DNA of 64,000 bases from Acidobacteriota bacterium (GTDB taxonomy: Bacteria; Acidobacteriota; Thermoanaerobaculia; Gp7-AA8), in the NCBI GenBank assembly GCA_003223645.1, contig QHVT01000018.1:1-64000 (forward strand), given 5' to 3'. Positions 1 through 64,000 of this stretch are shown one piece after another. The position numbers and the translations under genes are program-made. Position 1 is the first letter of the stretch, and the number at the start of each line of letters is the position of its first letter. The notes under the pieces were generated by a model. It was not told the origin of the DNA and searched no databases. It worked only from the letters and a program-made list of their open reading frames with translations.

Positions 1-679
1 GTCTCGGCAATCACTGCTATTGCTATCCCCTGACGGTGGTCGATCATGTGAGCCGTTATCTACTCGCCTGCGATGCGTATCCGTCGAACGAAGGGCCGCA
101 CACACGGCGTGCATTCGAGCGGATCTTCCGCGAGTACGGACTGCCGCGGGCCATTCTGTCGGACAACGGCAGTCCCTTCGGATCTCCTGGCCTGGCAAGG
201 CTTTCCAGGCTGTCGCTGTGATCCGGCTCGGTATTCGGATCGAGCGGATCGTGCCCGGACATCCCGAGCAGAACGGCGCACACGAGCGGATGCACAAGAC
301 GCTCAAAGAGGAGACGACCCGCCCGCCGGAACAGACGATGGAGCGGCAGCAAAAGCGCTTTGACGAGTTCCGCCACATCTACAACGACGAGCGCCCGCAC
401 GAGACCCTCGGCCAAAAGCGACCGGTGACGATCTATCGTCCGTCACCGCGACCATACCCGGAAGCGCTCCCGCCGATCGAATATGCCGGGCATCTGGAGA
501 CCCGCAAAGTCGAGCACAACGGGATGATGCGTTGGAAGAACGATCGCATCTTCACGAGCAAGACGCTGCGTGGTGAATACGTCGGCCTCGAGGAGATCGA
601 CGACGGCATCTGGTCGGTGTACTACGGACCGGTGCTGCTCGCTCGCTTCGACGAGCGCGAGATGAGGTTCTATGGCTGA
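1..679 (+). pseudogene. IS481-family transposase, 5'-truncated by window edge and frameshifted
   Basis: This is the catalytic (RNase H-like, DDE) part of an IS481/IS3-type transposase. It is read in two frames. Codons from position 3 encode YPLTVVDHVSRYLL and continue to the second catalytic Asp (SDNGSPF) and LSRLS, then hit TGA at 219-221. From about 218 the next frame continues with VIRLGIRIERI, the third catalytic Glu region (GHPEQNGAHERMHKTLKEE) and the conserved C-terminal YNDERPHETLG, ending at 679. Homologues read straight through, so a small indel near 215-221 breaks the gene. All catalytic residues in view survive, so the break looks recent. A programmed frameshift is less likely, because the junction has no obvious slippery heptamer and IS481 members normally use one frame. 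Confidence 0.75.
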
Positions 680-912
680 CACCGATCGCTCGTCGATGTC
701 GCGGAGCCACGACGCATCGTCGGTTGACCACCCACGTGATCGAAGATCGAACCCTCGTGGCGACAGAGCCTGTCGTGCGACTTGAACCAGTTGCTGACGC
801 TCCGCGGATTGACATCGTCAACACCTCAAACTTCCGTCGTCGTATCGTCGACAAACATGCGCAAGGTGTAACCTATGTGCCCGGTCTGTTTTGTCACCCA
901 TGTTCCCGGCCG
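1..912 (+). mobile_element. IS481-like insertion sequence, right part
   Basis: This is the right-hand portion of an insertion sequence; its left end lies outside the window. It holds the 3' part of a DDE transposase (1-679), then a non-coding tail of about 190 bp, then a terminal-repeat-like segment at about 867-912 that begins TGTAACCTATGTGCCCGG and contains the CCGGTCTGTTTTGTCACC type of string typical of IS481-family ends. The exact right boundary and the target duplication cannot be fixed without the left end. I see no gene between 680 and 941. Confidence 0.6.
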
Positions 913-941
913 TACGGGCGAGTTAGCCCACGCGTTTACCA

Positions 942-2048
942 CTATGGCTGAAACTCTTTGGATTGGATGTTCTTCACGAGCGCCTTGTATCGCTCCTCCA
1001 GCTTCTTCTTCTCTTCGTCGGTATCGGCCTTATCGATCTGTTCCTTAACTTTGCCTGCCTCTTCACGATATCTAAAGTCATTATAAAATTTCATCGCATC
1101 GACCAGGATATCGGCTGTCGTTTGCCCATCTTCGCGAATGTTGTAGAACTGTTGAAGTAACGCGGCACTTGCTGCCGTGGCCTTGAAATCGATAAGTGAC
1201 GCATCAGCTCGGCCATCCAGAGCGACGACCACGTATGGGATGTTGCCGTCGTATGGCGCGTTTGTGACCTTGTTGAGCACTTCGCCGGTTGCTGGTATAT
1301 ATAGTTCCGCAAGGGTCTTCTCATCCATTTCCGAGCGCGTCAGAAGAGCGAAGCCCGCTGCCGTGAGATCCGGGCCAGGCAGATCAATGTTTATTGTTTC
1401 GGTCGCCTGAAACTCTGCGCGGCTGTCAAAAAGACTGTTGCCGATTTTCCCGCCGATCTTGAACAACTGACTGGCAGCAAGTAAATAGGGTGCTGCCGAG
1501 ACGAATACCGGCAGACCAGCGGCACTGCCGAAAATACCTCCGACGGCCGCGAAAAAGGCCTCATCGACGTTATCGAACGCCATTTCGACCGTCAGCGTGA
1601 GACTTCGGTCCACAAGCGCCGGCGAATAGAACACTACTGGAGTACCTTCTTCGGTCGCCGCTGGCCGAGGAATTGCGACACGACGCTTGACCGCCTGTTT
1701 TAGAATATTGAGAGCGCGTGGCTTCATGTCGAAGCTTTGCCAGCTCTTAACGGCTGAGCTGACCAAGGCGCCGCGACCCCCGCCGAACAGGCCTTTCGGC
1801 GGCAGATCAGCTGGGTAGACGGACGAGATCCAGATGGTGAGAGGCTTGCCAAGACCAATTTCGATGAATGGTTGATTGCCTCGGCTGAGCATGGAAAAGG
1901 TAGCGATGTCTCGTTTACTCTCAAGCACGCCCGTTCGAAATTCGAATCGTCTGTCTTTTCCCTCGCGAAAACGCTTGAGCGCTTCACCTTTCTCAACAAG
2001 TTCATCTTTCGCAATTAGATGATTCCCGAGCGCGTAATAGATAGGCAT
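942..2048 (-). CDS. hypothetical protein, 368 aa
   Basis: I do not recognise the family. The start is set by a good ribosome site (AGGAG six bases before ATG at 2048); a longer reading upstream lacks one. The protein opens MPIYYALGNHLIAKDEL. The middle part has a small-residue hydrophobic stretch around residues 170-200 (AAVGGIFGSAAGLPVFVSAAPYLL) that could be one or two membrane segments or a buried core. The last 45 residues are highly charged and probably coiled coil (KVKEQIDKADTDEEKKKLEERY). Base composition is visibly less GC-rich than the housekeeping genes to the right. It lies alone between an IS end and a MITE-like element, which fits a transferred or accessory gene. No neighbour gives a functional hint. 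Confidence 0.75.
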   Translation of the reverse strand: MPIYYALGNHLIAKDELVEKGEALKRFREGKDRRFEFRTGVLESKRDIATFSMLSRGNQPFIEIGLGKPLTIWISSVYPADLPPKGLFGGGRGALVSSAVKSWQSFDMKPRALNILKQAVKRRVAIPRPAATEEGTPVVFYSPALVDRSLTLTVEMAFDNVDEAFFAAVGGIFGSAAGLPVFVSAAPYLLAASQLFKIGGKIGNSLFDSRAEFQATETINIDLPGPDLTAAGFALLTRSEMDEKTLAELYIPATGEVLNKVTNAPYDGNIPYVVVALDGRADASLIDFKATAASAALLQQFYNIREDGQTTADILVDAMKFYNDFRYREEAGKVKEQIDKADTDEEKKKLEERYKALVKNIQSKEFQP

Positions 2049-2519
2049 GGTTGTCTCCTGTCGAACCATTCGCCACTCCCAGAAGTGGGCTCGATAGAGG
2101 AGTGACGCGGGAGGGCTTTTCCCTACCCCAGCGGAGCGACGACGAGCTAACGACCCATTTGACACCACAACTGATCACGCACAGACGGATTGGCCACGGC
2201 GTGCGCCCATCCGGCAAGCGAGCAGCTCGCGAAAGTGCGGCGTAAGTTGGCGGGCGGGGGAAGTGTGCAACCGCGCGAATCGATGCCGGGCTAACTCTTT
2301 ACTTACCAACCGCCCCACAGCCCAGACACACTCTGCCCGCTCCGGTGGGCGCGCTGCGTATTCATCTACGACGATCCCAATGCTGAATGTAGCGTCTACG
2401 AGGCTGTGTGGTCTGTCGTTGAATCGAGATGTTCCATCGCGCAGCGTGCAGCAGGGGATTCGACATCGTGCCGGCGGGTCGCTGCCGATTCGTCTGCGGA
2501 AACCGGCGGCCACGCCGAC
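2049..2519. other. intergenic stretch without recognisable gene
   Basis: About 470 bp between the unknown gene and the MITE-like element. Open frames exist on both strands because of the GC content, but none has a ribosome site or a plausible protein composition. The right end contains a 12-bp tandem duplication built on GGCCACGCCGAC, next to the insertion point of the following element. Confidence 0.6.
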
Positions 2520-2942
2520 GGCCACGCCGTATTGGCGTTCACTTAAGCGGCACGATGCGTAAGTCAATGACAGTTCAGTGAGTTACTCATGTGCGTCCAT
2601 GCCGCGAGGCAGCCGCACGACCATGTCGCACGTGGGTCCATGCCGCGACACATCGCTGCGCGACCGCGCCGCACGTGCATTCATGCCGCGAAGCATTGCT
2701 GCGCGACCGCGCCGCACGTGCGTCCATGGCGCGACGCATTGCTGCGCGACCGCGCCGCACGTGCATCCATGCCGCGACGCATTGCTGCGCGACCGTGCCG
2801 CACGTGGGTCCATGCCGCGACGCAGCACAGCGATGCGACATCTTTTGATATCTTGTCTCCGCGACCTGGGTAGAGCGTAACTCACTGCGCTGCGAGTTAT
2901 TTACGCGTAGTGGCGCTTAAGTGAATGCCAATGGCCACGCCG
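2520..2942. mobile_element. MITE-like element with 56-bp terminal inverted repeats and target duplication
   Basis: Positions 2531-2586 and 2877-2932 are inverted repeats of equal length (56 bp, 45 of 56 positions matching by eye). Both start at the outer edge with ATTGGC(G/A)TTCACTTAAGCG and end at the inner edge with CAGTGAGTTAC. Immediately outside lies the same 10-mer, GGCCACGCCG, in direct orientation at 2520-2529 and 2933-2942, as expected for a target-site duplication (one unpaired T sits at 2530). The 402-bp element has no transposase gene; its interior is a 43-bp tandem repeat. Terminal repeats rich in CACTTAAG and 10-bp duplications are reminiscent of IS4-type transposition, but the responsible transposase is not in the window. 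Confidence 0.8.
2596..2830. repeat. 43-bp tandem repeat array (about 5.5 units)
   Basis: Units begin at 2596, 2637, 2680, 2723, 2766 and 2809 (the last partial). Spacings are 41, then four times 43. Each unit reads approximately TCCATGCCGCGACGCATTGC, then TGCGCGACCGCGCCGCACGTG, so a CACGTG palindrome recurs every 43 bp. Units differ by point changes only and have no unique spacers, so this is not a CRISPR array. All six frames stay open through it because the period leaves few stops, but none is a gene. Confidence 0.9.
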
Positions 2943-3103
2943 GTGGGATCGACCCTCCCAACGTAGGATCGACGCACCCCGCCGAGGGGCTGGCCGGCGT
3001 AAAATCCACTAGCTGCGGGCAAAAATCGAGGAACCGCGGCCGGAACAGGCCGCTTCTGGCGGATTATTGACGCGCCTTCGAGGGTTTTTTCCCGGAAAGG
3101 ACC

Positions 3104-3109
3104 TACAAT
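3104..3109 (+). promoter_or_regulatory. -10-like box TACAAT, 9 nt before start codon
   Basis: TACAAT is followed by nine bases and then the ATG at 3119. A transcript starting at the usual distance from this box would begin at or next to the ATG, so the mRNA may be leaderless. No clear -35 box and only a distant purine run (GGAAAGGA) are seen upstream. Confidence 0.45.
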
Positions 3110-3118
3110 CTGATCGCC

Positions 3119-3622
3119 ATGAAAAGCCGCGTCCTCGTCCTCGGAATCGTCGCGCTCGCCGCAATCGCTGCGCAGGCGCAGACGAAAAGCGTCATCGACT
3201 ACAAACCTGTCAGCTGCATGCGCGGCGGCGAGCTGCCCGTCCTGCAGATGAACGTCGACGGCAAGGGCGAGCTGCGCGCGTACTTCCGCCGCATCAACAC
3301 CACTGACTGGTGCTCGGTCGAAGGCGTCAACGATGGCCCGCTCTCGCGCATCGTGCTGCCGAAATTCGACAGCGGCGACGAGATCGAATACTTCATCGTC
3401 CTCATCGACGGCCGCCGCGTCGTCGCGCGCAGCCCGCGCATCTATCGCTCGAGAATCACGTCCGACTGCGAGACGGCCTGGGCGCGCCACATCAACAAGA
3501 TCTCCCTGAGCTGCGGCGAAGACGAGACCGGCATCCCCAGCGCCCTCGGCGCGGGCTACTCGTTCAAGAAGCAGGTCGTGACCCAGGTCCCGCCGTTCTC
3601 AACGCCAGACCGGCCGAATTGA
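3119..3622 (+). CDS. secreted hypothetical protein, 167 aa
   Basis: The N-terminus is a typical Sec signal peptide: MKSR, a hydrophobic core, and an AQAQ cleavage region near residue 20. The mature part has four or five Cys residues (SC near residue 34, WC near 65, DC near 120, SC near 136) that could form disulfides. Its beta-rich pattern (LRAYFRRINTTDWCSVEG, EIEYFIVLIDGRRVVARSP) looks like a small beta-sandwich domain of the kind seen in extracytoplasmic proteins. I do not recognise a named family. The gene stands between the MITE-like element and a sensor kinase on the same strand, with a palindromic repeat downstream. Confidence 0.75.
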   Translation: MKSRVLVLGIVALAAIAAQAQTKSVIDYKPVSCMRGGELPVLQMNVDGKGELRAYFRRINTTDWCSVEGVNDGPLSRIVLPKFDSGDEIEYFIVLIDGRRVVARSPRIYRSRITSDCETAWARHINKISLSCGEDETGIPSALGAGYSFKKQVVTQVPPFSTPDRPN

Positions 3623-3624
3623 TG

Positions 3625-3691
3625 ATTGCGCGGTTGCGCAGTCACGCGGTTTCGGGTGCGTAACCGGGCAACGGAGCGACCGCGCAACCGA
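3625..3691. repeat. intergenic palindromic repeat, TTGCGCGGTTGCGC family
   Basis: The left arm is built from GCGCGGTTGCGCAGTCACGCGG and the right arm from AACGGAGCGACCGCGCAACCG, able to form a long hairpin. Related copies occur at 7890-8047 and 15253-15324. It may act as a transcription terminator, but there is no T-run. Confidence 0.7.
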
Positions 3692-3717
3692 ATGACCTAA
3701 GGGAGCCGAGACGGAAA

Positions 3718-5640
3718 GTGCGTATCGGTTCCAGAGTGCCTCTCCTCGCCAGGGTCACGATCGCGCTGGCATTGGTGGCGATCGTCCCCCTCGCCTATGC
3801 GGTGTGGTCGCTCTATGACGTGAACCGCGCGGGGATGAACGAACAGCTCCTGCGCACGCACGCCGTGGCCGCGTCGACGGCGGCCGAGCGGATTGCGGCG
3901 ACGGTCGAGTCGCGGCGCTCGTTCGCGCGCACGCTCGCCGCGAACGAAGCGATCGTCGCCGGCGCGAAGTCGCCGATGAGCCGCCAGTTCCTGAGCGATC
4001 TGCTCGCCGCCGACGCGACGATCCGAATGATCGACGTGCTGAGTCCCGCGGGCGAGGTCGTCATTCGCGCGCAGCGGCGCGGCGCGGCCGAGGAGCTCGG
4101 ATCCGCAATCCGTGCCACCGGCACCACGCCGCAACTCTTCGATCGCGCGGGAACCATCCGGCTGCTCGTCGCGGAACCGATCGGCGGCGGCGCGTGGCTG
4201 CGCGTAGCCGCCGAAGCGCCGTCCGTCGGCGACGCGCTCGATCCCACGGAGCTCGGCGAGCAGGCGGACTTGATCCTCGCCTCCGACGCCGGACTGCTCA
4301 CCGGATCGACCGACCTCGCCACGTTTCCCGCGGCGATGATCCGCGCGGCACGCACCGCCCGCGTGAGCGGCACCGGCATGTACGCGAATGCGGACGGCGT
4401 GCGCGTTCTCGGCGCGTTCGCTCCCGTCAGCGGCACGCGCTGGTTCGTTCTGTCGCGGCAGCCCGCCGATCTCGCGGAGCAGATCGCGTCGAACATCCGC
4501 CGGCGCGCCGCGCTCGCCGGCGGCGTGGCGCTGTTGCTCGCGCTGCTCGTCGCCGCGGCCGCACAGCGCTCCATCATTCGCCCGATTCGCGAAGTCGTGC
4601 GCGCGCAGCAGGAGCTTGCGGGACGGAACGCGAGCCGTCCCGGCAGTGAGATCGAACAGCTCCGCAATGCGACGGAGCTGATCCGGCGGCGGATCCACGA
4701 TCAGGAAGACCTCGGCCGCGCGTTTCTCGGCCGCTATCAGGTTCTCTCCATCATCGGACAGGGCGGCATGGGAACCGTCTTCCGCGGCTATGACCCGCGC
4801 CTTCGCCGCGCCGTGGCATTGAAGACCGTGCATTTCGACGAAATCGAGAAGGAAGACAGCGGCGCACGCGTGGAGTCGCTTCTCGCCGAGGCGATCGCTG
4901 CGGCGAGCGTGGCCCACCCGAACATCGTCGCGGTGTACGACGCGGAAGACACCGCCGGCGCGGCCTTCATCGCCATGGAGCTCGTGAGCGGCGCGAGCGT
5001 GCAGGCGCACATCGATCAGCGCGGAATGATGCCGCTGGAACAGACGGCGATGATCGGTCTCGCGGTCGCACGCGCGCTCGAAGCCGCGCACGCGCACGGC
5101 GTTCTGCATCGCGACATCAAGCCCGCCAACCTGCTCCTCGGCGCCGACGGAAGCATCAAGGTCACCGACTTCGGCCTGGCCACGCTGATCCGGGCCTCAA
5201 AAGCGTCGGACAATCTCGTGTACGGAACGCCCGGCTACATCGCGCCCGAGGCCGTGCGCGGACTTCCCGCCGACGAGCGCAGCGATCTCTTCTCCCTCGG
5301 CGTCACGCTCTATCAGTGCGTCACCGGCACCCATCCATTCAACGGCGATACCGTGCGCGACATCGTGCTGGCCACGATCGGCGAAACGCCGCCGGCGCTG
5401 GAAAGCGTCCTCGCGCCCGATCCGCTCGCGCAGGCGATCTCGAAGCTCGTCGCGCGGATGATGGCGAAGCTGCCGGAGGAACGTCCCTCTTCGGCATCGC
5501 AGGTCGTCACCTTATTCGAAGCGATCATCCACAGACATCAGATCCGCTGGACGGCGGACGATCTGCAGCAGCCGGCGGCGGCGAAAACCGTAAACTCCGC
5601 GATGCTGATCCAAACCATTGCCCTGGAGCGCTCCTCGTGA
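3718..5640 (+). CDS. membrane sensor Ser/Thr protein kinase, 640 aa
   Basis: This Hanks-type kinase has an unusual order, with an extracytoplasmic sensor N-terminal to the kinase. There is a membrane helix at about residues 11-31, a periplasmic region of about 230 residues resembling Cache-type sensors, a second helix at about 266-284, a short linker, and a kinase domain from about 340. Catalytic features are intact: Gly loop GQGGMG near 347, VALK lysine near 369, HRDIKPANLL near 464, DFG near 484 and a TPGYIAPE activation segment. The start is GTG with AAGGGAG and GGAAA upstream. Its stop overlaps the next start by 4 nt (GTGA), so it is co-translated with the LysM/FecR protein. This suggests that kinase and cell-envelope protein act together. 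Substrate and ligand are unknown. Confidence 0.88.
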   Translation: MRIGSRVPLLARVTIALALVAIVPLAYAVWSLYDVNRAGMNEQLLRTHAVAASTAAERIAATVESRRSFARTLAANEAIVAGAKSPMSRQFLSDLLAADATIRMIDVLSPAGEVVIRAQRRGAAEELGSAIRATGTTPQLFDRAGTIRLLVAEPIGGGAWLRVAAEAPSVGDALDPTELGEQADLILASDAGLLTGSTDLATFPAAMIRAARTARVSGTGMYANADGVRVLGAFAPVSGTRWFVLSRQPADLAEQIASNIRRRAALAGGVALLLALLVAAAAQRSIIRPIREVVRAQQELAGRNASRPGSEIEQLRNATELIRRRIHDQEDLGRAFLGRYQVLSIIGQGGMGTVFRGYDPRLRRAVALKTVHFDEIEKEDSGARVESLLAEAIAAASVAHPNIVAVYDAEDTAGAAFIAMELVSGASVQAHIDQRGMMPLEQTAMIGLAVARALEAAHAHGVLHRDIKPANLLLGADGSIKVTDFGLATLIRASKASDNLVYGTPGYIAPEAVRGLPADERSDLFSLGVTLYQCVTGTHPFNGDTVRDIVLATIGETPPALESVLAPDPLAQAISKLVARMMAKLPEERPSSASQVVTLFEAIIHRHQIRWTADDLQQPAAAKTVNSAMLIQTIALERSS

Positions 5641-7891
5641 AAAAGACCATCGTGTTCCTGTTCGCGTCGTGCGCGTTCGCCGCGGCGGCCGAAGACACCA
5701 TCGGCTGGCATGTCGTGAAGAAGGGCGAAACGCTCGAGAGCATCACCCGCCGCTATCTCGGAACTTCGGAAGCGTGGCGGGAAACTGGAAGCTCAATCCG
5801 CAGCTCGCCTCGCCGCACCGCCTCCTGCCCGGACAGCGCATCCGTGTGGTTCTCGCGCGTACGCTGCCGGCGCGCTTCGCGCGGATCGATTCCGTTTCCC
5901 GGCACGTGGAGCGCAAGCCCGAGCCCGATCCCTGGACGGACGCGAAGGCGGGCGACCGCCTCGCGGAGCGGCACGGGCTGCATACCTATCGCGCGTCGTC
6001 CGCGGAGCTTCGCTTCGAAGACAACACGCAGCTGACGCTCACCGAAGACTCGCTGATCTTTCTGCGCTCCACGACGACGACGCCGAAGCGCGACCGCACG
6101 GAGATCGAGATCATCGACGGGAACGCCGACCTCGATAAGAAACGGACGGCGCGCGCGCACGACATCGAGATCATCGTCGGCGGCGTCACGGCGACGCCGC
6201 GCGATGCCGCGGCGCGCGCACGGTTCCGCAAGGACGCGGGAAAAGGAAACGTGATGTCGTATCGCGGCGGGACGAGCGTCGCCAGCGCGGGCGCGTCCGT
6301 CGACGTCCAGGAAGGGATGGGCGTGGCGGTGCCGGAAGGACAACGTCCGCCGAAGCCGGAGAAGCTGCTTCCCGCGCCGTCGATCGCCGCGGTCGACGTC
6401 GCCGTGCCGCGGCCGCTGCTGCGCTGGCCCGCGGTCGCCGGAGCGTCGAGTTACTCCGTCGAGATCTGCCGCGATGCGAGTTGCGGAGCCGTCGTCGCGC
6501 GCGCCGCCGGCCTCACCGCCACCGAGTGGAAAACGCCGGAGGCGTTGAGCGCGGGAGCGATGCATTGGCGCGTGACGGCGCGAAGCGCGTCGGGACTCGA
6601 CGGCTATCCCGCCGTCGCGCCGATGAACGTGCGCCTCGGCATCTCTGGAGTCGTGCGGATCGACGACAGTCCCGCCGCCGGCGCGACCGTGCTCCTCAGG
6701 AAACGGTGTGGGGCAGGCTTTCCAGCCTGCCCTCCGGGGGAGAGGCAGGAAAGCCTGTCCTACACCGCAGCGGGCGAGACGCAGACGGACGCGGATGGAG
6801 TGTTCGTGTTCGACGGAGTCGAAGCATCACGCTACGAAGTCGCGGTCGATTCGCACTCGCTCTCGAGCGTGGCGTGGGCCGAGCAGATCGACGGTCCGCA
6901 TGTCGCGGACGTCGACGTCGGAACCGCGCCGGTGGACGGAATCGGTTTCGGATTTTCATTCACCGCGGTGACGACGACCGCGGATGCGGGCCAAGGAACG
7001 TTGCGCCAGGCACTGCTCAACGCCAACGCGCTACCCGGCGCGCATACGGTGCGCTTCTTTCTTGGCAACGCTCCTGCGACGATCAAGCTCGCCTCGCCGT
7101 TGCCGGCGATCGCCGGCGCGGTCACGATCGAAGGACCGGCCGGCGACGCCGCGGAGATCGGCTCGACGGCCAACATCGGATCGCGCCGCGCGCGCCTGCT
7201 CAATCCGCAACGCGCGACGCTCTCCATCGACTTCAACGGCGCAACGGTGGGCTTCGACGCGAAGGCTGCACTCGCGCTGCGCAACATCACCCTGGGAGGC
7301 GCGGCAACGGAGGTGCGCGCGGCATCGACGCTCGACGTCCGGAACGTCGTCATCGGCACGCTGCTCCAAACCGTTCCCGAGACCGCGGTCGAGGCCTTCG
7401 GCGACGTGACGGTGCGCCGGATGCTCATCACCGGGATGCGCGGTGCCGGGATCGCATTGCGGCGCGACGCGCGCATCGACGCCGAGGACCTCGAAGTGAG
7501 CAACTCCGGCGACGCAATCACCATCGAAGGAACGGGATCGCGGATCCGCCACGCGCTCTTCTACCTGAACACGAACGCCATCACGGCAACGACCTCGAAC
7601 GTCGTCGAAGAGTCGACGTTCCGCGGCAATCACACCGCGCTCTCGATCGCCGGCGCGGCCCCCGACAACGCCGGCAACGTCTTCGAGGACAACACCATCA
7701 CCGCGGTCCGCGGCGGCCGCGTGGCACGAATCTCCATGGATCCGGAAGGACGCACCGTCGTCTCCGGAACCGCAGCCGCCGGCAGCGAGATCGAGATCTT
7801 CACCGGCGCCCTGCAACGCGCAGCGACCGGCAAAGCGGGCGCGGACGGGACGTTCGATCTCGCGTTTTTTAGTTTCGGGAGCGGGAAGTAG
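5637..7891 (+). CDS. LysM-FecR-beta-helix surface protein, frameshifted near residue 49
   Basis: The GTG at 5637 overlaps the kinase stop. Reading begins with a signal peptide (VKKTIVFLFASCAFAAAA) and a LysM domain (HVVKKGETLESITRRYLGTS...AWRE). The LysM motif then continues in the next frame as NWKLNPQ...LLPGQRIRVV, so one base is missing in the A-run at 5782-5784. The rest is a FecR-like region (about 120-215), a fibronectin-type segment (RWPAVAGASSYSVEI), a carboxypeptidase-regulatory-like fold interrupted by a palindromic repeat (6706-6766), the GTLRQALLNANA motif that opens right-handed beta-helix surface proteins, and helical coils of that type to the end. LysM suggests peptidoglycan binding. 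The frameshift is either a real mutation or an assembly error; the long intact second frame favours an error or very recent loss. Confidence 0.75.
6706..6766. repeat. family A palindromic repeat inside a coding frame
   Basis: It starts GTGTGGGGCAGGCTTTCCAG and ends with its imperfect inverse (GGCAGGAAAGCC...TACACC), with CCGGGGG near the centre. It is in frame within the beta-sandwich domain of the 5637-7891 protein and adds a Gly/Pro/Cys-rich loop (GAGFPACPPGERQES). Other copies are at 7929-7988, 34969-35028, 45771-45801, 50265-50296 and 61914-61936. Confidence 0.85.
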
Positions 7892-8047
7892 GTTGCGCGG
7901 TTGCGCGGCAACACCGAGCGACCGAATCGTGTAGCGCAGGCTTTCCAGCCTGCGCTCCGGGGGCAGGCTGGAAAGCCTGCCCTACACCAAAGCCTCTGAA
8001 ACAGCAGTTACGCCGTAACACCGCGCGACCGCGCAACCGCGCAACCG
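7890..8047. repeat. nested palindromic repeats between convergent genes
   Basis: A family A element (7929-7988, GTGTAGCGCAGGCTTTCCAG ... CCTACACC) sits inside a palindrome of the TTGCGCGG type. The outer arms are GGTTGCGCGGTTGCGCGG at the left and CCGCGCAACCGCGCAACC at the right. The block fills the gap between the convergent LysM/FecR gene and etfA, where a bidirectional terminator would be expected. The nesting implies that family A moved into an existing repeat. Confidence 0.8.
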
Positions 8048-8048
8048 C

Positions 8049-8990
8049 CTAGTGCGCCTTCGCCTTCTTCACCTCTTCCGTCAGCTCCGGCAGAATCTGA
8101 AAGAGGTCACCCACCACTCCTAAGTCCGCGACGCGGAAGATCGGCGCCTCGGGGTCTTTGTTGATCGCGATGATGTGCTTCGACGACGACATGCCGGCGA
8201 GGTGTTGGATCGCGCCGGACACGCCGGCGGCGATGTAGACGTTGGGGCTGACGACGCGGCCGGTTTGTCCGACCTGATGCTGGTGATCGATCCATCCCGC
8301 GTCGACTGTCGCGCGCGATGCGCCGACCGCGCCGCCGATGGCGTGCGCGAGGTCGCGGATGTAGGAGAAGTTCGCGGCTTCTTTGAGTCCGCGTCCGCCC
8401 GACACGATGATGTCGGCTTCGGCGATCGACAGCTCACCGGCTTCCGGCACTTTCGTTTCGACGAGCTTCACGCGCGACGTCGCGTCGGCCGACACGTTCA
8501 CGACCTCCGCCGCCCCGCCGCCCGCTTCTTCCGCGGGAAATGCGTTCGGACGCGTCGTTGCGATCGCGGGATTGCTCGTCACTTCGACGGTCGCGAATGC
8601 TTTGCCGGAATACACGGGGCGACGCGCGCGCAGTTTGCCGTCCGTCCATTCGAGGCGATCGACGTCCGAGGCGACGCCGGCATCGAGCCGCGCGGCGACG
8701 CGCGGCGCGAGATCGCGGCCGTTCGATGTGCCGCCGAACAGCACGACATTCGCCTGGGTATCCTTGATGACCTGCGCGAGCGCGGCGGTGTAGGGCTCGG
8801 TCAAATAGCCGGCGACGTTCGTTACGTACAACTTCGTCGCGCCGAACTTTCCTGCTTCTTCGGCAACCGACGCATCGCTCGCGAATGCGACGACGTCGCC
8901 CGCGCCGAGCTTGCGTCCGATCGTCAGCGCTTCGCGCGACGCCTTCTTCAGCTTCCCATCGTTCGTTTCGGTGAAAACCAGAACGGTCAT
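8049..8990 (-). CDS. etfA: electron transfer flavoprotein alpha subunit
   Basis: EtfA forms a heterodimer with EtfB, binds FAD and passes electrons from acyl-CoA and other dehydrogenases to the quinone pool through ETF dehydrogenase. Length (313 aa) is normal. The N-terminal nucleotide-binding-like half is followed by the FAD-binding C-terminal half, with the family signature [37 protein letters not shown] and LGVVGDL. The [17 protein letters not shown] segment before it is also typical. Its ATG overlaps the etfB stop (ATGA), so the pair is co-translated in equal amounts. The 3' side is a repeat block facing a convergent gene. Confidence 0.96.
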
Positions 8991-9766
8991 AGAGCCTTCG
9001 CCTCGTCCTTGATGTACTTCACGATCTCCGCGGCCGCGGCCTTTGCGTCGCTGCCGTCGATCTTGCGTCCGCCCGTTTTCTCGGCGGGCAGCTCGATCGA
9101 CACGACGTTCACGCGCTTGTTCAGCACGTCGGACTCGTCGAGGCCGAGGTCGGAGATCGACTTCGCGTCGACCGCGACTTTCTTCGCGGCCATGATGCCC
9201 TGCAGCTTCGCGTAGCGCGGCTCGTTGAGTCCCTTCTGCGCGGTGACGATCACCGGCAGGCCGGTCTCGAGTATTTCTTCCGCGCCTTCGATCTCACGAT
9301 GCGCGGTGACGTTTCCTTCGCCGAACTCGAGCTCCGTGACAACGTTGATCTGCGGATAGCCGAGGAGCTCCGCGAGCATGGGGCCGACCAGACCGTTGTC
9401 GGTGCCGACGCCCTGCTTGCCGAGAAACACGACGTCGTGGGGAATCGTCCTGATCGCGGCGGCGAGCACCTTCGCGATGCCGAGGGAGTCGGCGTCGCCG
9501 GACTCACCCTTCACGTGCATGGCCTTGTTCGCGCCGCGCGCGAGCGCCTCGCGCAGCGCCTGCTGCGCGCGATCGGGACCGAACGTCAGCACCGTGACGT
9601 CGCCGCCCTTCGCTTCCTTCAAACGGACGGCTGCCTCGAGCGCGATCTCGTCGTAAGGCGAGACGATGAACTTCAAACCGGTCTCATCGATTTTTTTGCC
9701 GCCGGCGGCAATCTTGATGCGCGACTCGGTATCGGGAACGTGGCTGATGCAGACGACGGAATTCAA
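8987..9766 (-). CDS. etfB: electron transfer flavoprotein beta subunit
   Basis: This is the AMP-binding partner of EtfA, 259 aa, full length. It opens with the expected VVCISHVPDTESRIKI, has the conserved VSPYDEIALEAAVRLKE segment and the EtfB signature VTAQKGLNEPRYAKLQGIMA. A good ribosome site (TGGAGGTC) lies eight bases before the ATG at 9766, and a recognisable sigma-70-like promoter lies upstream, so this is the first gene of a two-gene etfBA operon. The divergent neighbour is hfq. Confidence 0.96.
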   Translation of the reverse strand: MNSVVCISHVPDTESRIKIAAGGKKIDETGLKFIVSPYDEIALEAAVRLKEAKGGDVTVLTFGPDRAQQALREALARGANKAMHVKGESGDADSLGIAKVLAAAIRTIPHDVVFLGKQGVGTDNGLVGPMLAELLGYPQINVVTELEFGEGNVTAHREIEGAEEILETGLPVIVTAQKGLNEPRYAKLQGIMAAKKVAVDAKSISDLGLDESDVLNKRVNVVSIELPAEKTGGRKIDGSDAKAAAAEIVKYIKDEAKAL

Positions 9767-9792
9767 GCAGGACCTCCAAGGAATGGGGGCGT

Positions 9793-9820
9793 CATTCTAA
9801 CGGGGGTACCGTAAAACGCA
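9793..9820 (-). promoter_or_regulatory. putative etfBA promoter
   Basis: On the minus strand, TTGCGT (9820-9815) and TAGAAT (9798-9793) are separated by 16 bp. This resembles -35/-10 boxes about 26 nt upstream of the etfB start, leaving a normal leader with a Shine-Dalgarno site. Confidence 0.5.
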
Positions 9821-9954
9821 ACCACAGGCGACTCTCATGCGGAAGGCTTGGCCCGCCAACGCTGCCGGCCGTGCCGGCCTGACGGCATGCACTTCGCAAA
9901 CGTCCGCGAGAACAGCGGTTTTCCCCCACAGGCAAGCGAAACGGAGGGAGTGCA

Positions 9955-10338
9955 ATGACGATGTCGAGCAGGCCCGAGCTGGACGGTAATTTCACGCGCG
10001 AAAGACGTCCGTATCGCGCCTTCGAGGATTTCAGACGCACACGCGGCAACGGGAACGGGAATGGCCACGGCAACGGAAACGGCCATCACGCGCGCAATCA
10101 GAATCAGAACCCGAAAACGTCGCCGCCCGAGGCGACCAATGCCGAGAATTTCTATTACCTGAAGCAGATGAACTCGAAGACGCCGATGGTGATCATGCTC
10201 ACCGACGGTGAAGAAGTGCGCGGCTGGATCGAGTGGTACGACCGCAGCTGCTTGAAAGTGAATCGCGAAGGCGCGCCGAACCTGCTGATCCAGAAACACT
10301 GCATCAAGTATTTGTTCAAGCAGGAAGAGCTGGCGTAG
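9955..10338 (+). CDS. hfq: Hfq-like RNA chaperone with N-terminal extension
   Basis: The C-terminal half (about residues 64-124) is a bacterial Sm fold: NFYYLKQMNSKTPMVIMLTDG, then EVRGWIEWYDRSCLKV, then the Sm2 motif LIQKHCIKYLF, where Hfq usually has YKHAIS. Hfq hexamers bind sRNAs and A-rich mRNA. The first 60 residues are not part of the Sm fold. They are basic, then a low-complexity Gly/Asn/His stretch (residues 31-52), probably disordered and possibly RNA- or metal-binding. Classical Hfq proteins carry their disordered tail at the C-terminus instead. The ribosome site GGAGGGAG lies about five bases before ATG. Confidence that it is an Sm/Hfq protein is high; that it works as canonical Hfq is inferred. 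Confidence 0.85.
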   Translation: MTMSSRPELDGNFTRERRPYRAFEDFRRTRGNGNGNGHGNGNGHHARNQNQNPKTSPPEATNAENFYYLKQMNSKTPMVIMLTDGEEVRGWIEWYDRSCLKVNREGAPNLLIQKHCIKYLFKQEELA

Positions 10339-10346
10339 CCGTTCCC

Positions 10347-10458
10347 AGTTTATCCCGCGCGCAGACGCGGGATCTTTGGTGGCACCGCGCGGATCATGCC
10401 GAAAGATCGGGTCGGTGCGGTATGATAAGAGATCCCGCGTCTACGCGCGGGATAAACT
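10347..10458. repeat. 29-bp inverted repeat pair between hfq and pdxA
   Basis: Arms at 10347-10375 and 10430-10458 are reverse complements at 28 of 29 positions. Each begins (outer edge) AGTTTATCCCGCGCG. Each arm is itself a hairpin (ATCCCGCG...CGCGGGAT). The 54-bp centre has a weaker inverted pair (GCACCGCGCGGATC / GATCGGGTCGGTGC). The whole could fold as a cruciform or RNA structure, and it ends eight bases before the pdxA start codon, so it would form the 5' leader of pdxA. Confidence 0.85.
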
Positions 10459-10466
10459 GAGAGGTC

Positions 10467-11321
10467 GTGAAACCACTCGCCGTCACGATCGGCGATCCCG
10501 CGGGCATTGGTCCGGAGATCGTCGAGAAAGCGCTCGCGGACGCTCGCGTGCCGGCGCGGGTGTTCGGACGCGTGCCCGCGAACGTTCGCCACGGCGAGAT
10601 CTCCGCCGAGTATGGGCGCGTCGCGCTCGATGCCATCGACGACGCGCTGCGCGCGATCGCGAGCGGCGAATGTTCGGCGCTCGTCACCGCGCCGATTCAC
10701 AAGCAGTCGATCGCGCTCGCGGGCTCGCCGTTTCCCGGACACACGGAATTGCTCGCGGAACGTGCGGGCCTGCAACGCTACGCGCACGACTACGCGATGT
10801 ACTTCGACTCGCCGCGACTGCGCGTCGTGCTGCTCACGGTCCACGTTCCGCTTCGTGAGGCGATCGCGAACATCAACGAAGAATCGATCGCCGCACTCGC
10901 GAAGCTCACGAGCCGCGAGTACACGCGCCTGTACGGCAACGCGCCGCGCATCGCGGTCGCCGGCGTGAATCCGCACGCAGGTGAAGGGGGACGGTTCGGC
11001 GATGAGGAAACGGTCGTCGCCGGCGGCGTCGCGCTTGCGAAAACGAACGGCCTCGATGTCACCGGTCCCCATCCGCCCGACACCGTCTTCCTCTCCGCGA
11101 CGCGCGGCAGGTACGATGTCGTCATGGCGATGTATCACGACCAGGGCTTGATCCCGGTCAAGACGCTCGATTTCGAGCACTCCGTCAACGTGACCCTCGG
11201 CCTCCCCTATCTGCGCGTCTCCGTCGATCACGGAACGGCGTTCGACATCGCCGGCCAGGGCATCGCCGACGCGGCGCCGATGCGCTACGCCATCGATTGG
11301 GCGGCGAGGTTCGCGCGATGA
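10467..11321 (+). CDS. pdxA: 4-hydroxythreonine-4-phosphate dehydrogenase
   Basis: PdxA oxidises 4-phosphohydroxy-L-threonine in the DXP-dependent route to pyridoxal 5'-phosphate. Family motifs are intact: VTIGDPAGIGPEI at the start, VTAPIHKQSI, PGHTE (metal-ligand His), VNPHAGEGGRFG, and YHDQGLIPVK with HGTAFDIAG near the end. At 284 aa it is shorter than typical 320-330-residue enzymes; the region between residues 25 and 60 appears compact. The start is GTG with GAGAGG upstream; its leader contains a strong inverted repeat. The stop overlaps the start of a small membrane protein (ATGA), and surE and pcm follow on the same strand. Confidence 0.92.
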   Translation: MKPLAVTIGDPAGIGPEIVEKALADARVPARVFGRVPANVRHGEISAEYGRVALDAIDDALRAIASGECSALVTAPIHKQSIALAGSPFPGHTELLAERAGLQRYAHDYAMYFDSPRLRVVLLTVHVPLREAIANINEESIAALAKLTSREYTRLYGNAPRIAVAGVNPHAGEGGRFGDEETVVAGGVALAKTNGLDVTGPHPPDTVFLSATRGRYDVVMAMYHDQGLIPVKTLDFEHSVNVTLGLPYLRVSVDHGTAFDIAGQGIADAAPMRYAIDWAARFAR

Positions 11322-11470
11322 ACAAGTGGGGCGTTCGCATCGCCGGCATCCTGATCCTGCTGCTGCTCCTCTTCGTGCTCTCGTCGATGCGCCGCCAGCT
11401 GGAAGAGATCAAAGAGCAGCAGGACCTCGAGCGATCGACCACGACAGCAACGACGACGACGAAGCCGTGA
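11318..11470 (+). CDS. 50-aa single-pass membrane protein
   Basis: A short gene coupled to pdxA by an ATGA overlap. The product has a basic start (MNKWGVR), one strong membrane helix (IAGILILLLLLFVLSS), a charged, probably coiled segment (MRRQLEEIKEQQDLER) and a Thr-rich tail. The shape resembles small envelope anchor proteins, but no family is recognised. It lies 21 bp before surE. Confidence 0.65.
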   Translation: MNKWGVRIAGILILLLLLFVLSSMRRQLEEIKEQQDLERSTTTATTTTKP

Positions 11471-11491
11471 TGTAGGATCAACGCGCAAGCA

Positions 11492-12256
11492 ATGCCCCGC
11501 ATCCTGGTCACCAACGACGACGGCATCTACAGCGAAGGCCTGCGCAAGCTGGCCACCGTGTGCCGCCAGTTCGGCGACGTGACGATCGTCGCGCCGGACC
11601 GCGAGCAGAGCGCCGCGTCGCACGCGCTGACGCTAAACCGTCCGCTGCGGCTGATGCAGATCGAGGAAAACGAGTGGATCGTCGACGGCACGCCGAGCGA
11701 CTGCGTGAATCTCGCGGTGCTCAAGCTGATGAAGGAGAACCGCCCCGATCTCATCGTCTCCGGCATCAACTTCGGTCCGAACCTCGGCGACGACGTCACG
11801 TACTCCGGCACGATCTCGGCCGCGTTCGAAGGCGCGCTGCTGAACATCCCGTCGATCGCGTTCTCGGCGGTCATCGGCCATCACTTCTCGTTCGATCGCT
11901 GCGCGGCATTCGCGGGCGAGCTGACGCGCGTCGCGCTCGAACAGCATCGCGATCCGCAGATCATCCTCAACGTGAATTTCCCGGTGGAGTTCACGGGCGT
12001 GCGCGTGACGAAGCTCGGCAAGCGGATCTACTCCGAGGGCGTGATCGAGAGGAAGGACCCGCGCGGCAGGAAGTATTACTGGATCGGCGGAGAGCCGCCG
12101 ATCTGGCATCCCGGCGAAGGGACGGACTTCGAGGCCGTGCAGAGCGGATACGTCTCCATCACGCCGCTCCATCTCGATCTCACGCACCACGAATCGATCG
12201 CACGGCTCAAGCCGCTCGAGGAGATGCTTGGCAACTTCGCCGCCGCGCAGCGATGA
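11492..12256 (+). CDS. surE: 5'/3'-nucleotidase SurE
   Basis: SurE is a metal-dependent nucleoside-monophosphate phosphatase of stationary-phase survival. The N-terminal metal site NDDG is at residues 8-11. Further signature regions are APDREQSAASHALT, GTPSDCVNLA, VSGINFGPNLGDDVTYSGT and the late SITPL. Length (254 aa) is normal. A TAGGAT box lies 13 nt before the ATG (11473-11478), and no Shine-Dalgarno site is evident. It overlaps or adjoins pcm, the classical surE-pcm pairing linked to stress survival and protein repair. Confidence 0.95.
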   Translation: MPRILVTNDDGIYSEGLRKLATVCRQFGDVTIVAPDREQSAASHALTLNRPLRLMQIEENEWIVDGTPSDCVNLAVLKLMKENRPDLIVSGINFGPNLGDDVTYSGTISAAFEGALLNIPSIAFSAVIGHHFSFDRCAAFAGELTRVALEQHRDPQIILNVNFPVEFTGVRVTKLGKRIYSEGVIERKDPRGRKYYWIGGEPPIWHPGEGTDFEAVQSGYVSITPLHLDLTHHESIARLKPLEEMLGNFAAAQR

Positions 12257-12911
12257 CAAGAGCGACGAGCGCGGACTCGCGCATCAGCGCGCGCTGATGG
12301 TCGAGCGCCACGTCGCCGCGCGCGGCATCATCGACGAGCGGGTCCTGAAGGCGATGCGCGAAGTGCCGCGCCATCGCTTCGTGCCGCAGAACGTGGCCGC
12401 GAAAGCGTACGGCTCCGGCGCGCTGCCGATCGGCTTCAAGCAGACGATCTCGCAGCCGTACATCGTCGCGAAGATGATCGAGCTGCTCGAGCTGAAGGGC
12501 ACGGAGAAAGTGCTCGAGATTGGCACGGGAACGGGATATCAGGCAGTGGTGCTGTCGAAGCTGTGCGCGAAAGTCTTTTCCATCGAACGAGTCAACGAGC
12601 TGGCGCTCAAGGCGTCGGAGATTTTTCGCGAGCTGAAGATTCACAACGCCTCGGTGAAAGTGTTCGACGGGACCTACGGCTGGTCGGACCAGGCGCCGTT
12701 CGATCGCATCATCGTCGCGGCGGCCGCGCCGGAAGTGCCGGAGCCGCTCGTGCAACAGCTCGCGCGCACGGGACGAATGATCATTCCGATCGGACCGGAA
12801 GGACGCCAGCGACTAGCGCGCGTCATCCGCGTCGGGACCGGAATCAAGATCGAAGACTGCGGCAGCGCCGAGTTCGTACCGCTGGTGGGGAAATTCGGCT
12901 GGCCCGGCTAA
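12228..12911 (+). CDS. pcm: protein-L-isoaspartate O-methyltransferase
   Basis: Pcm uses S-adenosylmethionine to methylate abnormal isoaspartyl residues and start their repair. The fold begins with MVERHVAARGI and has the family run PRHRFVP, GSGALPIGFKQTISQP, the SAM-binding motif VLEIGTGTGYQAVVL, and IIVAAAAPEVPEPL. Two starts are possible. TTG at 12228 has GAGGAG four bases upstream and overlaps surE by 29 bp. ATG at 12297 matches the usual start of homologues but has no ribosome site. I list the longer form; the extra 23 residues are uncertain. Confidence 0.93.
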   Translation: MATSPPRSDDKSDERGLAHQRALMVERHVAARGIIDERVLKAMREVPRHRFVPQNVAAKAYGSGALPIGFKQTISQPYIVAKMIELLELKGTEKVLEIGTGTGYQAVVLSKLCAKVFSIERVNELALKASEIFRELKIHNASVKVFDGTYGWSDQAPFDRIIVAAAAPEVPEPLVQQLARTGRMIIPIGPEGRQRLARVIRVGTGIKIEDCGSAEFVPLVGKFGWPG

Positions 12912-12933
12912 GACATCAAAGCATGGTGCAGCG

Positions 12934-13380
12934 ATGAGAGTCCGCACGCTGCTCTGGTTCACCGCAATCGTGTCGTCGATTCTCGGCGCGTTGATCGTCT
13001 ATCTCGTTCTCTCCGTTCCGAACGATCTGCGCGCCGACGCGCTGATGAAAGAAGCGCGCAAAGACATCACCGCCGGCAACTCATCGAAAGCGCGCGACTC
13101 ACTCACGAAAATCGTGCAGCAGTACCCGCGCACCGACGCCGCGGCCGCCGCGACCGTCGCGCTCGTGTCGCTCGCCAACAAAGAACACGAAGACCTCGCG
13201 CGCTCCGTCAGCGCGCTACGCAAACAACACGACGAGCAGGCGAAGCTCATCACCGACCTGCAGAAAAACGTGACCGACATTCGCAACGCGCCGCCGAAAG
13301 TCGTGACCGTGACGGCGCCGCCGCCCGCGCCGAAAAAGAAGGCGCCGCCCAAGAAATCTGTGCGGCGGCGAAGGCGATAG
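12934..13380 (+). CDS. membrane-anchored coiled-coil protein, 148 aa
   Basis: There is one N-terminal membrane helix (residues about 6-28), then a helical region reading like a single TPR-type hairpin (MKEARKDITAGNSSKARDSL, VQQYPRTDAAAAA) and a coiled-coil stretch (KQHDEQAKLITDLQKNVTDI). The tail is low-complexity Pro/Lys/Arg (PPPAPKKKAPPKK then five Arg), which may contact nucleic acid, lipid or peptidoglycan. It resembles small accessory proteins of cell-envelope complexes but no family is assigned. It follows pcm by 22 bp, so it is probably in the pdxA-surE-pcm operon. Confidence 0.7.
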   Translation: MRVRTLLWFTAIVSSILGALIVYLVLSVPNDLRADALMKEARKDITAGNSSKARDSLTKIVQQYPRTDAAAAATVALVSLANKEHEDLARSVSALRKQHDEQAKLITDLQKNVTDIRNAPPKVVTVTAPPPAPKKKAPPKKSVRRRRR

Positions 13381-13535
13381 CGGCTGCGCTGATAGCGGCT
13401 TCGCTGTGGGCAGCTGCGCTGATGGCCCCGCCCGCCCGCTCTCTGCCTTCTGCCTTCTGCCTTCTGCCTTCTGCCTTCCGCCATCCGCCATCCGCCCACC
13501 GCCATCCGCGCAGCCGCCATCCAGCGAAGCTGCCA
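13376..13535. repeat. heptamer-repeat palindromic array upstream of acylphosphatase
   Basis: The left side is made of GCGGCTGCGCTGATAGCGGC-type units. The right side is tandem heptamers TGCCTTC (five times, then CGCCATC variants) closing with CATCCAGCGAAGCTGCC. The block abuts the TACAAT box of the next gene. Sister arrays lie at 26054-26222 and 28237-28380, each in the same position relative to a gene. Confidence 0.8.
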
Positions 13536-13541
13536 TACAAT
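13536..13541 (+). promoter_or_regulatory. -10-like box TACAAT, 9 nt before acyP start
   Basis: TACAAT is followed by nine pyrimidine-rich bases and ATG at 13551. The leader has no Shine-Dalgarno sequence, so leaderless initiation is plausible. Confidence 0.5.
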
Positions 13542-13550
13542 CCCCCAACC

Positions 13551-13826
13551 ATGAAAGAACAGCGGCACATGGTCATCCACGGAAAAGTCCAGGGCGTGGG
13601 CTATCGCTTTTTCGCGACGCGCGTGGCGCGGCGGATGGGTCTGAAGGGCTGGATCCAGAACAATCGCGACGGCTCGGTCGAAGCGCTCGTCGAAGGCGAG
13701 AAAAAAGCGATCGACGAATGGATCGAGGAGCTGAAGGAAGGGCCGCGCTACGCGGAAGTGACGAGGATCGATCAGGAGTCGAAAGAGTTCAGCGGCCGCC
13801 TGCCCGACTTCGACGTGAAATTCTGA
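13551..13826 (+). CDS. acyP: acylphosphatase
   Basis: A small cytosolic enzyme of 91 aa that hydrolyses acyl phosphates. The catalytic Arg is in GKVQGVGYRFF (R19) and the catalytic Asn in GWIQNNRDGSVEA (N37), both in their standard contexts, and length matches the family. The start was chosen at the ATG after the TACAAT box; the longer frame upstream is repeat sequence. The TGA shares one base with the apt start (TGATG), so acyP and apt are translationally coupled. Confidence 0.95.
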   Translation: MKEQRHMVIHGKVQGVGYRFFATRVARRMGLKGWIQNNRDGSVEALVEGEKKAIDEWIEELKEGPRYAEVTRIDQESKEFSGRLPDFDVKF

Positions 13827-14347
13827 TGAACCTGGAACAACTGGCGAGCTACATCCGCGACATCCCCGACTTCCCGAAGCCGGGCATCATCTTCAAAGAC
13901 ATCACTCCCCTCCTGCGCGACCCCGAGGCGATGGCGGCGGCGTGCGAGCTGCTCGCGGAACCGTTTCGCGACTCCGGCGTCACCGCGGTCGCGGCGATCG
14001 AGTCGCGCGGCTTCATCTTCGGCAGCGTCGTCGCGCAGCACCTCGGCGCCGGCTTCGTTCCGATCCGCAAGCCCAACAAACTGCCGTACACGCGACGCCG
14101 CCACGAATACGTTCTCGAATACGGCAGCGACGCACTCGAGATTCACGACGACGCGCTGACGGCGGACGATCGCGTGCTCGTCGTCGACGATCTGCTCGCC
14201 ACCGGCGGCACCGTCGGCGCCGCGACGCACCTCATTCGCGGATTCGACGCCACGCTCGTCGGCATCGCCACCGTCATCGAACTGGAATTCCTCGGCGGCC
14301 GTCAGAAGCTCGACGGCGTGACCGTGCACTCGATTCTCCGGTATTAG
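13826..14347 (+). CDS. apt: adenine phosphoribosyltransferase
   Basis: Apt salvages adenine with PRPP to AMP. The protein is 173 aa, the standard length. Signature parts are PDFPKPGIIFKDITPLL at the N-terminus, AIESRGFIFG, RKPNKLP (hood loop) and the PRPP-binding motif VLVVDDLLATGGT at about residues 117-129. It overlaps the acylphosphatase stop by one base and is followed by a hairpin repeat. Confidence 0.96.
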   Translation: MNLEQLASYIRDIPDFPKPGIIFKDITPLLRDPEAMAAACELLAEPFRDSGVTAVAAIESRGFIFGSVVAQHLGAGFVPIRKPNKLPYTRRRHEYVLEYGSDALEIHDDALTADDRVLVVDDLLATGGTVGAATHLIRGFDATLVGIATVIELEFLGGRQKLDGVTVHSILRY

Positions 14348-14415
14348 AGCCTCCAGGCCTCCTGGCCTCCTGGCCTCCTAGGCTCCTGGAGGAAGCTACA
14401 TGGGAGGGCAGGAGG
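14347..14415. repeat. palindromic GCCTCCTGGCCTCCT repeat after apt
   Basis: Repeats of GGCCTCCT on the left (four near-copies) pair with CTGGAGGAAG and GGGAGGGCAGGAGGC on the right. It is a hairpin in the apt-to-CBS gap, probably a terminator or another member of the dispersed short tandem palindromes. Confidence 0.7.
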
Positions 14416-14487
14416 CTGCTAAGGTTTGAAGTTCGAGGGAACGATCAATGCATTCGGCACCGTAGCCCGGAAAAAGAAGGAGCGGAG

Positions 14488-14928
14488 ATGAAGCAGATCG
14501 CGGACATCATCGAGGACCAGGTGCTCACCGTCATCGACCCGAGCCTCACCGTCCGCAACGCCGCGCAGAAAATGGTCGAGAAAAACATCGGCGCCGTGGC
14601 CGTCGTCGAAGCCGGCAAGCTCGCCGGCATCTTCTCCGAGCGCGATCTCATGGCGCGCGTCGTCGCGAAGGGGCTCGATCCCGACGGCACGAAAGTCTTC
14701 GACGTGATGTCGAAGGACCTCGTCATCGCCGAGCCGACCGACGCGCTCGACGACGCGCTGGAGAAGATGTACTCGATCCACGCGCGGCACCTGCCGGTCG
14801 TCGACAACGGAAAGCTCGTCGGCATGGTGTCGATCCGCGATTTGCTGGAAGTCGATGACGCGCAGCAGCGCGCGAAGGCGAAGTTTTTGCGGGAGTTGGT
14901 GACATACTCGCCGGATTACGACAGCTGA
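14488..14928 (+). CDS. CBS-domain pair protein
   Basis: A 146-residue stand-alone Bateman module. The first CBS motif covers about residues 8-65 (LTVRNAAQKMVEKNIGAVAVV, LAGIFSERDLMARVV) and the second about 72-130 (MSKDLVIAEPTDALDDALEKM, HLPVVDNGKLVGMVSIRDLL). Such proteins bind AMP, ATP or SAM and act as energy sensors for partner proteins; the partner is not evident here. The ribosome site AGGAGCGGAG lies directly before the ATG at 14488. Confidence 0.93.
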   Translation: MKQIADIIEDQVLTVIDPSLTVRNAAQKMVEKNIGAVAVVEAGKLAGIFSERDLMARVVAKGLDPDGTKVFDVMSKDLVIAEPTDALDDALEKMYSIHARHLPVVDNGKLVGMVSIRDLLEVDDAQQRAKAKFLRELVTYSPDYDS

Positions 14929-15006
14929 TAGGACAGATAGGACCAATAGGACTTATAGGACCTTCGTCCTATGGGTCCTATTCGTCCTATCTGTCCTATT
15001 CGTCCT
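14926..15006. repeat. ATAGGAC / GTCCTAT tandem palindrome
   Basis: Four ATAGGAC units (8-10 bp period) on the left are mirrored by five GTCCTAT units on the right around a CTTC loop, forming one long hairpin. It lies exactly between the convergent CBS-protein gene and the 79-aa gene, where it could stop transcription from both sides. Confidence 0.85.
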
Positions 15007-15244
15007 ACGCCTCGTACCTCAATTTCAACCGCAATCCCATCGACTCCGCATCCGTGTGCGCGCCGGGCGCGAGCTCGAATGCGTCGTCGGTGCTGTGCGC
15101 GCCGCCCAACAGCAGGCAGAGCCGCGCCAGCTCTTTGAACGACGCGGCCGCGGCTTCGATCACAATCTCGTTGTTCTCGATGCGCACGTTGATCGGATCG
15201 CGCGCGAGTCCTTCCAGCGCCATCATCGCGAGGTCGTAGTTCAT
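15005..15244 (-). CDS. hypothetical protein, 79 aa
   Basis: A small protein starting MNYDLAMMALEGLARDP with GAGGAA just before the ATG. The pattern of an early beta-strand (NVRIENNEIVIEA), a helix (SFKELARLCLLLGG), a His/Asp-containing loop and a final strand (GLRLKLRYEA) faintly resembles Imm32-like small proteins. No toxin gene is adjacent, so I assign no function. Confidence 0.6.
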   Translation of the reverse strand: MNYDLAMMALEGLARDPINVRIENNEIVIEAAAASFKELARLCLLLGGAHSTDDAFELAPGAHTDAESMGLRLKLRYEA

Positions 15245-15252
15245 ATTTCCTC

Positions 15253-15324
15253 GGTTGCGCAGTTGCGCGGTTGCTCGGTTGCGCGGCACTCGTCTTTACC
15301 GCGACCGCGTAACCGCGCAACTGA
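15253..15324. repeat. intergenic palindromic repeat, TTGCGCGGTTGC family
   Basis: Arms built from GGTTGCGCAGTTGCGCGG and ACCGCGACCGCGTAACCGCG form a hairpin in the gap between two minus-strand genes. It is the third copy of the family also seen at 3625-3691 and 7890-8047. Confidence 0.75.
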
Positions 15325-15735
15325 TTATTCATCCTCTCCGCGATAGCTCACGGAATTGCGCTCGGTTTCCTGCAGGTGAACTTCGTATAGCTGGCCGTGC
15401 GGAATCGCCGGCGCGAGCTGCTGCCAGAATGCGCGCGCGAGGTTTTCCGCGGTCGGGACCATGCCGCGCAGGAAGTCGACGTCTTCGTTGAGATTGCGGT
15501 GGTCGACGCGATCGATGACGCGCTCGCGCATCACGTCCTTCAGCTCCTTGAGATCGATCACCATGCCGGTGTCGGGATCGATCGTGCCGCGCACGCTCAC
15601 CTCGAGCCCGTAGTTATGGCCGTGGCCGCCCGGGTTGTCGCACTTTCCGTAGGTTTTGCGGTTCCAGGCCTCGTCGCGGTTCGGATTGTGCAACCGATGA
15701 GCCGCGGAGAACGTGAGTCGTGCGGTGATGATCAT
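15325..15735 (-). CDS. 6-pyruvoyltetrahydropterin synthase / QueD-like protein
   Basis: A 136-residue T-fold enzyme. Zinc ligands are the His in FSAAHRLHNP and the two in GGHGHNY; the catalytic Cys is in YGKCDNPGG; the Asp/His relay is in DHRNLNE; the pterin-anchoring Glu is in LQETERNSVSY. The Cys and spacing fit both QueD (6-carboxytetrahydropterin synthase, queuosine route) and PTPS. No other queuosine or folate gene lies nearby to decide. The ATG at 15735 is preceded by CATAAT with a nine-base gap and no Shine-Dalgarno site. Confidence 0.88.
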   Translation of the reverse strand: MIITARLTFSAAHRLHNPNRDEAWNRKTYGKCDNPGGHGHNYGLEVSVRGTIDPDTGMVIDLKELKDVMRERVIDRVDHRNLNEDVDFLRGMVPTAENLARAFWQQLAPAIPHGQLYEVHLQETERNSVSYRGEDE

Positions 15736-15744
15736 TCGCGATTC

Positions 15745-15750
15745 ATTATG
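15745..15750 (-). promoter_or_regulatory. -10-like box CATAAT, 9 nt before the PTPS/QueD start
   Basis: The box overlaps the start codon of the divergent 87-aa gene (ATG 15748-15750). The two start codons are only 12 bp apart, so the promoter of each gene must lie at least partly inside the other gene. Confidence 0.45.
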
Positions 15751-16011
15751 AACGAGCAGCTCACCATCGTCTGCCACAACGGCGTGTTCGTCCTGCCGGA
15801 AGCGGTTTACAAATCGCTTGCCTCATTCGCGCGCAACGACTTCATCTACATCCGCGAGGACGAGGACGCGCTCCTGATCTCGACGATCCCGATCGCCGAC
15901 GGACGCCGCCGCGTGCTGCACATGCGCCTGCGCGCGCCGATGTTCCGCAACGCGCGCCAGCTGGCGATCGTCGACTTCCGCGACGCGGTGCGCGTGATGC
16001 CGCTGGTCTGA
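15748..16011 (+). CDS. hypothetical protein, 87 aa
   Basis: A small protein with alternating hydrophobic pattern (TIVCHNGVFVLPEAVYKSL, NDFIYIREDEDALLISTI, RQLAIVDFRDAVRVMPL), probably a compact alpha/beta or beta-barrel domain. No family recognised. Its ATG was chosen because the longer frame runs antisense through the divergent QueD-like gene. The gene is followed by 91 bp without features and then a convergent gene. Confidence 0.6.
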   Translation: MNEQLTIVCHNGVFVLPEAVYKSLASFARNDFIYIREDEDALLISTIPIADGRRRVLHMRLRAPMFRNARQLAIVDFRDAVRVMPLV

Positions 16012-16102
16012 GTCTCCGGGCCTCCCGATAGTTCCCGGCAAGCCAGAATCTTGTGTAAACGCTTCCTAAACAACGACGCCCGAGGCGCGTCGCACCCGAG
16101 CT

Positions 16103-16846
16103 TCATTTCTTCTTTGCGCGACCTTTCGAGGGACCGGACTTATGGGCCCGGCTCTTTGAGCTACGTCCCTTCGCCGAAGCACGCTCTTTGGCAATCGACG
16201 ACGTGTCATCACCAAGCCGTTTCCTGCGCGCACGATCGATCGCTCGCAGCGCTATCATTGCAGTACGCTCGACCGCATCCACATCTTCAAGGTCGAGGTT
16301 TCCGAATTCCGGGAAAACTGCCACAGCGATTCGCTGTCCGGTTATCTTTGTCTCTTTTCGAAGCTCGGCGAGTAGTTCCACCATGCCTGAATTGTCGCTC
16401 GTCGATTTGTCCGGCGCGCCCATTTTGTCGCGCCCCTCCCGGAGCGCGGCAGATGCGCCGTACACCTCAAGGACCTGTTCTTCGAGTGCTGTGAGGTGGC
16501 GGAAATGAACGGATGACTCGAACGATCCTGCCTTCGCGGTATCGGCGTTGCTCGACAACTCCACACGCAGCTCCGCGAGAACATCATCGGTTAAGCATGC
16601 GCGTGTCCTATACACGTCGCCGGCTTGCGCCAGCGACTGCCGGCGATCTTCGACATACGCCTGCCACAGTCGCGCGATGGTCCCAGCGCATCGATCTTTG
16701 ACCTCCGTGTTCGTCGGATCTTTCTCTAGCACATCGAGGCATTCCGCGATGTACTCAGCCATCCACGCGTGGAGGAAGGTTGCACGGCGTATTTGCAGTT
16801 CGCGCAGGATCAATCTCGCACGGGTCGCGAGGTGCTTGTCATTCAT
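16103..16846 (-). CDS. hypothetical partner of the STAND NTPase, 247 aa
   Basis: The ATG at 16846 lies one base after the TAA of the giant NTPase gene, so the two are co-transcribed and probably coupled. The product is predicted mostly helical (RARLILRELQIRRATFLHAW, AECLDVLEKD, FRHLTALEEQVLEVYGAS). It has a polar linker (about 140-155), a second helical segment, and a Lys/Ser/Arg-rich tail of about 35 residues (ending KGRAKKK) that could bind nucleic acid. No family recognised. Pairing with a large STAND protein suggests an accessory or regulatory subunit of the same defence-like system; this is inference from position only. Confidence 0.7.
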   Translation of the reverse strand: MNDKHLATRARLILRELQIRRATFLHAWMAEYIAECLDVLEKDPTNTEVKDRCAGTIARLWQAYVEDRRQSLAQAGDVYRTRACLTDDVLAELRVELSSNADTAKAGSFESSVHFRHLTALEEQVLEVYGASAALREGRDKMGAPDKSTSDNSGMVELLAELRKETKITGQRIAVAVFPEFGNLDLEDVDAVERTAMIALRAIDRARRKRLGDDTSSIAKERASAKGRSSKSRAHKSGPSKGRAKKK

Positions 16847-16847
16847 C

Positions 16848-19800
16848 TTATTTTTCGGAAAGAAGTGATGATGCGAGGAACACACGTGTCGAGCCTCGAT
16901 CGTATTCGTCCCTTTCGTCCTTTTCGTCCTTGTTGCGGTACTTGTACGCCGTCTGTCGCCGCAGTGTGACGATGAACGCGACATCGCTCGACGTCGCATT
17001 CATCAGCCGTGCGAGAGCGGTCTTTGTGAGAAGCAGACGATATCCGGAGGCGCCGTCAACATCTTCATCTGCCTTCCCGTCGTGCCAGAGCTCCGCTTCC
17101 ACGAGGGGCACGCCCTGATCGTCCACCCACGTGAGGCCGAGCGGGGTCAGACGCCGGAGCGCGAGTGCTTCTTGGACGACTGATGAAGGGTACGGATAAT
17201 TCCGCGAGAAGCTTTTCCACCGCGGGTCGCGCCGGTGGAAATCAAACTCCTGGTGAAGCTCGCCAAGCGTCAACCGAAGTGCGAAGTCGTCCTCTCCACC
17301 TTCCTCATCTTCTTCATCTTTGTCATAGGCCTCACCGTAGAGCCGCATATCGGCTTCCAGTTCCGGAAGAATCGTCGTGTAGTCGAGCGACTGCGACTGC
17401 GCGTAAAAACGATTGCTCGATGCAGTGGCGGCCTGGGCGAACGCCTGCGCTGTCGACCTTGGAACGAGAATCGTGCGAACCGAAACATCGAAATCGTACT
17501 CGCGCGACCCGCCTTCCATCTCCGCGACAAGAACGTACGCGTCGTCGGTGGCGATATGCCGAAGATAATCACTCTCCGGTCGAGACGCGCGCCATTCCCT
17601 AAGCGGTGCATCAAACAGTCCGTAGTTCTGCCGCTCGGAAGGTGGCGGTCCGAGCAAGCCGCTCGGCAAGGACGGATCTGCCCCTCGTGCGTCGGACCGG
17701 ATCCAGTCCGTCCACTCGTCCATAACGTCCCTATTCCTGCGGACTACCGGCATGCTGTCGACAAGCTCTCCTGCGACGACGAACATGGCATGCCGCTCCG
17801 CGTACGACTGGAGTGTTTCTACTGTGGGCTCGCTCCCATGGTCATGGCTTGTCTCACGCCAGTCGTACTCGTGGCGATCCGCGTCGTCTTCTTTAAGGCA
17901 TCGGTCGTGCGTTAGGCCCCACTTCTCGACGATCCAAGGCATGGCGCGGTTTGCGATGTCTGCGCCTGTGAGGTTGAATACCGAGCCCAGAGGGTCATAC
18001 CAATATGGGATCGTGTCGACCGGATCGAAGTGAAATGGCTGGTTGTACCAGTCTTCGTTGTGGCGGCTTCCGATTGCGCGAGACGTCTTCTCCTTCGTGA
18101 ACCGGATCGGTTGCTGCGACGTAAGAACGGCTGTTCGAACGTCGTCCGCCACCGCGTCCGGGTAAGCGGCGGCGACGGCGAGAACGATCTCCCGCGCATG
18201 CGAGCGGTGCTTCGCATGCGGGAAGGCGCGATTGCGGGCGATATCGACGAATACGTCGAGAGACGTCTGGAGGAGATCAGTGTGACGGAGGGCGAGGTAA
18301 TGGAAGGTAAAAAGCATCCATTCACGCCGCGTCATCCAGCGGGAATGCGCCTCGTCCTTCAGGATTGCGAGAAAGTTCGGAAGAAGTGCCGTGTTCGCGA
18401 GGAGTGCCTCGATCGCGGCATACACAGCGCGAAACCGGAATTCGACCCGTGGGTGCGCGAGCATCTCACCGATCGCGGCCACGATTGCGGTGGCGCCGTC
18501 GCCCGCGTTTTCCGACAGTGCGGGCCGGGGGCTTGGGACGCGCTGGAAGGCGCGGGGCGCAGCAAAGTTGTAGTACGTCGACGCGGTCGTCGCGTCGCGG
18601 CTCCGTACGAGCTCGCCGATCCAGCGGTATACCGTGTCGGTGCCGATCGAATCGAGGCTCTTCGCGATCGCTTCCGCAATTGGGTCGAAGAGCGCATCTT
18701 CGGCGCCTTGGAACGCGGACCGCAGCGCGTGCCGCGAACGACCGTCGTAATCGTGGAGGAGCATCGCAAGGATGCCCGGACGCGTGAGGAGGCGCGCCGC
18801 CACAGCACGCGCATCGGCGGCGGCGTTGGGACAGCGTTCGACGACGGCATGGATCATCGGAACTGCCTCGATGATGCGATAGGAGGCGTCTTCGACCCAT
18901 CGCTCAAGAATGCCGAGGAGTCGCCGCGTATTCGCCGTACTCAGCGATGCAGCGAGCGAGGCGACGACTGCGTCTGCGCGCTGTCCCGCGCCGAGCGCAG
19001 AGGGTACTTCCTCGAGACGTGCGAGCGCGCGCAAGGACGAATCGGCAAGGAGTACCTCCACCGTCTCGATTTCTTCGTCTGACTTTAGACGCGTAGAGGT
19101 AATCGCATCCGCGCGCTCCCGGTACTTGATACCTTCGGCGCGCGCTTTCGTCAGGTCGTTTGAGAGTGTCGCGACCGAGGGTTCATCTGCGAGCCCATGC
19201 ACGGATGCGTAGGCATTCACGATCTCTGCGTGTTGGAAACGCTCACTTCCCGGCATTCGCCGGACGTACTCCGCCCACCGGCTGACATACGTTGCCCGAT
19301 CGGCCTCTCGAACGAATGGTTCAATCGCTTCGAAGAACGCGGCGGTCGCGGTCGGCGACTGGGCGAAGGACGCGACGGTGGCGACGACGCCCGCATTCGT
19401 GTCACTCCGCTTCGCAATCCCGATCGCTACGGGCGGTAAACCGAGAAGCACGTGCAGCTTCGCGGCCCGCTCCCAATCGAGCGCCAGTTCAACCGCCAGC
19501 ATTGGTGTGACCTGAGCAATCGCGGTGAGTGTGTCCTCCATTCGCCGCACAGGCGCGTCGCTGTCCATATCGGCGCCGTATTCGACGAGCGCGGCAAGCT
19601 GCTGCACCTGAATAGATGATGGCGTCGCACCACGGTCAACGAGCGTCTCGAACGACCCAAGAACTGCGACTGTCCGTGCGTCGATCGTCGCGTCAATTGC
19701 GTCTGCGAGAGAACGCGCGGCATCGACCACCCGCGTGCCGAGTGTTCGTTCGACGCTCCGCGCCGCAGCGTATGATTCGAGAAGGACGTCGACGGCCTCC

Positions 19801-22800
19801 GTCGCCCGGATTTGCGGCGGTCGCTCGGCGTCGAGCATCTTGAGAAACAACTCCTCCGCATCACGATGGTACCGGTCGTCGCCGGCGAGGATTGTTGCAA
19901 GGCGGCCGTATTCGCGATGCGCGGGGTTCGAGAGTTCGCGTTCCACCATCTCGCGGACATCGGCCACCGCGCCGGCCGATCGCGTCGCTCCGTAGCGAAG
20001 CGCATGGAGGACTTCCTGCGCTGCTACCTTCACGTCGAGCCGGGTCGGCTCACGACGGTAAGTCTTGTTCGCGTACGCGTTCTTGATAGCCGGGAGATGC
20101 TCCTCGATGTCCGCTGCTCCTGCGACACCGGCCGCCGCACGGACCCGGAGCACGGCCGCCGGATACGTCCGCGCGAGCACGCTCCGAACATGTTCGAGAT
20201 CGGCATCGTATCCCGCCGACCGCGAAGTGCCCGCCTTCGCAGGTTCGAATACCTCTCCGGTCAAGTGCTCACGAAGTGCCATGTACCGAATGAATCTGTC
20301 GACCGGCTCGTGCCGGAATCGCGGCACCGCCTGCTCCGCAAGTGGGAGGACCGAGCGCGCGAGATCAAGATGACTGCCATGCAGAAGCGCTTCTGTTGCA
20401 TCGAGGAAAACAACGTGCGGACCCTCGTGAAGCACGCGCTGCGCGAGAGATGCCTTCCCGGTCCATGCGACAAGCTGCGGCAGATCGGCGGATGACGGCA
20501 GGAGGTCCCTTCGTGCGAGAAGCCCGAGTGCAGCGAACGCGCGGCATACTTCATCTTTGATCGTCGGAAGAACGGCGAGCAAGGCGCCGGCGGATTGCAG
20601 GGCGAGATGGCCGGTGATGAGGTCCGCGTAGACAGGCGCGATGACGGGGGCGGGTGACCACCCCCCAAGCTGCTCGATTGCATAGTCGAGGCTCTTGAAG
20701 CGCGCATCCGCAACGGCGATATTCAAGATGTCTGGAGGGTGAAATCCATCGCCATGGCCGCGGCGTGCTTCATGGCGGAGGATAGCCATGCCCCGTTCGC
20801 GAAGATCCCATGCTTGTTCTGGAGCGCCGAGTGCTGCCGCGAACGCGAGGTACATCCGCGCGACGGACGTTCCCTGGTCCGAATCCTGGAGCCATCCGAT
20901 GACGGCATCGGCGAAGCCTTCTTCGATGGCAACGGTGGGTACCTTCGCGAGCGCGTGAAAAAAGAGGTTCCGGCCTTGCGTGACATCGGCGGCAATCGTG
21001 AGCAGCTGCAGCACGTCACCGCGACGCTGACGCGCTGTCGCCGCGAGAACTGCGTGCGCGAGATCGGACCGAATCGTCTCGTCTTGCGACGACCGTACAC
21101 ACACTTCTTCCTCGATGCGGTTGTCGGTCAACCAATGATCAACAAGCTCGTCGAGCCGTCCGGCTTTATACAGATGAGCGGAGTAGTTGCGGCGCGCGTA
21201 CGGGTCATCCGTAACGTGCGACGCGCAGAACGCGGCGAGTGTGGCACGGGCATGTGGGAGTTCCTGCGCAAGGAATTCGCGGACGAAGTCCCAAAACTCT
21301 TGATCTCGCCATTCGACCTGCGAATCGCTATCGCGGAGTCCAAATGCGAGTGACGCCTGGAGGCGCCGGAGGTCTGGCTCCGGGCAACCGCTGAGGGCCG
21401 ACCACGTTGCAAACGTGATCGGCTGGATCGCCTCCACGAGGATCGCGAGCGCCGCGCGGTCCGCCGGATCATCAAGGCGGTTCGGCGCGTGCTCGCGGTA
21501 ATACTCGAATGCGCTCTTCCGCGCCTCGTCGCGAATGTACGTTTCTCGAACGAGCGTCGGGTCGGCAGCGACGTCGCGAAGGATGAGTGCCTGCACGCGG
21601 CCAGTTCCATCCGTCGCGTCGTGCAGAAGCTCGGCCTCATCCTGTGTGAGATCGGCGACATACGATCGTGCGTGCAGAAGCGTCTCGTCAGCGGTGAATC
21701 CCTCAAGCTCCACCGATGCTGCGGGCGTGACCGTAATCTGCCCCAAATTTTCCGACCGAGCCGTCGTGAGAATGACGACGCCCTCGGGGATGTCCACTTT
21801 CCCCAGCAGCGGGACGAAGGAGTCTCTACCTCGGATTGTTGAATCGGCAGCCGCAGCGGCAGCGTTATCGATGGCATCCACCGCGAGAAGGAGTCTTTGG
21901 CCCGACTGCGTCGCGATTTCACCGGCTGCGCGGAGGGCCTCTTCGAACCGCCGGGCGAGCTGTGTGTACTCGACTTTCGTCGTGGCAAGAATGCCGGTGT
22001 GGAGCGCTCCGTCGAGGTCGTTGATTACCTGTGTGAAAAATACTGAGTAGGGGAATCGCTCGTGACCCGGTTTCATCCCCGACCCACTGCCGAAACAGTC
22101 GTAGATAACCACGCGAAACTCGTCGGCGTACTCACGCGCGAGTACCTGCACGGTGCTCGTCTTCCCGCGGCCGGCTAAGCCGTGCGCGAGCACGATGCCA
22201 CGCTGCACGCCGCGTACGAGGCCGGCGACCGCGTGCGCATCCTTCGTTCGGAAGAGCGACGGCGGGAGTTGTAGCTGTGAGGGTGCGGGTGCGAAATCCT
22301 CGGCGAAGAGCCGTAGATGCGTGAGCACGTCCTCCACGAAGATATCGGTCGGACGGTTCGGGAGCGCGTGCTCCTGGATATAGGCGATGAGATCCCCGAC
22401 GTGGATGTCGGACGTGAACGTTGCGATTTCGCGTGCAAGTAGGCCTTCAGCCGCAGTAAGGAGCGGACTCGCGAAACTGCCGATGTCGAACGCGCCGACG
22501 AAGCGCTGAAAGATCGCGTTATCCAGTCGAGTGGCGGTTTTGAACTTCTTGAGCCACGCGAGATCGGTTTCTTCGAGATCAGCCTCTGTGCCGTTCTCGA
22601 TCGCTGTCCGCACGCGTCCATACGCGGCCGCATCGTCGTCCGAGAGCGGCTGGTTCGTGACGATCCCGATGCGATAGGCAACTGCGGGAGCGTGGGTGTA
22701 AAGCGCCTCAAACGCGCGAGCAAGTTTGCCCACCACCGACGACTCTGGCTTCTGCGCGTGACGGGGTGCTATCAGCCGCGCAAGCGTCCATGCCTTTGCG

Positions 22801-23051
22801 GGGTGTGTCGGGCTGTACTTGACCTGGCGAATCGCGACCGTATGCGCATTCGCCAGCCTGTCTCCACCGTAGTACTCCGTTAGGTCAACACCCAGGAACG
22901 TCTCATCGTCACCAGTGGCGTCTTCAGGCGCCACGCCCTCCATGACGAGGCGGCGCAACTCCGTGATCGGGTGCAGCAGATCGAGAGCACGGCGCGCAGC
23001 GAAAACGAAGTGGTATCGGTCGCCGGCGTTCGATTCAAGTGCAGGACTCAT
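16848..23051 (-). CDS. giant STAND NTPase with N-terminal nuclease domain (Avs-like)
   Basis: About 2067 aa. Residues 1-170 look like a PD-(D/E)XK nuclease of the Cap4/DUF4297 kind: an early Glu (ESNAGDRYHFVFAARRALDLL), GVD at 54-56 and IRQVK at 75-79 as the D...QxK catalytic set. Residues about 270-560 form a STAND/AAA-type NTPase: Walker A GLAGRGKTST (K297), Walker B LLLAVDAIDNA (D392, D395) and TTARSENL as sensor. The remaining 1500 residues are helical, repeat-like and without motifs I know, as in sensor regions of antiviral STAND (Avs) proteins that detect phage proteins and then cut DNA. Starts at 23087 (GTG) or 23075 are possible; 23051 begins just before the nuclease core. The C-terminus has a charged run (DEKDERDEYDRG) from a 9-bp microrepeat. 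The gene is less GC-rich than its neighbours. Confidence 0.8.
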   Translation of the reverse strand: MSPALESNAGDRYHFVFAARRALDLLHPITELRRLVMEGVAPEDATGDDETFLGVDLTEYYGGDRLANAHTVAIRQVKYSPTHPAKAWTLARLIAPRHAQKPESSVVGKLARAFEALYTHAPAVAYRIGIVTNQPLSDDDAAAYGRVRTAIENGTEADLEETDLAWLKKFKTATRLDNAIFQRFVGAFDIGSFASPLLTAAEGLLAREIATFTSDIHVGDLIAYIQEHALPNRPTDIFVEDVLTHLRLFAEDFAPAPSQLQLPPSLFRTKDAHAVAGLVRGVQRGIVLAHGLAGRGKTSTVQVLAREYADEFRVVIYDCFGSGSGMKPGHERFPYSVFFTQVINDLDGALHTGILATTKVEYTQLARRFEEALRAAGEIATQSGQRLLLAVDAIDNAAAAAADSTIRGRDSFVPLLGKVDIPEGVVILTTARSENLGQITVTPAASVELEGFTADETLLHARSYVADLTQDEAELLHDATDGTGRVQALILRDVAADPTLVRETYIRDEARKSAFEYYREHAPNRLDDPADRAALAILVEAIQPITFATWSALSGCPEPDLRRLQASLAFGLRDSDSQVEWRDQEFWDFVREFLAQELPHARATLAAFCASHVTDDPYARRNYSAHLYKAGRLDELVDHWLTDNRIEEEVCVRSSQDETIRSDLAHAVLAATARQRRGDVLQLLTIAADVTQGRNLFFHALAKVPTVAIEEGFADAVIGWLQDSDQGTSVARMYLAFAAALGAPEQAWDLRERGMAILRHEARRGHGDGFHPPDILNIAVADARFKSLDYAIEQLGGWSPAPVIAPVYADLITGHLALQSAGALLAVLPTIKDEVCRAFAALGLLARRDLLPSSADLPQLVAWTGKASLAQRVLHEGPHVVFLDATEALLHGSHLDLARSVLPLAEQAVPRFRHEPVDRFIRYMALREHLTGEVFEPAKAGTSRSAGYDADLEHVRSVLARTYPAAVLRVRAAAGVAGAADIEEHLPAIKNAYANKTYRREPTRLDVKVAAQEVLHALRYGATRSAGAVADVREMVERELSNPAHREYGRLATILAGDDRYHRDAEELFLKMLDAERPPQIRATEAVDVLLESYAAARSVERTLGTRVVDAARSLADAIDATIDARTVAVLGSFETLVDRGATPSSIQVQQLAALVEYGADMDSDAPVRRMEDTLTAIAQVTPMLAVELALDWERAAKLHVLLGLPPVAIGIAKRSDTNAGVVATVASFAQSPTATAAFFEAIEPFVREADRATYVSRWAEYVRRMPGSERFQHAEIVNAYASVHGLADEPSVATLSNDLTKARAEGIKYRERADAITSTRLKSDEEIETVEVLLADSSLRALARLEEVPSALGAGQRADAVVASLAASLSTANTRRLLGILERWVEDASYRIIEAVPMIHAVVERCPNAAADARAVAARLLTRPGILAMLLHDYDGRSRHALRSAFQGAEDALFDPIAEAIAKSLDSIGTDTVYRWIGELVRSRDATTASTYYNFAAPRAFQRVPSPRPALSENAGDGATAIVAAIGEMLAHPRVEFRFRAVYAAIEALLANTALLPNFLAILKDEAHSRWMTRREWMLFTFHYLALRHTDLLQTSLDVFVDIARNRAFPHAKHRSHAREIVLAVAAAYPDAVADDVRTAVLTSQQPIRFTKEKTSRAIGSRHNEDWYNQPFHFDPVDTIPYWYDPLGSVFNLTGADIANRAMPWIVEKWGLTHDRCLKEDDADRHEYDWRETSHDHGSEPTVETLQSYAERHAMFVVAGELVDSMPVVRRNRDVMDEWTDWIRSDARGADPSLPSGLLGPPPSERQNYGLFDAPLREWRASRPESDYLRHIATDDAYVLVAEMEGGSREYDFDVSVRTILVPRSTAQAFAQAATASSNRFYAQSQSLDYTTILPELEADMRLYGEAYDKDEEDEEGGEDDFALRLTLGELHQEFDFHRRDPRWKSFSRNYPYPSSVVQEALALRRLTPLGLTWVDDQGVPLVEAELWHDGKADEDVDGASGYRLLLTKTALARLMNATSSDVAFIVTLRRQTAYKYRNKDEKDERDEYDRGSTRVFLASSLLSEK

Positions 23052-23149
23052 TTCATGCGGGCATCCTGCATCCATCGTACGCGCCACAGCCCGAACCTCA
23101 AGACCTGCTACTTGTGAAAGGATGTTGGCGCCACGGCGTATGCTCCCGG

Positions 23150-23178
23150 AGGAGATCCTTCGCTTTGCTCAGGATGAC
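23150..23178. repeat. dispersed-repeat fragment (GGATCTCC / TCCTGAGC type)
   Basis: The minus strand reads GTCATCCTGAGCAAAGCGAA followed by GGATCTCC, a short repeat seen in many bacterial genomes. It lies in the gap between the STAND gene and the pseudokinase gene. Confidence 0.5.
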
Positions 23179-23194
23179 GTGCGCTGCGCGCACG

Positions 23195-26035
23195 TCACTT
23201 GATCTGCGCGAGCGCCGCTTTCGTCTCGTCCTGCTGCTTCGTGAACTGATCGCGCACGCTCTGGAACTTCGGCTCGTTGGCGAGGTAGCCGAACAGCGGA
23301 TTGGCGAGGATGTACGCGGCACTCGGCTCTTTCCGCTGTGCCGCCTTCTGCAACGCGGCGAGCGCGCCCGGCGTGTCTTTGAGGACGGTGTGCACCTCGG
23401 CCGCGCAGGTCCACGACTGATCGCCCTGCTCCGCTGCGTCGAGCGCGGAGGACAGCTCTCTCATCGCCGTCGCGCGGTCGCTCTTTTCCGCGGCGATGTA
23501 CGCGTTCAGCATGTGCAGGCCGTACAGCGGATCGGACGTCATCAGCTTCTTCTGCTCGATGTCCGCGATCTCCAGCGAATGGCGCAACACGGAGAAGCGG
23601 CCGATCTTCAGCGACAGCGCGGGATTGTTCGGAATCATCTCTTCGATCTTGTAGTAGCCCGGGATCGCGGCGTTGATGCGTCCCGACTGCGCGATCAGAT
23701 CCGGCTCGTGCGCCGCGACCTGCATCGCGGCGACGCGCCGCAACCGCACGAGCATGGCGTTGAATCGCGCCGCGTCTCCCGCCGACGCCGCGTAGCGCGC
23801 GATGAGGTTCAATCCCTCGGCGTCATTGGGATCGCGCTTCAGGATGAGGTCGTACGCCGCAAACGTCTCCTGCAGATCGCCGGTCATCAGCATTGCGCGC
23901 GCGACGTTCCGCGCGGCGTCGAGATTGGATGGATCCAACGTGACGACCTGCTTCGCGGCCGCGAGCGCGTCGGAGGACTTTCCGCTGAGCGCGAAAAACT
24001 TCATCGCCATCAACTGCGCGGGCAGGAAGTTCGGATCGGAGCCCATCGCCGCGCGCAGCGATGTATCGGTGCGCTTGCTGTCATTCAATGAACGAGCGAC
24101 GACCGCATCGGCAAACGAATTCAGCGCATCCGCCGCTGCGTACGTGCGCGGCTGCGTCTGCACGGACGTCGTGACGTACAGCACCATCGCGCGGATGCCG
24201 CTCGCGACGTCGAGCATCGCCGCCGGCTGCCCGCTCTTCGCGCCCGCCCTCGGCACGAGCTCCGCGCCCGCGGCTCCCAGGCGCACGTGCGCGGAAAACG
24301 AATCGCCGTCCGGCGCCGGCGCGTCGGTCACGCGCAGCTCGGGAAATGTTTTCAGGATCTCGATCGTGCCGAGCTGAATCGCCTTCGCGCGATCGGCAAG
24401 CGCGGGATCGGGCGCTTCGACCGTGAACGGCGCGACGAACACGCGACGCGGATTCGCCGCGGTCGCCGGCTGCGGACCTTGCGGCGCCGCGGCGGCAACC
24501 GGCTTCGCCGTATCCGTCGCGCTCCGCCGCTGCCACATCAACGCCGCGCCGCCGAGGATCGCGATCAATACGATCGCGGCGACGGCGATCACCATCGCGC
24601 CTTTGCGCTTCTGAGCGGCTTCCTTGGCGACGAGCGCGGCATTCTCCGCCGCCGCTTCCGCTTCCAGCTCCGCGGTCGAGACGCTCGTCTCCGTCGGCGC
24701 GACTGCAGCCACCGGCTCCGGCTGCACAATCGTGAACAGCTTCACGCCCGCGCGCGCGCCGGCATCGCGGAAGCGCACGTTGCCGCGCCCTTCGCGCACG
24801 AAGTCTTCGGTGATGTAGAGCGCGTTCGGCGGCAACTGCTCAAGCACGTGGATCGCCTTCTCCATCGTCGGACCTGCCGGCTCTCCGTCGCGCATCTCGA
24901 TCATACCGGCGTGCAGCAGCAAACGCGCCTGCAACACGTCGCCGGTCTGATTCTCGGGATCGAGATCGAACTCCGCCTTGCGTCCGGCTTCGAGCGCGCT
25001 TTCCACCGACGGCAGCTCGGCGACGAGACGCCGTCCGAACGGATCGATGACCTTGCCGTCGAACAGATACACCGACTCGCCGAGGATTTGCTGCATGCGC
25101 GTGACGTCCTCCTCGTGATCGGAGGTCACGTCCGCGATGAAGAGAATCGTCTGCCGCTGTTCTCTCTGCGACGTACGCGCGATGACCGGACGTTTCTCGA
25201 AGTGCGACGAGAATTCGGCCGCCATCGGATCCGCCTTCTCGATCATCTCGACGAGCGCGCGCGTGTCTTTGACGCGCTTGAACGGATCCTTGAACAGGCA
25301 GGCGCCGACGACCGCGAGCACGTCCTTGTCGATGTCGGGGTTCGCGCCGCGCGGAGAGATCGGCTGCGACTCGACGACCAGGCGCGCGATGTCGGGCGCG
25401 TTCTCGCCGGGGAACGGCAGCTTGCCGGTGGCGGCTTCGAAGAGCACGACGCCGGTCGAGAAGATATCGGTGCGCTCGTCGATCGACAGCGACGCGATCT
25501 GCTCCGGCGCCATGTACGAGACCGCGCGCGGATCGCCGCCCTTCTGTTGATAGATCAGCGAGGTTTTCTCGCGGCGCACGAGATTCGTGAGATTCAGTCC
25601 CGCGAGCCGCACCTGTCCCTCGTGCGTGACCAGCACCGCGTCGCCGTTGATGTTGCCGTGCAGCAGCATCTTCGTGTGCAGGTACTTCACGACCGACGCG
25701 AGCTGATGCGCGAAGCGGAAAAACTGCGCGCGCTCGAGCGGCTGGCCGTGCAGGATCTGCGTGAGCGTCGAGCCCTCGACGAGCTCCAGGATCATGACCA
25801 GCGTGTCGCCGACCGCCTCGATCTCGAGGATCGGAACGAGGAACGAGTGATACAGCGCGGCGGCCACACGCACATCGCGAATCAGCGTCTCGCGCCGCCC
25901 GGGATCCTTCGGCAGCGTGCGCGTGAGCAATTTCAGCGCGACGTTTTTCCCGTTGCGCGTGTCTTCCGCGATCCAAACCGACGAGCCGACACGTTCACCG
26001 ATACGCCAGGGACCGAGGGACTGATTCGAGGACAT
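23195..26035 (-). CDS. membrane pseudokinase with C-terminal TPR-like domain, 946 aa
   Basis: Residues about 8-275 have the Ser/Thr kinase fold (VALK with K35, YMAPEQIA, DERTDIFSTGVVLFEAATG). The catalytic loop reads HGNINGDAV (126-134) instead of HRDxKxxN, and the Mg-binding DFG is replaced by LAGLNL (144-149), so it should not phosphorylate. A receiver-like or linker region follows, then a membrane helix at about 480-502 (MVIAVAAIVLIAILGGAALMW), and then an extracytoplasmic part with tetratricopeptide-like hairpins (about 700-930). It could be a signalling scaffold reading envelope cues. The start ATG at 26035 has TATAAT 12 nt upstream and no ribosome site; the longer frame is repeat DNA. 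Confidence 0.85.
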   Translation of the reverse strand: MSSNQSLGPWRIGERVGSSVWIAEDTRNGKNVALKLLTRTLPKDPGRRETLIRDVRVAAALYHSFLVPILEIEAVGDTLVMILELVEGSTLTQILHGQPLERAQFFRFAHQLASVVKYLHTKMLLHGNINGDAVLVTHEGQVRLAGLNLTNLVRREKTSLIYQQKGGDPRAVSYMAPEQIASLSIDERTDIFSTGVVLFEAATGKLPFPGENAPDIARLVVESQPISPRGANPDIDKDVLAVVGACLFKDPFKRVKDTRALVEMIEKADPMAAEFSSHFEKRPVIARTSQREQRQTILFIADVTSDHEEDVTRMQQILGESVYLFDGKVIDPFGRRLVAELPSVESALEAGRKAEFDLDPENQTGDVLQARLLLHAGMIEMRDGEPAGPTMEKAIHVLEQLPPNALYITEDFVREGRGNVRFRDAGARAGVKLFTIVQPEPVAAVAPTETSVSTAELEAEAAAENAALVAKEAAQKRKGAMVIAVAAIVLIAILGGAALMWQRRSATDTAKPVAAAAPQGPQPATAANPRRVFVAPFTVEAPDPALADRAKAIQLGTIEILKTFPELRVTDAPAPDGDSFSAHVRLGAAGAELVPRAGAKSGQPAAMLDVASGIRAMVLYVTTSVQTQPRTYAAADALNSFADAVVARSLNDSKRTDTSLRAAMGSDPNFLPAQLMAMKFFALSGKSSDALAAAKQVVTLDPSNLDAARNVARAMLMTGDLQETFAAYDLILKRDPNDAEGLNLIARYAASAGDAARFNAMLVRLRRVAAMQVAAHEPDLIAQSGRINAAIPGYYKIEEMIPNNPALSLKIGRFSVLRHSLEIADIEQKKLMTSDPLYGLHMLNAYIAAEKSDRATAMRELSSALDAAEQGDQSWTCAAEVHTVLKDTPGALAALQKAAQRKEPSAAYILANPLFGYLANEPKFQSVRDQFTKQQDETKAALAQIK

Positions 26036-26047
26036 AAGGGGAAGGAC

Positions 26048-26053
26048 ATTATA
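26048..26053 (-). promoter_or_regulatory. -10-like box TATAAT, 12 nt before the pseudokinase start
   Basis: On the minus strand TATAAT follows directly on the CGCCATC heptamer array and precedes ATG 26035 by 12 pyrimidine-rich bases. Confidence 0.5.
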
Positions 26054-26222
26054 GATGGCGGATGGCGGATGGCGGATGGCGGATGGCGGGCTTTGCCTGA
26101 TGGCGCGCCTTCGGCGGGTTGGCGGCTTCGCTGATGGCCACACCCGTCCCGCGTGCTCTGCCATCTGCCATCTGCCATCTGCCATCTGCCATCAGCGTAG
26201 CCGCCATCAGGCGTAGCCTGCC
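26054..26222. repeat. GGATGGC / TGCCATC heptamer palindrome
   Basis: Five GGATGGC units at the left are mirrored by tandem TGCCATC units at 26158-26200, flanked by GGCGGCTTCGCTGATGG and GTAGCCGCCATCAG segments. It fills the gap between the carboxylase genes and the pseudokinase promoter. Confidence 0.85.
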
Positions 26223-26237
26223 AACAGCCGAAGGCGT

Positions 26238-26735
26238 TCAGGAAATATGCACGAGCTCCGCGCCCGCCTCGACCGTTTGTCCCGCGTCGACGAACAGCTC
26301 GTCGACGGTGCCGTCGGTCGGCGACTGGATTTCGTTTTCCATCTTCATCGCTTCGAGGATGAGCAGGCCCGCCCCTTTGCGCACGCTCTCCCCTTTGGCG
26401 GCGAGGATGCGCACGACGCGGCCGGGCATGGGGGCTTTGACGGTGCCGTCGCCGCTGATCTCGTCTTCGCGGCGGCGGCGGCGAGCGGCGAGCGGATCGA
26501 CGATCTCGACGCGGACGGTCGTTTCGCCGAGGGTGATCTCGTGCGTGTTGCCGGAGGCGTGGTGAATGAGCGAGAGCTGCGTGCCGTCCTCGAGGCGCAG
26601 CGAGCGGACGTAGGCGCCGGCGCGCACGAGATCGGCGTCCATGCACTTGTCGCCGATGCAGACGCGGTAGCCGCCGCCGTGGCGCACGACCTCGACGTGC
26701 AGCTCGCGTCCGCCCTCCCTCGCGATGAACTTCAT
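26238..26735 (-). CDS. biotin carboxyl carrier subunit of an acyl-CoA carboxylase
   Basis: A 165-residue carrier. The C-terminal 70 residues are a biotinyl domain with the biotin-accepting Lys in LEAMKMENE (K131). Typical flanking Gly-rich turns are APMPGRV and SPTDGTVDELFVDAGQTVE. The N-terminal half is a small beta-domain as in propionyl/methylcrotonyl-CoA carboxylase alpha tails, here a separate protein. The ATG overlaps the stop of the biotin carboxylase (ATGA). The carboxyltransferase subunit is not in the window. Confidence 0.92.
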   Translation of the reverse strand: MKFIAREGGRELHVEVVRHGGGYRVCIGDKCMDADLVRAGAYVRSLRLEDGTQLSLIHHASGNTHEITLGETTVRVEIVDPLAARRRRREDEISGDGTVKAPMPGRVVRILAAKGESVRKGAGLLILEAMKMENEIQSPTDGTVDELFVDAGQTVEAGAELVHIS

Positions 26736-28222
26736 CGCAGCGCCTCGCGGCGCGCGACGCTGCGCCATTGCGACTCGGCGTCGACCGGCAGCTGCACTTT
26801 CTGCGATTCCTCGAATGCGAAGATCGCGGCGGCGGCGATCGCGGCATCGATCTGCTGTTCGGTTGCGGCAGTGCGCGCGAAATCGAGGTTGGACAAGAGG
26901 TGATCGATGAAGCCGGTGTCGAAGTTCGCCGACTTGAAGTCGGGGTGATTCATGATCACGGTGAAGAACGGGATCGTGGTCATGATCCCTTCGACGCGGT
27001 ACTCGGTGAGCGCGCGGCGCATGCGCGCGATCGCTTCGTCGCGCGACGCGGCGTGCGCGATGAGCTTCGAGAGCATCGGATCGTAGAAGACCGGAACTGT
27101 ATAGCCGGCGTATACACCGTTGTCATTGCGGACGCCCGGGCCCTGCGGCAGATCGATGTAGCGGATGAGCCCCGGCGACGGCGCGAACTTGCGCGACGGA
27201 TCTTCGGCGTAGATACGGCACTCGATCGCGTGTCCGTTCGGCGCGAGATCGGCTTGCGTGAACGAGAGCTTCTCCCCGCGCGCGATGCACAGCTGCTCCT
27301 TCACGAGATCGACGCCCCACACCATCTCGGTGACCGGATGCTCGACCTGCAATCGCGTGTTCATCTCGAGGAAATAGAACTCGCGGTCCGGTCCCATCAG
27401 ACACTCGATCGTTCCGGTCGAGTAGTAATTCACCGCCGCGGCCGCGCGCACGGCCATCGCGCCGAGCTTCTCGCGCAGCGCCGCATCGACGACCGGCGAC
27501 GGACACTCCTCGACGACTTTCTGATGCCGCCGCTGCAGCGTGCATTCGCGCTCGCCGACGTGAACGATGTTTCCGTGCTGATCGCCGACGATCTGCACTT
27601 CGATGTGCCGCGGCCTGGTGATGAACTTTTCCGCGTACACCGCGCCGTCGCCGAAGAACGACTCCGCCTCGCTGCTCACCCGCTCGAATGACGATCGCAG
27701 ATCTTCCTCGCGCTCGACGAATCGCAGTCCCTTCCCGCCGCCGCCCGCGCTCGCCTTGATCATGATCGGAAAGCCGGTGCTCTTCGCGAACGCCTCGATC
27801 TCATCGAAGGATTTGACCGGCTCGGTGAGTCCCGGCACGACCGGCACTCCCGCGGCGATCATCCGCTGGCGGCTCTCGGTCTTCGATCCCATCGCGTCGA
27901 TCGACTCCGGCGACGGGCCGATGAACGTGACGCCGGCATCACGGCACGCGCGCGCGAAGTCCGCGTTCTCGGCGAGAAAACCGTAACCCGGATGAATCGC
28001 GTCCGCGCCCGTCTTCTTCGCCGCGTCGAGAATCCGATCGATGCGCAGGTAACTCTCGCGCGACGGCGCCGCCCCGATCGGCATCGCCTCATCCGCGCTG
28101 ATCACATGCAGCGCCGACCGGTCCGGCTCGGAGTAGACCGCGACCGTGCGGTACCCCAGCTCGCGGCAAGCGCGAATCACCCGCACCGCAATCTCGCCGC
28201 GATTGGCGATGAGGACTTTCAT
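26732..28222 (-). CDS. biotin carboxylase subunit of an acetyl/propionyl-CoA carboxylase
   Basis: 496 aa, the length of AccC/PccA-type biotin carboxylases, which carboxylate biotin using ATP and bicarbonate. Motifs: MKVLIANRGEIAVRVIRA at the start, HPGYGFLAENADFA, the ATP-grasp Gly loop KASAGGGGKGLR, RHIEVQIVGD, ERECTLQRRHQK, and the active-site EMNTRLQVEHPVTE. It is coupled to the carrier gene downstream. TACAAT lies eight bases before the ATG at 28222. It could be accC, pccA or a longer-chain acyl-CoA version; substrate depends on the absent carboxyltransferase. Confidence 0.95.
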   Translation of the reverse strand: MKVLIANRGEIAVRVIRACRELGYRTVAVYSEPDRSALHVISADEAMPIGAAPSRESYLRIDRILDAAKKTGADAIHPGYGFLAENADFARACRDAGVTFIGPSPESIDAMGSKTESRQRMIAAGVPVVPGLTEPVKSFDEIEAFAKSTGFPIMIKASAGGGGKGLRFVEREEDLRSSFERVSSEAESFFGDGAVYAEKFITRPRHIEVQIVGDQHGNIVHVGERECTLQRRHQKVVEECPSPVVDAALREKLGAMAVRAAAAVNYYSTGTIECLMGPDREFYFLEMNTRLQVEHPVTEMVWGVDLVKEQLCIARGEKLSFTQADLAPNGHAIECRIYAEDPSRKFAPSPGLIRYIDLPQGPGVRNDNGVYAGYTVPVFYDPMLSKLIAHAASRDEAIARMRRALTEYRVEGIMTTIPFFTVIMNHPDFKSANFDTGFIDHLLSNLDFARTAATEQQIDAAIAAAAIFAFEESQKVQLPVDAESQWRSVARREALR

Positions 28223-28230
28223 GGCGGGGG

Positions 28231-28236
28231 ATTGTA
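28231..28236 (-). promoter_or_regulatory. -10-like box TACAAT, 8 nt before the biotin carboxylase start
   Basis: The minus strand reads TACAATCCCCCGCCATG, almost identical to the acylphosphatase start region (TACAATCCCCCAACCATG). Leaderless initiation is plausible. Confidence 0.5.
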
Positions 28237-28380
28237 TGCGGGCTGCGCCCAATGGCGACGTTGCTGATGGCGGCTGCGCGGACCGCGGCTACGCTGATGG
28301 CGGATGGCAGACGGCGGATGGCAGATGCTGGTTGGGTGGGCGTGGCCATCTGCCATCAGCGAAGCCGCCATCTGCCATCG
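28237..28380. repeat. heptamer-repeat palindrome upstream of the biotin carboxylase gene
   Basis: Units of GATGGCGGCT and GGCAGATGG type on the left are mirrored by CCATCTGCCATCAGCGAAGC and CCGCCATCTGCCATC on the right. It is the third array of this type, again next to a -10-like box. Confidence 0.8.
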
Positions 28381-28389
28381 GGCGCAGCC

Positions 28390-29769
28390 CTACTGGCAAT
28401 TGTTCCTGCTCGGCCCCCCGAGCGGATTGAAATCGAACAGATTCCGCGGGATCAGTTCGAAGCCGGACCAGTGCACGAGGGTGATGCCGGTCATGAGGAA
28501 GTTCGGGTCGCCCGGTGCGTGGTCTTCGTCGTGCGGGTCGTGATGGACGGAGGCGCGGTACCAGACAACGAGATCCGTGTCGGTCACGCTTTCGTTGTCG
28601 GCGACGCCGAAGCCGGCGGCCGGGCTGGCGCCGAGGAGGTATTGGTCGGGGTCGAGGTAGCGGACATGCGGCGTGTCGAAGAACGCGTTGCGCTCCGACT
28701 CCTTGTAGTGCGTCACGGCGAAGTCGAATTTCGTGAATCGTTCCTGCCGCGTGACGTTGCCGGCTTCCTGCGCGTAATGCCGCGAGAGTCCTTCCGGATT
28801 CGCGTGCAGCTCGTAGCCGATCGGATTTCCGTGCGAGTTCTTCGTCGTCTCGTCTTCGATGAGGATCGTGTTGAACTGCACGGGATCCCACACCATCGTC
28901 CCTTCGCGTCCGCCGTTGAACGGCGACTCGGTGTCGATCGCCGCGAGCGGCGTCGGCGGAATGTCGCCTTCACGATGCGCGAGCGTGTGCGCGGTGTCGC
29001 CGCCCGATCCGTTGAGATCAATGTCGACGCGCCACAGCGTCGAGTGCATGTGCGCGTCGGTCGTGCTGAGCGGCTCGAAGTAGGGATTGTTGAAACCGGT
29101 CGAGCCCATGCGGAAGCCGATGCTGCCGTCGTCGCGCAGACGGTAGTCGATGATGAAGTCGTAGTTCTGTGCGTCGAACACGCCCCACAGAGCGAGCTCC
29201 TGTCCGCGGCGCACCTGCTGGCCCGACAGTCCCTTGCACAGCCAGGCGATGCCGCGGTCATTGAGCTCCGCGCCGACTTGCGGGATCGATTGATTCGACA
29301 GCGTGATGAGCGAGCCGCTCGCGGCGACGTCGGCCTGCCGCATCTCGAGGAGACTCGCTTCGGTCGCCTGTTGCATGTCGTAGAGGCGGAACGCGAAGGA
29401 GTGATACGGCACGAAGATGTCGGCGACGCTCGCTTCGCGCAGCACGCGCATCCACGGCGCGCCGGGGCTGCGGCGAAGATCGGTGGGACCGAGGGTGAGA
29501 CTGCGGCGGCCCTGGTTCGATATGCAGGTGCGCCACGCCGTCTCCTCGAAATTCACTTCGACGCAGGTGTGCGGTTGCGTCGTGTCGCAGATGTTCTCCG
29601 TGCACGGACGCACCGCACCGCCGGTCGCGCGCGGCCCAACCGCGCGCATCTTCACCGGCCCGAGTCGCTGCGCCGGAAGCGGATCGATCGTGAAGTCGCC
29701 CGCCTTCGATTGCGCGGTTGCCGCAGCCGCGATGATGAACGCGAGCAGGAGGGTGGAGCATCGTCTCAT
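28390..29769 (-). CDS. compact secreted copper amine oxidase-like protein
   Basis: 459 aa with a signal peptide (MRRCSTLLLAFIIAAAATA). The catalytic core of copper amine oxidases is recognisable. The topaquinone-precursor Tyr is in AQNYDFIIDYRLRDDGSIGF (Y203), two copper His are in DAHMHSTLWRVDIDLNG (H240, H242), and the late GITLVHWSGFELIPRNLFDFNP supplies the third His. These enzymes oxidise primary amines to aldehydes with release of ammonia and H2O2. Usual enzymes are 620-750 aa; this one lacks the N-terminal accessory domains and has a shorter Y-to-HxH spacing. Ribosome site AGGAGA precedes the ATG. Activity is inferred from conserved residues only. Confidence 0.82.
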   Translation of the reverse strand: MRRCSTLLLAFIIAAAATAQSKAGDFTIDPLPAQRLGPVKMRAVGPRATGGAVRPCTENICDTTQPHTCVEVNFEETAWRTCISNQGRRSLTLGPTDLRRSPGAPWMRVLREASVADIFVPYHSFAFRLYDMQQATEASLLEMRQADVAASGSLITLSNQSIPQVGAELNDRGIAWLCKGLSGQQVRRGQELALWGVFDAQNYDFIIDYRLRDDGSIGFRMGSTGFNNPYFEPLSTTDAHMHSTLWRVDIDLNGSGGDTAHTLAHREGDIPPTPLAAIDTESPFNGGREGTMVWDPVQFNTILIEDETTKNSHGNPIGYELHANPEGLSRHYAQEAGNVTRQERFTKFDFAVTHYKESERNAFFDTPHVRYLDPDQYLLGASPAAGFGVADNESVTDTDLVVWYRASVHHDPHDEDHAPGDPNFLMTGITLVHWSGFELIPRNLFDFNPLGGPSRNNCQ

Positions 29770-29837
29770 CCGTGATCTCCTGAGATACCATTCCGGAGCG
29801 CTGCCTGCAGTGCGCAGACGCTGATCGAAATGACAAA

Positions 29838-29962
29838 CCCCTCACCCGGCCTTCGGCCACCCTCTCCCCGCAAGCGGGGCGAGGGGCGACTCGGCGCGCT
29901 TGTCGTTTTGTTGCCCTTCTCCCCGCTTGCGGGGAGAAGGTGCCCGAAGGGCGGATGAGGGG
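29838..29962. repeat. REP-like inverted repeat (CCCCTCACCCGGCC / GGCGGATGAGGGG)
   Basis: The outer arms CCCCTCACCCGGCCTTCGGCC and GCCCGAAGGGCGGATGAGGGG pair, and the inner CTCCCCGCAAGCGGGG and CCCCGCTTGCGGGG are two hairpins. This type of element is widespread in GC-rich bacteria. It occupies the gap between the divergent amine oxidase and cysteine hydrolase genes. Confidence 0.85.
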
Positions 29963-30070
29963 CGTGTCATTGGAAGCATACGTCGAACGACGCTGCTGGC
30001 CCAAAATGACCGCTCTTCGGCCTCATCCGCACGCGCGCGAACCATACGATTCGCGGCGGAGGGAAACGAA

Positions 30071-30622
30071 ATGGACCACTCGGCACTCCTGGTCATCGAC
30101 ATCCAGGATTCGTTCAAGTACGACCCCGCGCGATGGGCGAAACGCAGCACGCCGCGCTTTCAGGAAAACATCACGAAGCTCATCGACCTCTGGCGCGACC
30201 GCGGGCAGCCCGTCATCTTCTTCCTGCACAATGACCCCGATCCGGGCTTCCGCCCCGGCGATCCGGAAGTGCGATTGATGGACTGGGTCGACCGTCGCGA
30301 CGACGAGCCGCTGCTCGTCAAGAACACGCGCAACGCCTTCACGTCGACGGACCTCAAATCGCGCCTCGACGTCCTCGGCGTCCGCAAAGTCGTGATCTGC
30401 GGAATCACGACCGAGCAGTGTTGCGAGACCACGACGCGCGTCGCGAACGACGTCTACGGATACGACGTCGACTTCGTGAGTGAGGCGACGATGACGTTTC
30501 CGGTCGGAGGCCTTTCGGCCGAAGAAGTGATTCGCCGCACCGAGGAAGTGCTGCGCTCGCGATTCGCGCGCATCGTCGGCGTGGCGGAGATCGAGGAGGA
30601 GGTATCGGCATCCGCGACGTGA
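30071..30622 (+). CDS. isochorismatase-family cysteine hydrolase
   Basis: 183 aa with the Asp-Lys-Cys triad: D10 (LLVIDIQDSF), K84 (LLVKNTRNAF) and C117 (GITTEQCCETTTR). The cis-peptide region before the Cys (VVICGITTE) is also standard. The family hydrolyses small amides or related compounds (nicotinamide, carbamates, isochorismate); the substrate here is not evident. Ribosome site GGAGGGAA lies before the ATG. Its stop overlaps the next start (GTGA), so hydrolase and regulator are co-translated, a common pairing in which the AraC-type regulator controls the hydrolase. Confidence 0.92.
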   Translation: MDHSALLVIDIQDSFKYDPARWAKRSTPRFQENITKLIDLWRDRGQPVIFFLHNDPDPGFRPGDPEVRLMDWVDRRDDEPLLVKNTRNAFTSTDLKSRLDVLGVRKVVICGITTEQCCETTTRVANDVYGYDVDFVSEATMTFPVGGLSAEEVIRRTEEVLRSRFARIVGVAEIEEEVSASAT

Positions 30623-31530
30623 TCTTCGTCGTGCTGCCGCAGGTCGAGATCCTCGATCTCGCCGGGCCGCTGCAGTCGTTCTGCGAGGTGAACCGCGGAC
30701 GCGAGCGGTATCGCGTCCGCACGTGTGCATCGACGAAGCGCGTCGAGTCGTCGCAGGGGATCACGTTGTGCGATCTCGAGCCATTGCCGGCCGCGGCCGG
30801 CGACGCGCTGGTGATCGTGCCGGGCACGCCCTACGACGCGACGCTGCAGATCGATCGCGAAGTGATTCGCTGGCTGCGCAACGCGGCGCGCGGCAGCGCG
30901 CAGATCGCGTCCGTCTGCACGGGGGCGTTCGCTCTGGGTGAAGCCGGCCTCCTCGACGGCCGCAAATGCACGACGCATTGGTCGCGCACGAACGAGCTCG
31001 CGCGCCGTTTTCCGAAGGCGCGCGTGCTCACCGACCGCCTCTTCGTTGTCGACGGCGTCATCACCAGCGCCGGCATCGCCTCCGGGATCGACATGGCGCT
31101 CGCGCTCATCGAGCAAAACGAAGGTCCGCTCGTGGCGGCGGAGATCGCGCGCGAGATGGTCGTCTACCTGCGGCGCGACAGCGCACACGAACAGAGCAGC
31201 GTCTACCTCGACTTCCGCACGCATCTGCATCCCGGCGTTCATCGCGTGCAGGATGCGATCGTGCAGCATCCCGAGCAGCGGACGTCGATCGACGAGCTCT
31301 CGTCGCTCGCCGGCATGAGCGCGCGCAACCTCACGCGCGCGTTCCGCCGCGCGACCGGCATCTCCATCCACGCGTTCGCCACGCGCGTGCGGCTCGAGCT
31401 CGCGCGCTCGCTGCTCCACGATCCGTCGCTGAGCATCGATGCCGTCGCGCAGCGCTGCGGATTCACGACGGCGCGGCAATTCCGCCGCCTCTGGCGCGAC
31501 GCGCATCAAGTGTCGCCGCGCGGTTCCTGA
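30619..31530 (+). CDS. GlxA-family AraC-type transcriptional regulator
   Basis: 303 aa. Residues about 1-185 form a DJ-1/PfpI-like domain (FVVLPQVEILDLAGPLQSF, ASVCTGAFALGEAGLLDGRK, TTHW, SAGIASGIDMALALIE). Residues about 205-300 hold two AraC helix-turn-helix motifs (SIDELSSLAGMSARNLTRAF and SIDAVAQRCGFTTARQFRRL). Such regulators usually control neighbouring catabolic genes in response to a small ligand bound by the N-terminal domain. GTG start overlaps the hydrolase stop. Confidence 0.94.
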   Translation: MIFVVLPQVEILDLAGPLQSFCEVNRGRERYRVRTCASTKRVESSQGITLCDLEPLPAAAGDALVIVPGTPYDATLQIDREVIRWLRNAARGSAQIASVCTGAFALGEAGLLDGRKCTTHWSRTNELARRFPKARVLTDRLFVVDGVITSAGIASGIDMALALIEQNEGPLVAAEIAREMVVYLRRDSAHEQSSVYLDFRTHLHPGVHRVQDAIVQHPEQRTSIDELSSLAGMSARNLTRAFRRATGISIHAFATRVRLELARSLLHDPSLSIDAVAQRCGFTTARQFRRLWRDAHQVSPRGS

Positions 31531-31532
31531 GA

Positions 31533-31538
31533 TACCAT
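31533..31538 (+). promoter_or_regulatory. -10-like box TACCAT, 9 nt before start
   Basis: TACCAT lies immediately after the regulator stop and nine bases before ATG 31548. The spacing equals that of the TACAAT boxes at 3104 and 13536. Confidence 0.35.
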
Positions 31539-31547
31539 GCCGCGCAT

Positions 31548-31868
31548 ATGTCCAGCGAACCGGTTCAGGAGCGGAGATCTCAGATTCTCTCGGGTGTCGT
31601 GTCGAAGCTCCTCGATGATCTGAAAAGCGGCGCGGGCGACAAAGACCGCCGCCGTCAGGTCGAAGAATGGATGCGCACCCTGGCCGAGAAATATCCCGAG
31701 TTCAAAATCGAAACGGGATTGCGCGACTACTACCTCGCCGAGGCCGAACGCCTGCGCGCCGACTTCGACAAAGCGTCGGACCTGACGGAGAAGCTCGCGC
31801 TGGGACGATCGATCGAGTCGTTCCTCGATCGCGCGTCGGAGTACGACCGAAGGATTCGCGAGCGGTAA
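31548..31868 (+). CDS. small helical hypothetical protein, 106 aa
   Basis: Highly charged and almost entirely helical by composition (SQILSGVVSKLLDDL, RRRQVEEWMRTLAEKYPEF, LRDYYLAEAERLRADFD, EKLALGRSIESFLDRA). No signal peptide, membrane segment or known motif. It follows the regulator by 17 bp, ends 3 bp before the convergent phosphopantetheinyl transferase gene, and its relation to either is unclear. Confidence 0.65.
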   Translation: MSSEPVQERRSQILSGVVSKLLDDLKSGAGDKDRRRQVEEWMRTLAEKYPEFKIETGLRDYYLAEAERLRADFDKASDLTEKLALGRSIESFLDRASEYDRRIRER

Positions 31869-31871
31869 TCG

Positions 31872-32516
31872 CTACATCCGAAACACGCGAATCTCTGCCG
31901 CGCCGAATACCGCCACCGCCGCGTAATACCCTTCCGGCGCAGCAAGATCCGTCAGCGTCCAGTTGTCGAGCGGCGATGCATCGAGCACGTCGTACTCTTC
32001 GAGCGGCTGCGAGAGTCCTTTGCCGATTCCCTTGAGCAGCGCTTCCTTGCGCGTCCAGAGGCGGAAGAATTCGGGGAGCGTGGTGATGTGCGCGCGCTCG
32101 TTCGGGGAGCAGAAGTGGCGGATGAGGTCGCGGTACTCGGGCAGCGGACGCACTTCTTCGATATCGATGCCGACCGGCGGTCCGCCCGAAAATGCGAGCG
32201 CGGCCCACGCGCCGGAGTGCGAGACGTTGAACTCGACCGCGCGATCGGCGAGCGCCGGTTTCTGGCCGGCGCCGCCGGTGATCGCGAGCGCGTGCGGCTC
32301 GATGCCGGTGTAGCAGCCGAGCAGCACGCGCAGCGTCGTGCGCGTGACGACGTAGCGCTGCCGGTCGGCGGAGATGCGAAAGCGCGTCGCGTCGAGCCGT
32401 TCCTGGCTCGACAAAATCTCCGCCGCGCCGGCATTGCCGATCTTCACGAGCCACACGTGCACCTCGGCGCCGCCGCGCAAGGCGGCGACGTCGGATGCGC
32501 GGAGTGCGGATGCCAT
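31872..32516 (-). CDS. 4'-phosphopantetheinyl transferase (Sfp type)
   Basis: 214 aa. It transfers phosphopantetheine from CoA to the carrier-domain Ser of the NRPSs upstream. Family motifs: FNVSHSGAWAALAF, VGIDIEEVRP (metal ligands D118 and E120) and FFRLWTRKEALLKGIGKGL (W154, K157, E158, K162). It is the last gene of the NRPS operon; its ATG shares one base with the stop of the membrane-protein gene (TGATG). Position and length fit dedicated activation of this assembly line. Confidence 0.94.
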   Translation of the reverse strand: MASALRASDVAALRGGAEVHVWLVKIGNAGAAEILSSQERLDATRFRISADRQRYVVTRTTLRVLLGCYTGIEPHALAITGGAGQKPALADRAVEFNVSHSGAWAALAFSGGPPVGIDIEEVRPLPEYRDLIRHFCSPNERAHITTLPEFFRLWTRKEALLKGIGKGLSQPLEEYDVLDASPLDNWTLTDLAAPEGYYAAVAVFGAAEIRVFRM

Positions 32517-32860
32517 CACCTTCGCTGCACGACGTCGACGAGCTTCCAGATCGCGAGAATGATGATCCCGAGACCGAGGAGCGAGCCGATCGCGCCGCCG
32601 GCGAAGACGCCGGCGGTGAGCGGCGTGATCAAAGCGAGTAGCAGGAAGACGAGCACGATATAGCCGAGCATCTGCCACCCGCTCGTCTTGCGCCGCTTCG
32701 CGCTCATCCACCACGCCCACGGCGGCACGCGTCCGTAGTCGCCGGCGGCAGCAGCCTCGGCGGCGGCTGCACCGGCCGCGCCCGCGGCGGCTTCGGCGCT
32801 GCCGGCCAGAATCTCGTCCTCTTCTTCGATGCGTTTTTTGCGATTGTTGCGGTCGTTCAT
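32516..32860 (-). CDS. small membrane protein of the NRPS operon, 114 aa
   Basis: The start at 32860 is preferred over the ATG six bases upstream. AGGAGA is then seven bases away, and the codon overlaps the thioesterase stop as ATGA like the other junctions. The N-terminal half is acidic and Ala-rich (EEEDEILAGSAEAAAGAAGAAAAEAA), then PPWAWWMSAKRRK. Two membrane helices follow (about 65-90, LGYIVLVFLLLALITPLTAG; about 90-112, GAIGSLLGLGIIILAIWKLV). No transporter motif. Being inside a tightly coupled NRPS operon suggests a role in localisation, export or immunity, but nothing in the sequence proves this. Confidence 0.75.
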   Translation of the reverse strand: MNDRNNRKKRIEEEDEILAGSAEAAAGAAGAAAAEAAAAGDYGRVPPWAWWMSAKRRKTSGWQMLGYIVLVFLLLALITPLTAGVFAGGAIGSLLGLGIIILAIWKLVDVVQRR

Positions 32861-33633
32861 ACCCATGTCTCCTTTCGTTGCGGCACTGTGAATTGAGCGT
32901 GTGCGGAATCGATCGCGCGGCGGATCTCGTCGAAGATCCGGCGGCGATGCCGGTGTAGAAAAAAGTGACCTCCGTCGAAGAGGCGCAGATCGAAGGGCGC
33001 GTTGGTGTGTCGCTCCCACGCCGCGACGTGCGGCCACGGCTCGCACGTGTCGCCGAGTCCCCCCATCGCGAGGATCGGCACATCGAGCGGCGGCGCGTCG
33101 ACGTACGTGTAGCAGTCGCACGCTTCGAAATCGGCGCGCAGCGGCGGCAGAAAAAACGAGAGCATGTCTTCGTCCTCGAGAATCTCGGGCGGCGTTCCTT
33201 CCATCGACGACAGCTCGGCGACGAACTCGTCATGCGGACGGTCGTAGATGCGCGCGCGCTGCAGCGGGACGTCCGGCGCGCAATGTCCCGACGCGATGAG
33301 GAGGAACGGCTGCGGCGCGTTGCGCGCACGCAGAATGCGCGCGAGCTCGTACGCGATCAGCGATCCCATGCTGTGCCCGAACAGCGCGAACGGGCGATCG
33401 AAGAGCGGATCGAGCTCCGTCGCCGCGGCGGTCGCCATGTCGCGGATCGAGCGCAGCAGCGGCTCGCCCGCGCGATTCTCGTGACCGGGAAGTTGCACCG
33501 GACAGACTTCGACGCGCGGCAGCTCCGCGGCCCATCCCGAATACGCCGACGCGCCGCCGCCCGCGTGCGGGAAGCAGAACAGACGCACGTCCGCATCGTC
33601 GTTCGCCGTCTTCCGCAGGATCCATCCCTTCAT
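32857..33633 (-). CDS. type II thioesterase of the NRPS operon
   Basis: 258 aa alpha/beta hydrolase. It shows FCFPHAGGGASAYSGWA, the nucleophile elbow GHSMG (S88), MGGLGDTCEP near the catalytic Asp, and GGHFFLH with the catalytic His (H223). Such enzymes remove wrong acyl groups from carrier domains and restore stalled NRPS modules. It overlaps NRPS1 upstream and the membrane-protein gene downstream by 4 nt each. Confidence 0.95.
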   Translation of the reverse strand: MKGWILRKTANDDADVRLFCFPHAGGGASAYSGWAAELPRVEVCPVQLPGHENRAGEPLLRSIRDMATAAATELDPLFDRPFALFGHSMGSLIAYELARILRARNAPQPFLLIASGHCAPDVPLQRARIYDRPHDEFVAELSSMEGTPPEILEDEDMLSFFLPPLRADFEACDCYTYVDAPPLDVPILAMGGLGDTCEPWPHVAAWERHTNAPFDLRLFDGGHFFLHRHRRRIFDEIRRAIDSAHAQFTVPQRKETWV

Positions 33634-36600
33634 CGCAGCACCTCCGCGATGACGCGCGCATTCACATCGACGTGCGCGCCGAGGAGCATGTCCGTGTGCG
33701 GACCGGCACCGCGATGGATGACGAATCGCGCGCGCGTCGCGTCGCTCCAGAGCGCGTGACGCGGATCGTCTGCGAATTCTTCGGAGGTGATGAGATGCAG
33801 ATTCGCGCCGACGGCCCCGCGGTTCGCGAGTGTCTCGTAAAAGCGGAAGTAGCTCGACATCTTGCGCACTACGATGTCGCGCAGATCGGGGTTGTCGCTG
33901 AGGATGCGCAGCTCCGGCACGCGGCGCATGTGCTCGTCGAAGTACGCGAGGTTCGCGTCGACCATCGCGCGCACCTCGGCATCGGTGGACATGCGTGGTG
34001 ACGGACGGAAGGTGTCGAGCAGCAGGATGTCGGAGACGACGCGCCCGCGCGCTTCGAGGAGCTGCGCGAGCTCGAACGCGAGACTCCCGCCCGCCGAGTA
34101 GCCGAAGAGCATGATCGCTCCCTCCGGCTGCACGCGCTCGATCACCTCGGCGTAGTGTTCGAAGATCGACTCGTGCTCGATGAAATCGAAGGCGTCCACT
34201 TCGACGCCGTCGAGCCGCTGCGCGAGTTGCTGGAAAGCGATGCCGTAGCCGAGGACGGGCGGGAGCGCGAACAATTTCGAGGAATGTTCGGCGTTGAGCC
34301 GCGCCCACGATTCTTGTCCGTGGCGGCCGCGATACTCGCGCAGCTCATCGAGATGTTGCGCGAGCGCGCGAATGGTCGGGCGGCGCAGCACCGCGATCAG
34401 CGACGGCTCGAGTCCGGTCGCGCCGCGAATGCGCGCGATGAGCTGCGTGGCGAGGAGGCTGTGTCCCCCGCTTGCGAAGAAGTCGTCGTCGATGCCGACA
34501 TCGTCGCGGCGGAGGAGTTGTCGCCAGAGCGTGGTCAGGAAGTGTTCGGATTCGGTTTGGGGTGCGACGCCGGCGCTTTGTAAAGCGGCGGCGTCGCCGC
34601 CGCAGTCCAAAGAGCGTCGCGCGATTTTTCCGGTCGAGGTGAGAGGGAAGCGATCGACGCGGATGAAGCGCGACGGGATCATGTAGTCGGGCAGCGTGCG
34701 CGCGAGGGCGGAGCGAAGCGCGGTGATGTCCGGAGCGTTCGCGGCGATGAGAAATGCGACGAGCGCTCCGTCGCGCGCGACGACGCACGCCTGCTCGACC
34801 AGCGCGGTGTCGACGAGCGCCTGTTCGACCTCGGCCGGCTCGACGCGGTAGCCGCGGATCTTCACCTGGTCATCGATGCGGCCGTGAAAGTCGATCGAGC
34901 CGTCGTCGCGCCACGAGCAGAGGTCGCCGGTGCGATACACGCGCTCGCCTTCGTATTCGATGAAGCCGGTGTGGGGCAGGCTTTCCAGCCTGCCACCCGG
35001 GGGCGGGCTGGAAAGCCCGCTCCACACCAAATATCCGAGCGCGACGCCCGCGCCGCCGAGGAGCAGCTCGCCGCGCACGCCGATCGGAACGGGACGCAGG
35101 TTCGTGTCGACGATCCAGGCGCGCGTCTGGTCGATCGGCTTGCCAATCGATGGAAAGTCTTCAATCGCGCCGGCGCGGATCGTTTCGCTGGTGACGACGT
35201 GCGTTTCCGAGGGACCGTATTGATTGTGCAGCGCGACGCCGGGGCGGCGCTGCAGGAAACGGCGGATGCGATTGGTCACGTGCAGTTGCTCGCCCGAGGT
35301 GATGAGGTGGCGCAGCGACGCGAGCGCCTGCGCGGGCGGATCGTCGGCGAAGAGCAGCGCGAGCGCGGAGAACGGCATCGTCAGAAGCTCGACGCGTTGC
35401 TCGTCGATGAAGCGAATGAGGCGTTGCGGATCGATGCGCTCATCGTCGGTCGGGATGCAGAGCGTGCCGCCGCTGGTGACGCTGAACAGCATCTCCTGCA
35501 CGGCGACGTCGAATCCGAGCGACGCGTAGAACGCGCAGCGCAGGCCTTCGCCGATCGTGCGCGTCTGCCAAGCCATGAGATTCGCGAGACAGAGGTGCGT
35601 GCCGGCGACGCCTTTCGGGCGTCCGGTCGATCCCGACGTGAAGACGACGTACGCGGCGCCGGGCGCGACGCTCATCGCACAGCGCTCGCGCATGAATCGC
35701 TGTCGTTCTTCGGGAAGCGACGGATCGATGTACGCATACACGCCGCCGGCGCGGAGGATGCCGAGGAACGTTGCGAGGAGCGCGGGCGAGCGCGGAAGAC
35801 TGACGGTAGTGATCGCGCCGGGCGTGACGCTCGCGGCGATCGCGCGCGACTGCGCCTGCAACTCCGCGTACGTGGTCGTGTCGCCGGCGTGCGCGATGGC
35901 GGTGCGTTCGGGATGCACGGCGACGCGCGCGTCGAACATCGCGATGAGCGACGGCGGATACGGCGCGTATGGTCCGTGAAACGACGCGATCGCATCGCGT
36001 TCGCTCTCCGGCATCATCGCAACGTGGGCGATCGACGCCGAAGGATTCGCGGCGAGCGACTGCGCGAACGTCACGAGGTGATCGCGCATGCGTTGCGCGC
36101 GCGTTTCGGAGAAGAGGTCGGTGCTGTACTCGATCGCGCCGGCAAGCGCGCCTTCCTCTTCGCTCATGTGCATGCTGAGATCGAACTTGCTGGTCGTCGA
36201 CGGCAGCGCAACCGGCGTGACCGTAAGCCCTTCGACCTCCGCGATGACGCGCTCGTTGTTGTGCAACGCGAAGAGCACGTCGAAGACAGGCGTGCGGCTG
36301 GTGTCGCGCGGCAGCGAGAGCTCGCCGGCGAGTCGATCGAATGGATAGAGCTGATGCTCGAATGCTTCGAGCGCGGTCGTCTTCACGCGATCGACGAGAT
36401 CGAGGAACGTCATCGCGCCGCCGACTTCTGTGCGCAACGCGAGCGTGTTCGTGAAGAAGCCGAGCTGCTCTTCGAGATCGGGATGCGTGCGGCCCGCGAC
36501 CGGCGAGCCGACGATGATGTCTTCCTGTCCGCTCCAGCGAAACAGGAGCGCGTTGACCGCGGCGAGCAAGACCATGAACAAACTCGCGCCACGCTCGCGC

Positions 36601-39600
36601 GCGATGCGCTGCAGCGCGGCGGTCGTTTCCGCGTCGATCGCGAACGGCAGCGTCGCGCCGGCGAACGTCTTGATGGCGGGACGCGGACGATCGGCCGGCA
36701 ATTCGAGAAGCGGCAGCGGCGGTGCGAGCCGCTCGTGCCACCACGCGCGATGCTCGTACGCCGACTCGATGAGCCGGTTCTGCCACGCGGCGAAGTCTTT
36801 GTACTGCACACGCAGCGGCGGAAGCGCGATGCGCTTGTAAAGCCGCAGCAGCAGACGCGTGAAGACGGCCGACGACCAGCCGTCGGTGATGATGTGGTGC
36901 ATCGTCAACGTGAGGACGTGCGCGTGTTCGGACTCGCGTTCGACGTCGATGCGGAAGAGCGGGAGCTTCGCGAGATCAAAACTGTCGTGATGCGCGTCGT
37001 TGAACGTCACATCGAACGGCGGATGGATGCGCTGCTTCGGCTTGCCGTCGACTTCGACGAACGTCGTTCGCAGGATTTCGTAGCGCGCGACGAGGAGGCG
37101 GAACGCATCGCGCAGCGCGGCGAGATCAAGCGGCCCTTCGATGCGCACGGCTTCGACGACGTTGTACGCGAGCGGCTCGCGCTCGATGTTCTGCAGCAGC
37201 CACAGGCGCGCCTGCGCGTGAGAGACCTCGTACAGCTCCGACGGCGGTGCCGGCGGGATCGGCTCGTAGCCGCGGCGCGCGCGTCCTTCGATCGCCGCCG
37301 CGAGCGCGCGCACGGTCGGATGCTTGAAGATTTCCTTCAGCGCGATCTCGACGCCGAGGCGGCGGTGCAGGCGCGCGACGATCTGCGTCGCCTTCAGACT
37401 GTGACCGCCGATCTCGAAGAAGTTGTCGTCGATGCCGACGCGCTCCGCGGCGAGCACCTGCTGCCACACGGTCGCGATGTCGCGCTGCAGCTCGTTCTCG
37501 GGAGCGACATGCGCGACGCCGCGCGACGCCGCGATCTCCGCGGGCTCGGGCAGCGCCTTGCGATCGATCTTTCCGTTGGCGCTCAACGGGAACGCGTCGA
37601 GCGCGACGAAATACGACGGAATCATGTAGGGCGGAAAACGACGACGCAGTTGATCGGCAGACGGCGCCTCGTCAGCGATCACGTACGCGCACAAACACTT
37701 CTCGCCCGCCGCGTCGGTCTTGTCGACGACGAGCGCGTCGCGAATGCCCTGCAGTTCGCGCAGCGCGGCTTCGATCTCGCCGAGCTCGATGCGCGTGCCG
37801 CGAATCTTGACCTGATGATCGACGCGGCCGAGGAGCAGGAGATTGCCGTTCGGCAACCAACGCGCGAGATCGCCGGTGCGATAGAGCCGGCCGCGCAGCG
37901 GATCGTCGACGAACTTCGCACGCGTCAGCTCGGGATCGTTCCAGTAGCCGAGCGCGAGACAGTCGCCGGCGACGCACAGCTCGCCGGCCGCGCCGACCGG
38001 CTGCGCGTCGCCGTGCGCGCCGAGGACGTACGCCTGCGTGTTGTCGACCGGCACTCCAATCGTGATCGGCCCGTCGTCGATGCGCGCGATCGTGCATCCC
38101 ACCGTTGCTTCGGTCGGTCCATATTCGTTGTAGATCGCCATCATCGCGTTCAGCGCGCGCAGCGTCTTCACGTGCTCAGGCAGCAGGTCCTCGCCGCCCG
38201 CGATCACGAGCTGCACGCGCGTCTGCGCGATGTCGAGCTGGCGAAGGATCCCGATGTGCGCGGGCGTGAGCTTCACCGCGTCGATGTGCGGATCGGTGAA
38301 GACGTCCACGAGCAGGCGGTTGATGTCCGCGGAGCGATACGCGGTGACGCATTCGCCGAGGATCAGTGGCGTGAAGATGCTCGTCAGCGTGAGATCGAAC
38401 GCCGGCGACGTGAAGAGCGCCATCGATCCGCCGCCGCGTCCGAAGTAATGCCGCGCCGCCCAGGCGATGTAGTTGTGCAGACTGCGATGTCCGACGGCGA
38501 CACCCTTCGGGCGGCCGGTGGTGCCGGACGTATAAAGAATGTAGGCGAGGTCGTCGCCGCGCGGACGCTCCGGCGGCGCGTCGTCGGGTTGCAGCGCGAC
38601 GTCGGACCAGTCGAGTTGGAGTTTGTGTCTAGGAGAGCGGGCGTCTCGCCCGCCCCCGGAAGGCGGGCAGGATGCCCGCTCTCCTATCGTCAGCAGCGTG
38701 TCGTATCGAAACTCCGTCAATTCATTGCGAATCGCACCGATTTTTTCGGAGTGCTCGATCTCTGCGATCTCCGGGATGTCGCACGCGAGGTCGGACCAGA
38801 ACGCGCGCGAGAGAAACAGCTCATTCGACCAGTCCGTCTTCGCTCCACGGACGTTCGTCATCGACCGCACCAGCGCGTCTTTGCGGTCGAGGTCCATCAC
38901 GTCGCCGATGAAGATGCGGCCGCGGTCGCGCAGCAGCGAGACCGCTTTGCGAATGACGTCGCGCAGGTAGTTGTGGCCGTTCCAGTTCTGCACGACGCTG
39001 TTGATGACGATGAGGTCGAAGTCGCGTTCGGTGAGTTGATCGATCTCGTCGGCGCGGCGGCACTCGAGGCGCACGTGATCGAGTCCGCATTCGGCGCGCG
39101 TGCGCGCGAGAATCGACGACGAGAGGTCGATGCCGTAGTAGAAGCCCGCGAGCGGCGCGAGGCGGAACATCGTGATGCCGGACGAGCAGCCGATCTCGAG
39201 GACGCGCGAGGATTTCGTGAGGAGCGGCGCGAGCTTGTGCAGGGCGTTGTCGCCGTACTCGTTCATCTCCTCCGCGCTGAAGTCTTCGCCGGTGTAGCTG
39301 TTCTGCCATCCGCCGGCGGCGATGTCGTCGCCGGCGCTCTCGCCGACCCAGTTCCAGAGCTCGACTTTCATCAACTCGCTCTCGGCCTCCGGTTCGGAAT
39401 GCACGTCGAGCGAGTCGAGGCAAACGAGAGCGCGCAACTCGGGACACTCCCACTGCAGACGATTCGCTTCGCGGATGTATTTGCGCTCGGTGAGCAGCAC
39501 GTGCACCGGCGCGTCGGCGAACATGAAGCGCGTGCGCTCGATCGGCAGCTCGGGATTCGCCGGCAGATAAACGAAGCGCGCCTTGAGGACGCCGAGGAGC

Positions 39601-39881
39601 GCGACGAACATGTCGAAGGTGTCGTCCATCAAGACGCCGGCGATGGGGCGCTCGCACGTGCGCAGGCGAAGCAACAGTTGCGCGACGCGATTGGAGCGCG
39701 ACCACAACTCGCCATAGCTGTACGCGCGCTCTTCGAAGCGGACGGCGATCGCGTTCGCGTCTTCGTGCACACGACGCTCGATCAGATCGAGCAGCGTCGC
39801 ATCGCGGTCGTACGCGTGCGCCGGAAACTCCGCGACCGCCGCGAGCTCGTCGTCGGCGAAATGAAAGTTCGCGACTTTCAT
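33630..39881 (-). CDS. NRPS1: A(interrupted by methyltransferase)-T-C-A-T-TE, termination protein
   Basis: 2083 aa. The first A domain starts at residue about 20. Between its motifs A2 (VLKARFVYLPANPELP) and A3 (YILYTSGTTGRPKG, near 450) lies a SAM-dependent methyltransferase of about 220 residues (VLEIGCSSGITMFRLAPLAG, DLIVINSVVQNWNGHNYL). The specificity residues, read by eye, give DLTKVAEVGK, close to the Asn codes (DLTKLGEVGK type). Then follow T (GGHSL near 825), C (HHIITDGW near 995), a second A with code DVQTISQVVK (unassigned), T (GGHSL near 1805) and a type I thioesterase (FGYSAGGS, Ser near 1926) that releases or cyclises the peptide. Two palindromic repeats are inserted in frame (34969-35028 and 38630-38686). 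The protein starts with A, so the partner C domain is the last domain of NRPS2. Confidence 0.95.
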   Translation of the reverse strand: MKVANFHFADDELAAVAEFPAHAYDRDATLLDLIERRVHEDANAIAVRFEERAYSYGELWSRSNRVAQLLLRLRTCERPIAGVLMDDTFDMFVALLGVLKARFVYLPANPELPIERTRFMFADAPVHVLLTERKYIREANRLQWECPELRALVCLDSLDVHSEPEAESELMKVELWNWVGESAGDDIAAGGWQNSYTGEDFSAEEMNEYGDNALHKLAPLLTKSSRVLEIGCSSGITMFRLAPLAGFYYGIDLSSSILARTRAECGLDHVRLECRRADEIDQLTERDFDLIVINSVVQNWNGHNYLRDVIRKAVSLLRDRGRIFIGDVMDLDRKDALVRSMTNVRGAKTDWSNELFLSRAFWSDLACDIPEIAEIEHSEKIGAIRNELTEFRYDTLLTIGERASCPPSGGGRDARSPRHKLQLDWSDVALQPDDAPPERPRGDDLAYILYTSGTTGRPKGVAVGHRSLHNYIAWAARHYFGRGGGSMALFTSPAFDLTLTSIFTPLILGECVTAYRSADINRLLVDVFTDPHIDAVKLTPAHIGILRQLDIAQTRVQLVIAGGEDLLPEHVKTLRALNAMMAIYNEYGPTEATVGCTIARIDDGPITIGVPVDNTQAYVLGAHGDAQPVGAAGELCVAGDCLALGYWNDPELTRAKFVDDPLRGRLYRTGDLARWLPNGNLLLLGRVDHQVKIRGTRIELGEIEAALRELQGIRDALVVDKTDAAGEKCLCAYVIADEAPSADQLRRRFPPYMIPSYFVALDAFPLSANGKIDRKALPEPAEIAASRGVAHVAPENELQRDIATVWQQVLAAERVGIDDNFFEIGGHSLKATQIVARLHRRLGVEIALKEIFKHPTVRALAAAIEGRARRGYEPIPPAPPSELYEVSHAQARLWLLQNIEREPLAYNVVEAVRIEGPLDLAALRDAFRLLVARYEILRTTFVEVDGKPKQRIHPPFDVTFNDAHHDSFDLAKLPLFRIDVERESEHAHVLTLTMHHIITDGWSSAVFTRLLLRLYKRIALPPLRVQYKDFAAWQNRLIESAYEHRAWWHERLAPPLPLLELPADRPRPAIKTFAGATLPFAIDAETTAALQRIARERGASLFMVLLAAVNALLFRWSGQEDIIVGSPVAGRTHPDLEEQLGFFTNTLALRTEVGGAMTFLDLVDRVKTTALEAFEHQLYPFDRLAGELSLPRDTSRTPVFDVLFALHNNERVIAEVEGLTVTPVALPSTTSKFDLSMHMSEEEGALAGAIEYSTDLFSETRAQRMRDHLVTFAQSLAANPSASIAHVAMMPESERDAIASFHGPYAPYPPSLIAMFDARVAVHPERTAIAHAGDTTTYAELQAQSRAIAASVTPGAITTVSLPRSPALLATFLGILRAGGVYAYIDPSLPEERQRFMRERCAMSVAPGAAYVVFTSGSTGRPKGVAGTHLCLANLMAWQTRTIGEGLRCAFYASLGFDVAVQEMLFSVTSGGTLCIPTDDERIDPQRLIRFIDEQRVELLTMPFSALALLFADDPPAQALASLRHLITSGEQLHVTNRIRRFLQRRPGVALHNQYGPSETHVVTSETIRAGAIEDFPSIGKPIDQTRAWIVDTNLRPVPIGVRGELLLGGAGVALGYLVWSGLSSPPPGGRLESLPHTGFIEYEGERVYRTGDLCSWRDDGSIDFHGRIDDQVKIRGYRVEPAEVEQALVDTALVEQACVVARDGALVAFLIAANAPDITALRSALARTLPDYMIPSRFIRVDRFPLTSTGKIARRSLDCGGDAAALQSAGVAPQTESEHFLTTLWRQLLRRDDVGIDDDFFASGGHSLLATQLIARIRGATGLEPSLIAVLRRPTIRALAQHLDELREYRGRHGQESWARLNAEHSSKLFALPPVLGYGIAFQQLAQRLDGVEVDAFDFIEHESIFEHYAEVIERVQPEGAIMLFGYSAGGSLAFELAQLLEARGRVVSDILLLDTFRPSPRMSTDAEVRAMVDANLAYFDEHMRRVPELRILSDNPDLRDIVVRKMSSYFRFYETLANRGAVGANLHLITSEEFADDPRHALWSDATRARFVIHRGAGPHTDMLLGAHVDVNARVIAEVLR
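34969..35028. repeat. family A palindrome inside NRPS1
   Basis: GTGTGGGGCAGGCTTTCCAG at one end and its near-inverse ending TCCACACC at the other, centre CCGGGGG. It encodes VWSGLSSPPPGGRLESLPHT between GVALGYL and EGERVYRTGD of the second A domain. The equivalent loop of the sister A domain in NRPS3 is RRDDLTRDRFIQYEG, so the repeat replaced a surface loop and kept the frame. Confidence 0.88.
38630..38686. repeat. family B palindrome inside NRPS1
   Basis: TAGGAGAGCGGGCGTCTCGC and its inverse (GGGCAGGATGCCCGCTCTCC) around CCCCGG. It encodes ERASCPPSGGGRDARSP in the linker between the embedded methyltransferase and motif A3. Related copies at 56141-56192 and 58784-58839. Confidence 0.88.
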
Positions 39882-42787
39882 GACGCCTCCTCCAGCGCGG
39901 CGCCGGCGGTCTCGAGGAAGCGCACGAACATTTTCATGTAGCGCCGCACCGACTCCTCGGCGAACACACGCCGGCTGTACTCGAACGACAGATCCAGCGC
40001 GCCGTCGTTCTCGCAGAGGAACAACGTGAGGTCGAACTTCGCGGTCGTCGCCTCGGGGTCGAGCTCGCGCAATGTCTGGAGGGCAGAACGCGGAGCGCGG
40101 GGCGCGGAGGAACCGGTGAGACGGAGATCGTGAAAGCTTTGAAAAACGTAGTTGACGTTGAAGAGCGGCTGCTCCTCCCCCACTCTGCGCGGCTGCAGTT
40201 TCTCGACGAGGAGGTCGAACGGATAGCTCTGATGTTCAAATGCCGCGAGCGACTCGTCGACGACGCGCACGAGCAAGTCGTCGAAGTCATCGTTCGCGTC
40301 CACTTCGGTGTGGATCACGAGCGCGTTGACGAAGAATCCGGCGACGCGCTCCAGCTCCGGATGCAGCGCGCGATTCGCGATCGAAACGGCGACGCTCAGC
40401 GAGCGCTGGCCGGTGAGGTGGTGGAGAAACGCGAAGAAGACGGCGAGGCCGACGTTCGCGAGCGTCGTCTGCCGCCACGCGGCGAGCGCGCGGAGACGCG
40501 CGGTCGCGTCGGCGGAGAGCGTTGCCGTGACCATGCCGCCGGCAAAGCGATGCTCGTGGCCGGTCTCGAAATCGTGCGGCAATCGCACGAGCTCCACGCG
40601 TCCGCGCAACTTTGCGAGCCACCACTCCTCGTCGCGCGCGAGATCGCGCGCGCGCTCCCACACCGCGTAGTCCTTGTATTGCAGCGGCGGCGGCGGAAGC
40701 TCTTCGCCTGCGTACAAAGTATCGAGCTCGGTCGACAACAGTCGCAGCGACCAGCCGTCGGCGGCGATGTGATGGATGCAGACGAGGAGCAGCGTCCCGT
40801 CCGCAGAAAGTGCCGCTGTGCGGCGCGGGAGCAGCACGAACGCCGCGCGCACCGGCAGCTCGCGCGTGAGATCGAACGGCCGCGCGATCTCGCCGGACGT
40901 GAACGCGCGCACGGCCGCATCGGGATCGGACGTAGCGCGCAAATCGATCGTTTCGATGCGCAGCTCGCTCACGTCGTGTACGCGTTGTCGCGGCTCGCCG
41001 TCGACTTCGAGGAACGTCGTGCGCAGCGCTTCGTGGCGCGCGACGAGCGCGCGCACGGCGCGCTCGACGGCGGCGCGGTCGACGTCCGCTCCGAAGACGC
41101 ACGTCAGCGGAATGTTGTACGTCGCCGATGCGCCGCTGAGTTGCTCGACCAGCCAGACGCGCTGCTGCGCGTGCGAGAGCGGATAGTGATCCTGCGGCGG
41201 CGCGGGCGCGATCGTCTCGCCGGCGACGCGCGTCTTGCTGCGCAACAACGCCGCGAGCGCGCCGGCGGTGGGATGTTCGAAGATCTCGCGGACGGTGAGG
41301 CGCACGCCGAACGCGCGGCGCAGTTTCGAGACGAGCTGCATCGCCTTGAGGCTGTGGCCGCCGACGTCGAAGAAGCTGTCGTCGAGCGTGAGATCGTCCG
41401 TGCCGAGGATCTCCGACCAGATCGAAAGAACGCGCGCGGCTTCCGGGTCCGGTTTGTGGTGACCGCTGCCCTCAGCGGTCACAGCGCCGCCCATGGTGGC
41501 GCCAGCGGCGCTTCGCGCCGCCGCGACCGCTGGGGGCAGCGGTCGCCACACAATCGCGGGAAATCGCGGAAGATCACACGCGCGCGCGTCCGGCATTGAC
41601 AGCGCTTTGACGAAATGATCGGCGATCGTCTCGACCACTTCGCGATCGAACGCCGCGGGATTCCAGTCGATCTCGATGAGGAACGGATCGGCCGGCGCGA
41701 CTTTGACGACGAAGTCGTAGCTGCTCTCTTCGTACGACTCGAAGTTCGTGACGCGGAGATCGCCGGCCGCGGCGTCGCCGAGGCGCGGGTAGTTTTGAAT
41801 CGCGAGCAGGTGATCGAAGAGTTGCGGCGCGCCGCACGCGGACTGCACGGCGGCGAGCGGAGCGTGATGGTACGGCGTCGACGCGATGGCCTCGCGATGC
41901 ACACGCGCGGCGATGGCAACGAGAGTTTCGTCCGGTGCAAACGTCACGCGCTGCGGAACGGAGTTGACGAAGAGACCGACCATCCGCTCGATGCCAGCGA
42001 CTTCGGGTGGGCGGCCGCTGACGACCAGGCCGTACACGGCGTCGTTTTGTTTTGCGACGAGCACTCCCCATATGGCGGAGATGAGCGCGGGGAGGGTGAC
42101 TTGGTTTTGAGCGGCGATGTTTGCGAGTTTCGTAGCGTTGAGGGTGCGGGTGAGGGATTCCGGAGGACGTGCCCCCGCCCCGGGCGCGGGAGCGGGCGCG
42201 GGCGCGGGCCCGGGTTTGTAGTCTTGTAATTGCGTGCGCCAGTAATCGATGGCTTTTTCGCGGTTTTGTTTGAGGAGCCAGTCGAAGTAGGCGCTGAGCG
42301 GGGGCGCAGGCGGGAGGTCGATGCCGGCGTAGAGCGCGAGGAGCTCGCCGGCGAGGAGAGCGTTGCACCAGCCGTCGGTGATGATGTGGTGGTAGCTGAT
42401 GAGGACCGATGTTCGATCGGCGTTGCGCAGCAAACGAAAGCGCACGAGCGGGCCGCGTTCGAGGTCGAACGGTTGTTCGAGGTCGGAGCGGCGCCACGCG
42501 TTGACGTCGAGATTTTGATCGACGGTCACGAGCGGCGGCTGCTCATTGAGGATGATCTGCAGCGGGCGCTCGGTGTTGTGCGTGAAGACCGCGCGCAGCG
42601 CGTCGTGTCGCTGCACCAATCGCTCGCAGGCTTCGGCGAACTTGCGCACGTCGATCGCGCCGTCAATGTCGTAGCGCAGTTGGATGTGATAGAGGCCGGG
42701 GCGCGCGTCGGCCGCGGCGTGGTAGAGCAGCCCTTCCTGCATCGGCGAGAGCGGGAGGATATCGCGGACGTTCTCGCGGCGAATCAC
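39878..42787 (-). CDS. NRPS2: C-T-C, without adenylation domain
   Basis: 969 aa. The GTG start at 42787 overlaps the NRPS3 stop (GTGA) and has GGGAG seven bases upstream. Domain order: a C domain opening ILPLSPMQEGLLYH with HHIITDGW near 129, consistent with a DCL-type domain receiving a D-residue from the E domain of NRPS3; a short Ala/Gly/Pro linker; a carrier (FFDVGGHSLKAM near 475); and a second C (SHAQQRVWLVEQ, HHIAADGW near 671) that feeds the A-T of NRPS1. Where an A domain of about 500 residues is expected there are only some 40 residues, encoded largely by an inverted repeat (41455-41552). Either the carrier is loaded in trans or the module is skipped. Confidence 0.93.
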   Translation of the reverse strand: MIRRENVRDILPLSPMQEGLLYHAAADARPGLYHIQLRYDIDGAIDVRKFAEACERLVQRHDALRAVFTHNTERPLQIILNEQPPLVTVDQNLDVNAWRRSDLEQPFDLERGPLVRFRLLRNADRTSVLISYHHIITDGWCNALLAGELLALYAGIDLPPAPPLSAYFDWLLKQNREKAIDYWRTQLQDYKPGPAPAPAPAPGAGARPPESLTRTLNATKLANIAAQNQVTLPALISAIWGVLVAKQNDAVYGLVVSGRPPEVAGIERMVGLFVNSVPQRVTFAPDETLVAIAARVHREAIASTPYHHAPLAAVQSACGAPQLFDHLLAIQNYPRLGDAAAGDLRVTNFESYEESSYDFVVKVAPADPFLIEIDWNPAAFDREVVETIADHFVKALSMPDARACDLPRFPAIVWRPLPPAVAAARSAAGATMGGAVTAEGSGHHKPDPEAARVLSIWSEILGTDDLTLDDSFFDVGGHSLKAMQLVSKLRRAFGVRLTVREIFEHPTAGALAALLRSKTRVAGETIAPAPPQDHYPLSHAQQRVWLVEQLSGASATYNIPLTCVFGADVDRAAVERAVRALVARHEALRTTFLEVDGEPRQRVHDVSELRIETIDLRATSDPDAAVRAFTSGEIARPFDLTRELPVRAAFVLLPRRTAALSADGTLLLVCIHHIAADGWSLRLLSTELDTLYAGEELPPPPLQYKDYAVWERARDLARDEEWWLAKLRGRVELVRLPHDFETGHEHRFAGGMVTATLSADATARLRALAAWRQTTLANVGLAVFFAFLHHLTGQRSLSVAVSIANRALHPELERVAGFFVNALVIHTEVDANDDFDDLLVRVVDESLAAFEHQSYPFDLLVEKLQPRRVGEEQPLFNVNYVFQSFHDLRLTGSSAPRAPRSALQTLRELDPEATTAKFDLTLFLCENDGALDLSFEYSRRVFAEESVRRYMKMFVRFLETAGAALEEAS
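41455..41552. repeat. inverted repeat in the C-T linker of NRPS2
   Basis: TGTGGTGACCGCTGCCCTCA at the left and the inverse CTGGGGGCAGCGGTCGCCAC at the right. Each half is a hairpin, with a GCGCCGC/GGCGCC core between. It encodes the low-complexity linker AARSAAGATMGGAVTAEG exactly where the A domain is missing. Confidence 0.85.
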
Positions 42788-45700
42788 GATGCGCTCCCTT
42801 CGCGGAACAGCTCGTCCAGTTCGTCGAGCGCGAAGCCGCCGGCGTAGGTGTAGTCGGCCGGCGTGGGCGCGGCGTGCGCCGATTCGCACGCGGCGATCAG
42901 CATGGCGATGGCGTGCTCGAAGTGCCGCGCGAAGACGTCGATCGTCGCGGCGTCGTATTTTGCGGAGTCGTATTCGATCGTGATCCGCAACCGCTCTTCG
43001 GCGACGATGCCGGTGATCGCGAGCTCATGCCGCAGCGGCGCTTGCGGACTGATGGCCGCACCCGGGGATTCGTCGGCGAGCGAGAATCCGACCGTGCGCG
43101 GCTCGAATTTGCCGAGGTAGTTCACGACGATGCGCGGTTCTTCGGCGGGACGGAGCGCGCGATGGAAGTAGCGCAGCACGCCATAGCCGATGCCGCCGTT
43201 CGGCACCTGCCGCAATGCTTCCTTCTGGAAGCGCAGCGCGTAGACCGCGTCGCCGGGACGCTTCAGCTCGAGAACGAGCGGGAAGATGCTCGTGAACCAG
43301 CCGACGGTGTTGGAGACGTCGATGCCGGCGCCGAAGTCTTCGCGGCCGTGAGCTTCGACCGCGACGCGCAGCGTCCGCGCGCCGTACCAGCGCTCGCACG
43401 CGAGCGAGAGCGCGGTGAGCAGCACGTCGCCGTGATGCGTGTGCCACTCCGCGTTGATCCGCTCCAACGCGCCCGTCGCCTCGGACGTCAGCTCGATGCT
43501 GACGCCGCGCACGTTCGCGTACGTGCCGTGCGCCGCATCGCGATCGCGCGGCGGATCGTCGGACGACGCGCCGTCGATCCGCTTCCAGAACGGCAGCTGC
43601 GCGAGCGGCGACCACGCGTGCAGCGCGCGCGCCCACGCGACGACGGAGCCGCTGCGCGGAGCGAGCGGGATGCCGTCGTACGCGCGGCGAACGTCGTCGA
43701 GCACGATGCGCCACGACACGCCGTCGACGGCGAGATGGTGGATGACGAGCAGCACGCGGTCGGCGTCGTCGCAATGGAACACGACCGCGCGCAGCAGCGG
43801 ACCGCGATCGAGGTCGATCGCGCGCTGTTCTTCTTCGGCGATCGCGGTGAGCGAGGTTCGCATCTCATGCAAGTCGACCAAGCGGACGGCTGCGCCTTTC
43901 CGCAGCGCGTCGTGGCGCTCGACGACTTGATGGATGGCGCGCTCGAAGCGATCGAAGTCGATGCGCTCGTGCGCGCGGAGGAGGAGCGATTGGTTGAAGT
44001 GATGTTGATCGGGGCCGGGGTTTTCGAAGAACCACGCCTGCGCGGGGAGGAGTGGGGCATCGGTGTCTTCGGATTCGGACTCGAAAGCGGCGGCGTAGCC
44101 GCCGCGCTTCAAATGAGGAGCGAGCGTGGCCATGGTCGGGAAGCGGAAGAGGGTGCGGACGTCCAGCTTCCAGTTGCGCTCCGCCAACCGCGCGACGATC
44201 TGGATCGCGCTGATCGAGTCGCCGCCGAGGTGGAAGTAGTTTTCGTGAACGCCGATCGAGTCGCGGTCGAGGACTTCCTGCCATGCTTGCGCGAGATCGC
44301 GCTCCGCATCGGTGGACGGAGCGACGTAGGTGTTGCGCAGCTCCGCGCCTTCGAGCGCGAGCAAGGCCTTGCGATCGATCTTGTCACTCGTCGACAGCGG
44401 CAACGCGTCGACGCGGAGAAATCGCGCTGGGATCATGTATGGCGGCAGCGTGCGCGCGAGCGCGGAGCGGAGAGTCGCGAGATCGACATCGTTGCGCGCG
44501 ACGATCCAGGCGACGAGCTCGTTCGCGCGCAGGAGGACGGCGGCTTGTTCGACGCCGGCGCATGCGAGCAGCGCGGCCTCGATCTCGCCGGCCTCGATGC
44601 GATAGCCGCGCAGTTTCAGCTGGCCGTCGCGGCGGCCGAGGAATTCGAGATTGCCGTCGTCGCGCCAGCGGCCGTAGTCGCCGCTGCGATACATGCGCTC
44701 GCCGTCGACGAACGGATGCGGGACGAAGCGCTCCGCGGTGAGATCGCCGCGCTTCCAGTAGCCGCGCGCGACGCCATCGCCGCCGATGCAGATCTCGCCG
44801 GCGCAGCCGAAGGGAACGACCTGGCCGCGCTCGTCGAGGAGGAGCACGTGCACGTTCTCGATCGGCTTGCCGATGGTGATCGTCGCGCAATCGTCGGGAT
44901 CGATCATGCTGCCGGTCGCGCAGACGCTGCATTCGGTCGGGCCGTAAAGATTGAGGATGCGCGTCTCGCGATTCGCGCCGGCGTAGAAGCGCTGCGCGAG
45001 CGCGGGCGGCAGCGCCTCGCCGGCGAGCGTGATGCGTTGCGGGCGCCACGCGCTCTCGCAGAGTCCCGCCTCGAGCATCATTGCGAAGAGGCTCGGCGTG
45101 GCATCGGCGATGTCGATGCGCTCGCGTCCCAGCGCACGCACGAGCGACGTCGCATCGCGGCGCAGCTCGTCGGGGATGAGGTGCAGCGTGTGGCCGCGCA
45201 GCAGCGCGCTCCAGATCTGCGCGCCGGAGCCGTCGAACGCGGTCGACGCGACACAGGCGATGCGCAGCGCGTCGCCGGGATAAAACTGCACGTATGCGCG
45301 CGCGAGGTTGGCGATCCCTCGGTGCTCGATCATCACGCCTTTCGGCGTGCCGGTCGAACCGGACGTATAAAGAATGTAGGCGAGCGCGTTCGGATCGCGT
45401 GGCGCAGCGCCGATGCGATTCGCTGATTGCGACACCGCGCGGCGCACGAAGTCGTCGTCGAGGACGACCGCGCATTCGCAATCGCGGATCACGAATTGCG
45501 CGCGCTCTTCGGGCCACTGCGGATCGATCGGAACGTAGGCGGCGCCCGACTTCAGGATGCCGAGCATCGCCGCGATCAGCCATTCGGAGCGCGTCACGCG
45601 CAGCGCGATGCGCGCGTTGGTTCGATCGCCTAACGCATGGGCGATGCGGTTCGCGTGTTCGTCGAGCTCGCCGTAGGTCCAGGCGCGATCTTCGTAAACG

Positions 45701-48700
45701 ATGGCGGTGCGGTCGGCGTAGCGGTCGGCGATGGATTCGAATTCGTCGATGATGTTGCGGTGGTCGTGAGGGGGCGCAGGCTGGAAAGCCTGCGCTACAC
45801 CGAGGTGTAGGTCGCCCACCGCTGTTTCCGGCGCGGTGAGTATGCTTTCGATGAGCGATTGCAGGTGGCCGAACAGGCGTTCGACGCGCGGGAGTTCGAA
45901 GAGCTCGGTGCTGTACTCGATCTCGAGCGCGAGCGCGTGGTTGCTTTCGACGAAGTGGAACGCGAGATCGAATTTGCTGGTCGTGACCGGCAGCTCGATC
46001 GGTGTGACGATCGCGTTCGGGATGTCGATGTGTGTTGCTTCATCGCGGCGCAGCGAGACAAAGATGTCGGTCAGCGCATTGCGGCTCGGGTCGCGCTCGA
46101 GTTGCAGCGCGTCGATAAGCGCGTCGAACGGAACGGTCTGGCGTTCGAGCGCGCCGGCCGTGGTGTCGCGCACCTGCTGCAGCACGTCGATGAAGCGCGC
46201 ATCCGCCCGGATGCGATCGCGCAGCGCAAGCGTGTTGACGAAGAGGCCGACGACGTCTTCCATGCGCGGATCGACGCGGCCGGCGACCGGTGTACCAATC
46301 ACGATGTCTTCTTCGCCGGTATAGCGATGCAGCAGCGCTTTTACGCACGCGAGCAGCGTCATGAAGAGCGTCGCACCGTGCGCGCGGCCGAGAGACTCAA
46401 TCTCGCGAGCGAGCGTTGGATCCAGCGTGAACTTCGCGGTCGTGCCGGCGTACGTCCGCACGTTCGGGCGCACGTGATCGGTAGGCAAATCGAGGGCGGC
46501 GATCGGCGGCGCGAGCTGCGCGAGCCACCATTCGCGCGCGTCTTCGGGCTCGGGCAGCGAAGCGAAATCGCGCGGGCCGAATTGCAGCGGCGGCAGTTCC
46601 TCGCCGCGATAGAGCGCGAAGAGCTCGCGCACGAGGATCTCGCTCGACCAGGCGTCGGCGATGATGTGATGGGCGTTGAAGAGGACGATCCATTCGCCGT
46701 CGGCGCCATGCGAGAGCGTCACGCGAAACAGCGGGCCGCGTTCGAGATCGAACGGATGCGTCGCGTTGTCGTCCGCCAGACAGTTCACTGCCGGCGCGAT
46801 GCGCAGGTGCGGCGTGTCATCGATCGCGATAAACGTCGTGCGCAGCGATTCGTGCCGCTGCACGAGCGCGTCCACCGCGCGCTTGAATGCGTCGACATCG
46901 AACGCGCCGCGGATGCGCAGCGCCGCCGGAATGTTGTAAAGCGACGTCGGGCCGATCATCCGATCGATGATCCAGAGGCGGCGCTGGGCTGCGGACAGTT
47001 CGTCGGACGACGCGTGCGCGAGCTGCGGCGCGCGCGTCGCGTATGTCGCCAGCTCGCGAATCGTCGGGCGCGCGAAGAATTCGGCGAGCGGGGCTTGCAG
47101 CTCGAGATCGCGGCGCATGCGCGAGAGGATTTGGATCGCGCGGATGCTGTTGCCGCCGATGGTGAAGAAGCTCGTTGTTGCGCCGATGTCGGCGACGCCG
47201 ATGACTTCGGACCAGATTTTGGCGAGCGCGAGTTCCAGATCCGTCGACGGCGCGACGTGCTCGTCTTCGCGCGGAGGCGGCGGGAGCGCGCGGCGATCGA
47301 TCTTGCCGGTTGCGCCAAGGGGGATCGCGTCGATCGGAACGATCCAGGCGGGGATCATGTATGCGGGGAGGAGTTGCGCGAGCTGCGCGCGAATCGCGTC
47401 GAGATTTTCGGCGACGACGTACGCGGCGAGGTCGGCGTCGTGCACGACGACCGCGGCATCGCGCACGCCTTCACAGCGGCGCAGCGCGGCCTCGACGTCG
47501 CCGAGCTCGATGCGATAGCCGCGCACTTTGACCTGTCCGTCGCGGCGGCCGTGGAACTCGAGCTGGCCGTCGTTGCGCCAGCGGCCGTAGTCGCCGGTGC
47601 GATAGAGCCGCTCGCCGCGGAGAATCGGATGCGCGATGAAGCGCTCGGCGGTGAGCTCGTCGCGGCCGAGGTAGCCGCGGGCGAGGCCGAGACCGCCGAT
47701 GCAGATTTCGCCGCGCGCGCCGTACGGAAGCAGGCGTCCCGCCTCGTCGAGGAGCCAGATGCTCTGATTCACGAGCGGCCGTCCGATCGGAAGATGCGCA
47801 CCCGCCGGCATCGCATCGGGATCGATCGGATACGACGTCGACTCGACGGTGCACTCCGTCGGGCCGTACGAGTTGACGATCACACTCTCGCGATTGCCGT
47901 TCGCGTGGAAGCGCTCGGCGAGCGCGCGCGCGAACGACTCGCCGACGAGGAGGAACCAGCGCAGCTTGTGCGCAGCATCGGCGAGGCCGCCGTCCATCAT
48001 CACGGCGAAGATGCTCGGCGTCGCGTCGCACGCGTCGATGCGGCGATCCGCCAGCCACTGCACGAGCGCGTGCGCGTCGCGCTTCGTGTCGTCATCGACG
48101 ATGTGCAGCTCGTGTCCGTTGAGGAGCGCGGGATAGATCTGGCGCACCGACGCGTCGAAGACGACCGACGCGATGAGGCCGATGCGCAGCGCGTCCGCGT
48201 GCGCGAAGAACATCTCGCGCACTCCGGCCGCGAAGTTGACGACGCTGTGGTGCTGGATCATCACGCCCTTCGGCTTGCCGGTGGAGCCGGACGTGTAGAG
48301 CACGTAGGCGAGGTGATGCGGCGCGATGTTCACGCGCGGACGCTCGCTCGAAAAATTCGCGACGGCGTGGGCGATACGCTCGGCGGTGATGACGGCCGCG
48401 CACTGCGCGTCGTCGAGGATCATCGACGCGCGCGCTTCGGGGTACCACGTCTCCACCGGCACGTACGCGCCGCCCGCTTTGAGCGTGCCGATCATCGCGG
48501 CGATCAAATCGACCGAACGCTCGACGCGCACGCCCACACGTGTGTCAGCGACGACTCCGTGCCCGGCGATCAGCCACTGCGCGATCGCGTTCGCACGCGC
48601 GTCGAGCGCGCGATATGTGAGCGACTCGCCGCCGCATGCGACGGCGACGCGATCGGGCCACTGGTCGACGGCGCGCTCGAACAGGTCGACGAGGCTCGTC

Positions 48701-51700
48701 AGCTCGACGGGCGCGCTCTCGCCGTGCATGACGCGCGTCAGTTGTTGCCGTTCGTCCTCATTGACGAGCGGGATGTCGCGCAGCGTCACGTCGGGATTCG
48801 CCGAGACGGCGTCGAGCAACCGTTCGAGATGCCACGCCATGCGCCGGATCGTTTCTTCTTCGAAGAGCGCGGTCGCGTACTGCACGCTGAGCCGCAGCGC
48901 GCCGGCGTCGATGAACGCGGTGAGGCTGAGATCGAACTTCGCCATCGACAGCGGCAGCGGCTCTTCGCGGAAAGACGTCTCGCCGAGGCGGACGTCGAGC
49001 GCGCCGTCGTTCTGCATCGCGACGAGGACGTCGAAGAGCGGCGAGCGCGACGCGTCGCGCGCCGTCACCAGCTCGTCGACGAGGCGGTCGAACGGATACG
49101 ACTGATGTTCGTACGCGGCGAGCGTGGTCTCGCGCACGCGTGCGAGGAAACTCGCGAACGTTTCATCGGGATTGACCCGATCGCGGAGGACGAGCGTGTT
49201 GATGAAGCAGCCGGCGACGTCTTCGAGATCGCGATGACTGCGGCCGGCGATCGGCGAGCCGACCGCGAAGTCGCGCTGGCCGCTCGTGCGATGCAGCAGC
49301 GCCTTGACCGCCGCGAGGAGCGCGATGAAGACGCTCGCGCCGTGACGCGCGGCCATGTCGCTGAAGCGCTGCGTGATGTCCGCACTGACATCAAACGTGA
49401 GCGTCTTCCCTTCGAACGACTGCGCGGCCGGACGCGGGAAATCGGTCGGCAGTTCGAGCGGCTCGAGATCGGCGAGCTGCGCGCGCCAGTACGTATCGGT
49501 GTCGAGAAGCGTGCGCTGCCACTGCGCGTAGTCCTTGTACGTCACGCGCGGCGCGTCAATGCGCGCATCTGACTCGTACGCGTGCAGAAGCTGGCGGATG
49601 CAGAGATCGAGCGACCAGCCGTCGGTGATGATGTGATGGAGGTTGACGAACAGCACCGCGTCGTCATCGGCGACTCGCAACAGCGCGACGCGGAAGAGCG
49701 GGCCGGCGGCGAGATCGAATCGGTACGCGAGCTCGCCGTGCAGAGAGTCGACGATGTGAATTTGCGCGCGCATGCCGGACGCGATGCGCTGCCGCGGCTC
49801 GCCATCTTCGAAGAGGAACATCGTGCGGAACGACTCGTGCGCGTCGACGAGCGACTGCAGCGCGCGCTCGAGGCGCGCGACGTCGAGCGGTCCGCGCACG
49901 CGGATCGCGGCGGGAACGTGATACGCGCTCGCGTCCGCGCTGAGATGTTCGAGGACCCACATCCGCTGCTGCGCGTGCGAGAGCGGGTAGTGATCGGCGG
50001 GCGGCGCTGCTTCGATCGGCGCGGCCGCGGGCGACGCGGCGCGCAGATGCGCGGCCATCAACGCGACGGTCGGATGTGCGAAGACGTCGCTGAGTCCCGC
50101 GTTGAGACCGAGCTCGCGCGAGATGCGCGCGGCGAATCGCGTGGCGCTGAGACTGTGTCCGCCGATGGCGAAGAAGTCATCGTGGATGCCGATCGGCGAT
50201 CGCTGCAGCACGCTCTCGAAGATCGCGGCGAGCCGGGATTCGATTGCGTTACGTGGAGAGACGTCCGGGGGCAGGCTGGAAAGCCTGCTCCACACCGGGA
50301 GCGCCAGGCGATCGAGTTTGCCGCTCGACGTCAGCGGCAGCGCGTCCATCGCGATCACGCGCGATGGGACCATGTAATCGGGCAGCGTCCGCGCGGCGTG
50401 CGCGCGCACGTCGTCTTCGCTGAGGTCGCCGGCGACGTACGCCCACAACTCGCGCGCGCCGCTTTCCCCTGCCACGATCACGGCGGCGTCGCGCACGCGC
50501 GGATGCTGCCGCAACGTCTGTTCGACTTCACCCGGCTCGACGCGGAAGCCGCGAATCTTCACCTGCTCGTCGCGCCGTCCGAGAAACTCGATCGCGCCAT
50601 CTTCGCGCCAGCGCGCGCGATCGCCGGTGCGGTACACGCGCTCGCCTTCGTATTGAATGAAGCGATCGCGCGTCAGATCATCACGGCGCAGATATCCGTC
50701 CGCGACGTTCGCACCGCCGACGAGCAATTCGCCGGTGATGCCGACGGGAACGGGTTGCAGTCGCGGGTCGACGATGAAGACGCGCGTGTTCGCGACAGGC
50801 GTGCCGATCGGCGGAAGGTCGGTGATGTTGTGGCGCGACGCGGAGATCGTGTGGCTGGTGACGACGTGCGTTTCCGACGGGCCGTATTGATTGTGGAGCG
50901 CGACGTCGGGACGCGCTTCGAGGAAGCGTCGCATTTCCGTGGTGATCTGCAGCTGCTCGCCGGACGTGATGATGTGCGTGAGCGACGGCAGCGCGGCGAT
51001 GCGCTCTGCGCCGCCGAGGAACCAGGCGTTGAGTGCGGAGAACGGCATCGTCACCAATTCGATGTCGTGCTGCGCAATGAGCGGAGTGACGTCGCGCCGC
51101 TCGTCATCGCTCGGAACGATCAGCGTGCCGCCGGACGCGAGGCTGAAGAGAATTTCCTGGACCGAGACGTCGAACGAGAGCGACGCGAACTGCAGCGAGC
51201 GCAAACCGCGGCCGAGCGCGCGCTCCTGCCAGGAGATCAGATTGTCTACGCAGCGCCGCGTGGCGACGACGCCTTTCGGCTGGCCCGTGGAGCCCGACGT
51301 GTAGACGATGTACCCGGCGTTTTCGAGCGGCTCGGCGTTGGATTCGCGTGCGACGATGCCATCGTTGGTAATGAGCGCGCGCGGGTCGCAGTCGTTGAGC
51401 AGCAGCTCGAAACGCGCGGGCGGGAGATGCGGATCGAGATACGCGTACACGCCGCCGGCCTTGAGCGTCGCCAGCATCGCGATCGCGAGCTCGTCGGAAC
51501 GGTCGAGCGTGACGGCGACGACGTAGCCGGGCTTGATGATCGATGCGAGCTGCGCGGCGAGGCGGTCGGCGCGTTCGCGCACTTCGCCGAAGGTGAGCGT
51601 GCGGTTGTTGAAGACGAGGCACGGTTGTTCGGCGGCGACCGCGTCGATTTTCGCGAGGATGTTTTCGGCGGGGGATTCCTCGCCGTCTGCGCGGCTCGGA

Positions 51701-54700
51701 AGGACACCCAACGACAGTTCGCCGATTGATTGGGATGGGTCGTCGACGATGGAGCGCAGTAACGATTCGAGATGTTCGGCGAGTCGTTCGATGCGCGCGT
51801 GCGTGAAGAGATCGGTCGCGTATTCGAGCTCGAGCCGATCTTCGCTGACGTGGATGCTCAGATCGAATTTGCTGGTCTGCGCGGGAAGCGGATACGGCGT
51901 TGCGCCGAGGAACGTGGTGCGCTCGCGCGCGTGATGGACGAGGAGGACGTCGAAGAGCGGCGAGCGGCTGGTGTCGCGCGGCAGCGCGAGCTCGCCGACG
52001 AGTTTGTCGAACGGATACAAGTGCTCGAATGCGGCGGTCGTCGTCTCGTGCACGCGGTCGAGGAGATCGAGGAACGGCTCGCCGGCCCGGACGTCATCGC
52101 GCAGGACGATCGTGTCGAGATAGAGGCCGACCTGCCGCTCGAGATCGGCGTGCCGGCGGCCGGAGACGGGCGTGCCGACGACGATGTCTTCCTCGCCGGT
52201 GTAGCGATGCAGCAGCGCTTTCACCGCGGCAGCAAAAAGAACGAACGGCGTGACACCGCGCTCGCGCGCCAGCTCGTGCAGCGAATGCGCGAGCTCGCGT
52301 GGCAACGCGCGCTCCACGAGAGCGCCTTCGAACGTGCGCGCTGCGGGACGCGCGTAATCGGCGGGAAGATCGAGCGTCGCGACCAGCGGCGCGAGCTTCT
52401 GCAGCCAGTATTCGCGATGTGCGGAGTCGTCGCGCGCGCGCAGCCAGCGCGTTGCATCTTTCGACTGAATGCGCAGCGGCGCGAGCGACTCGCCGCGATA
52501 GAGCGCTTCCAATTCTTCGAGCACGACGTCCGCCGACTGCGCGTCGGCGATGATGTGATGGAGGTGGAAGAGCACGACGCGCTTATTGATGACGAGCACG
52601 CGGAACAACGCCTCGTTCGCGAGATCGAAACGATGCGCAAGCTCTTCGCACAGCGCAGCGTCGACGTCGGCGGTCTCGATGAAATCGATGGGCGTATCCG
52701 CCGAGAAGACGCGCTGCCGCGGCTCGTCGTCGCGCGTGATGAATCGCGTGCGCAGCGACTCGTGGCGCGCGACGAGCGCGCGCACGGCATTCGTGAATCG
52801 CTCGACGTCCAGATCCGCATCGAGTGCGAACGCGGCGGCGATGTTGTACGCGCTGCCGATCGCGTCGATGCGGTCGAGCAGCCAGAGGCGCTGCTGCGCA
52901 TCCGTGAGCTCGTAGTCCTCCGCCTGCGCCGTCACCGGAATCGCCTCGGCACCGCGTCGCGCACGCTGCGCGAGCCCGATCATCCCCTCGATCGTCGGCG
53001 CGAGCAGAAAATCGCCGAGCGAGATCGAGACTTCGAGGTCGCGCTCGACGCGCGCGAGGAGGCGCATGGCGCGCAGGCTGTCGCCGCCGAGCTCAAAGAA
53101 GTCGTCGGCGACTTCGATCTCCGGCTCATCGAGGATCTCTCTCCAAATCTTCACGAGCCTCGGCGTAAGTTCATCACCGCCGCCGATCGCCTCCGCCGCG
53201 CGCACGACATCGGCGATCAGCTTCTCGATGCGCGGCGCGTCGAAGAGCGCGGTCGCGTATTCCACGTCGAGCATGACTGCGCCGTCCGCGCGCGGAACGA
53301 AATGGAAGCCGAGGTCCAACTTGCTGGCCTCGCCGCGCAGCGGAAGCTCGCGCACGATCGCGTCGCCGAGGCGGAGATCGACGGCGGGAGACTCCTGCAT
53401 TGCGATGAGGACGTCGAAGAGCGGCGAGCGCGATGGATCGCGCGGCAGCGCGAGATCGCTCACCAATCGATCAAACGGATAGCTTTGATGTTCGAGCGCT
53501 TCGGCGATCGTGCGTCCGACATTGCGCAGCGTGTCTGCAGGTGAATCGCCCGCGCGAACGCGATCGCGCAACACGACGGTATTCACGTAGAGGCCGATCT
53601 GTTCTTCCAGCTCGACGCGCTCGCGTCCCGCGACCGGCGAGCCGGTGACGATGTCTTCCTGTCCCGACCAACGCTGCAGCACGATCTTCACCGCTGCGAC
53701 GAGCGCGGCGAAAAGCGTCGTGTGTTGTTCGCGCGCGGTCGCGTCGAGTCGCGCGATCAGCTCCGCAGGGAACGTCGCGTGCGCGACGCGTCCTTCGAAC
53801 GAGCGCGCCGCAGGCCGCGGGCGATCCGTCGGCAATTCCAGGGCAGCGATCGGCGGCACGAGCTTCTCGCGCCAGTACGAGGCGCTGTCGTCGAGTGCGA
53901 GCGTGTTCTGCCACGCTGCGAAGTCTTTGTATTGAATCGCGAGCGGCGGCAGTTCGTCGCCGGCCGAAATCTCGCGCGCGAAGACGTCGATCGAGCGGCC
54001 ATCGGCGATGAGGTGATGCATGTTGAAGAGGAGCAAGTGCATTTCCGGCGCGATGCGGAAGAGCGTGATGCGCCAGAGCGGGCCGCGCTCCAGATCGAAA
54101 CGGCGCGCGGTGTCGCGCGCGATGAGCTCGCGCAGCGCGTCTTCGTCATCGATGTCAATCGTCGTCTCGATCACGGAGACGCGCACGTCCGCACGCGGAG
54201 AGACGCGCTGCATCGGCTCGCCGTCGACGAGCGTGAATGTCGTGCGCAGCGACTCGTGGCGCAGCGCGACGCGGCGACAGGCCTCGCGCAAAGCGCGCTC
54301 GTCCAGGGCGCCGTCGACGCGGAAGAGTCCCGGCATTTGGTACGCGCGGCCGGTTGCGTCGACGCGATCGAGGAAAAACATGCGCCGCTGCGCATGCGAG
54401 CATTCGTAGAGGTCCGCGGGTGCCGCTGCCGTAATCGGCGTTGAATTTGCGGAATGCAAGCCGGCGATGAGGCGCGCCTGCGCTTCGATGGTCGGGTGGC
54501 GGAAGACGTCACTGAATGCGATCGCGCGACCCGTCAGCTCGCGCAGTCGTGCGACGAGCTGGACGGCCTTCAGGCTCTGTCCGCCGGCGGCGAAGAAATC
54601 GGTGCGCACGCCGAGGTCTTTGCGCTGGAGCACGGTTTCCCACAGCGCGGCGATCTGTTGCTCGAGCTCGTTGCGCGGCAGCGCATCGTCCTCGGCCGGC

Positions 54701-57700
54701 GCGTCGTCGAGCGGTGGAAGCGCTTTGCGATCGACTTTGCCGGATGCAGTCAGCGGCAGCGCGTCGACGACGACAATGCGCGACGGAATCAGGAAGTCGG
54801 GAACGATGCCGGCGAGGAAGTCCCGAATGGCAGACGGCGTAAGCGACGGAGGCGCGGCGACGTAGCCGGCGAGGTCGCGCTCGACGCCTTCGCCGATCGT
54901 GATTGCGGCGGCGTCGCGCACCTGCGGATGGCGGCGCAATGCTGCTTCGACTTCTCCGAGCTCGAGACGATGGCCGCGCACTTTGACCTGCGCGTCGCGG
55001 CGTCCGAGGTATTCGAGCTGGCCGTCGACATTCCATCGTCCGTAATCGCCGGTGCGATAGAGACGCTCGCCCGCGCGGAGCGGATGCGCGACGAAGCGCT
55101 CCGCGGTGAGCGCGTCGCGGTGGAGATAGCCGCGCGCGAGTCCCGCACCGCCGATGCAAATCTCGCCGACGCATCCGCGCGGCACGAGATGCAGCGCATC
55201 ATCGACGATGAGGATCTCGACATTCGTCAGCGGTGTGCCGATCGGAATCGACCCAACCGGCAGTCGATCCGGATCCACCGCATACGCCGTCGCGTACACG
55301 CACGCCTCGGTCGGTCCGTACGCGTTGGTCATGCGCGTCGTGCGATGGCGGCCGTTCGCGTAGAAGCGCTCGACGAGTGCGCGCGGCAGCGCCTCGCCGG
55401 CGATGATGAGATGGCGCGGCGGACGCGCGCTCGCTGCGAGGCCGGACTCGAGCAGCATCGCGAAGAGCGTCGGCGTGCAGTCGGCGACATCGATCGCGTG
55501 CTCCGCGAAGTAGCGCACGAGCTGCGCGGGATCGCGCTTCATCTCTTCGGAGATCACATGCACCTCGTGTCCGCCGAACAGCGCGGCGAAGAGCTGGTGC
55601 ACGGAGACGTCGAAGATCAGCGGCGCGATCAGCGCGACACGCAGCGGACCGCCTTCGAACGGCAGCGCGCAGACGACGTTGACGACGCTGCGCTGTTCGA
55701 CGACGACTCCCTTCGGCTCGCCGGTCGATCCCGAGGTGTACAACACGTACGCCGCATCGCAGGGAGTCGTGGCAACGCCAGGGCGCGCCGCCGAGAACGA
55801 CGCGGCGAGCCGAAGTTTGGATTCGTCGAGGACCGTCGTCACGCCGCTGTCATCGATGATGAATTGCGCGCGCGCGTCGGGATACGCGGGATCGAGCGGC
55901 ACGTAGGCGGCGCCGGTTTTGAGGATGCCGAGGATCGCGGCGATGAGATCGGCGTTGCGATCGAGGCGGACGGCGACGCACGCGCCACTCTCCGCGAAGC
56001 GCCGGTCGAGGAGAAAGTTGGCGATGCGATTGGCCTGCTTGTCGAGCGCGCGATAGGTCGTCGACGGCGCGATGGCGATCGCAGACGGCGTCGCGTCGAC
56101 CTGCTGTTCGAAGAGCGAGACGAGCGTCGCGTCTTCGAGGACCGCGGGCGTCCCGCCCGCCCCCGAGAGGCGGGCGAGACGCCCGCGCTCCTCGTCGGAA
56201 ATGACGTCGATCGCATCGGGCCGCGCGTCATCGGCGGCGTCGAGCACGCGCTCGAACGCGCGCCACCAGCGCTCGACCGAATCGCGGTGAAAGAGCGCGG
56301 TGTCGTACTCGATGTCGCACGACAGCTCGCCGCCGCGCTGCGTGAAGTAGAAGCTGAGGTCGAACTTGCTCGTGCCGCTGTCGAGCGGAACGGGCGTTGC
56401 GCGAATGCCATCGAGCGCGAGCGCGGTCTCGCCGGCGTCGTGGACGACGACTAGCACGTCGAAGAGCGGCGAGCGCGCGGTGTCGCGCGCGACCTTCAAT
56501 TCGTCAACGAGGCGGTCGAACGGATACGACTGATGATCGAACGCGCCGGCGAAGAGCCGCGACATGTCGGCGATCGTTTCGTCGAGCGCGGCATCGCCGC
56601 ACAAGCGCATGCGCAGCGGCAGCGTGTTCACGTACATGCCGATCTGATCGTCGAGATCGGGATGCACGCGGCCGGTGACGGGATGGCCGGTGATGAGATC
56701 GCGCTGTCCGGTGAGGCGGAAGAGGAGGACATTGACAAGCGCGAGCAGCACCGGCGTGAGGCCGTGTTTCTTCGCCAGCGCGTCGATGCGCTGCTGCTGC
56801 GCGGGCGCGATGCGAAATGAACGCGTCTCGCCGCGATACGTGCGCACCGGCGGGCGCGGAAAATCGGTCGGCAGATCGATGCGTGGCAGTTCGCCATCGA
56901 GGAGCTCGTGCCACCATGCGCGATGCGCGGCGAACGCATCGCCGGACTGCCAGGCGGCGAAGTCTTTGTACTGAATCGCGAGCGGCGAGAGCGGCTTCTT
57001 CGCGTACGCGTCTGCGACGTCGCGCACGAAGATCTCCAGAGAGCGCGCGTCGCAGACGATGTGATGCGCGACGAAGACGAACAAATGTTTGTCCGCAGCG
57101 ATGCGCACGAGCGTGACGCGCAGCAACGGATCGCGTGCGAGATCGAATTTGTGCAACGCTTCCGTTTGCGCGACGCGCAGCGCGGTCGCTTCGTCCGCGT
57201 CGATCACATTCCACGAGAACTCAGGTGCGCCGATGACCTGTCGCGGTCCGTCGATGAAATGTGTGCGCAGCGATTCATGCCGCCCGACGACTGCACGCAA
57301 CGCGGCATGTAGCGCGTCGAAGTCGAGCGCGCCTTCGAGCATCAGCGCGGCCGGCACGTTGTACGCGCCTTCGGCTTGCTCGAATTGCTCGATCACCCAC
57401 AGCCGCCGCTGTGCGTGCGACAGCTCGTACGACTCCGCGGGCGGGAGCGGCTCGATCGGCGCGAGCGAAGCGCGCACGCGTCCTTCGAGGAGACCCGCGA
57501 GCTCGGCGACGGAGGGCGCGGTGAAGAGATCGGCGAGCGAGACGTCGACGGCGAGCTCGCGGCGTATGCGTCCGATGAGGCGCGCGGCCTTCAGACTGTG
57601 ACCGCCGAGGACGAAGAAACTGTCGTCGCGGCGGACGGGCGTGCGCAGCACGTCGCTCCAGATCGCGAGCAGCGTTTCTTCGATGGCGCTTGCAGGTTTT

Positions 57701-59829
57701 TCTGCCGGAGCTTCGGACGATGCGAGGAGCGCGAGAAGCGCGCGGTGGTCGAGCTTTCCGTTCGAAGTGAGCGGGCGCTCGGGGACGGAGACGAAGCGCG
57801 ACGGCACCATGTACTCGGGCAGCGTCTCTGTCAATCGCGCGCGCAGTTCGTGCGCGGCGATCTGCGGTGCGCCGAAGAGAAACGCGGCGAGCTCGACTCC
57901 GTCTTCGCCGTCGTGCGGCAGCACCGCCGCGTCGCGGATCGAAGGATGTTCGAGCAGGCGCTGTTCGATCTCGCCGAGCTCGATGCGGAAGCCGCGGACT
58001 TTGACCTGCTGATCGATGCGGCCGAGGTATTCGATCTCGGTCGCGTTGATGCGGCGCGCGAGATCGCCGCTTCGATAGAGCGTTCCAGTGCCCGCGAAAC
58101 GATCGGGAAGAAATCGCTGCGCGTTCAATTCGGGGCGATGCAGGTAGCCGAGGGCGACGCCTTCGCCGGCGACGTAGATCTCGCCGGCGACGCCTGCGGG
58201 AACGAGATTGCCGTGGCGGTCGAGCAGGTGAATCTGCCAGCCGGGAATCGGCGTCCCGATCACTGCCGGCATTTGCAGATCGCCAATCGAGAGCGGACGC
58301 CAGGTGACGAACACGGTCGTCTCGGTGATGCCGTACATGTTGATGACGCGCGGCCGCGCGTCGCCATGGCGCTCGAACCAGCCGCGCATCGTCGACGGGT
58401 CGAGTGCCTCGCCGCCGAAGATGACGAGGCGCAGCGCGAGGTCCGCGCGTTTCGTCGCATCGACGCCATCGAACTGCCGGAACGCGGACGGCGTTTGATT
58501 GAGCACGGTCACACGCTCGCGCGCGACGAGCTCATAAAACGCCTCGGTGTTGCGGCTCTGTTCGTGCGTGACGATGACGACGCGTCCGCCGTAGAGCAGC
58601 GCGCCCCACAGCTCCCACACGGAAAAATCGAAAGCCGCGGAGTGAAAGAGCGTCCAGACGTCGTGAGAGTCGAAGCGATATTCGGGATGCGTCGACTCGA
58701 AGAGGCGGACGACGTTGCGGTGCGTGACGGCGACGCCTTTCGGGACGCCGGTGGAGCCGGAGGTATAGATGATGTAGGCGGTAGAGGAGAGCGGGCGTCC
58801 CGCCCGCCCCCGGGGGGCGGGCAAGATGCCCGCTCTCCTTGGCGACGGATAGTCGCGCAGATGCACTTTCGCGCCGCTGTCGGCGAGCATGTGGGCGACG
58901 CGCGCCTCGGGGTACGACGGATCGATCGGCAGATACGCGGCGCCGGTTTTGAGGATGCCGAGGATCGTGACGGCGAGGTGTTCTGTGCGATGGCCGGTGA
59001 AGGCGACGATGTCGCCGTCGCGCACTTCGTGCTCGTCGATGAGCATTTCGGCGAGTGCGTTCGCTCGCGCGTCGAGGTCGGCGTAGGTGAGCGAGCGGTC
59101 TTCGCACGTCACCGCGATCGCGTCGGGTGTGCGCGCGACTTGTTGTTCGAAGCGCGTGACGAGATCGTCGTCGCATGGATTCGCGATCGGTCCGGGGTTG
59201 CAGATCTCGACGAGGTACTGCACTTCCTCGGCGGAGAGCATCGCGAAGTGCGCAATTGGGGTGTCGGCCGCAGTGAGCATGCCGTTGAGCAGCACGACGA
59301 AATGGCGGGCCATGTTTGCGGCGACGCCGTCGTCGTAGAAAACGTGCACGCGGCGGCGCTCGACGTGGAGGTGCAGCGGCGCGCGGTCGAGTGTTTCGTC
59401 GGGCGGTGCGACGCGATCGTCGGAGAACGCAGCATCGAGCAGCGCGTCATCGGTGACGAAGGTGATGCGATGACGAAGGTTGGACTGCATCTCGTCGCGC
59501 AGCGATTCGGCGAGCATGCGAAACGTCGTCTGCTCGTCGATGCGCTGCCGGAACCAGACGCGCGGCGCAGCAGCGATCAGCACTTCGTCGTTTTCGCTGT
59601 AGCGCGAGAGCAACGCGGCGAAGGCTGCGAGCGACAACAGATACGCGCTGATGTCGGAGTCGTTCGCGGCGCGCTGCAGCGATGCCGCGAGCATTTCGGG
59701 GATGTCGACGACTGCTTCGCGGCGTTCACCACCGCGCGGCAACCGCAGCGCGGGCGCGCCGCGCAGTTTGGCGTCCCAATACTCGGCAGCCGCGCCCCGC
59801 GCGGCGAGCTCCAGATGGCTCGTGCTCAC
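42784..59829 (-). CDS. NRPS3: giant synthetase, A-T / C-A-T / C-T / C-A-T / C-A-T / C-A-T-E
   Basis: 5681 aa. GTG start with GGAGGTG upstream, overlapping the NRPS4 stop. Order with approximate residues: C-terminal remnant of a C domain (1-205); A1 (215-700, code DFWNIGMVFK, Thr-like), T1 (740); C2 (HHIVCDA, 920), A2 (1235-1715, DVHDIAAVYK), T2 (GGQSL, 1745); C3 (HHLIADG, 1940), T3 (GGDSL, 2246) with no A domain; C4 (HHIIADA, 2425), A4 (DVQTISQVVK, same as the last A of NRPS1), T4 (3222); C5 (HHIITDG, 3400), A5 (DARDLVSVEK), T5 (4222); C6 (HHIIADA, 4390), A6 (DGADTALVCK), T6 (LGGDSISA, 5200); epimerization domain (HHLAVDGVSW near 5367, VGWFTSIFP, GIGYGVLRY, VNYLG). Codes were aligned by eye. 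C2, C4 and C6 have Ala for the last Gly of HHxxxDG. Several palindromic repeats lie in its linkers. Confidence 0.96.
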   Translation of the reverse strand: MSTSHLELAARGAAAEYWDAKLRGAPALRLPRGGERREAVVDIPEMLAASLQRAANDSDISAYLLSLAAFAALLSRYSENDEVLIAAAPRVWFRQRIDEQTTFRMLAESLRDEMQSNLRHRITFVTDDALLDAAFSDDRVAPPDETLDRAPLHLHVERRRVHVFYDDGVAANMARHFVVLLNGMLTAADTPIAHFAMLSAEEVQYLVEICNPGPIANPCDDDLVTRFEQQVARTPDAIAVTCEDRSLTYADLDARANALAEMLIDEHEVRDGDIVAFTGHRTEHLAVTILGILKTGAAYLPIDPSYPEARVAHMLADSGAKVHLRDYPSPRRAGILPAPRGRAGRPLSSTAYIIYTSGSTGVPKGVAVTHRNVVRLFESTHPEYRFDSHDVWTLFHSAAFDFSVWELWGALLYGGRVVIVTHEQSRNTEAFYELVARERVTVLNQTPSAFRQFDGVDATKRADLALRLVIFGGEALDPSTMRGWFERHGDARPRVINMYGITETTVFVTWRPLSIGDLQMPAVIGTPIPGWQIHLLDRHGNLVPAGVAGEIYVAGEGVALGYLHRPELNAQRFLPDRFAGTGTLYRSGDLARRINATEIEYLGRIDQQVKVRGFRIELGEIEQRLLEHPSIRDAAVLPHDGEDGVELAAFLFGAPQIAAHELRARLTETLPEYMVPSRFVSVPERPLTSNGKLDHRALLALLASSEAPAEKPASAIEETLLAIWSDVLRTPVRRDDSFFVLGGHSLKAARLIGRIRRELAVDVSLADLFTAPSVAELAGLLEGRVRASLAPIEPLPPAESYELSHAQRRLWVIEQFEQAEGAYNVPAALMLEGALDFDALHAALRAVVGRHESLRTHFIDGPRQVIGAPEFSWNVIDADEATALRVAQTEALHKFDLARDPLLRVTLVRIAADKHLFVFVAHHIVCDARSLEIFVRDVADAYAKKPLSPLAIQYKDFAAWQSGDAFAAHRAWWHELLDGELPRIDLPTDFPRPPVRTYRGETRSFRIAPAQQQRIDALAKKHGLTPVLLALVNVLLFRLTGQRDLITGHPVTGRVHPDLDDQIGMYVNTLPLRMRLCGDAALDETIADMSRLFAGAFDHQSYPFDRLVDELKVARDTARSPLFDVLVVVHDAGETALALDGIRATPVPLDSGTSKFDLSFYFTQRGGELSCDIEYDTALFHRDSVERWWRAFERVLDAADDARPDAIDVISDEERGRLARLSGAGGTPAVLEDATLVSLFEQQVDATPSAIAIAPSTTYRALDKQANRIANFLLDRRFAESGACVAVRLDRNADLIAAILGILKTGAAYVPLDPAYPDARAQFIIDDSGVTTVLDESKLRLAASFSAARPGVATTPCDAAYVLYTSGSTGEPKGVVVEQRSVVNVVCALPFEGGPLRVALIAPLIFDVSVHQLFAALFGGHEVHVISEEMKRDPAQLVRYFAEHAIDVADCTPTLFAMLLESGLAASARPPRHLIIAGEALPRALVERFYANGRHRTTRMTNAYGPTEACVYATAYAVDPDRLPVGSIPIGTPLTNVEILIVDDALHLVPRGCVGEICIGGAGLARGYLHRDALTAERFVAHPLRAGERLYRTGDYGRWNVDGQLEYLGRRDAQVKVRGHRLELGEVEAALRRHPQVRDAAAITIGEGVERDLAGYVAAPPSLTPSAIRDFLAGIVPDFLIPSRIVVVDALPLTASGKVDRKALPPLDDAPAEDDALPRNELEQQIAALWETVLQRKDLGVRTDFFAAGGQSLKAVQLVARLRELTGRAIAFSDVFRHPTIEAQARLIAGLHSANSTPITAAAPADLYECSHAQRRMFFLDRVDATGRAYQMPGLFRVDGALDERALREACRRVALRHESLRTTFTLVDGEPMQRVSPRADVRVSVIETTIDIDDEDALRELIARDTARRFDLERGPLWRITLFRIAPEMHLLLFNMHHLIADGRSIDVFAREISAGDELPPLAIQYKDFAAWQNTLALDDSASYWREKLVPPIAALELPTDRPRPAARSFEGRVAHATFPAELIARLDATAREQHTTLFAALVAAVKIVLQRWSGQEDIVTGSPVAGRERVELEEQIGLYVNTVVLRDRVRAGDSPADTLRNVGRTIAEALEHQSYPFDRLVSDLALPRDPSRSPLFDVLIAMQESPAVDLRLGDAIVRELPLRGEASKLDLGFHFVPRADGAVMLDVEYATALFDAPRIEKLIADVVRAAEAIGGGDELTPRLVKIWREILDEPEIEVADDFFELGGDSLRAMRLLARVERDLEVSISLGDFLLAPTIEGMIGLAQRARRGAEAIPVTAQAEDYELTDAQQRLWLLDRIDAIGSAYNIAAAFALDADLDVERFTNAVRALVARHESLRTRFITRDDEPRQRVFSADTPIDFIETADVDAALCEELAHRFDLANEALFRVLVINKRVVLFHLHHIIADAQSADVVLEELEALYRGESLAPLRIQSKDATRWLRARDDSAHREYWLQKLAPLVATLDLPADYARPAARTFEGALVERALPRELAHSLHELARERGVTPFVLFAAAVKALLHRYTGEEDIVVGTPVSGRRHADLERQVGLYLDTIVLRDDVRAGEPFLDLLDRVHETTTAAFEHLYPFDKLVGELALPRDTSRSPLFDVLLVHHARERTTFLGATPYPLPAQTSKFDLSIHVSEDRLELEYATDLFTHARIERLAEHLESLLRSIVDDPSQSIGELSLGVLPSRADGEESPAENILAKIDAVAAEQPCLVFNNRTLTFGEVRERADRLAAQLASIIKPGYVVAVTLDRSDELAIAMLATLKAGGVYAYLDPHLPPARFELLLNDCDPRALITNDGIVARESNAEPLENAGYIVYTSGSTGQPKGVVATRRCVDNLISWQERALGRGLRSLQFASLSFDVSVQEILFSLASGGTLIVPSDDERRDVTPLIAQHDIELVTMPFSALNAWFLGGAERIAALPSLTHIITSGEQLQITTEMRRFLEARPDVALHNQYGPSETHVVTSHTISASRHNITDLPPIGTPVANTRVFIVDPRLQPVPVGITGELLVGGANVADGYLRRDDLTRDRFIQYEGERVYRTGDRARWREDGAIEFLGRRDEQVKIRGFRVEPGEVEQTLRQHPRVRDAAVIVAGESGARELWAYVAGDLSEDDVRAHAARTLPDYMVPSRVIAMDALPLTSSGKLDRLALPVWSRLSSLPPDVSPRNAIESRLAAIFESVLQRSPIGIHDDFFAIGGHSLSATRFAARISRELGLNAGLSDVFAHPTVALMAAHLRAASPAAAPIEAAPPADHYPLSHAQQRMWVLEHLSADASAYHVPAAIRVRGPLDVARLERALQSLVDAHESFRTMFLFEDGEPRQRIASGMRAQIHIVDSLHGELAYRFDLAAGPLFRVALLRVADDDAVLFVNLHHIITDGWSLDLCIRQLLHAYESDARIDAPRVTYKDYAQWQRTLLDTDTYWRAQLADLEPLELPTDFPRPAAQSFEGKTLTFDVSADITQRFSDMAARHGASVFIALLAAVKALLHRTSGQRDFAVGSPIAGRSHRDLEDVAGCFINTLVLRDRVNPDETFASFLARVRETTLAAYEHQSYPFDRLVDELVTARDASRSPLFDVLVAMQNDGALDVRLGETSFREEPLPLSMAKFDLSLTAFIDAGALRLSVQYATALFEEETIRRMAWHLERLLDAVSANPDVTLRDIPLVNEDERQQLTRVMHGESAPVELTSLVDLFERAVDQWPDRVAVACGGESLTYRALDARANAIAQWLIAGHGVVADTRVGVRVERSVDLIAAMIGTLKAGGAYVPVETWYPEARASMILDDAQCAAVITAERIAHAVANFSSERPRVNIAPHHLAYVLYTSGSTGKPKGVMIQHHSVVNFAAGVREMFFAHADALRIGLIASVVFDASVRQIYPALLNGHELHIVDDDTKRDAHALVQWLADRRIDACDATPSIFAVMMDGGLADAAHKLRWFLLVGESFARALAERFHANGNRESVIVNSYGPTECTVESTSYPIDPDAMPAGAHLPIGRPLVNQSIWLLDEAGRLLPYGARGEICIGGLGLARGYLGRDELTAERFIAHPILRGERLYRTGDYGRWRNDGQLEFHGRRDGQVKVRGYRIELGDVEAALRRCEGVRDAAVVVHDADLAAYVVAENLDAIRAQLAQLLPAYMIPAWIVPIDAIPLGATGKIDRRALPPPPREDEHVAPSTDLELALAKIWSEVIGVADIGATTSFFTIGGNSIRAIQILSRMRRDLELQAPLAEFFARPTIRELATYATRAPQLAHASSDELSAAQRRLWIIDRMIGPTSLYNIPAALRIRGAFDVDAFKRAVDALVQRHESLRTTFIAIDDTPHLRIAPAVNCLADDNATHPFDLERGPLFRVTLSHGADGEWIVLFNAHHIIADAWSSEILVRELFALYRGEELPPLQFGPRDFASLPEPEDAREWWLAQLAPPIAALDLPTDHVRPNVRTYAGTTAKFTLDPTLAREIESLGRAHGATLFMTLLACVKALLHRYTGEEDIVIGTPVAGRVDPRMEDVVGLFVNTLALRDRIRADARFIDVLQQVRDTTAGALERQTVPFDALIDALQLERDPSRNALTDIFVSLRRDEATHIDIPNAIVTPIELPVTTSKFDLAFHFVESNHALALEIEYSTELFELPRVERLFGHLQSLIESILTAPETAVGDLHLGVAQAFQPAPPHDHRNIIDEFESIADRYADRTAIVYEDRAWTYGELDEHANRIAHALGDRTNARIALRVTRSEWLIAAMLGILKSGAAYVPIDPQWPEERAQFVIRDCECAVVLDDDFVRRAVSQSANRIGAAPRDPNALAYILYTSGSTGTPKGVMIEHRGIANLARAYVQFYPGDALRIACVASTAFDGSGAQIWSALLRGHTLHLIPDELRRDATSLVRALGRERIDIADATPSLFAMMLEAGLCESAWRPQRITLAGEALPPALAQRFYAGANRETRILNLYGPTECSVCATGSMIDPDDCATITIGKPIENVHVLLLDERGQVVPFGCAGEICIGGDGVARGYWKRGDLTAERFVPHPFVDGERMYRSGDYGRWRDDGNLEFLGRRDGQLKLRGYRIEAGEIEAALLACAGVEQAAVLLRANELVAWIVARNDVDLATLRSALARTLPPYMIPARFLRVDALPLSTSDKIDRKALLALEGAELRNTYVAPSTDAERDLAQAWQEVLDRDSIGVHENYFHLGGDSISAIQIVARLAERNWKLDVRTLFRFPTMATLAPHLKRGGYAAAFESESEDTDAPLLPAQAWFFENPGPDQHHFNQSLLLRAHERIDFDRFERAIHQVVERHDALRKGAAVRLVDLHEMRTSLTAIAEEEQRAIDLDRGPLLRAVVFHCDDADRVLLVIHHLAVDGVSWRIVLDDVRRAYDGIPLAPRSGSVVAWARALHAWSPLAQLPFWKRIDGASSDDPPRDRDAAHGTYANVRGVSIELTSEATGALERINAEWHTHHGDVLLTALSLACERWYGARTLRVAVEAHGREDFGAGIDVSNTVGWFTSIFPLVLELKRPGDAVYALRFQKEALRQVPNGGIGYGVLRYFHRALRPAEEPRIVVNYLGKFEPRTVGFSLADESPGAAISPQAPLRHELAITGIVAEERLRITIEYDSAKYDAATIDVFARHFEHAIAMLIAACESAHAAPTPADYTYAGGFALDELDELFREGSAS
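45771..45801. repeat. half family A palindrome inside NRPS3 (C6-A6 linker)
   Basis: GGGGCGCAGGCTGGAAAGCC then TGCGCTACACC. It encodes GVAQAFQPAPP just before A6. Only one hairpin half of the element is present. Confidence 0.8.
50265..50296. repeat. half family A palindrome inside NRPS3 (A4-T4 linker)
   Basis: CCGGGGGCAGGCTGGAAAGC then CTGCTCCACACC. It encodes VWSRLSSLPPD between the end of A4 (KLDRLALP) and T4. Confidence 0.8.
56141..56192. repeat. family B palindrome inside NRPS3 (C2-A2 linker)
   Basis: GCGGGCGTCCCGCCCGCCCC and the inverse GGCGGGCGAGACGCCCGCGC. It encodes ERGRLARLSGAGGTPAVLED in the linker before A2. Confidence 0.82.
58784..58839. repeat. family B palindrome inside NRPS3 (A1, between motifs A2 and A3)
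   Basis: AGGAGAGCGGGCGTCCCGCC and the inverse GCAAGATGCCCGCTCTCCT. It encodes RRAGILPAPRGRAGRPLSS directly before YIIYTSGSTG. This is the same position, before motif A3, as the family B copy in NRPS1. Confidence 0.88.
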
Positions 59830-61715
59830 GCGGCACCTCCGGCGGTGGACTCGAGCAGCTGGCGGCGATCGAGTTTGCCGTTCGACGTCAGCGGTCTTTT
59901 TTCGCGCGCGACGAAACGCGACGGGATCATGTACGCGGGGAGCGAGCGGCGGAGGAACTGGCGCAGCTCGCGCGTGCGCGGCGCTTCGGCGCCGAAGAGG
60001 AATGCGACGAGCTCGACGCCGTCATTCGTGTTGACCGGCAGCACGGCCGCGTCATTCACCGATGGATGTTCGAGCAGGCAATGCTCGATCTCGCCGAGCT
60101 CGATGCGGAAGCCGCGGACTTTGACCTGGTGATCGATGCGGCCGAGGTATTCGAGATCGTTGTCGAAGAGCCGGCGGGCGAGATCGCCGGAGCGATAGAG
60201 CGTGCCGCCGCCGGAAAAAGGATCGGGAAGAAATCGCTGCGCGTTCAGCTCGGGGCGATTGAGATAGCCGCGCGCGACACCGTCGCCGCCGACGTGAATC
60301 TCGCCCGCGACTCCGCGCGGCACGACGTTGCCCCAGCGATCGAGAAGATGGATGCTCCAGCCGTCCATCGGTCGCCCGATCACGCTGGAGGAGCGGAGAT
60401 CGGAGCGCGTGATGTCGCGGATCGTCACGTGCACCGTGGTCTCGGTGATGCCGTACATGTTGACCATGCGCGGCACTTCGTCGCCGTGGCGCTCGAACCA
60501 TTCGCGGAGCGACGACGGATCGAGCATCTCGCCGCCGAAGATGACGTAGCGCAGCGCGAGGCGCGCGCGCTCTTCGCGATCGACGGCGTCGAATTGCCGG
60601 AACGCCGACGGCGTCTGATTGAGCACGGTGACGCGCTCGCGCCGCACAAGGTCGTACACCGCCTGCGGATCGCGGCTGACGACGGACGGCGGGATGACAA
60701 GCCGGGCGCCGTACAGGAGCGCGCCCCACATCTCCCACACCGAGAAGTCGAACGCCGGCGAATGAAAGAGCAGCCAGACGTCGTCGCTGCGGAAGCCATA
60801 CACGGGATCGGTCGACTCGAGGAGACGCGCGACGTTGCGATGCGTCAGCAGCACGCCTTTCGGCACGCCGGTCGAACCGGAGGTGTAGATGGTGTAGGCG
60901 AGACGCTCGATCGAGCGCGAGCAATTTTCGGGAAGCGATCGCCACGGACGCTCGGCGATCGTGTGCACGTCGATGCCTTCGTACTCGGAGAGAAACGGCG
61001 GCTCGGAGAGCAGCAGCTTCGCGCCGCTGTCGCGCAGCATGTGCTCGACGCGCGCCTTCGGATACGCGGGATCGATCGGCAGATACGCCGCGCCGGTCTT
61101 CATGATCGCGAGGATCGTGAGAACGACCCACTCGGAGCGCTCGAGCAGAATGGCGGCGAGGTCGCCTTCGTGCAGGCCGTGATCGAGCGCGAGCGCGGCA
61201 CCGAGCGTCGAGGCGACGGCGTCGAGCTGCGCGTAGGTGACCGAGCGTCCTTCGCAGGTCAGCGCGACGGCGTGCGGCGTCGCTGCTGCGCGCACTTCAA
61301 AACGGCTGACGAGATCGTCGTCGCTGGTAATGGCGATCGCCGGCGGATTGCACGTTTCGATCAGCTCGCGCTTCTCGTTCTCGTCGAGCAGCTCGAACTT
61401 TGCAACGAGCGCGTGCGGATCGCGGAGCAGTGCTTCGAGCGTGCGCGCGTAGTGGCGCGCGAATTGTTCGAGGAACGGCAGTGGATACGCATCGGCGGTG
61501 AACGAACAGCGTTGGCCGTCGATGTGAATCGCCGGCTGCGCGTCGACGGGGATCGCGGTTCCAATCGATTCGATCAGGTGCGCGAACGAAGTGGTCTCAT
61601 CGACATTCGCGATCGCGCAGTCCTCGAGCAATCCGTAGCGCGCGAGGAGCGCGAGATACGCGGCGGCGAGCTGCGGCGGTGTGGCGCCTTCAACAACATC
61701 GATGGTGATGCTCAT
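59826..61715 (-). CDS. NRPS4: stand-alone threonine-type adenylation protein (C remnant-A)
   Basis: 629 aa. The first 130 residues resemble only the distal part of a C domain (FLEQFARHYARTLEALL...ELIETCNPP) and lack HHxxxDG. A complete A domain follows: TYAQLDAVASTL, ILAIMKTGAAYLPIDP, YTIYTSGSTGVPKG near 275, MYGITETTVH, YRSGDLARRL, GRIDHQVKVRGFRIELGEIE and SNGKLDRRQL. The specificity residues read DFWNIGMVHK, the established L-Thr code. There is no carrier domain: the protein ends 14 residues after the A10 motif. It probably loads Thr in trans onto carriers of A-less modules. Overlaps NRPS5 (ATGA) and NRPS3 (GTGA). Confidence 0.93.
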   Translation of the reverse strand: MSITIDVVEGATPPQLAAAYLALLARYGLLEDCAIANVDETTSFAHLIESIGTAIPVDAQPAIHIDGQRCSFTADAYPLPFLEQFARHYARTLEALLRDPHALVAKFELLDENEKRELIETCNPPAIAITSDDDLVSRFEVRAAATPHAVALTCEGRSVTYAQLDAVASTLGAALALDHGLHEGDLAAILLERSEWVVLTILAIMKTGAAYLPIDPAYPKARVEHMLRDSGAKLLLSEPPFLSEYEGIDVHTIAERPWRSLPENCSRSIERLAYTIYTSGSTGVPKGVLLTHRNVARLLESTDPVYGFRSDDVWLLFHSPAFDFSVWEMWGALLYGARLVIPPSVVSRDPQAVYDLVRRERVTVLNQTPSAFRQFDAVDREERARLALRYVIFGGEMLDPSSLREWFERHGDEVPRMVNMYGITETTVHVTIRDITRSDLRSSSVIGRPMDGWSIHLLDRWGNVVPRGVAGEIHVGGDGVARGYLNRPELNAQRFLPDPFSGGGTLYRSGDLARRLFDNDLEYLGRIDHQVKVRGFRIELGEIEHCLLEHPSVNDAAVLPVNTNDGVELVAFLFGAEAPRTRELRQFLRRSLPAYMIPSRFVAREKRPLTSNGKLDRRQLLESTAGGAA

Positions 61716-64000
61716 AGACGGAACGACGCCTCGAGCCGGATGCTCGCGGCGCTCCTTTCGCTGTCGGTGGTGAGGTCGATGGATGCGATCGCGCTGTCGG
61801 GATTCGCGGTGACGCCGCGCAGGAGCGCGGCGAAGCGCTGCTGCATGAGCGCCATCGTTTCGGGGCGGAAGAGCGCGGTGTCGTAGTCGAGATCGAGACG
61901 CAATGACCGCTCTTGAGCAGGCTTCCCAGCCTGGCGTTCTTCGATGAAATGAAACAGCAGATCGAAGAGGCTCGTGCGCTGCGGCAGGTCGATGCGCGTC
62001 AGCGTGACGTCGCCGAAATCGAACTGCTCGCCTTCGACGTCATCCGACGTGACGATCACGTCGAAGAGCGGCGTACGGCTCCAGTCGCGACGCAGGTCCA
62101 GCTGTTCGACGATGAGGTCGAGCGGATAGTCGCCGTGCGCGAATCCGTCGACGGCATTGCGGCGGACGCGATCGAGAAGGCGGCGGAACGTCCAGCCGCC
62201 GCGCACTTCGTCGCGCAGCGGGAGCGTGTTGACGAAGAGTCCGATCTGATGATCGAGCTCGGGCCGTCCACGTCCGCTGACCGGAACGCCGGTGACGATG
62301 TCTTCGTCACCAATCAGCCGATGCAGCAGCGCTTTCACGCCAGCGAGCAGCACGATGAAGGCGCTCGTGCCGGCGTCGCTCGCGAGCGCGCGAATCGCGG
62401 ACGCGAGCCCGTCGTCGAACGGCATGCGCATCCGGCTTCCGTCGTACTTGCGCACCATCGGCCGCGGCGAATCGGTGCGCAGCGAGAGTCGCGGCACGCT
62501 CTGCGCGAAGCGCGAGAGCCAATAGCGGCGGCCTTCGTCGTCCCTCGCGGCGGTCTCGTTCTGCCAGACCGCGAAGTCGCGATATTGAATGGGAAGCGGC
62601 GGCAGCTCCGACGGTGCGGCGCCGCGATAGAGCGCAGCGAGCTCGCGCACGAGCACGCCCGCGGACCAGCCGTCGGCGTTGATGTGATCGAGCGTGAGGT
62701 GCAGCGCGTGGCGCTGCGGCGAGATTTTTTCGAGAAGAAGCTGCGGCCGCACGTCGCCCACACGCTGCCGCGGCTCGCCGTCGACGGTGACGAACTCGGT
62801 GCGCAGCGACTCGTGGCGCTCGACGACGACGTCGAACGCGTGCTGCAATCGTGCGACGTCGAGCGGGCCATCGAGCCATGCCGCGAGCGGGATGTCGTAC
62901 GCGGTCATTGACGGGTCGAGCTGCTGTGCGAGCCAGATCCGTTTCTGCGCGTGCGAGAGCGGATAGTGTTCCTGCAGCGGCGCGCGCGGAATCGGCGGAT
63001 GTTCGGACGACGCGCGTCCTTCTAGGAAACGCGCGAGCGAGCGAAGCGTCGGATGTTCGAACAGCTCGCGCAGTTCGAGGTCGATGCTCAGTTCCTGGCG
63101 CACGCGCGCGACGAGTTGCGCGGCCTGGATGCTTTGACCGCCGAGGGACGTGAACGCGTCATTGGGATCGCAGCTCGCGATGCGCAGCACGGAATTCCAA
63201 AACGGTGCGAGGCGGCGTTCGAGAAGTGACTGCGGTTCGTCGCTGCCGCTTTCGAGCGCGCCATCGATTTCGAACCATGCCGGAATGAAGTGCGGCGGCG
63301 CGATGTCGCGCATCGCGCGACGCAAACTCGCAGCGGTCATCGAGTCCGGGAGTGCGACGGATGCGATCAACTCGCCGGCGTCGTTCACGCTCGCGCGCGC
63401 GCTGAGCGCGAAGCGGCGCAGCAGCGACTCGACGACGGCGAGATTCACGCGGCGGCCGTTCATGAGCGCGCGGCGCTCTTTGCGTCCGCGCCACTCGATG
63501 CTGCTGTCGGCGCATTCGCGGACGAGATCGCCCGTGTCCTTCCACTCCCCTTCCACGCCGCGTGGCACGGGACGGCCCGCGTCATCGCGCACGTCGCCGG
63601 CGTCGCAGATCGGAATCGCGAACGCATTTTCACTTCCGGCCGCGGGATCGGAGAGCGCGATGAGAATGCGTCGATAGGCATCGCTCCACGCGTGTGTGAC
63701 TCGATCGTCGATGAGCGCGCGGCGATAATCGAATTCGATGGCGAGGCGATCGCCGAAGTCGATGAGGTTCGCGAAGAGATCGACCTTCGCGTCACCGATC
63801 GGCGCGGTGAGCACCGTCATCGGGAAGCCAGCAAACGTATTCATCGCCGGCGCGCGATCCATGTTGAACATCGCGCGCAACGGCGGCGCGGTCCAGCGCG
63901 TGCCGCCGTGCGCGTGCATTTCCATGAGCGCGCGCCGCGATTCGGCGACGAGATGATCGAGCGTGCAGTCCGCGTCGAGATCGCAGACGACCGGCATGAT
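61712..64000 (-). CDS. NRPS5 (partial): C end-truncated A-T-C, continues beyond the window
   Basis: The frame is open to the window edge, so this is the C-terminal 760 or so residues of a larger synthetase. It begins in the distal part of a C domain (MFNMDRAP, DLFANLIDFGDRLAIEFDY). Next comes only the small C-terminal subdomain of an A domain (WKDTGDLVRE, GRKERRALMNGRRVNLAVVE, PPHFIPAWFEIDG); motifs A1 to A6, including the nucleotide and substrate pockets, are absent. A carrier (FTSLGGQSIQAAQ) and a full C domain follow. The C active site reads LDHINADGW, with Asp for the first His but the catalytic second His and Asp kept. The C domain presumably condenses onto the Thr-type module of NRPS3. 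A partial family A repeat is near 61914-61936. Confidence 0.92.
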   Translation of the reverse strand: MMPVVCDLDADCTLDHLVAESRRALMEMHAHGGTRWTAPPLRAMFNMDRAPAMNTFAGFPMTVLTAPIGDAKVDLFANLIDFGDRLAIEFDYRRALIDDRVTHAWSDAYRRILIALSDPAAGSENAFAIPICDAGDVRDDAGRPVPRGVEGEWKDTGDLVRECADSSIEWRGRKERRALMNGRRVNLAVVESLLRRFALSARASVNDAGELIASVALPDSMTAASLRRAMRDIAPPHFIPAWFEIDGALESGSDEPQSLLERRLAPFWNSVLRIASCDPNDAFTSLGGQSIQAAQLVARVRQELSIDLELRELFEHPTLRSLARFLEGRASSEHPPIPRAPLQEHYPLSHAQKRIWLAQQLDPSMTAYDIPLAAWLDGPLDVARLQHAFDVVVERHESLRTEFVTVDGEPRQRVGDVRPQLLLEKISPQRHALHLTLDHINADGWSAGVLVRELAALYRGAAPSELPPLPIQYRDFAVWQNETAARDDEGRRYWLSRFAQSVPRLSLRTDSPRPMVRKYDGSRMRMPFDDGLASAIRALASDAGTSAFIVLLAGVKALLHRLIGDEDIVTGVPVSGRGRPELDHQIGLFVNTLPLRDEVRGGWTFRRLLDRVRRNAVDGFAHGDYPLDLIVEQLDLRRDWSRTPLFDVIVTSDDVEGEQFDFGDVTLTRIDLPQRTSLFDLLFHFIEERQAGKPAQERSLRLDLDYDTALFRPETMALMQQRFAALLRGVTANPDSAIASIDLTTDSERSAASIRLEASFRL
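61914..61936. repeat. partial family A repeat inside NRPS5
   Basis: GAGCAGGCTTCCCAGCCTGG, a degraded single hairpin of family A. It encodes ERQAGKPAQE in a loop of the last C domain, between FDLLFHF and LRLDLDYD. Confidence 0.6.

Follow-up and report, generated by a model that had tools for sequence, protein, structure and literature searches.

A candidate AVAST type 3 (Avs3a-Avs3b) gene pair on a deep branch in an Acidobacteriota genome

The gene pair and its genomic setting

The window, the whole 64,000-nucleotide stretch of Acidobacteriota DNA that we analyzed, contains two adjacent genes on the reverse strand that resemble avs3a and avs3b. The genes, the domains assigned to the large protein and the surrounding features are as follows.

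16848..23051, - strand: avs3a-like gene, 2067 aa, with predicted Cap4-like PD-(D/E)xK nuclease, STAND NTPase, helical solenoid and C-terminal domain (PADLOC, NCBIfam and SeAvs3 matches)
22512..23051, - strand: N-terminal nuclease domain, ~residues 1-180, end approximate (E38, D56, Q76, K78 and SeAvs3 alignment)
21552..22244, - strand: STAND NTPase core, ~residues 270-500 (Pfam AAA_16 and NACHT; invariant Walker residues)
18372..20891, - strand: helical solenoid, ~residues 721-1560, the most divergent part (segment identities, model and fold alignment)
16851..18371, - strand: C-terminal domain, ~residues 1561-2067, homologous to the SeAvs3 C-terminus (hhalign and NCBIfam Avs3a profile)
16103..16846, - strand: avs3b-like gene, 247 aa, with a conserved N-terminal three-helix region (~8-70), a variable remainder and a basic tail (PADLOC, NCBIfam, hhalign and profile matches)
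16000..23204: segment of ~7.2 kb that holds the pair and is missing in G001, a relative of the same genus (blastn)
23152..23179, - strand: 28-bp repeat interspersed across the genome, here upstream of avs3a (144-bp upstream query)
15325-15777: flanking QueD-like gene (Pfam PTPS, 4.4e-37)
23195-26185: flanking kinase gene

The large gene starts with an ATG at 23051 and its stop codon occupies 16848-16850; the small gene starts with an ATG at 16846 and its stop codon ends at 16103, leaving a gap of one base (16847). These open frames bear out the two-gene layout given in an initial annotation of this DNA (2067 aa, then 247 aa with a basic tail, one base apart). A GTG 12 codons upstream of the ATG is a possible alternative start for the large gene; counted from the ATG, S7 is the first residue of the large protein that is conserved across homologs. 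The 6.2-kb open frame is not due to chance, because full-length homologs exist. A promoter scan gave one promoter-like site, on the opposite strand, compared to a shuffle mean of 1.8, and a terminator scan gave seven terminator-like sites compared to a shuffle mean of 5.7.

The pair had been described as less GC-rich than its flanks, and this is a modest effect. Total GC is 0.622 in the avs3a-like gene and 0.581 in the avs3b-like gene, versus 0.609-0.659 in five flanking genes and 0.654 in the window. The description fails for the total GC of the large gene, which is not below that of the QueD-like gene (0.622 vs 0.609). It holds for GC3 (0.697 and 0.633, versus 0.775-0.894), which separates the pair from the five flanking genes better.

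In the blastn comparison with G001, the alignment breaks off at window position 23205 and picks up again at 15999, two points separated by 47 bases in G001. The best matches to the kinase and QueD-like genes lie on one contig, 5-407 bp apart, in at least 11 of 17 relatives (own genome excluded); the distance in the window is 7.4 kb. In the other six relatives there was no kinase/QueD-like pair among the matches listed, and the kinase match in one of them (G007) ends at a contig edge. The segment was either inserted here or lost in G001. Because it is absent from G001 and the flanking genes are neighbors in relatives, insertion would be the simplest reading. A nearest-relative search of 59 other genomes found an Avs3a-like match only in G043, which belongs to another family.

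A PADLOC scan of six flanking proteins gave one match, that of the kinase to PD-T4-6 and other kinase models. We rejected the kinase as a defense-island gene and take the match to be generic, because the kinase neighbors the QueD-like gene in at least 11 relatives. The 144-bp query upstream of avs3a had at least 25 matches in its own genome, including itself, most of them at query positions 16-43, with 40 of the 77 candidates scored. Short arrays of 7-bp units (TCTGCCT, GCCATCC, GATGGCG, TCTGCCA) recur in the window at 13442-13522, 26054-26089 and 26157-26193, and one of them lies in an N-terminal stretch of the kinase frame that is probably spurious.

Homology of the two proteins to Avs3a and Avs3b

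The large protein matched the Avs3a profiles of PADLOC (E = 3.5e-69) and NCBIfam (NF041816; E = 1.7e-85, 287.5 bits), each in two stretches. The NCBIfam score lies far under the curated equivalog cut-off of 2800 bits and so outside NCBI's narrow Avs3a naming, and we therefore regard the protein as a divergent Avs3a. When the NCBIfam profile was run against the protein's own genome, profile positions 4-482 (E = 3.0e-46) and 1610-2074 (E = 3.3e-39) matched in collinear order, the second stretch covering the C-terminal domain, and there was no other match anywhere in that genome. Among PDB sequences, SeAvs3 (8dgc; E = 8.1e-42) was the sole match below E = 0.9, with two significant stretches (i-E = 2.5e-27 and 1.2e-13), the first of which aligns SeAvs3 residues 10-685 to residues 7-683 of the large protein. 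The Avs3a profile and SeAvs3 matches agree with the Avs-like nuclease-STAND-repeat architecture proposed in the initial annotation. The only PADLOC models matching at E up to 1 were Avs3a, Avs1b and mad8. With the single large protein as query, tblastn found no relative in genome contigs or viral contigs, and no relative was found in phage records.

The N-terminal domain is a predicted Cap4-like PD-(D/E)xK nuclease, homologous by alignment to that of SeAvs3. The residues E38, D56, Q76 and K78 are invariant in 19 aligned sequences, the window's included (the 20 loci surveyed below minus L022, in which the gene is split). In the STAND core, Walker A reads G291-x-x-G-x-G-K297-T and Walker B reads D392..D395-N396; G294, G296, K297, D392, D395 and N396 are invariant in the same alignment. 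Pfam AAA_16 (4.9e-5) and NACHT (6.2e-4) matched the large protein, both under their curated cut-offs. The 'D...QxK' nuclease block noticed earlier is E38, D56 and Q76-x-K78; of the two key residues then named, K297 in Walker A was right and K79 is K78 in the present numbering.

The long C-terminus had been called unfamiliar, and this description no longer applies. Using hhalign, we found that residues 868-2067 matched four Avs3a-type C-termini (E = 6.3e-25) over fragment positions 709-1194, corresponding to the last ~490 residues, with no extension into the solenoid. By these alignments, the C-terminal domain is homologous to the Avs3a C-termini, including that of SeAvs3. The initial annotation had also called for structure prediction of this region. 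The structure that we predicted for residues 868-2067, using the sequences of the window and 11 loci, is of moderate quality (mean pLDDT 62.2, pTM 0.43) and shows a helical solenoid with an alpha/beta domain at its end. Foldseek placed both chains of 8dgc ('Avs3 bound to phage PhiV-1 terminase' in the PDB) at the top (2.4e-19 and 5.0e-19), and the best unrelated match was at 8.0e-4. VIA-align gave 8dgc a Z of 14.4 (model 45-1200 versus chain 934-2079, rmsd 21.3 A; next Z 11.7), in a range where mostly helical models can reach a best Z of 14 without a clear match. Because the TM-scores of the 8dgc matches were low (0.32 and 0.21) and the rmsd was 21-25 A, the arrangement of the sensor is not placed. 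The model supports a fold collinear with SeAvs3 and does not give an accurate arrangement.

Judged by segment identities, the solenoid is the fastest-evolving part of the protein. Identity between the window and five relatives was 13-21% in the solenoid, compared to 27-41% in the nuclease domain, and was 13% against the SeAvs3-like Klebsiella protein. The Klebsiella-Janthinobacterium pair had 29% identity in the solenoid and 44-52% in the first three segments. Of six further pairs, five had a clear drop in the solenoid; the close pair Sphingobacterium-Pedobacter dropped least, from 69-75% to 63%.

The small protein weakly matched the Avs3b models of PADLOC (1.7e-4) and NCBIfam (NF041817; 2.1e-4) over ~50-60 N-terminal residues, scoring 21.3 of 200 bits with the latter and thus falling below NCBI's curated Avs3b cut-off. 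We made a profile of 13 Avs3b-type proteins, without the window's own, each of which matches PADLOC Avs3b at E = 0.01 or better. Residues 8-63 of the small protein aligned to this profile by hhalign (E = 7.6e-7, probability 91.7), and a search of its own genome with the profile found the small protein (E = 2.9e-6). By these matches, the small protein is a divergent Avs3b with homology spanning ~60 residues. The earlier reading of the partner as unknown is ruled out by the PADLOC, NCBIfam, hhalign and profile matches, since Avs3b is a family with PADLOC and NCBIfam models.

Two residues, W28 and W61, are invariant in both Avs3b alignments that we made, and the conserved part comprises the first ~70 residues. 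The structure model (mean pLDDT 54.7, pTM 0.31) was not good enough for fold searching, with block means of 66-88 reached by ~residues 1-70 only. Searching PDB sequences with the 13-member profile gave a best E of 0.2, no member matched Pfam at E = 0.01, and plasmids gave no match at E up to 0.1 when searched with the small protein by itself. The term Avs3b was not found among the papers listed from the literature searched.

Co-occurrence and placement of the pair

We surveyed 20 Avs3a-like loci, selected by the large protein only: the window, two genomes of the phylum, six plasmid records and 11 named genomes, with some near-duplicates (two Hymenobacter, two Mucilaginibacter, and Kordia and Cellulophaga). 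Their genera belong to several phyla. An Avs3b-type gene (221-314 codons as mechanically called) was adjacent to or overlapped the large gene in 19 of the 20 loci. Thirteen of these calls were scanned and matched PADLOC Avs3b, the window's rests on PADLOC and that of G354 on the 13-member profile; for L022, L024, L028 and L030 the call was made by aligning or visually comparing the gene with its near relatives. The exception was the Tistrella locus (L015). We left out G363 (L012, interrupted gene), G388 (L013, a 327-aa nuclease-domain frame) and L020 (an annotated gene of 872 aa whose only match is C-terminal). Matches were present in 12 plasmid records, of which seven were fetched and six counted; H7, H10, H11 and H12 lay outside the survey, and H3 and H4 are records of one strain.

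Among 396 genomes of the phylum (own included), an Avs3a-like match was present in five and a match to the 13-member Avs3b profile in four, all of them within the five. One of the four (G043) is itself in the profile, leaving three that are independent. In three of the four, the Avs3b match sits next to the Avs3a-like gene; in G363 it lies in a 122-aa open frame 2.4 kb beyond the last Avs3a match, behind the interrupted Avs3a gene. The fifth Avs3a-positive genome, G388, has only the 327-aa frame. NCBI's own Avs3b model matched in three of the 396 genomes (own genome, G043 and G363), none above its cut-off. The initial annotation had made its reading depend on a nuclease fold and on the partner co-occurring with the NTPase; both nuclease homology and co-occurrence are present.

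Some individual loci had other features. The Avs3a-like gene on the Tistrella mobilis plasmid (L015:4971-14505) overlaps a gene annotated as ATP-binding, in our reading a histidine kinase, and a sigma-54-dependent regulator comes next. The gene of Mucilaginibacter psychrotolerans (L022:8938-15354) is split in two frames with an Avs3b-type gene directly after it. In a class relative (L012:6538-14709) the Avs3a-like gene is also broken, and a 472-codon open stretch (12224-13639) precedes the Avs3b match. The 327-aa frame of G388 (L013:7061-8044) matches the nuclease part of Avs3a only, along with a CBASS SAVED-PDDEXK model (6.8e-5).

In a maximum-likelihood tree of residues 1-690 from 20 proteins, the window's protein groups with that of G354, a relative within the phylum (97/96), and then with an Armatimonadetes protein (100/100), and the annotated Klebsiella and Janthinobacterium avs3a products are in a separate group (100/100). 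The tree is rooted at its midpoint only, Tistrella sits on a long branch, and composition is skewed in 12 of the 20 rows. The original description of AVAST reportedly presented type 3 as a two-gene system. Two plasmid records carry the layout annotated as avs3a-avs3b, and the distinct subtype proposed earlier is not supported. In one of them, from Klebsiella variicola (L016), Avs3a aligns to SeAvs3 across all 2092 aa (4396 bits). The window's pair has the same gene order and similar lengths (2067 vs 2092 aa and 247 vs 257 aa, window first), and it shares with SeAvs3 and L016 the predicted Cap4-like nuclease, STAND motifs, C-terminal homology and a collinear fold match. In contrast, identity to the Klebsiella variicola protein is 13-27% by segment, and avs3a and avs3b overlap in that plasmid but are one base apart in the window. 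For the window's protein, terminase recognition is suggested by homology.

Other systems were more distant. Avs1b of AVAST type 1 matched weakly in the STAND region (residues 278-433 only; E = 2e-4 with PADLOC and 5.7e-5 with NCBIfam), with E-values weaker than those of Avs3a by ~65 to 80 orders of magnitude, and no other PADLOC model of AVAST type 1 matched the pair. A PD-(D/E)xK nuclease domain is common to the window's protein and the CBASS Cap4/DUF4297 nucleases, and no SAVED or HerA model of Pfam or PADLOC matched the pair. Passages of PMC11291478 report DUF4297 as structurally closest to the nuclease domains of SeAvs3 and EcCap4. We found no paper joining defense systems, Acidobacteri and AVAST in the literature searched. 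By homology and tree position, the pair is a new, divergent and deeply branching member of AVAST type 3 that lies below NCBI naming cut-offs, rather than a new type, and extends type 3 to that deep branch.

A candidate mechanism and its alternatives

Taking together the gene structure, the homology at both ends of the large protein, the catalytic and Walker residues, the fold match of the sensor, the co-occurrence with Avs3b and the absence of the segment from relatives, we think it likely that the pair is an anti-phage operon of AVAST type 3, made up of avs3a and avs3b, on a deep branch, most simply gained by insertion between housekeeping genes, with a terminase-sensing nuclease mechanism. 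ATP has a role in Avs3 assembly. The N-domain of SeAvs3 is described as a PD-(D/E)xK nuclease, and binding of a viral protein as causing tetramerization, pairing of nuclease domains and DNA cleavage (passages of PMC11291478). Avs1-4 are stated to recognize terminase, portal or Ksap1 and to cleave phage and host DNA (in part of PMC12931631).

By homology, Avs3a would be kept inactive in the uninfected cell. The solenoid and C-terminal domain would recognize a phage protein that is conserved, the large terminase being the most likely trigger. With ATP on the STAND module, Avs3a would tetramerize, the N-terminal Cap4-like nuclease domains would pair, and DNA would be degraded, so that the phage is stopped and the cell probably dies. 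Avs3b is probably co-translated, because it is encoded one base downstream of avs3a, and it probably binds Avs3a through the conserved three-helix region, acting as a regulator or stability factor. The presence of Avs3b across Avs3a loci, with conservation confined to ~70 N-terminal residues, sharpens the neglected question of its role.

The sensing of a new trigger by the C-terminus, as first suggested, is possible. Because solenoid identity is 13% and the hhalign match stops short of the solenoid, trigger specificity could differ. Effector and switch would then be the same, with the diverged solenoid re-aimed at portal or at an unknown phage protein. The low solenoid identities relative to the nuclease domain, and the sensing of portal or Ksap1 by other Avs proteins (in part of PMC12931631), are consistent with this reading. 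However, the solenoid is also fast between other family members, including the Klebsiella-Janthinobacterium pair, so its rate is no mark of the window's branch, and the C-terminal domain retains detectable homology. We consider re-aiming unlikely. Somewhat more doubtful still is the fuller version in which the deep branch uses the Avs3 chassis for a non-terminase trigger and Avs3b, as a subunit for specificity or assembly, co-evolves with the rapidly diverging solenoid.

The pair could instead be what is left of an acquired Avs3 operon that has decayed and lost its function. Decay occurs in the Avs3a family, as broken copies were found in relatives (L022 and L012), but both frames in the window are full length and the family-invariant residues are kept, making this very improbable. 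We give hardly any credence to a two-gene nuclease system that merely shares a Cap4-like nuclease and STAND module with Avs3, such as a relative of CBASS effectors: the 327-aa relative in L013 does match a CBASS model, but homology of the window's protein to Avs3a resumes at the C-terminus, an Avs3b relative is present, and the short set of PADLOC matches given above holds no CBASS model.

Apart from the pair and its terminase-sensing candidate mechanism, the window contains a large non-ribosomal peptide synthetase cluster (31872-63997, - strand). Condensation, AMP-binding or carrier domains were found in the four frames scanned (the first half of a 5681-codon frame; 39878-42889 lay outside the scan). 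A methyltransferase and a terminal thioesterase are encoded at 33633-39881, and a phosphopantetheinyl transferase at 31875-33329.
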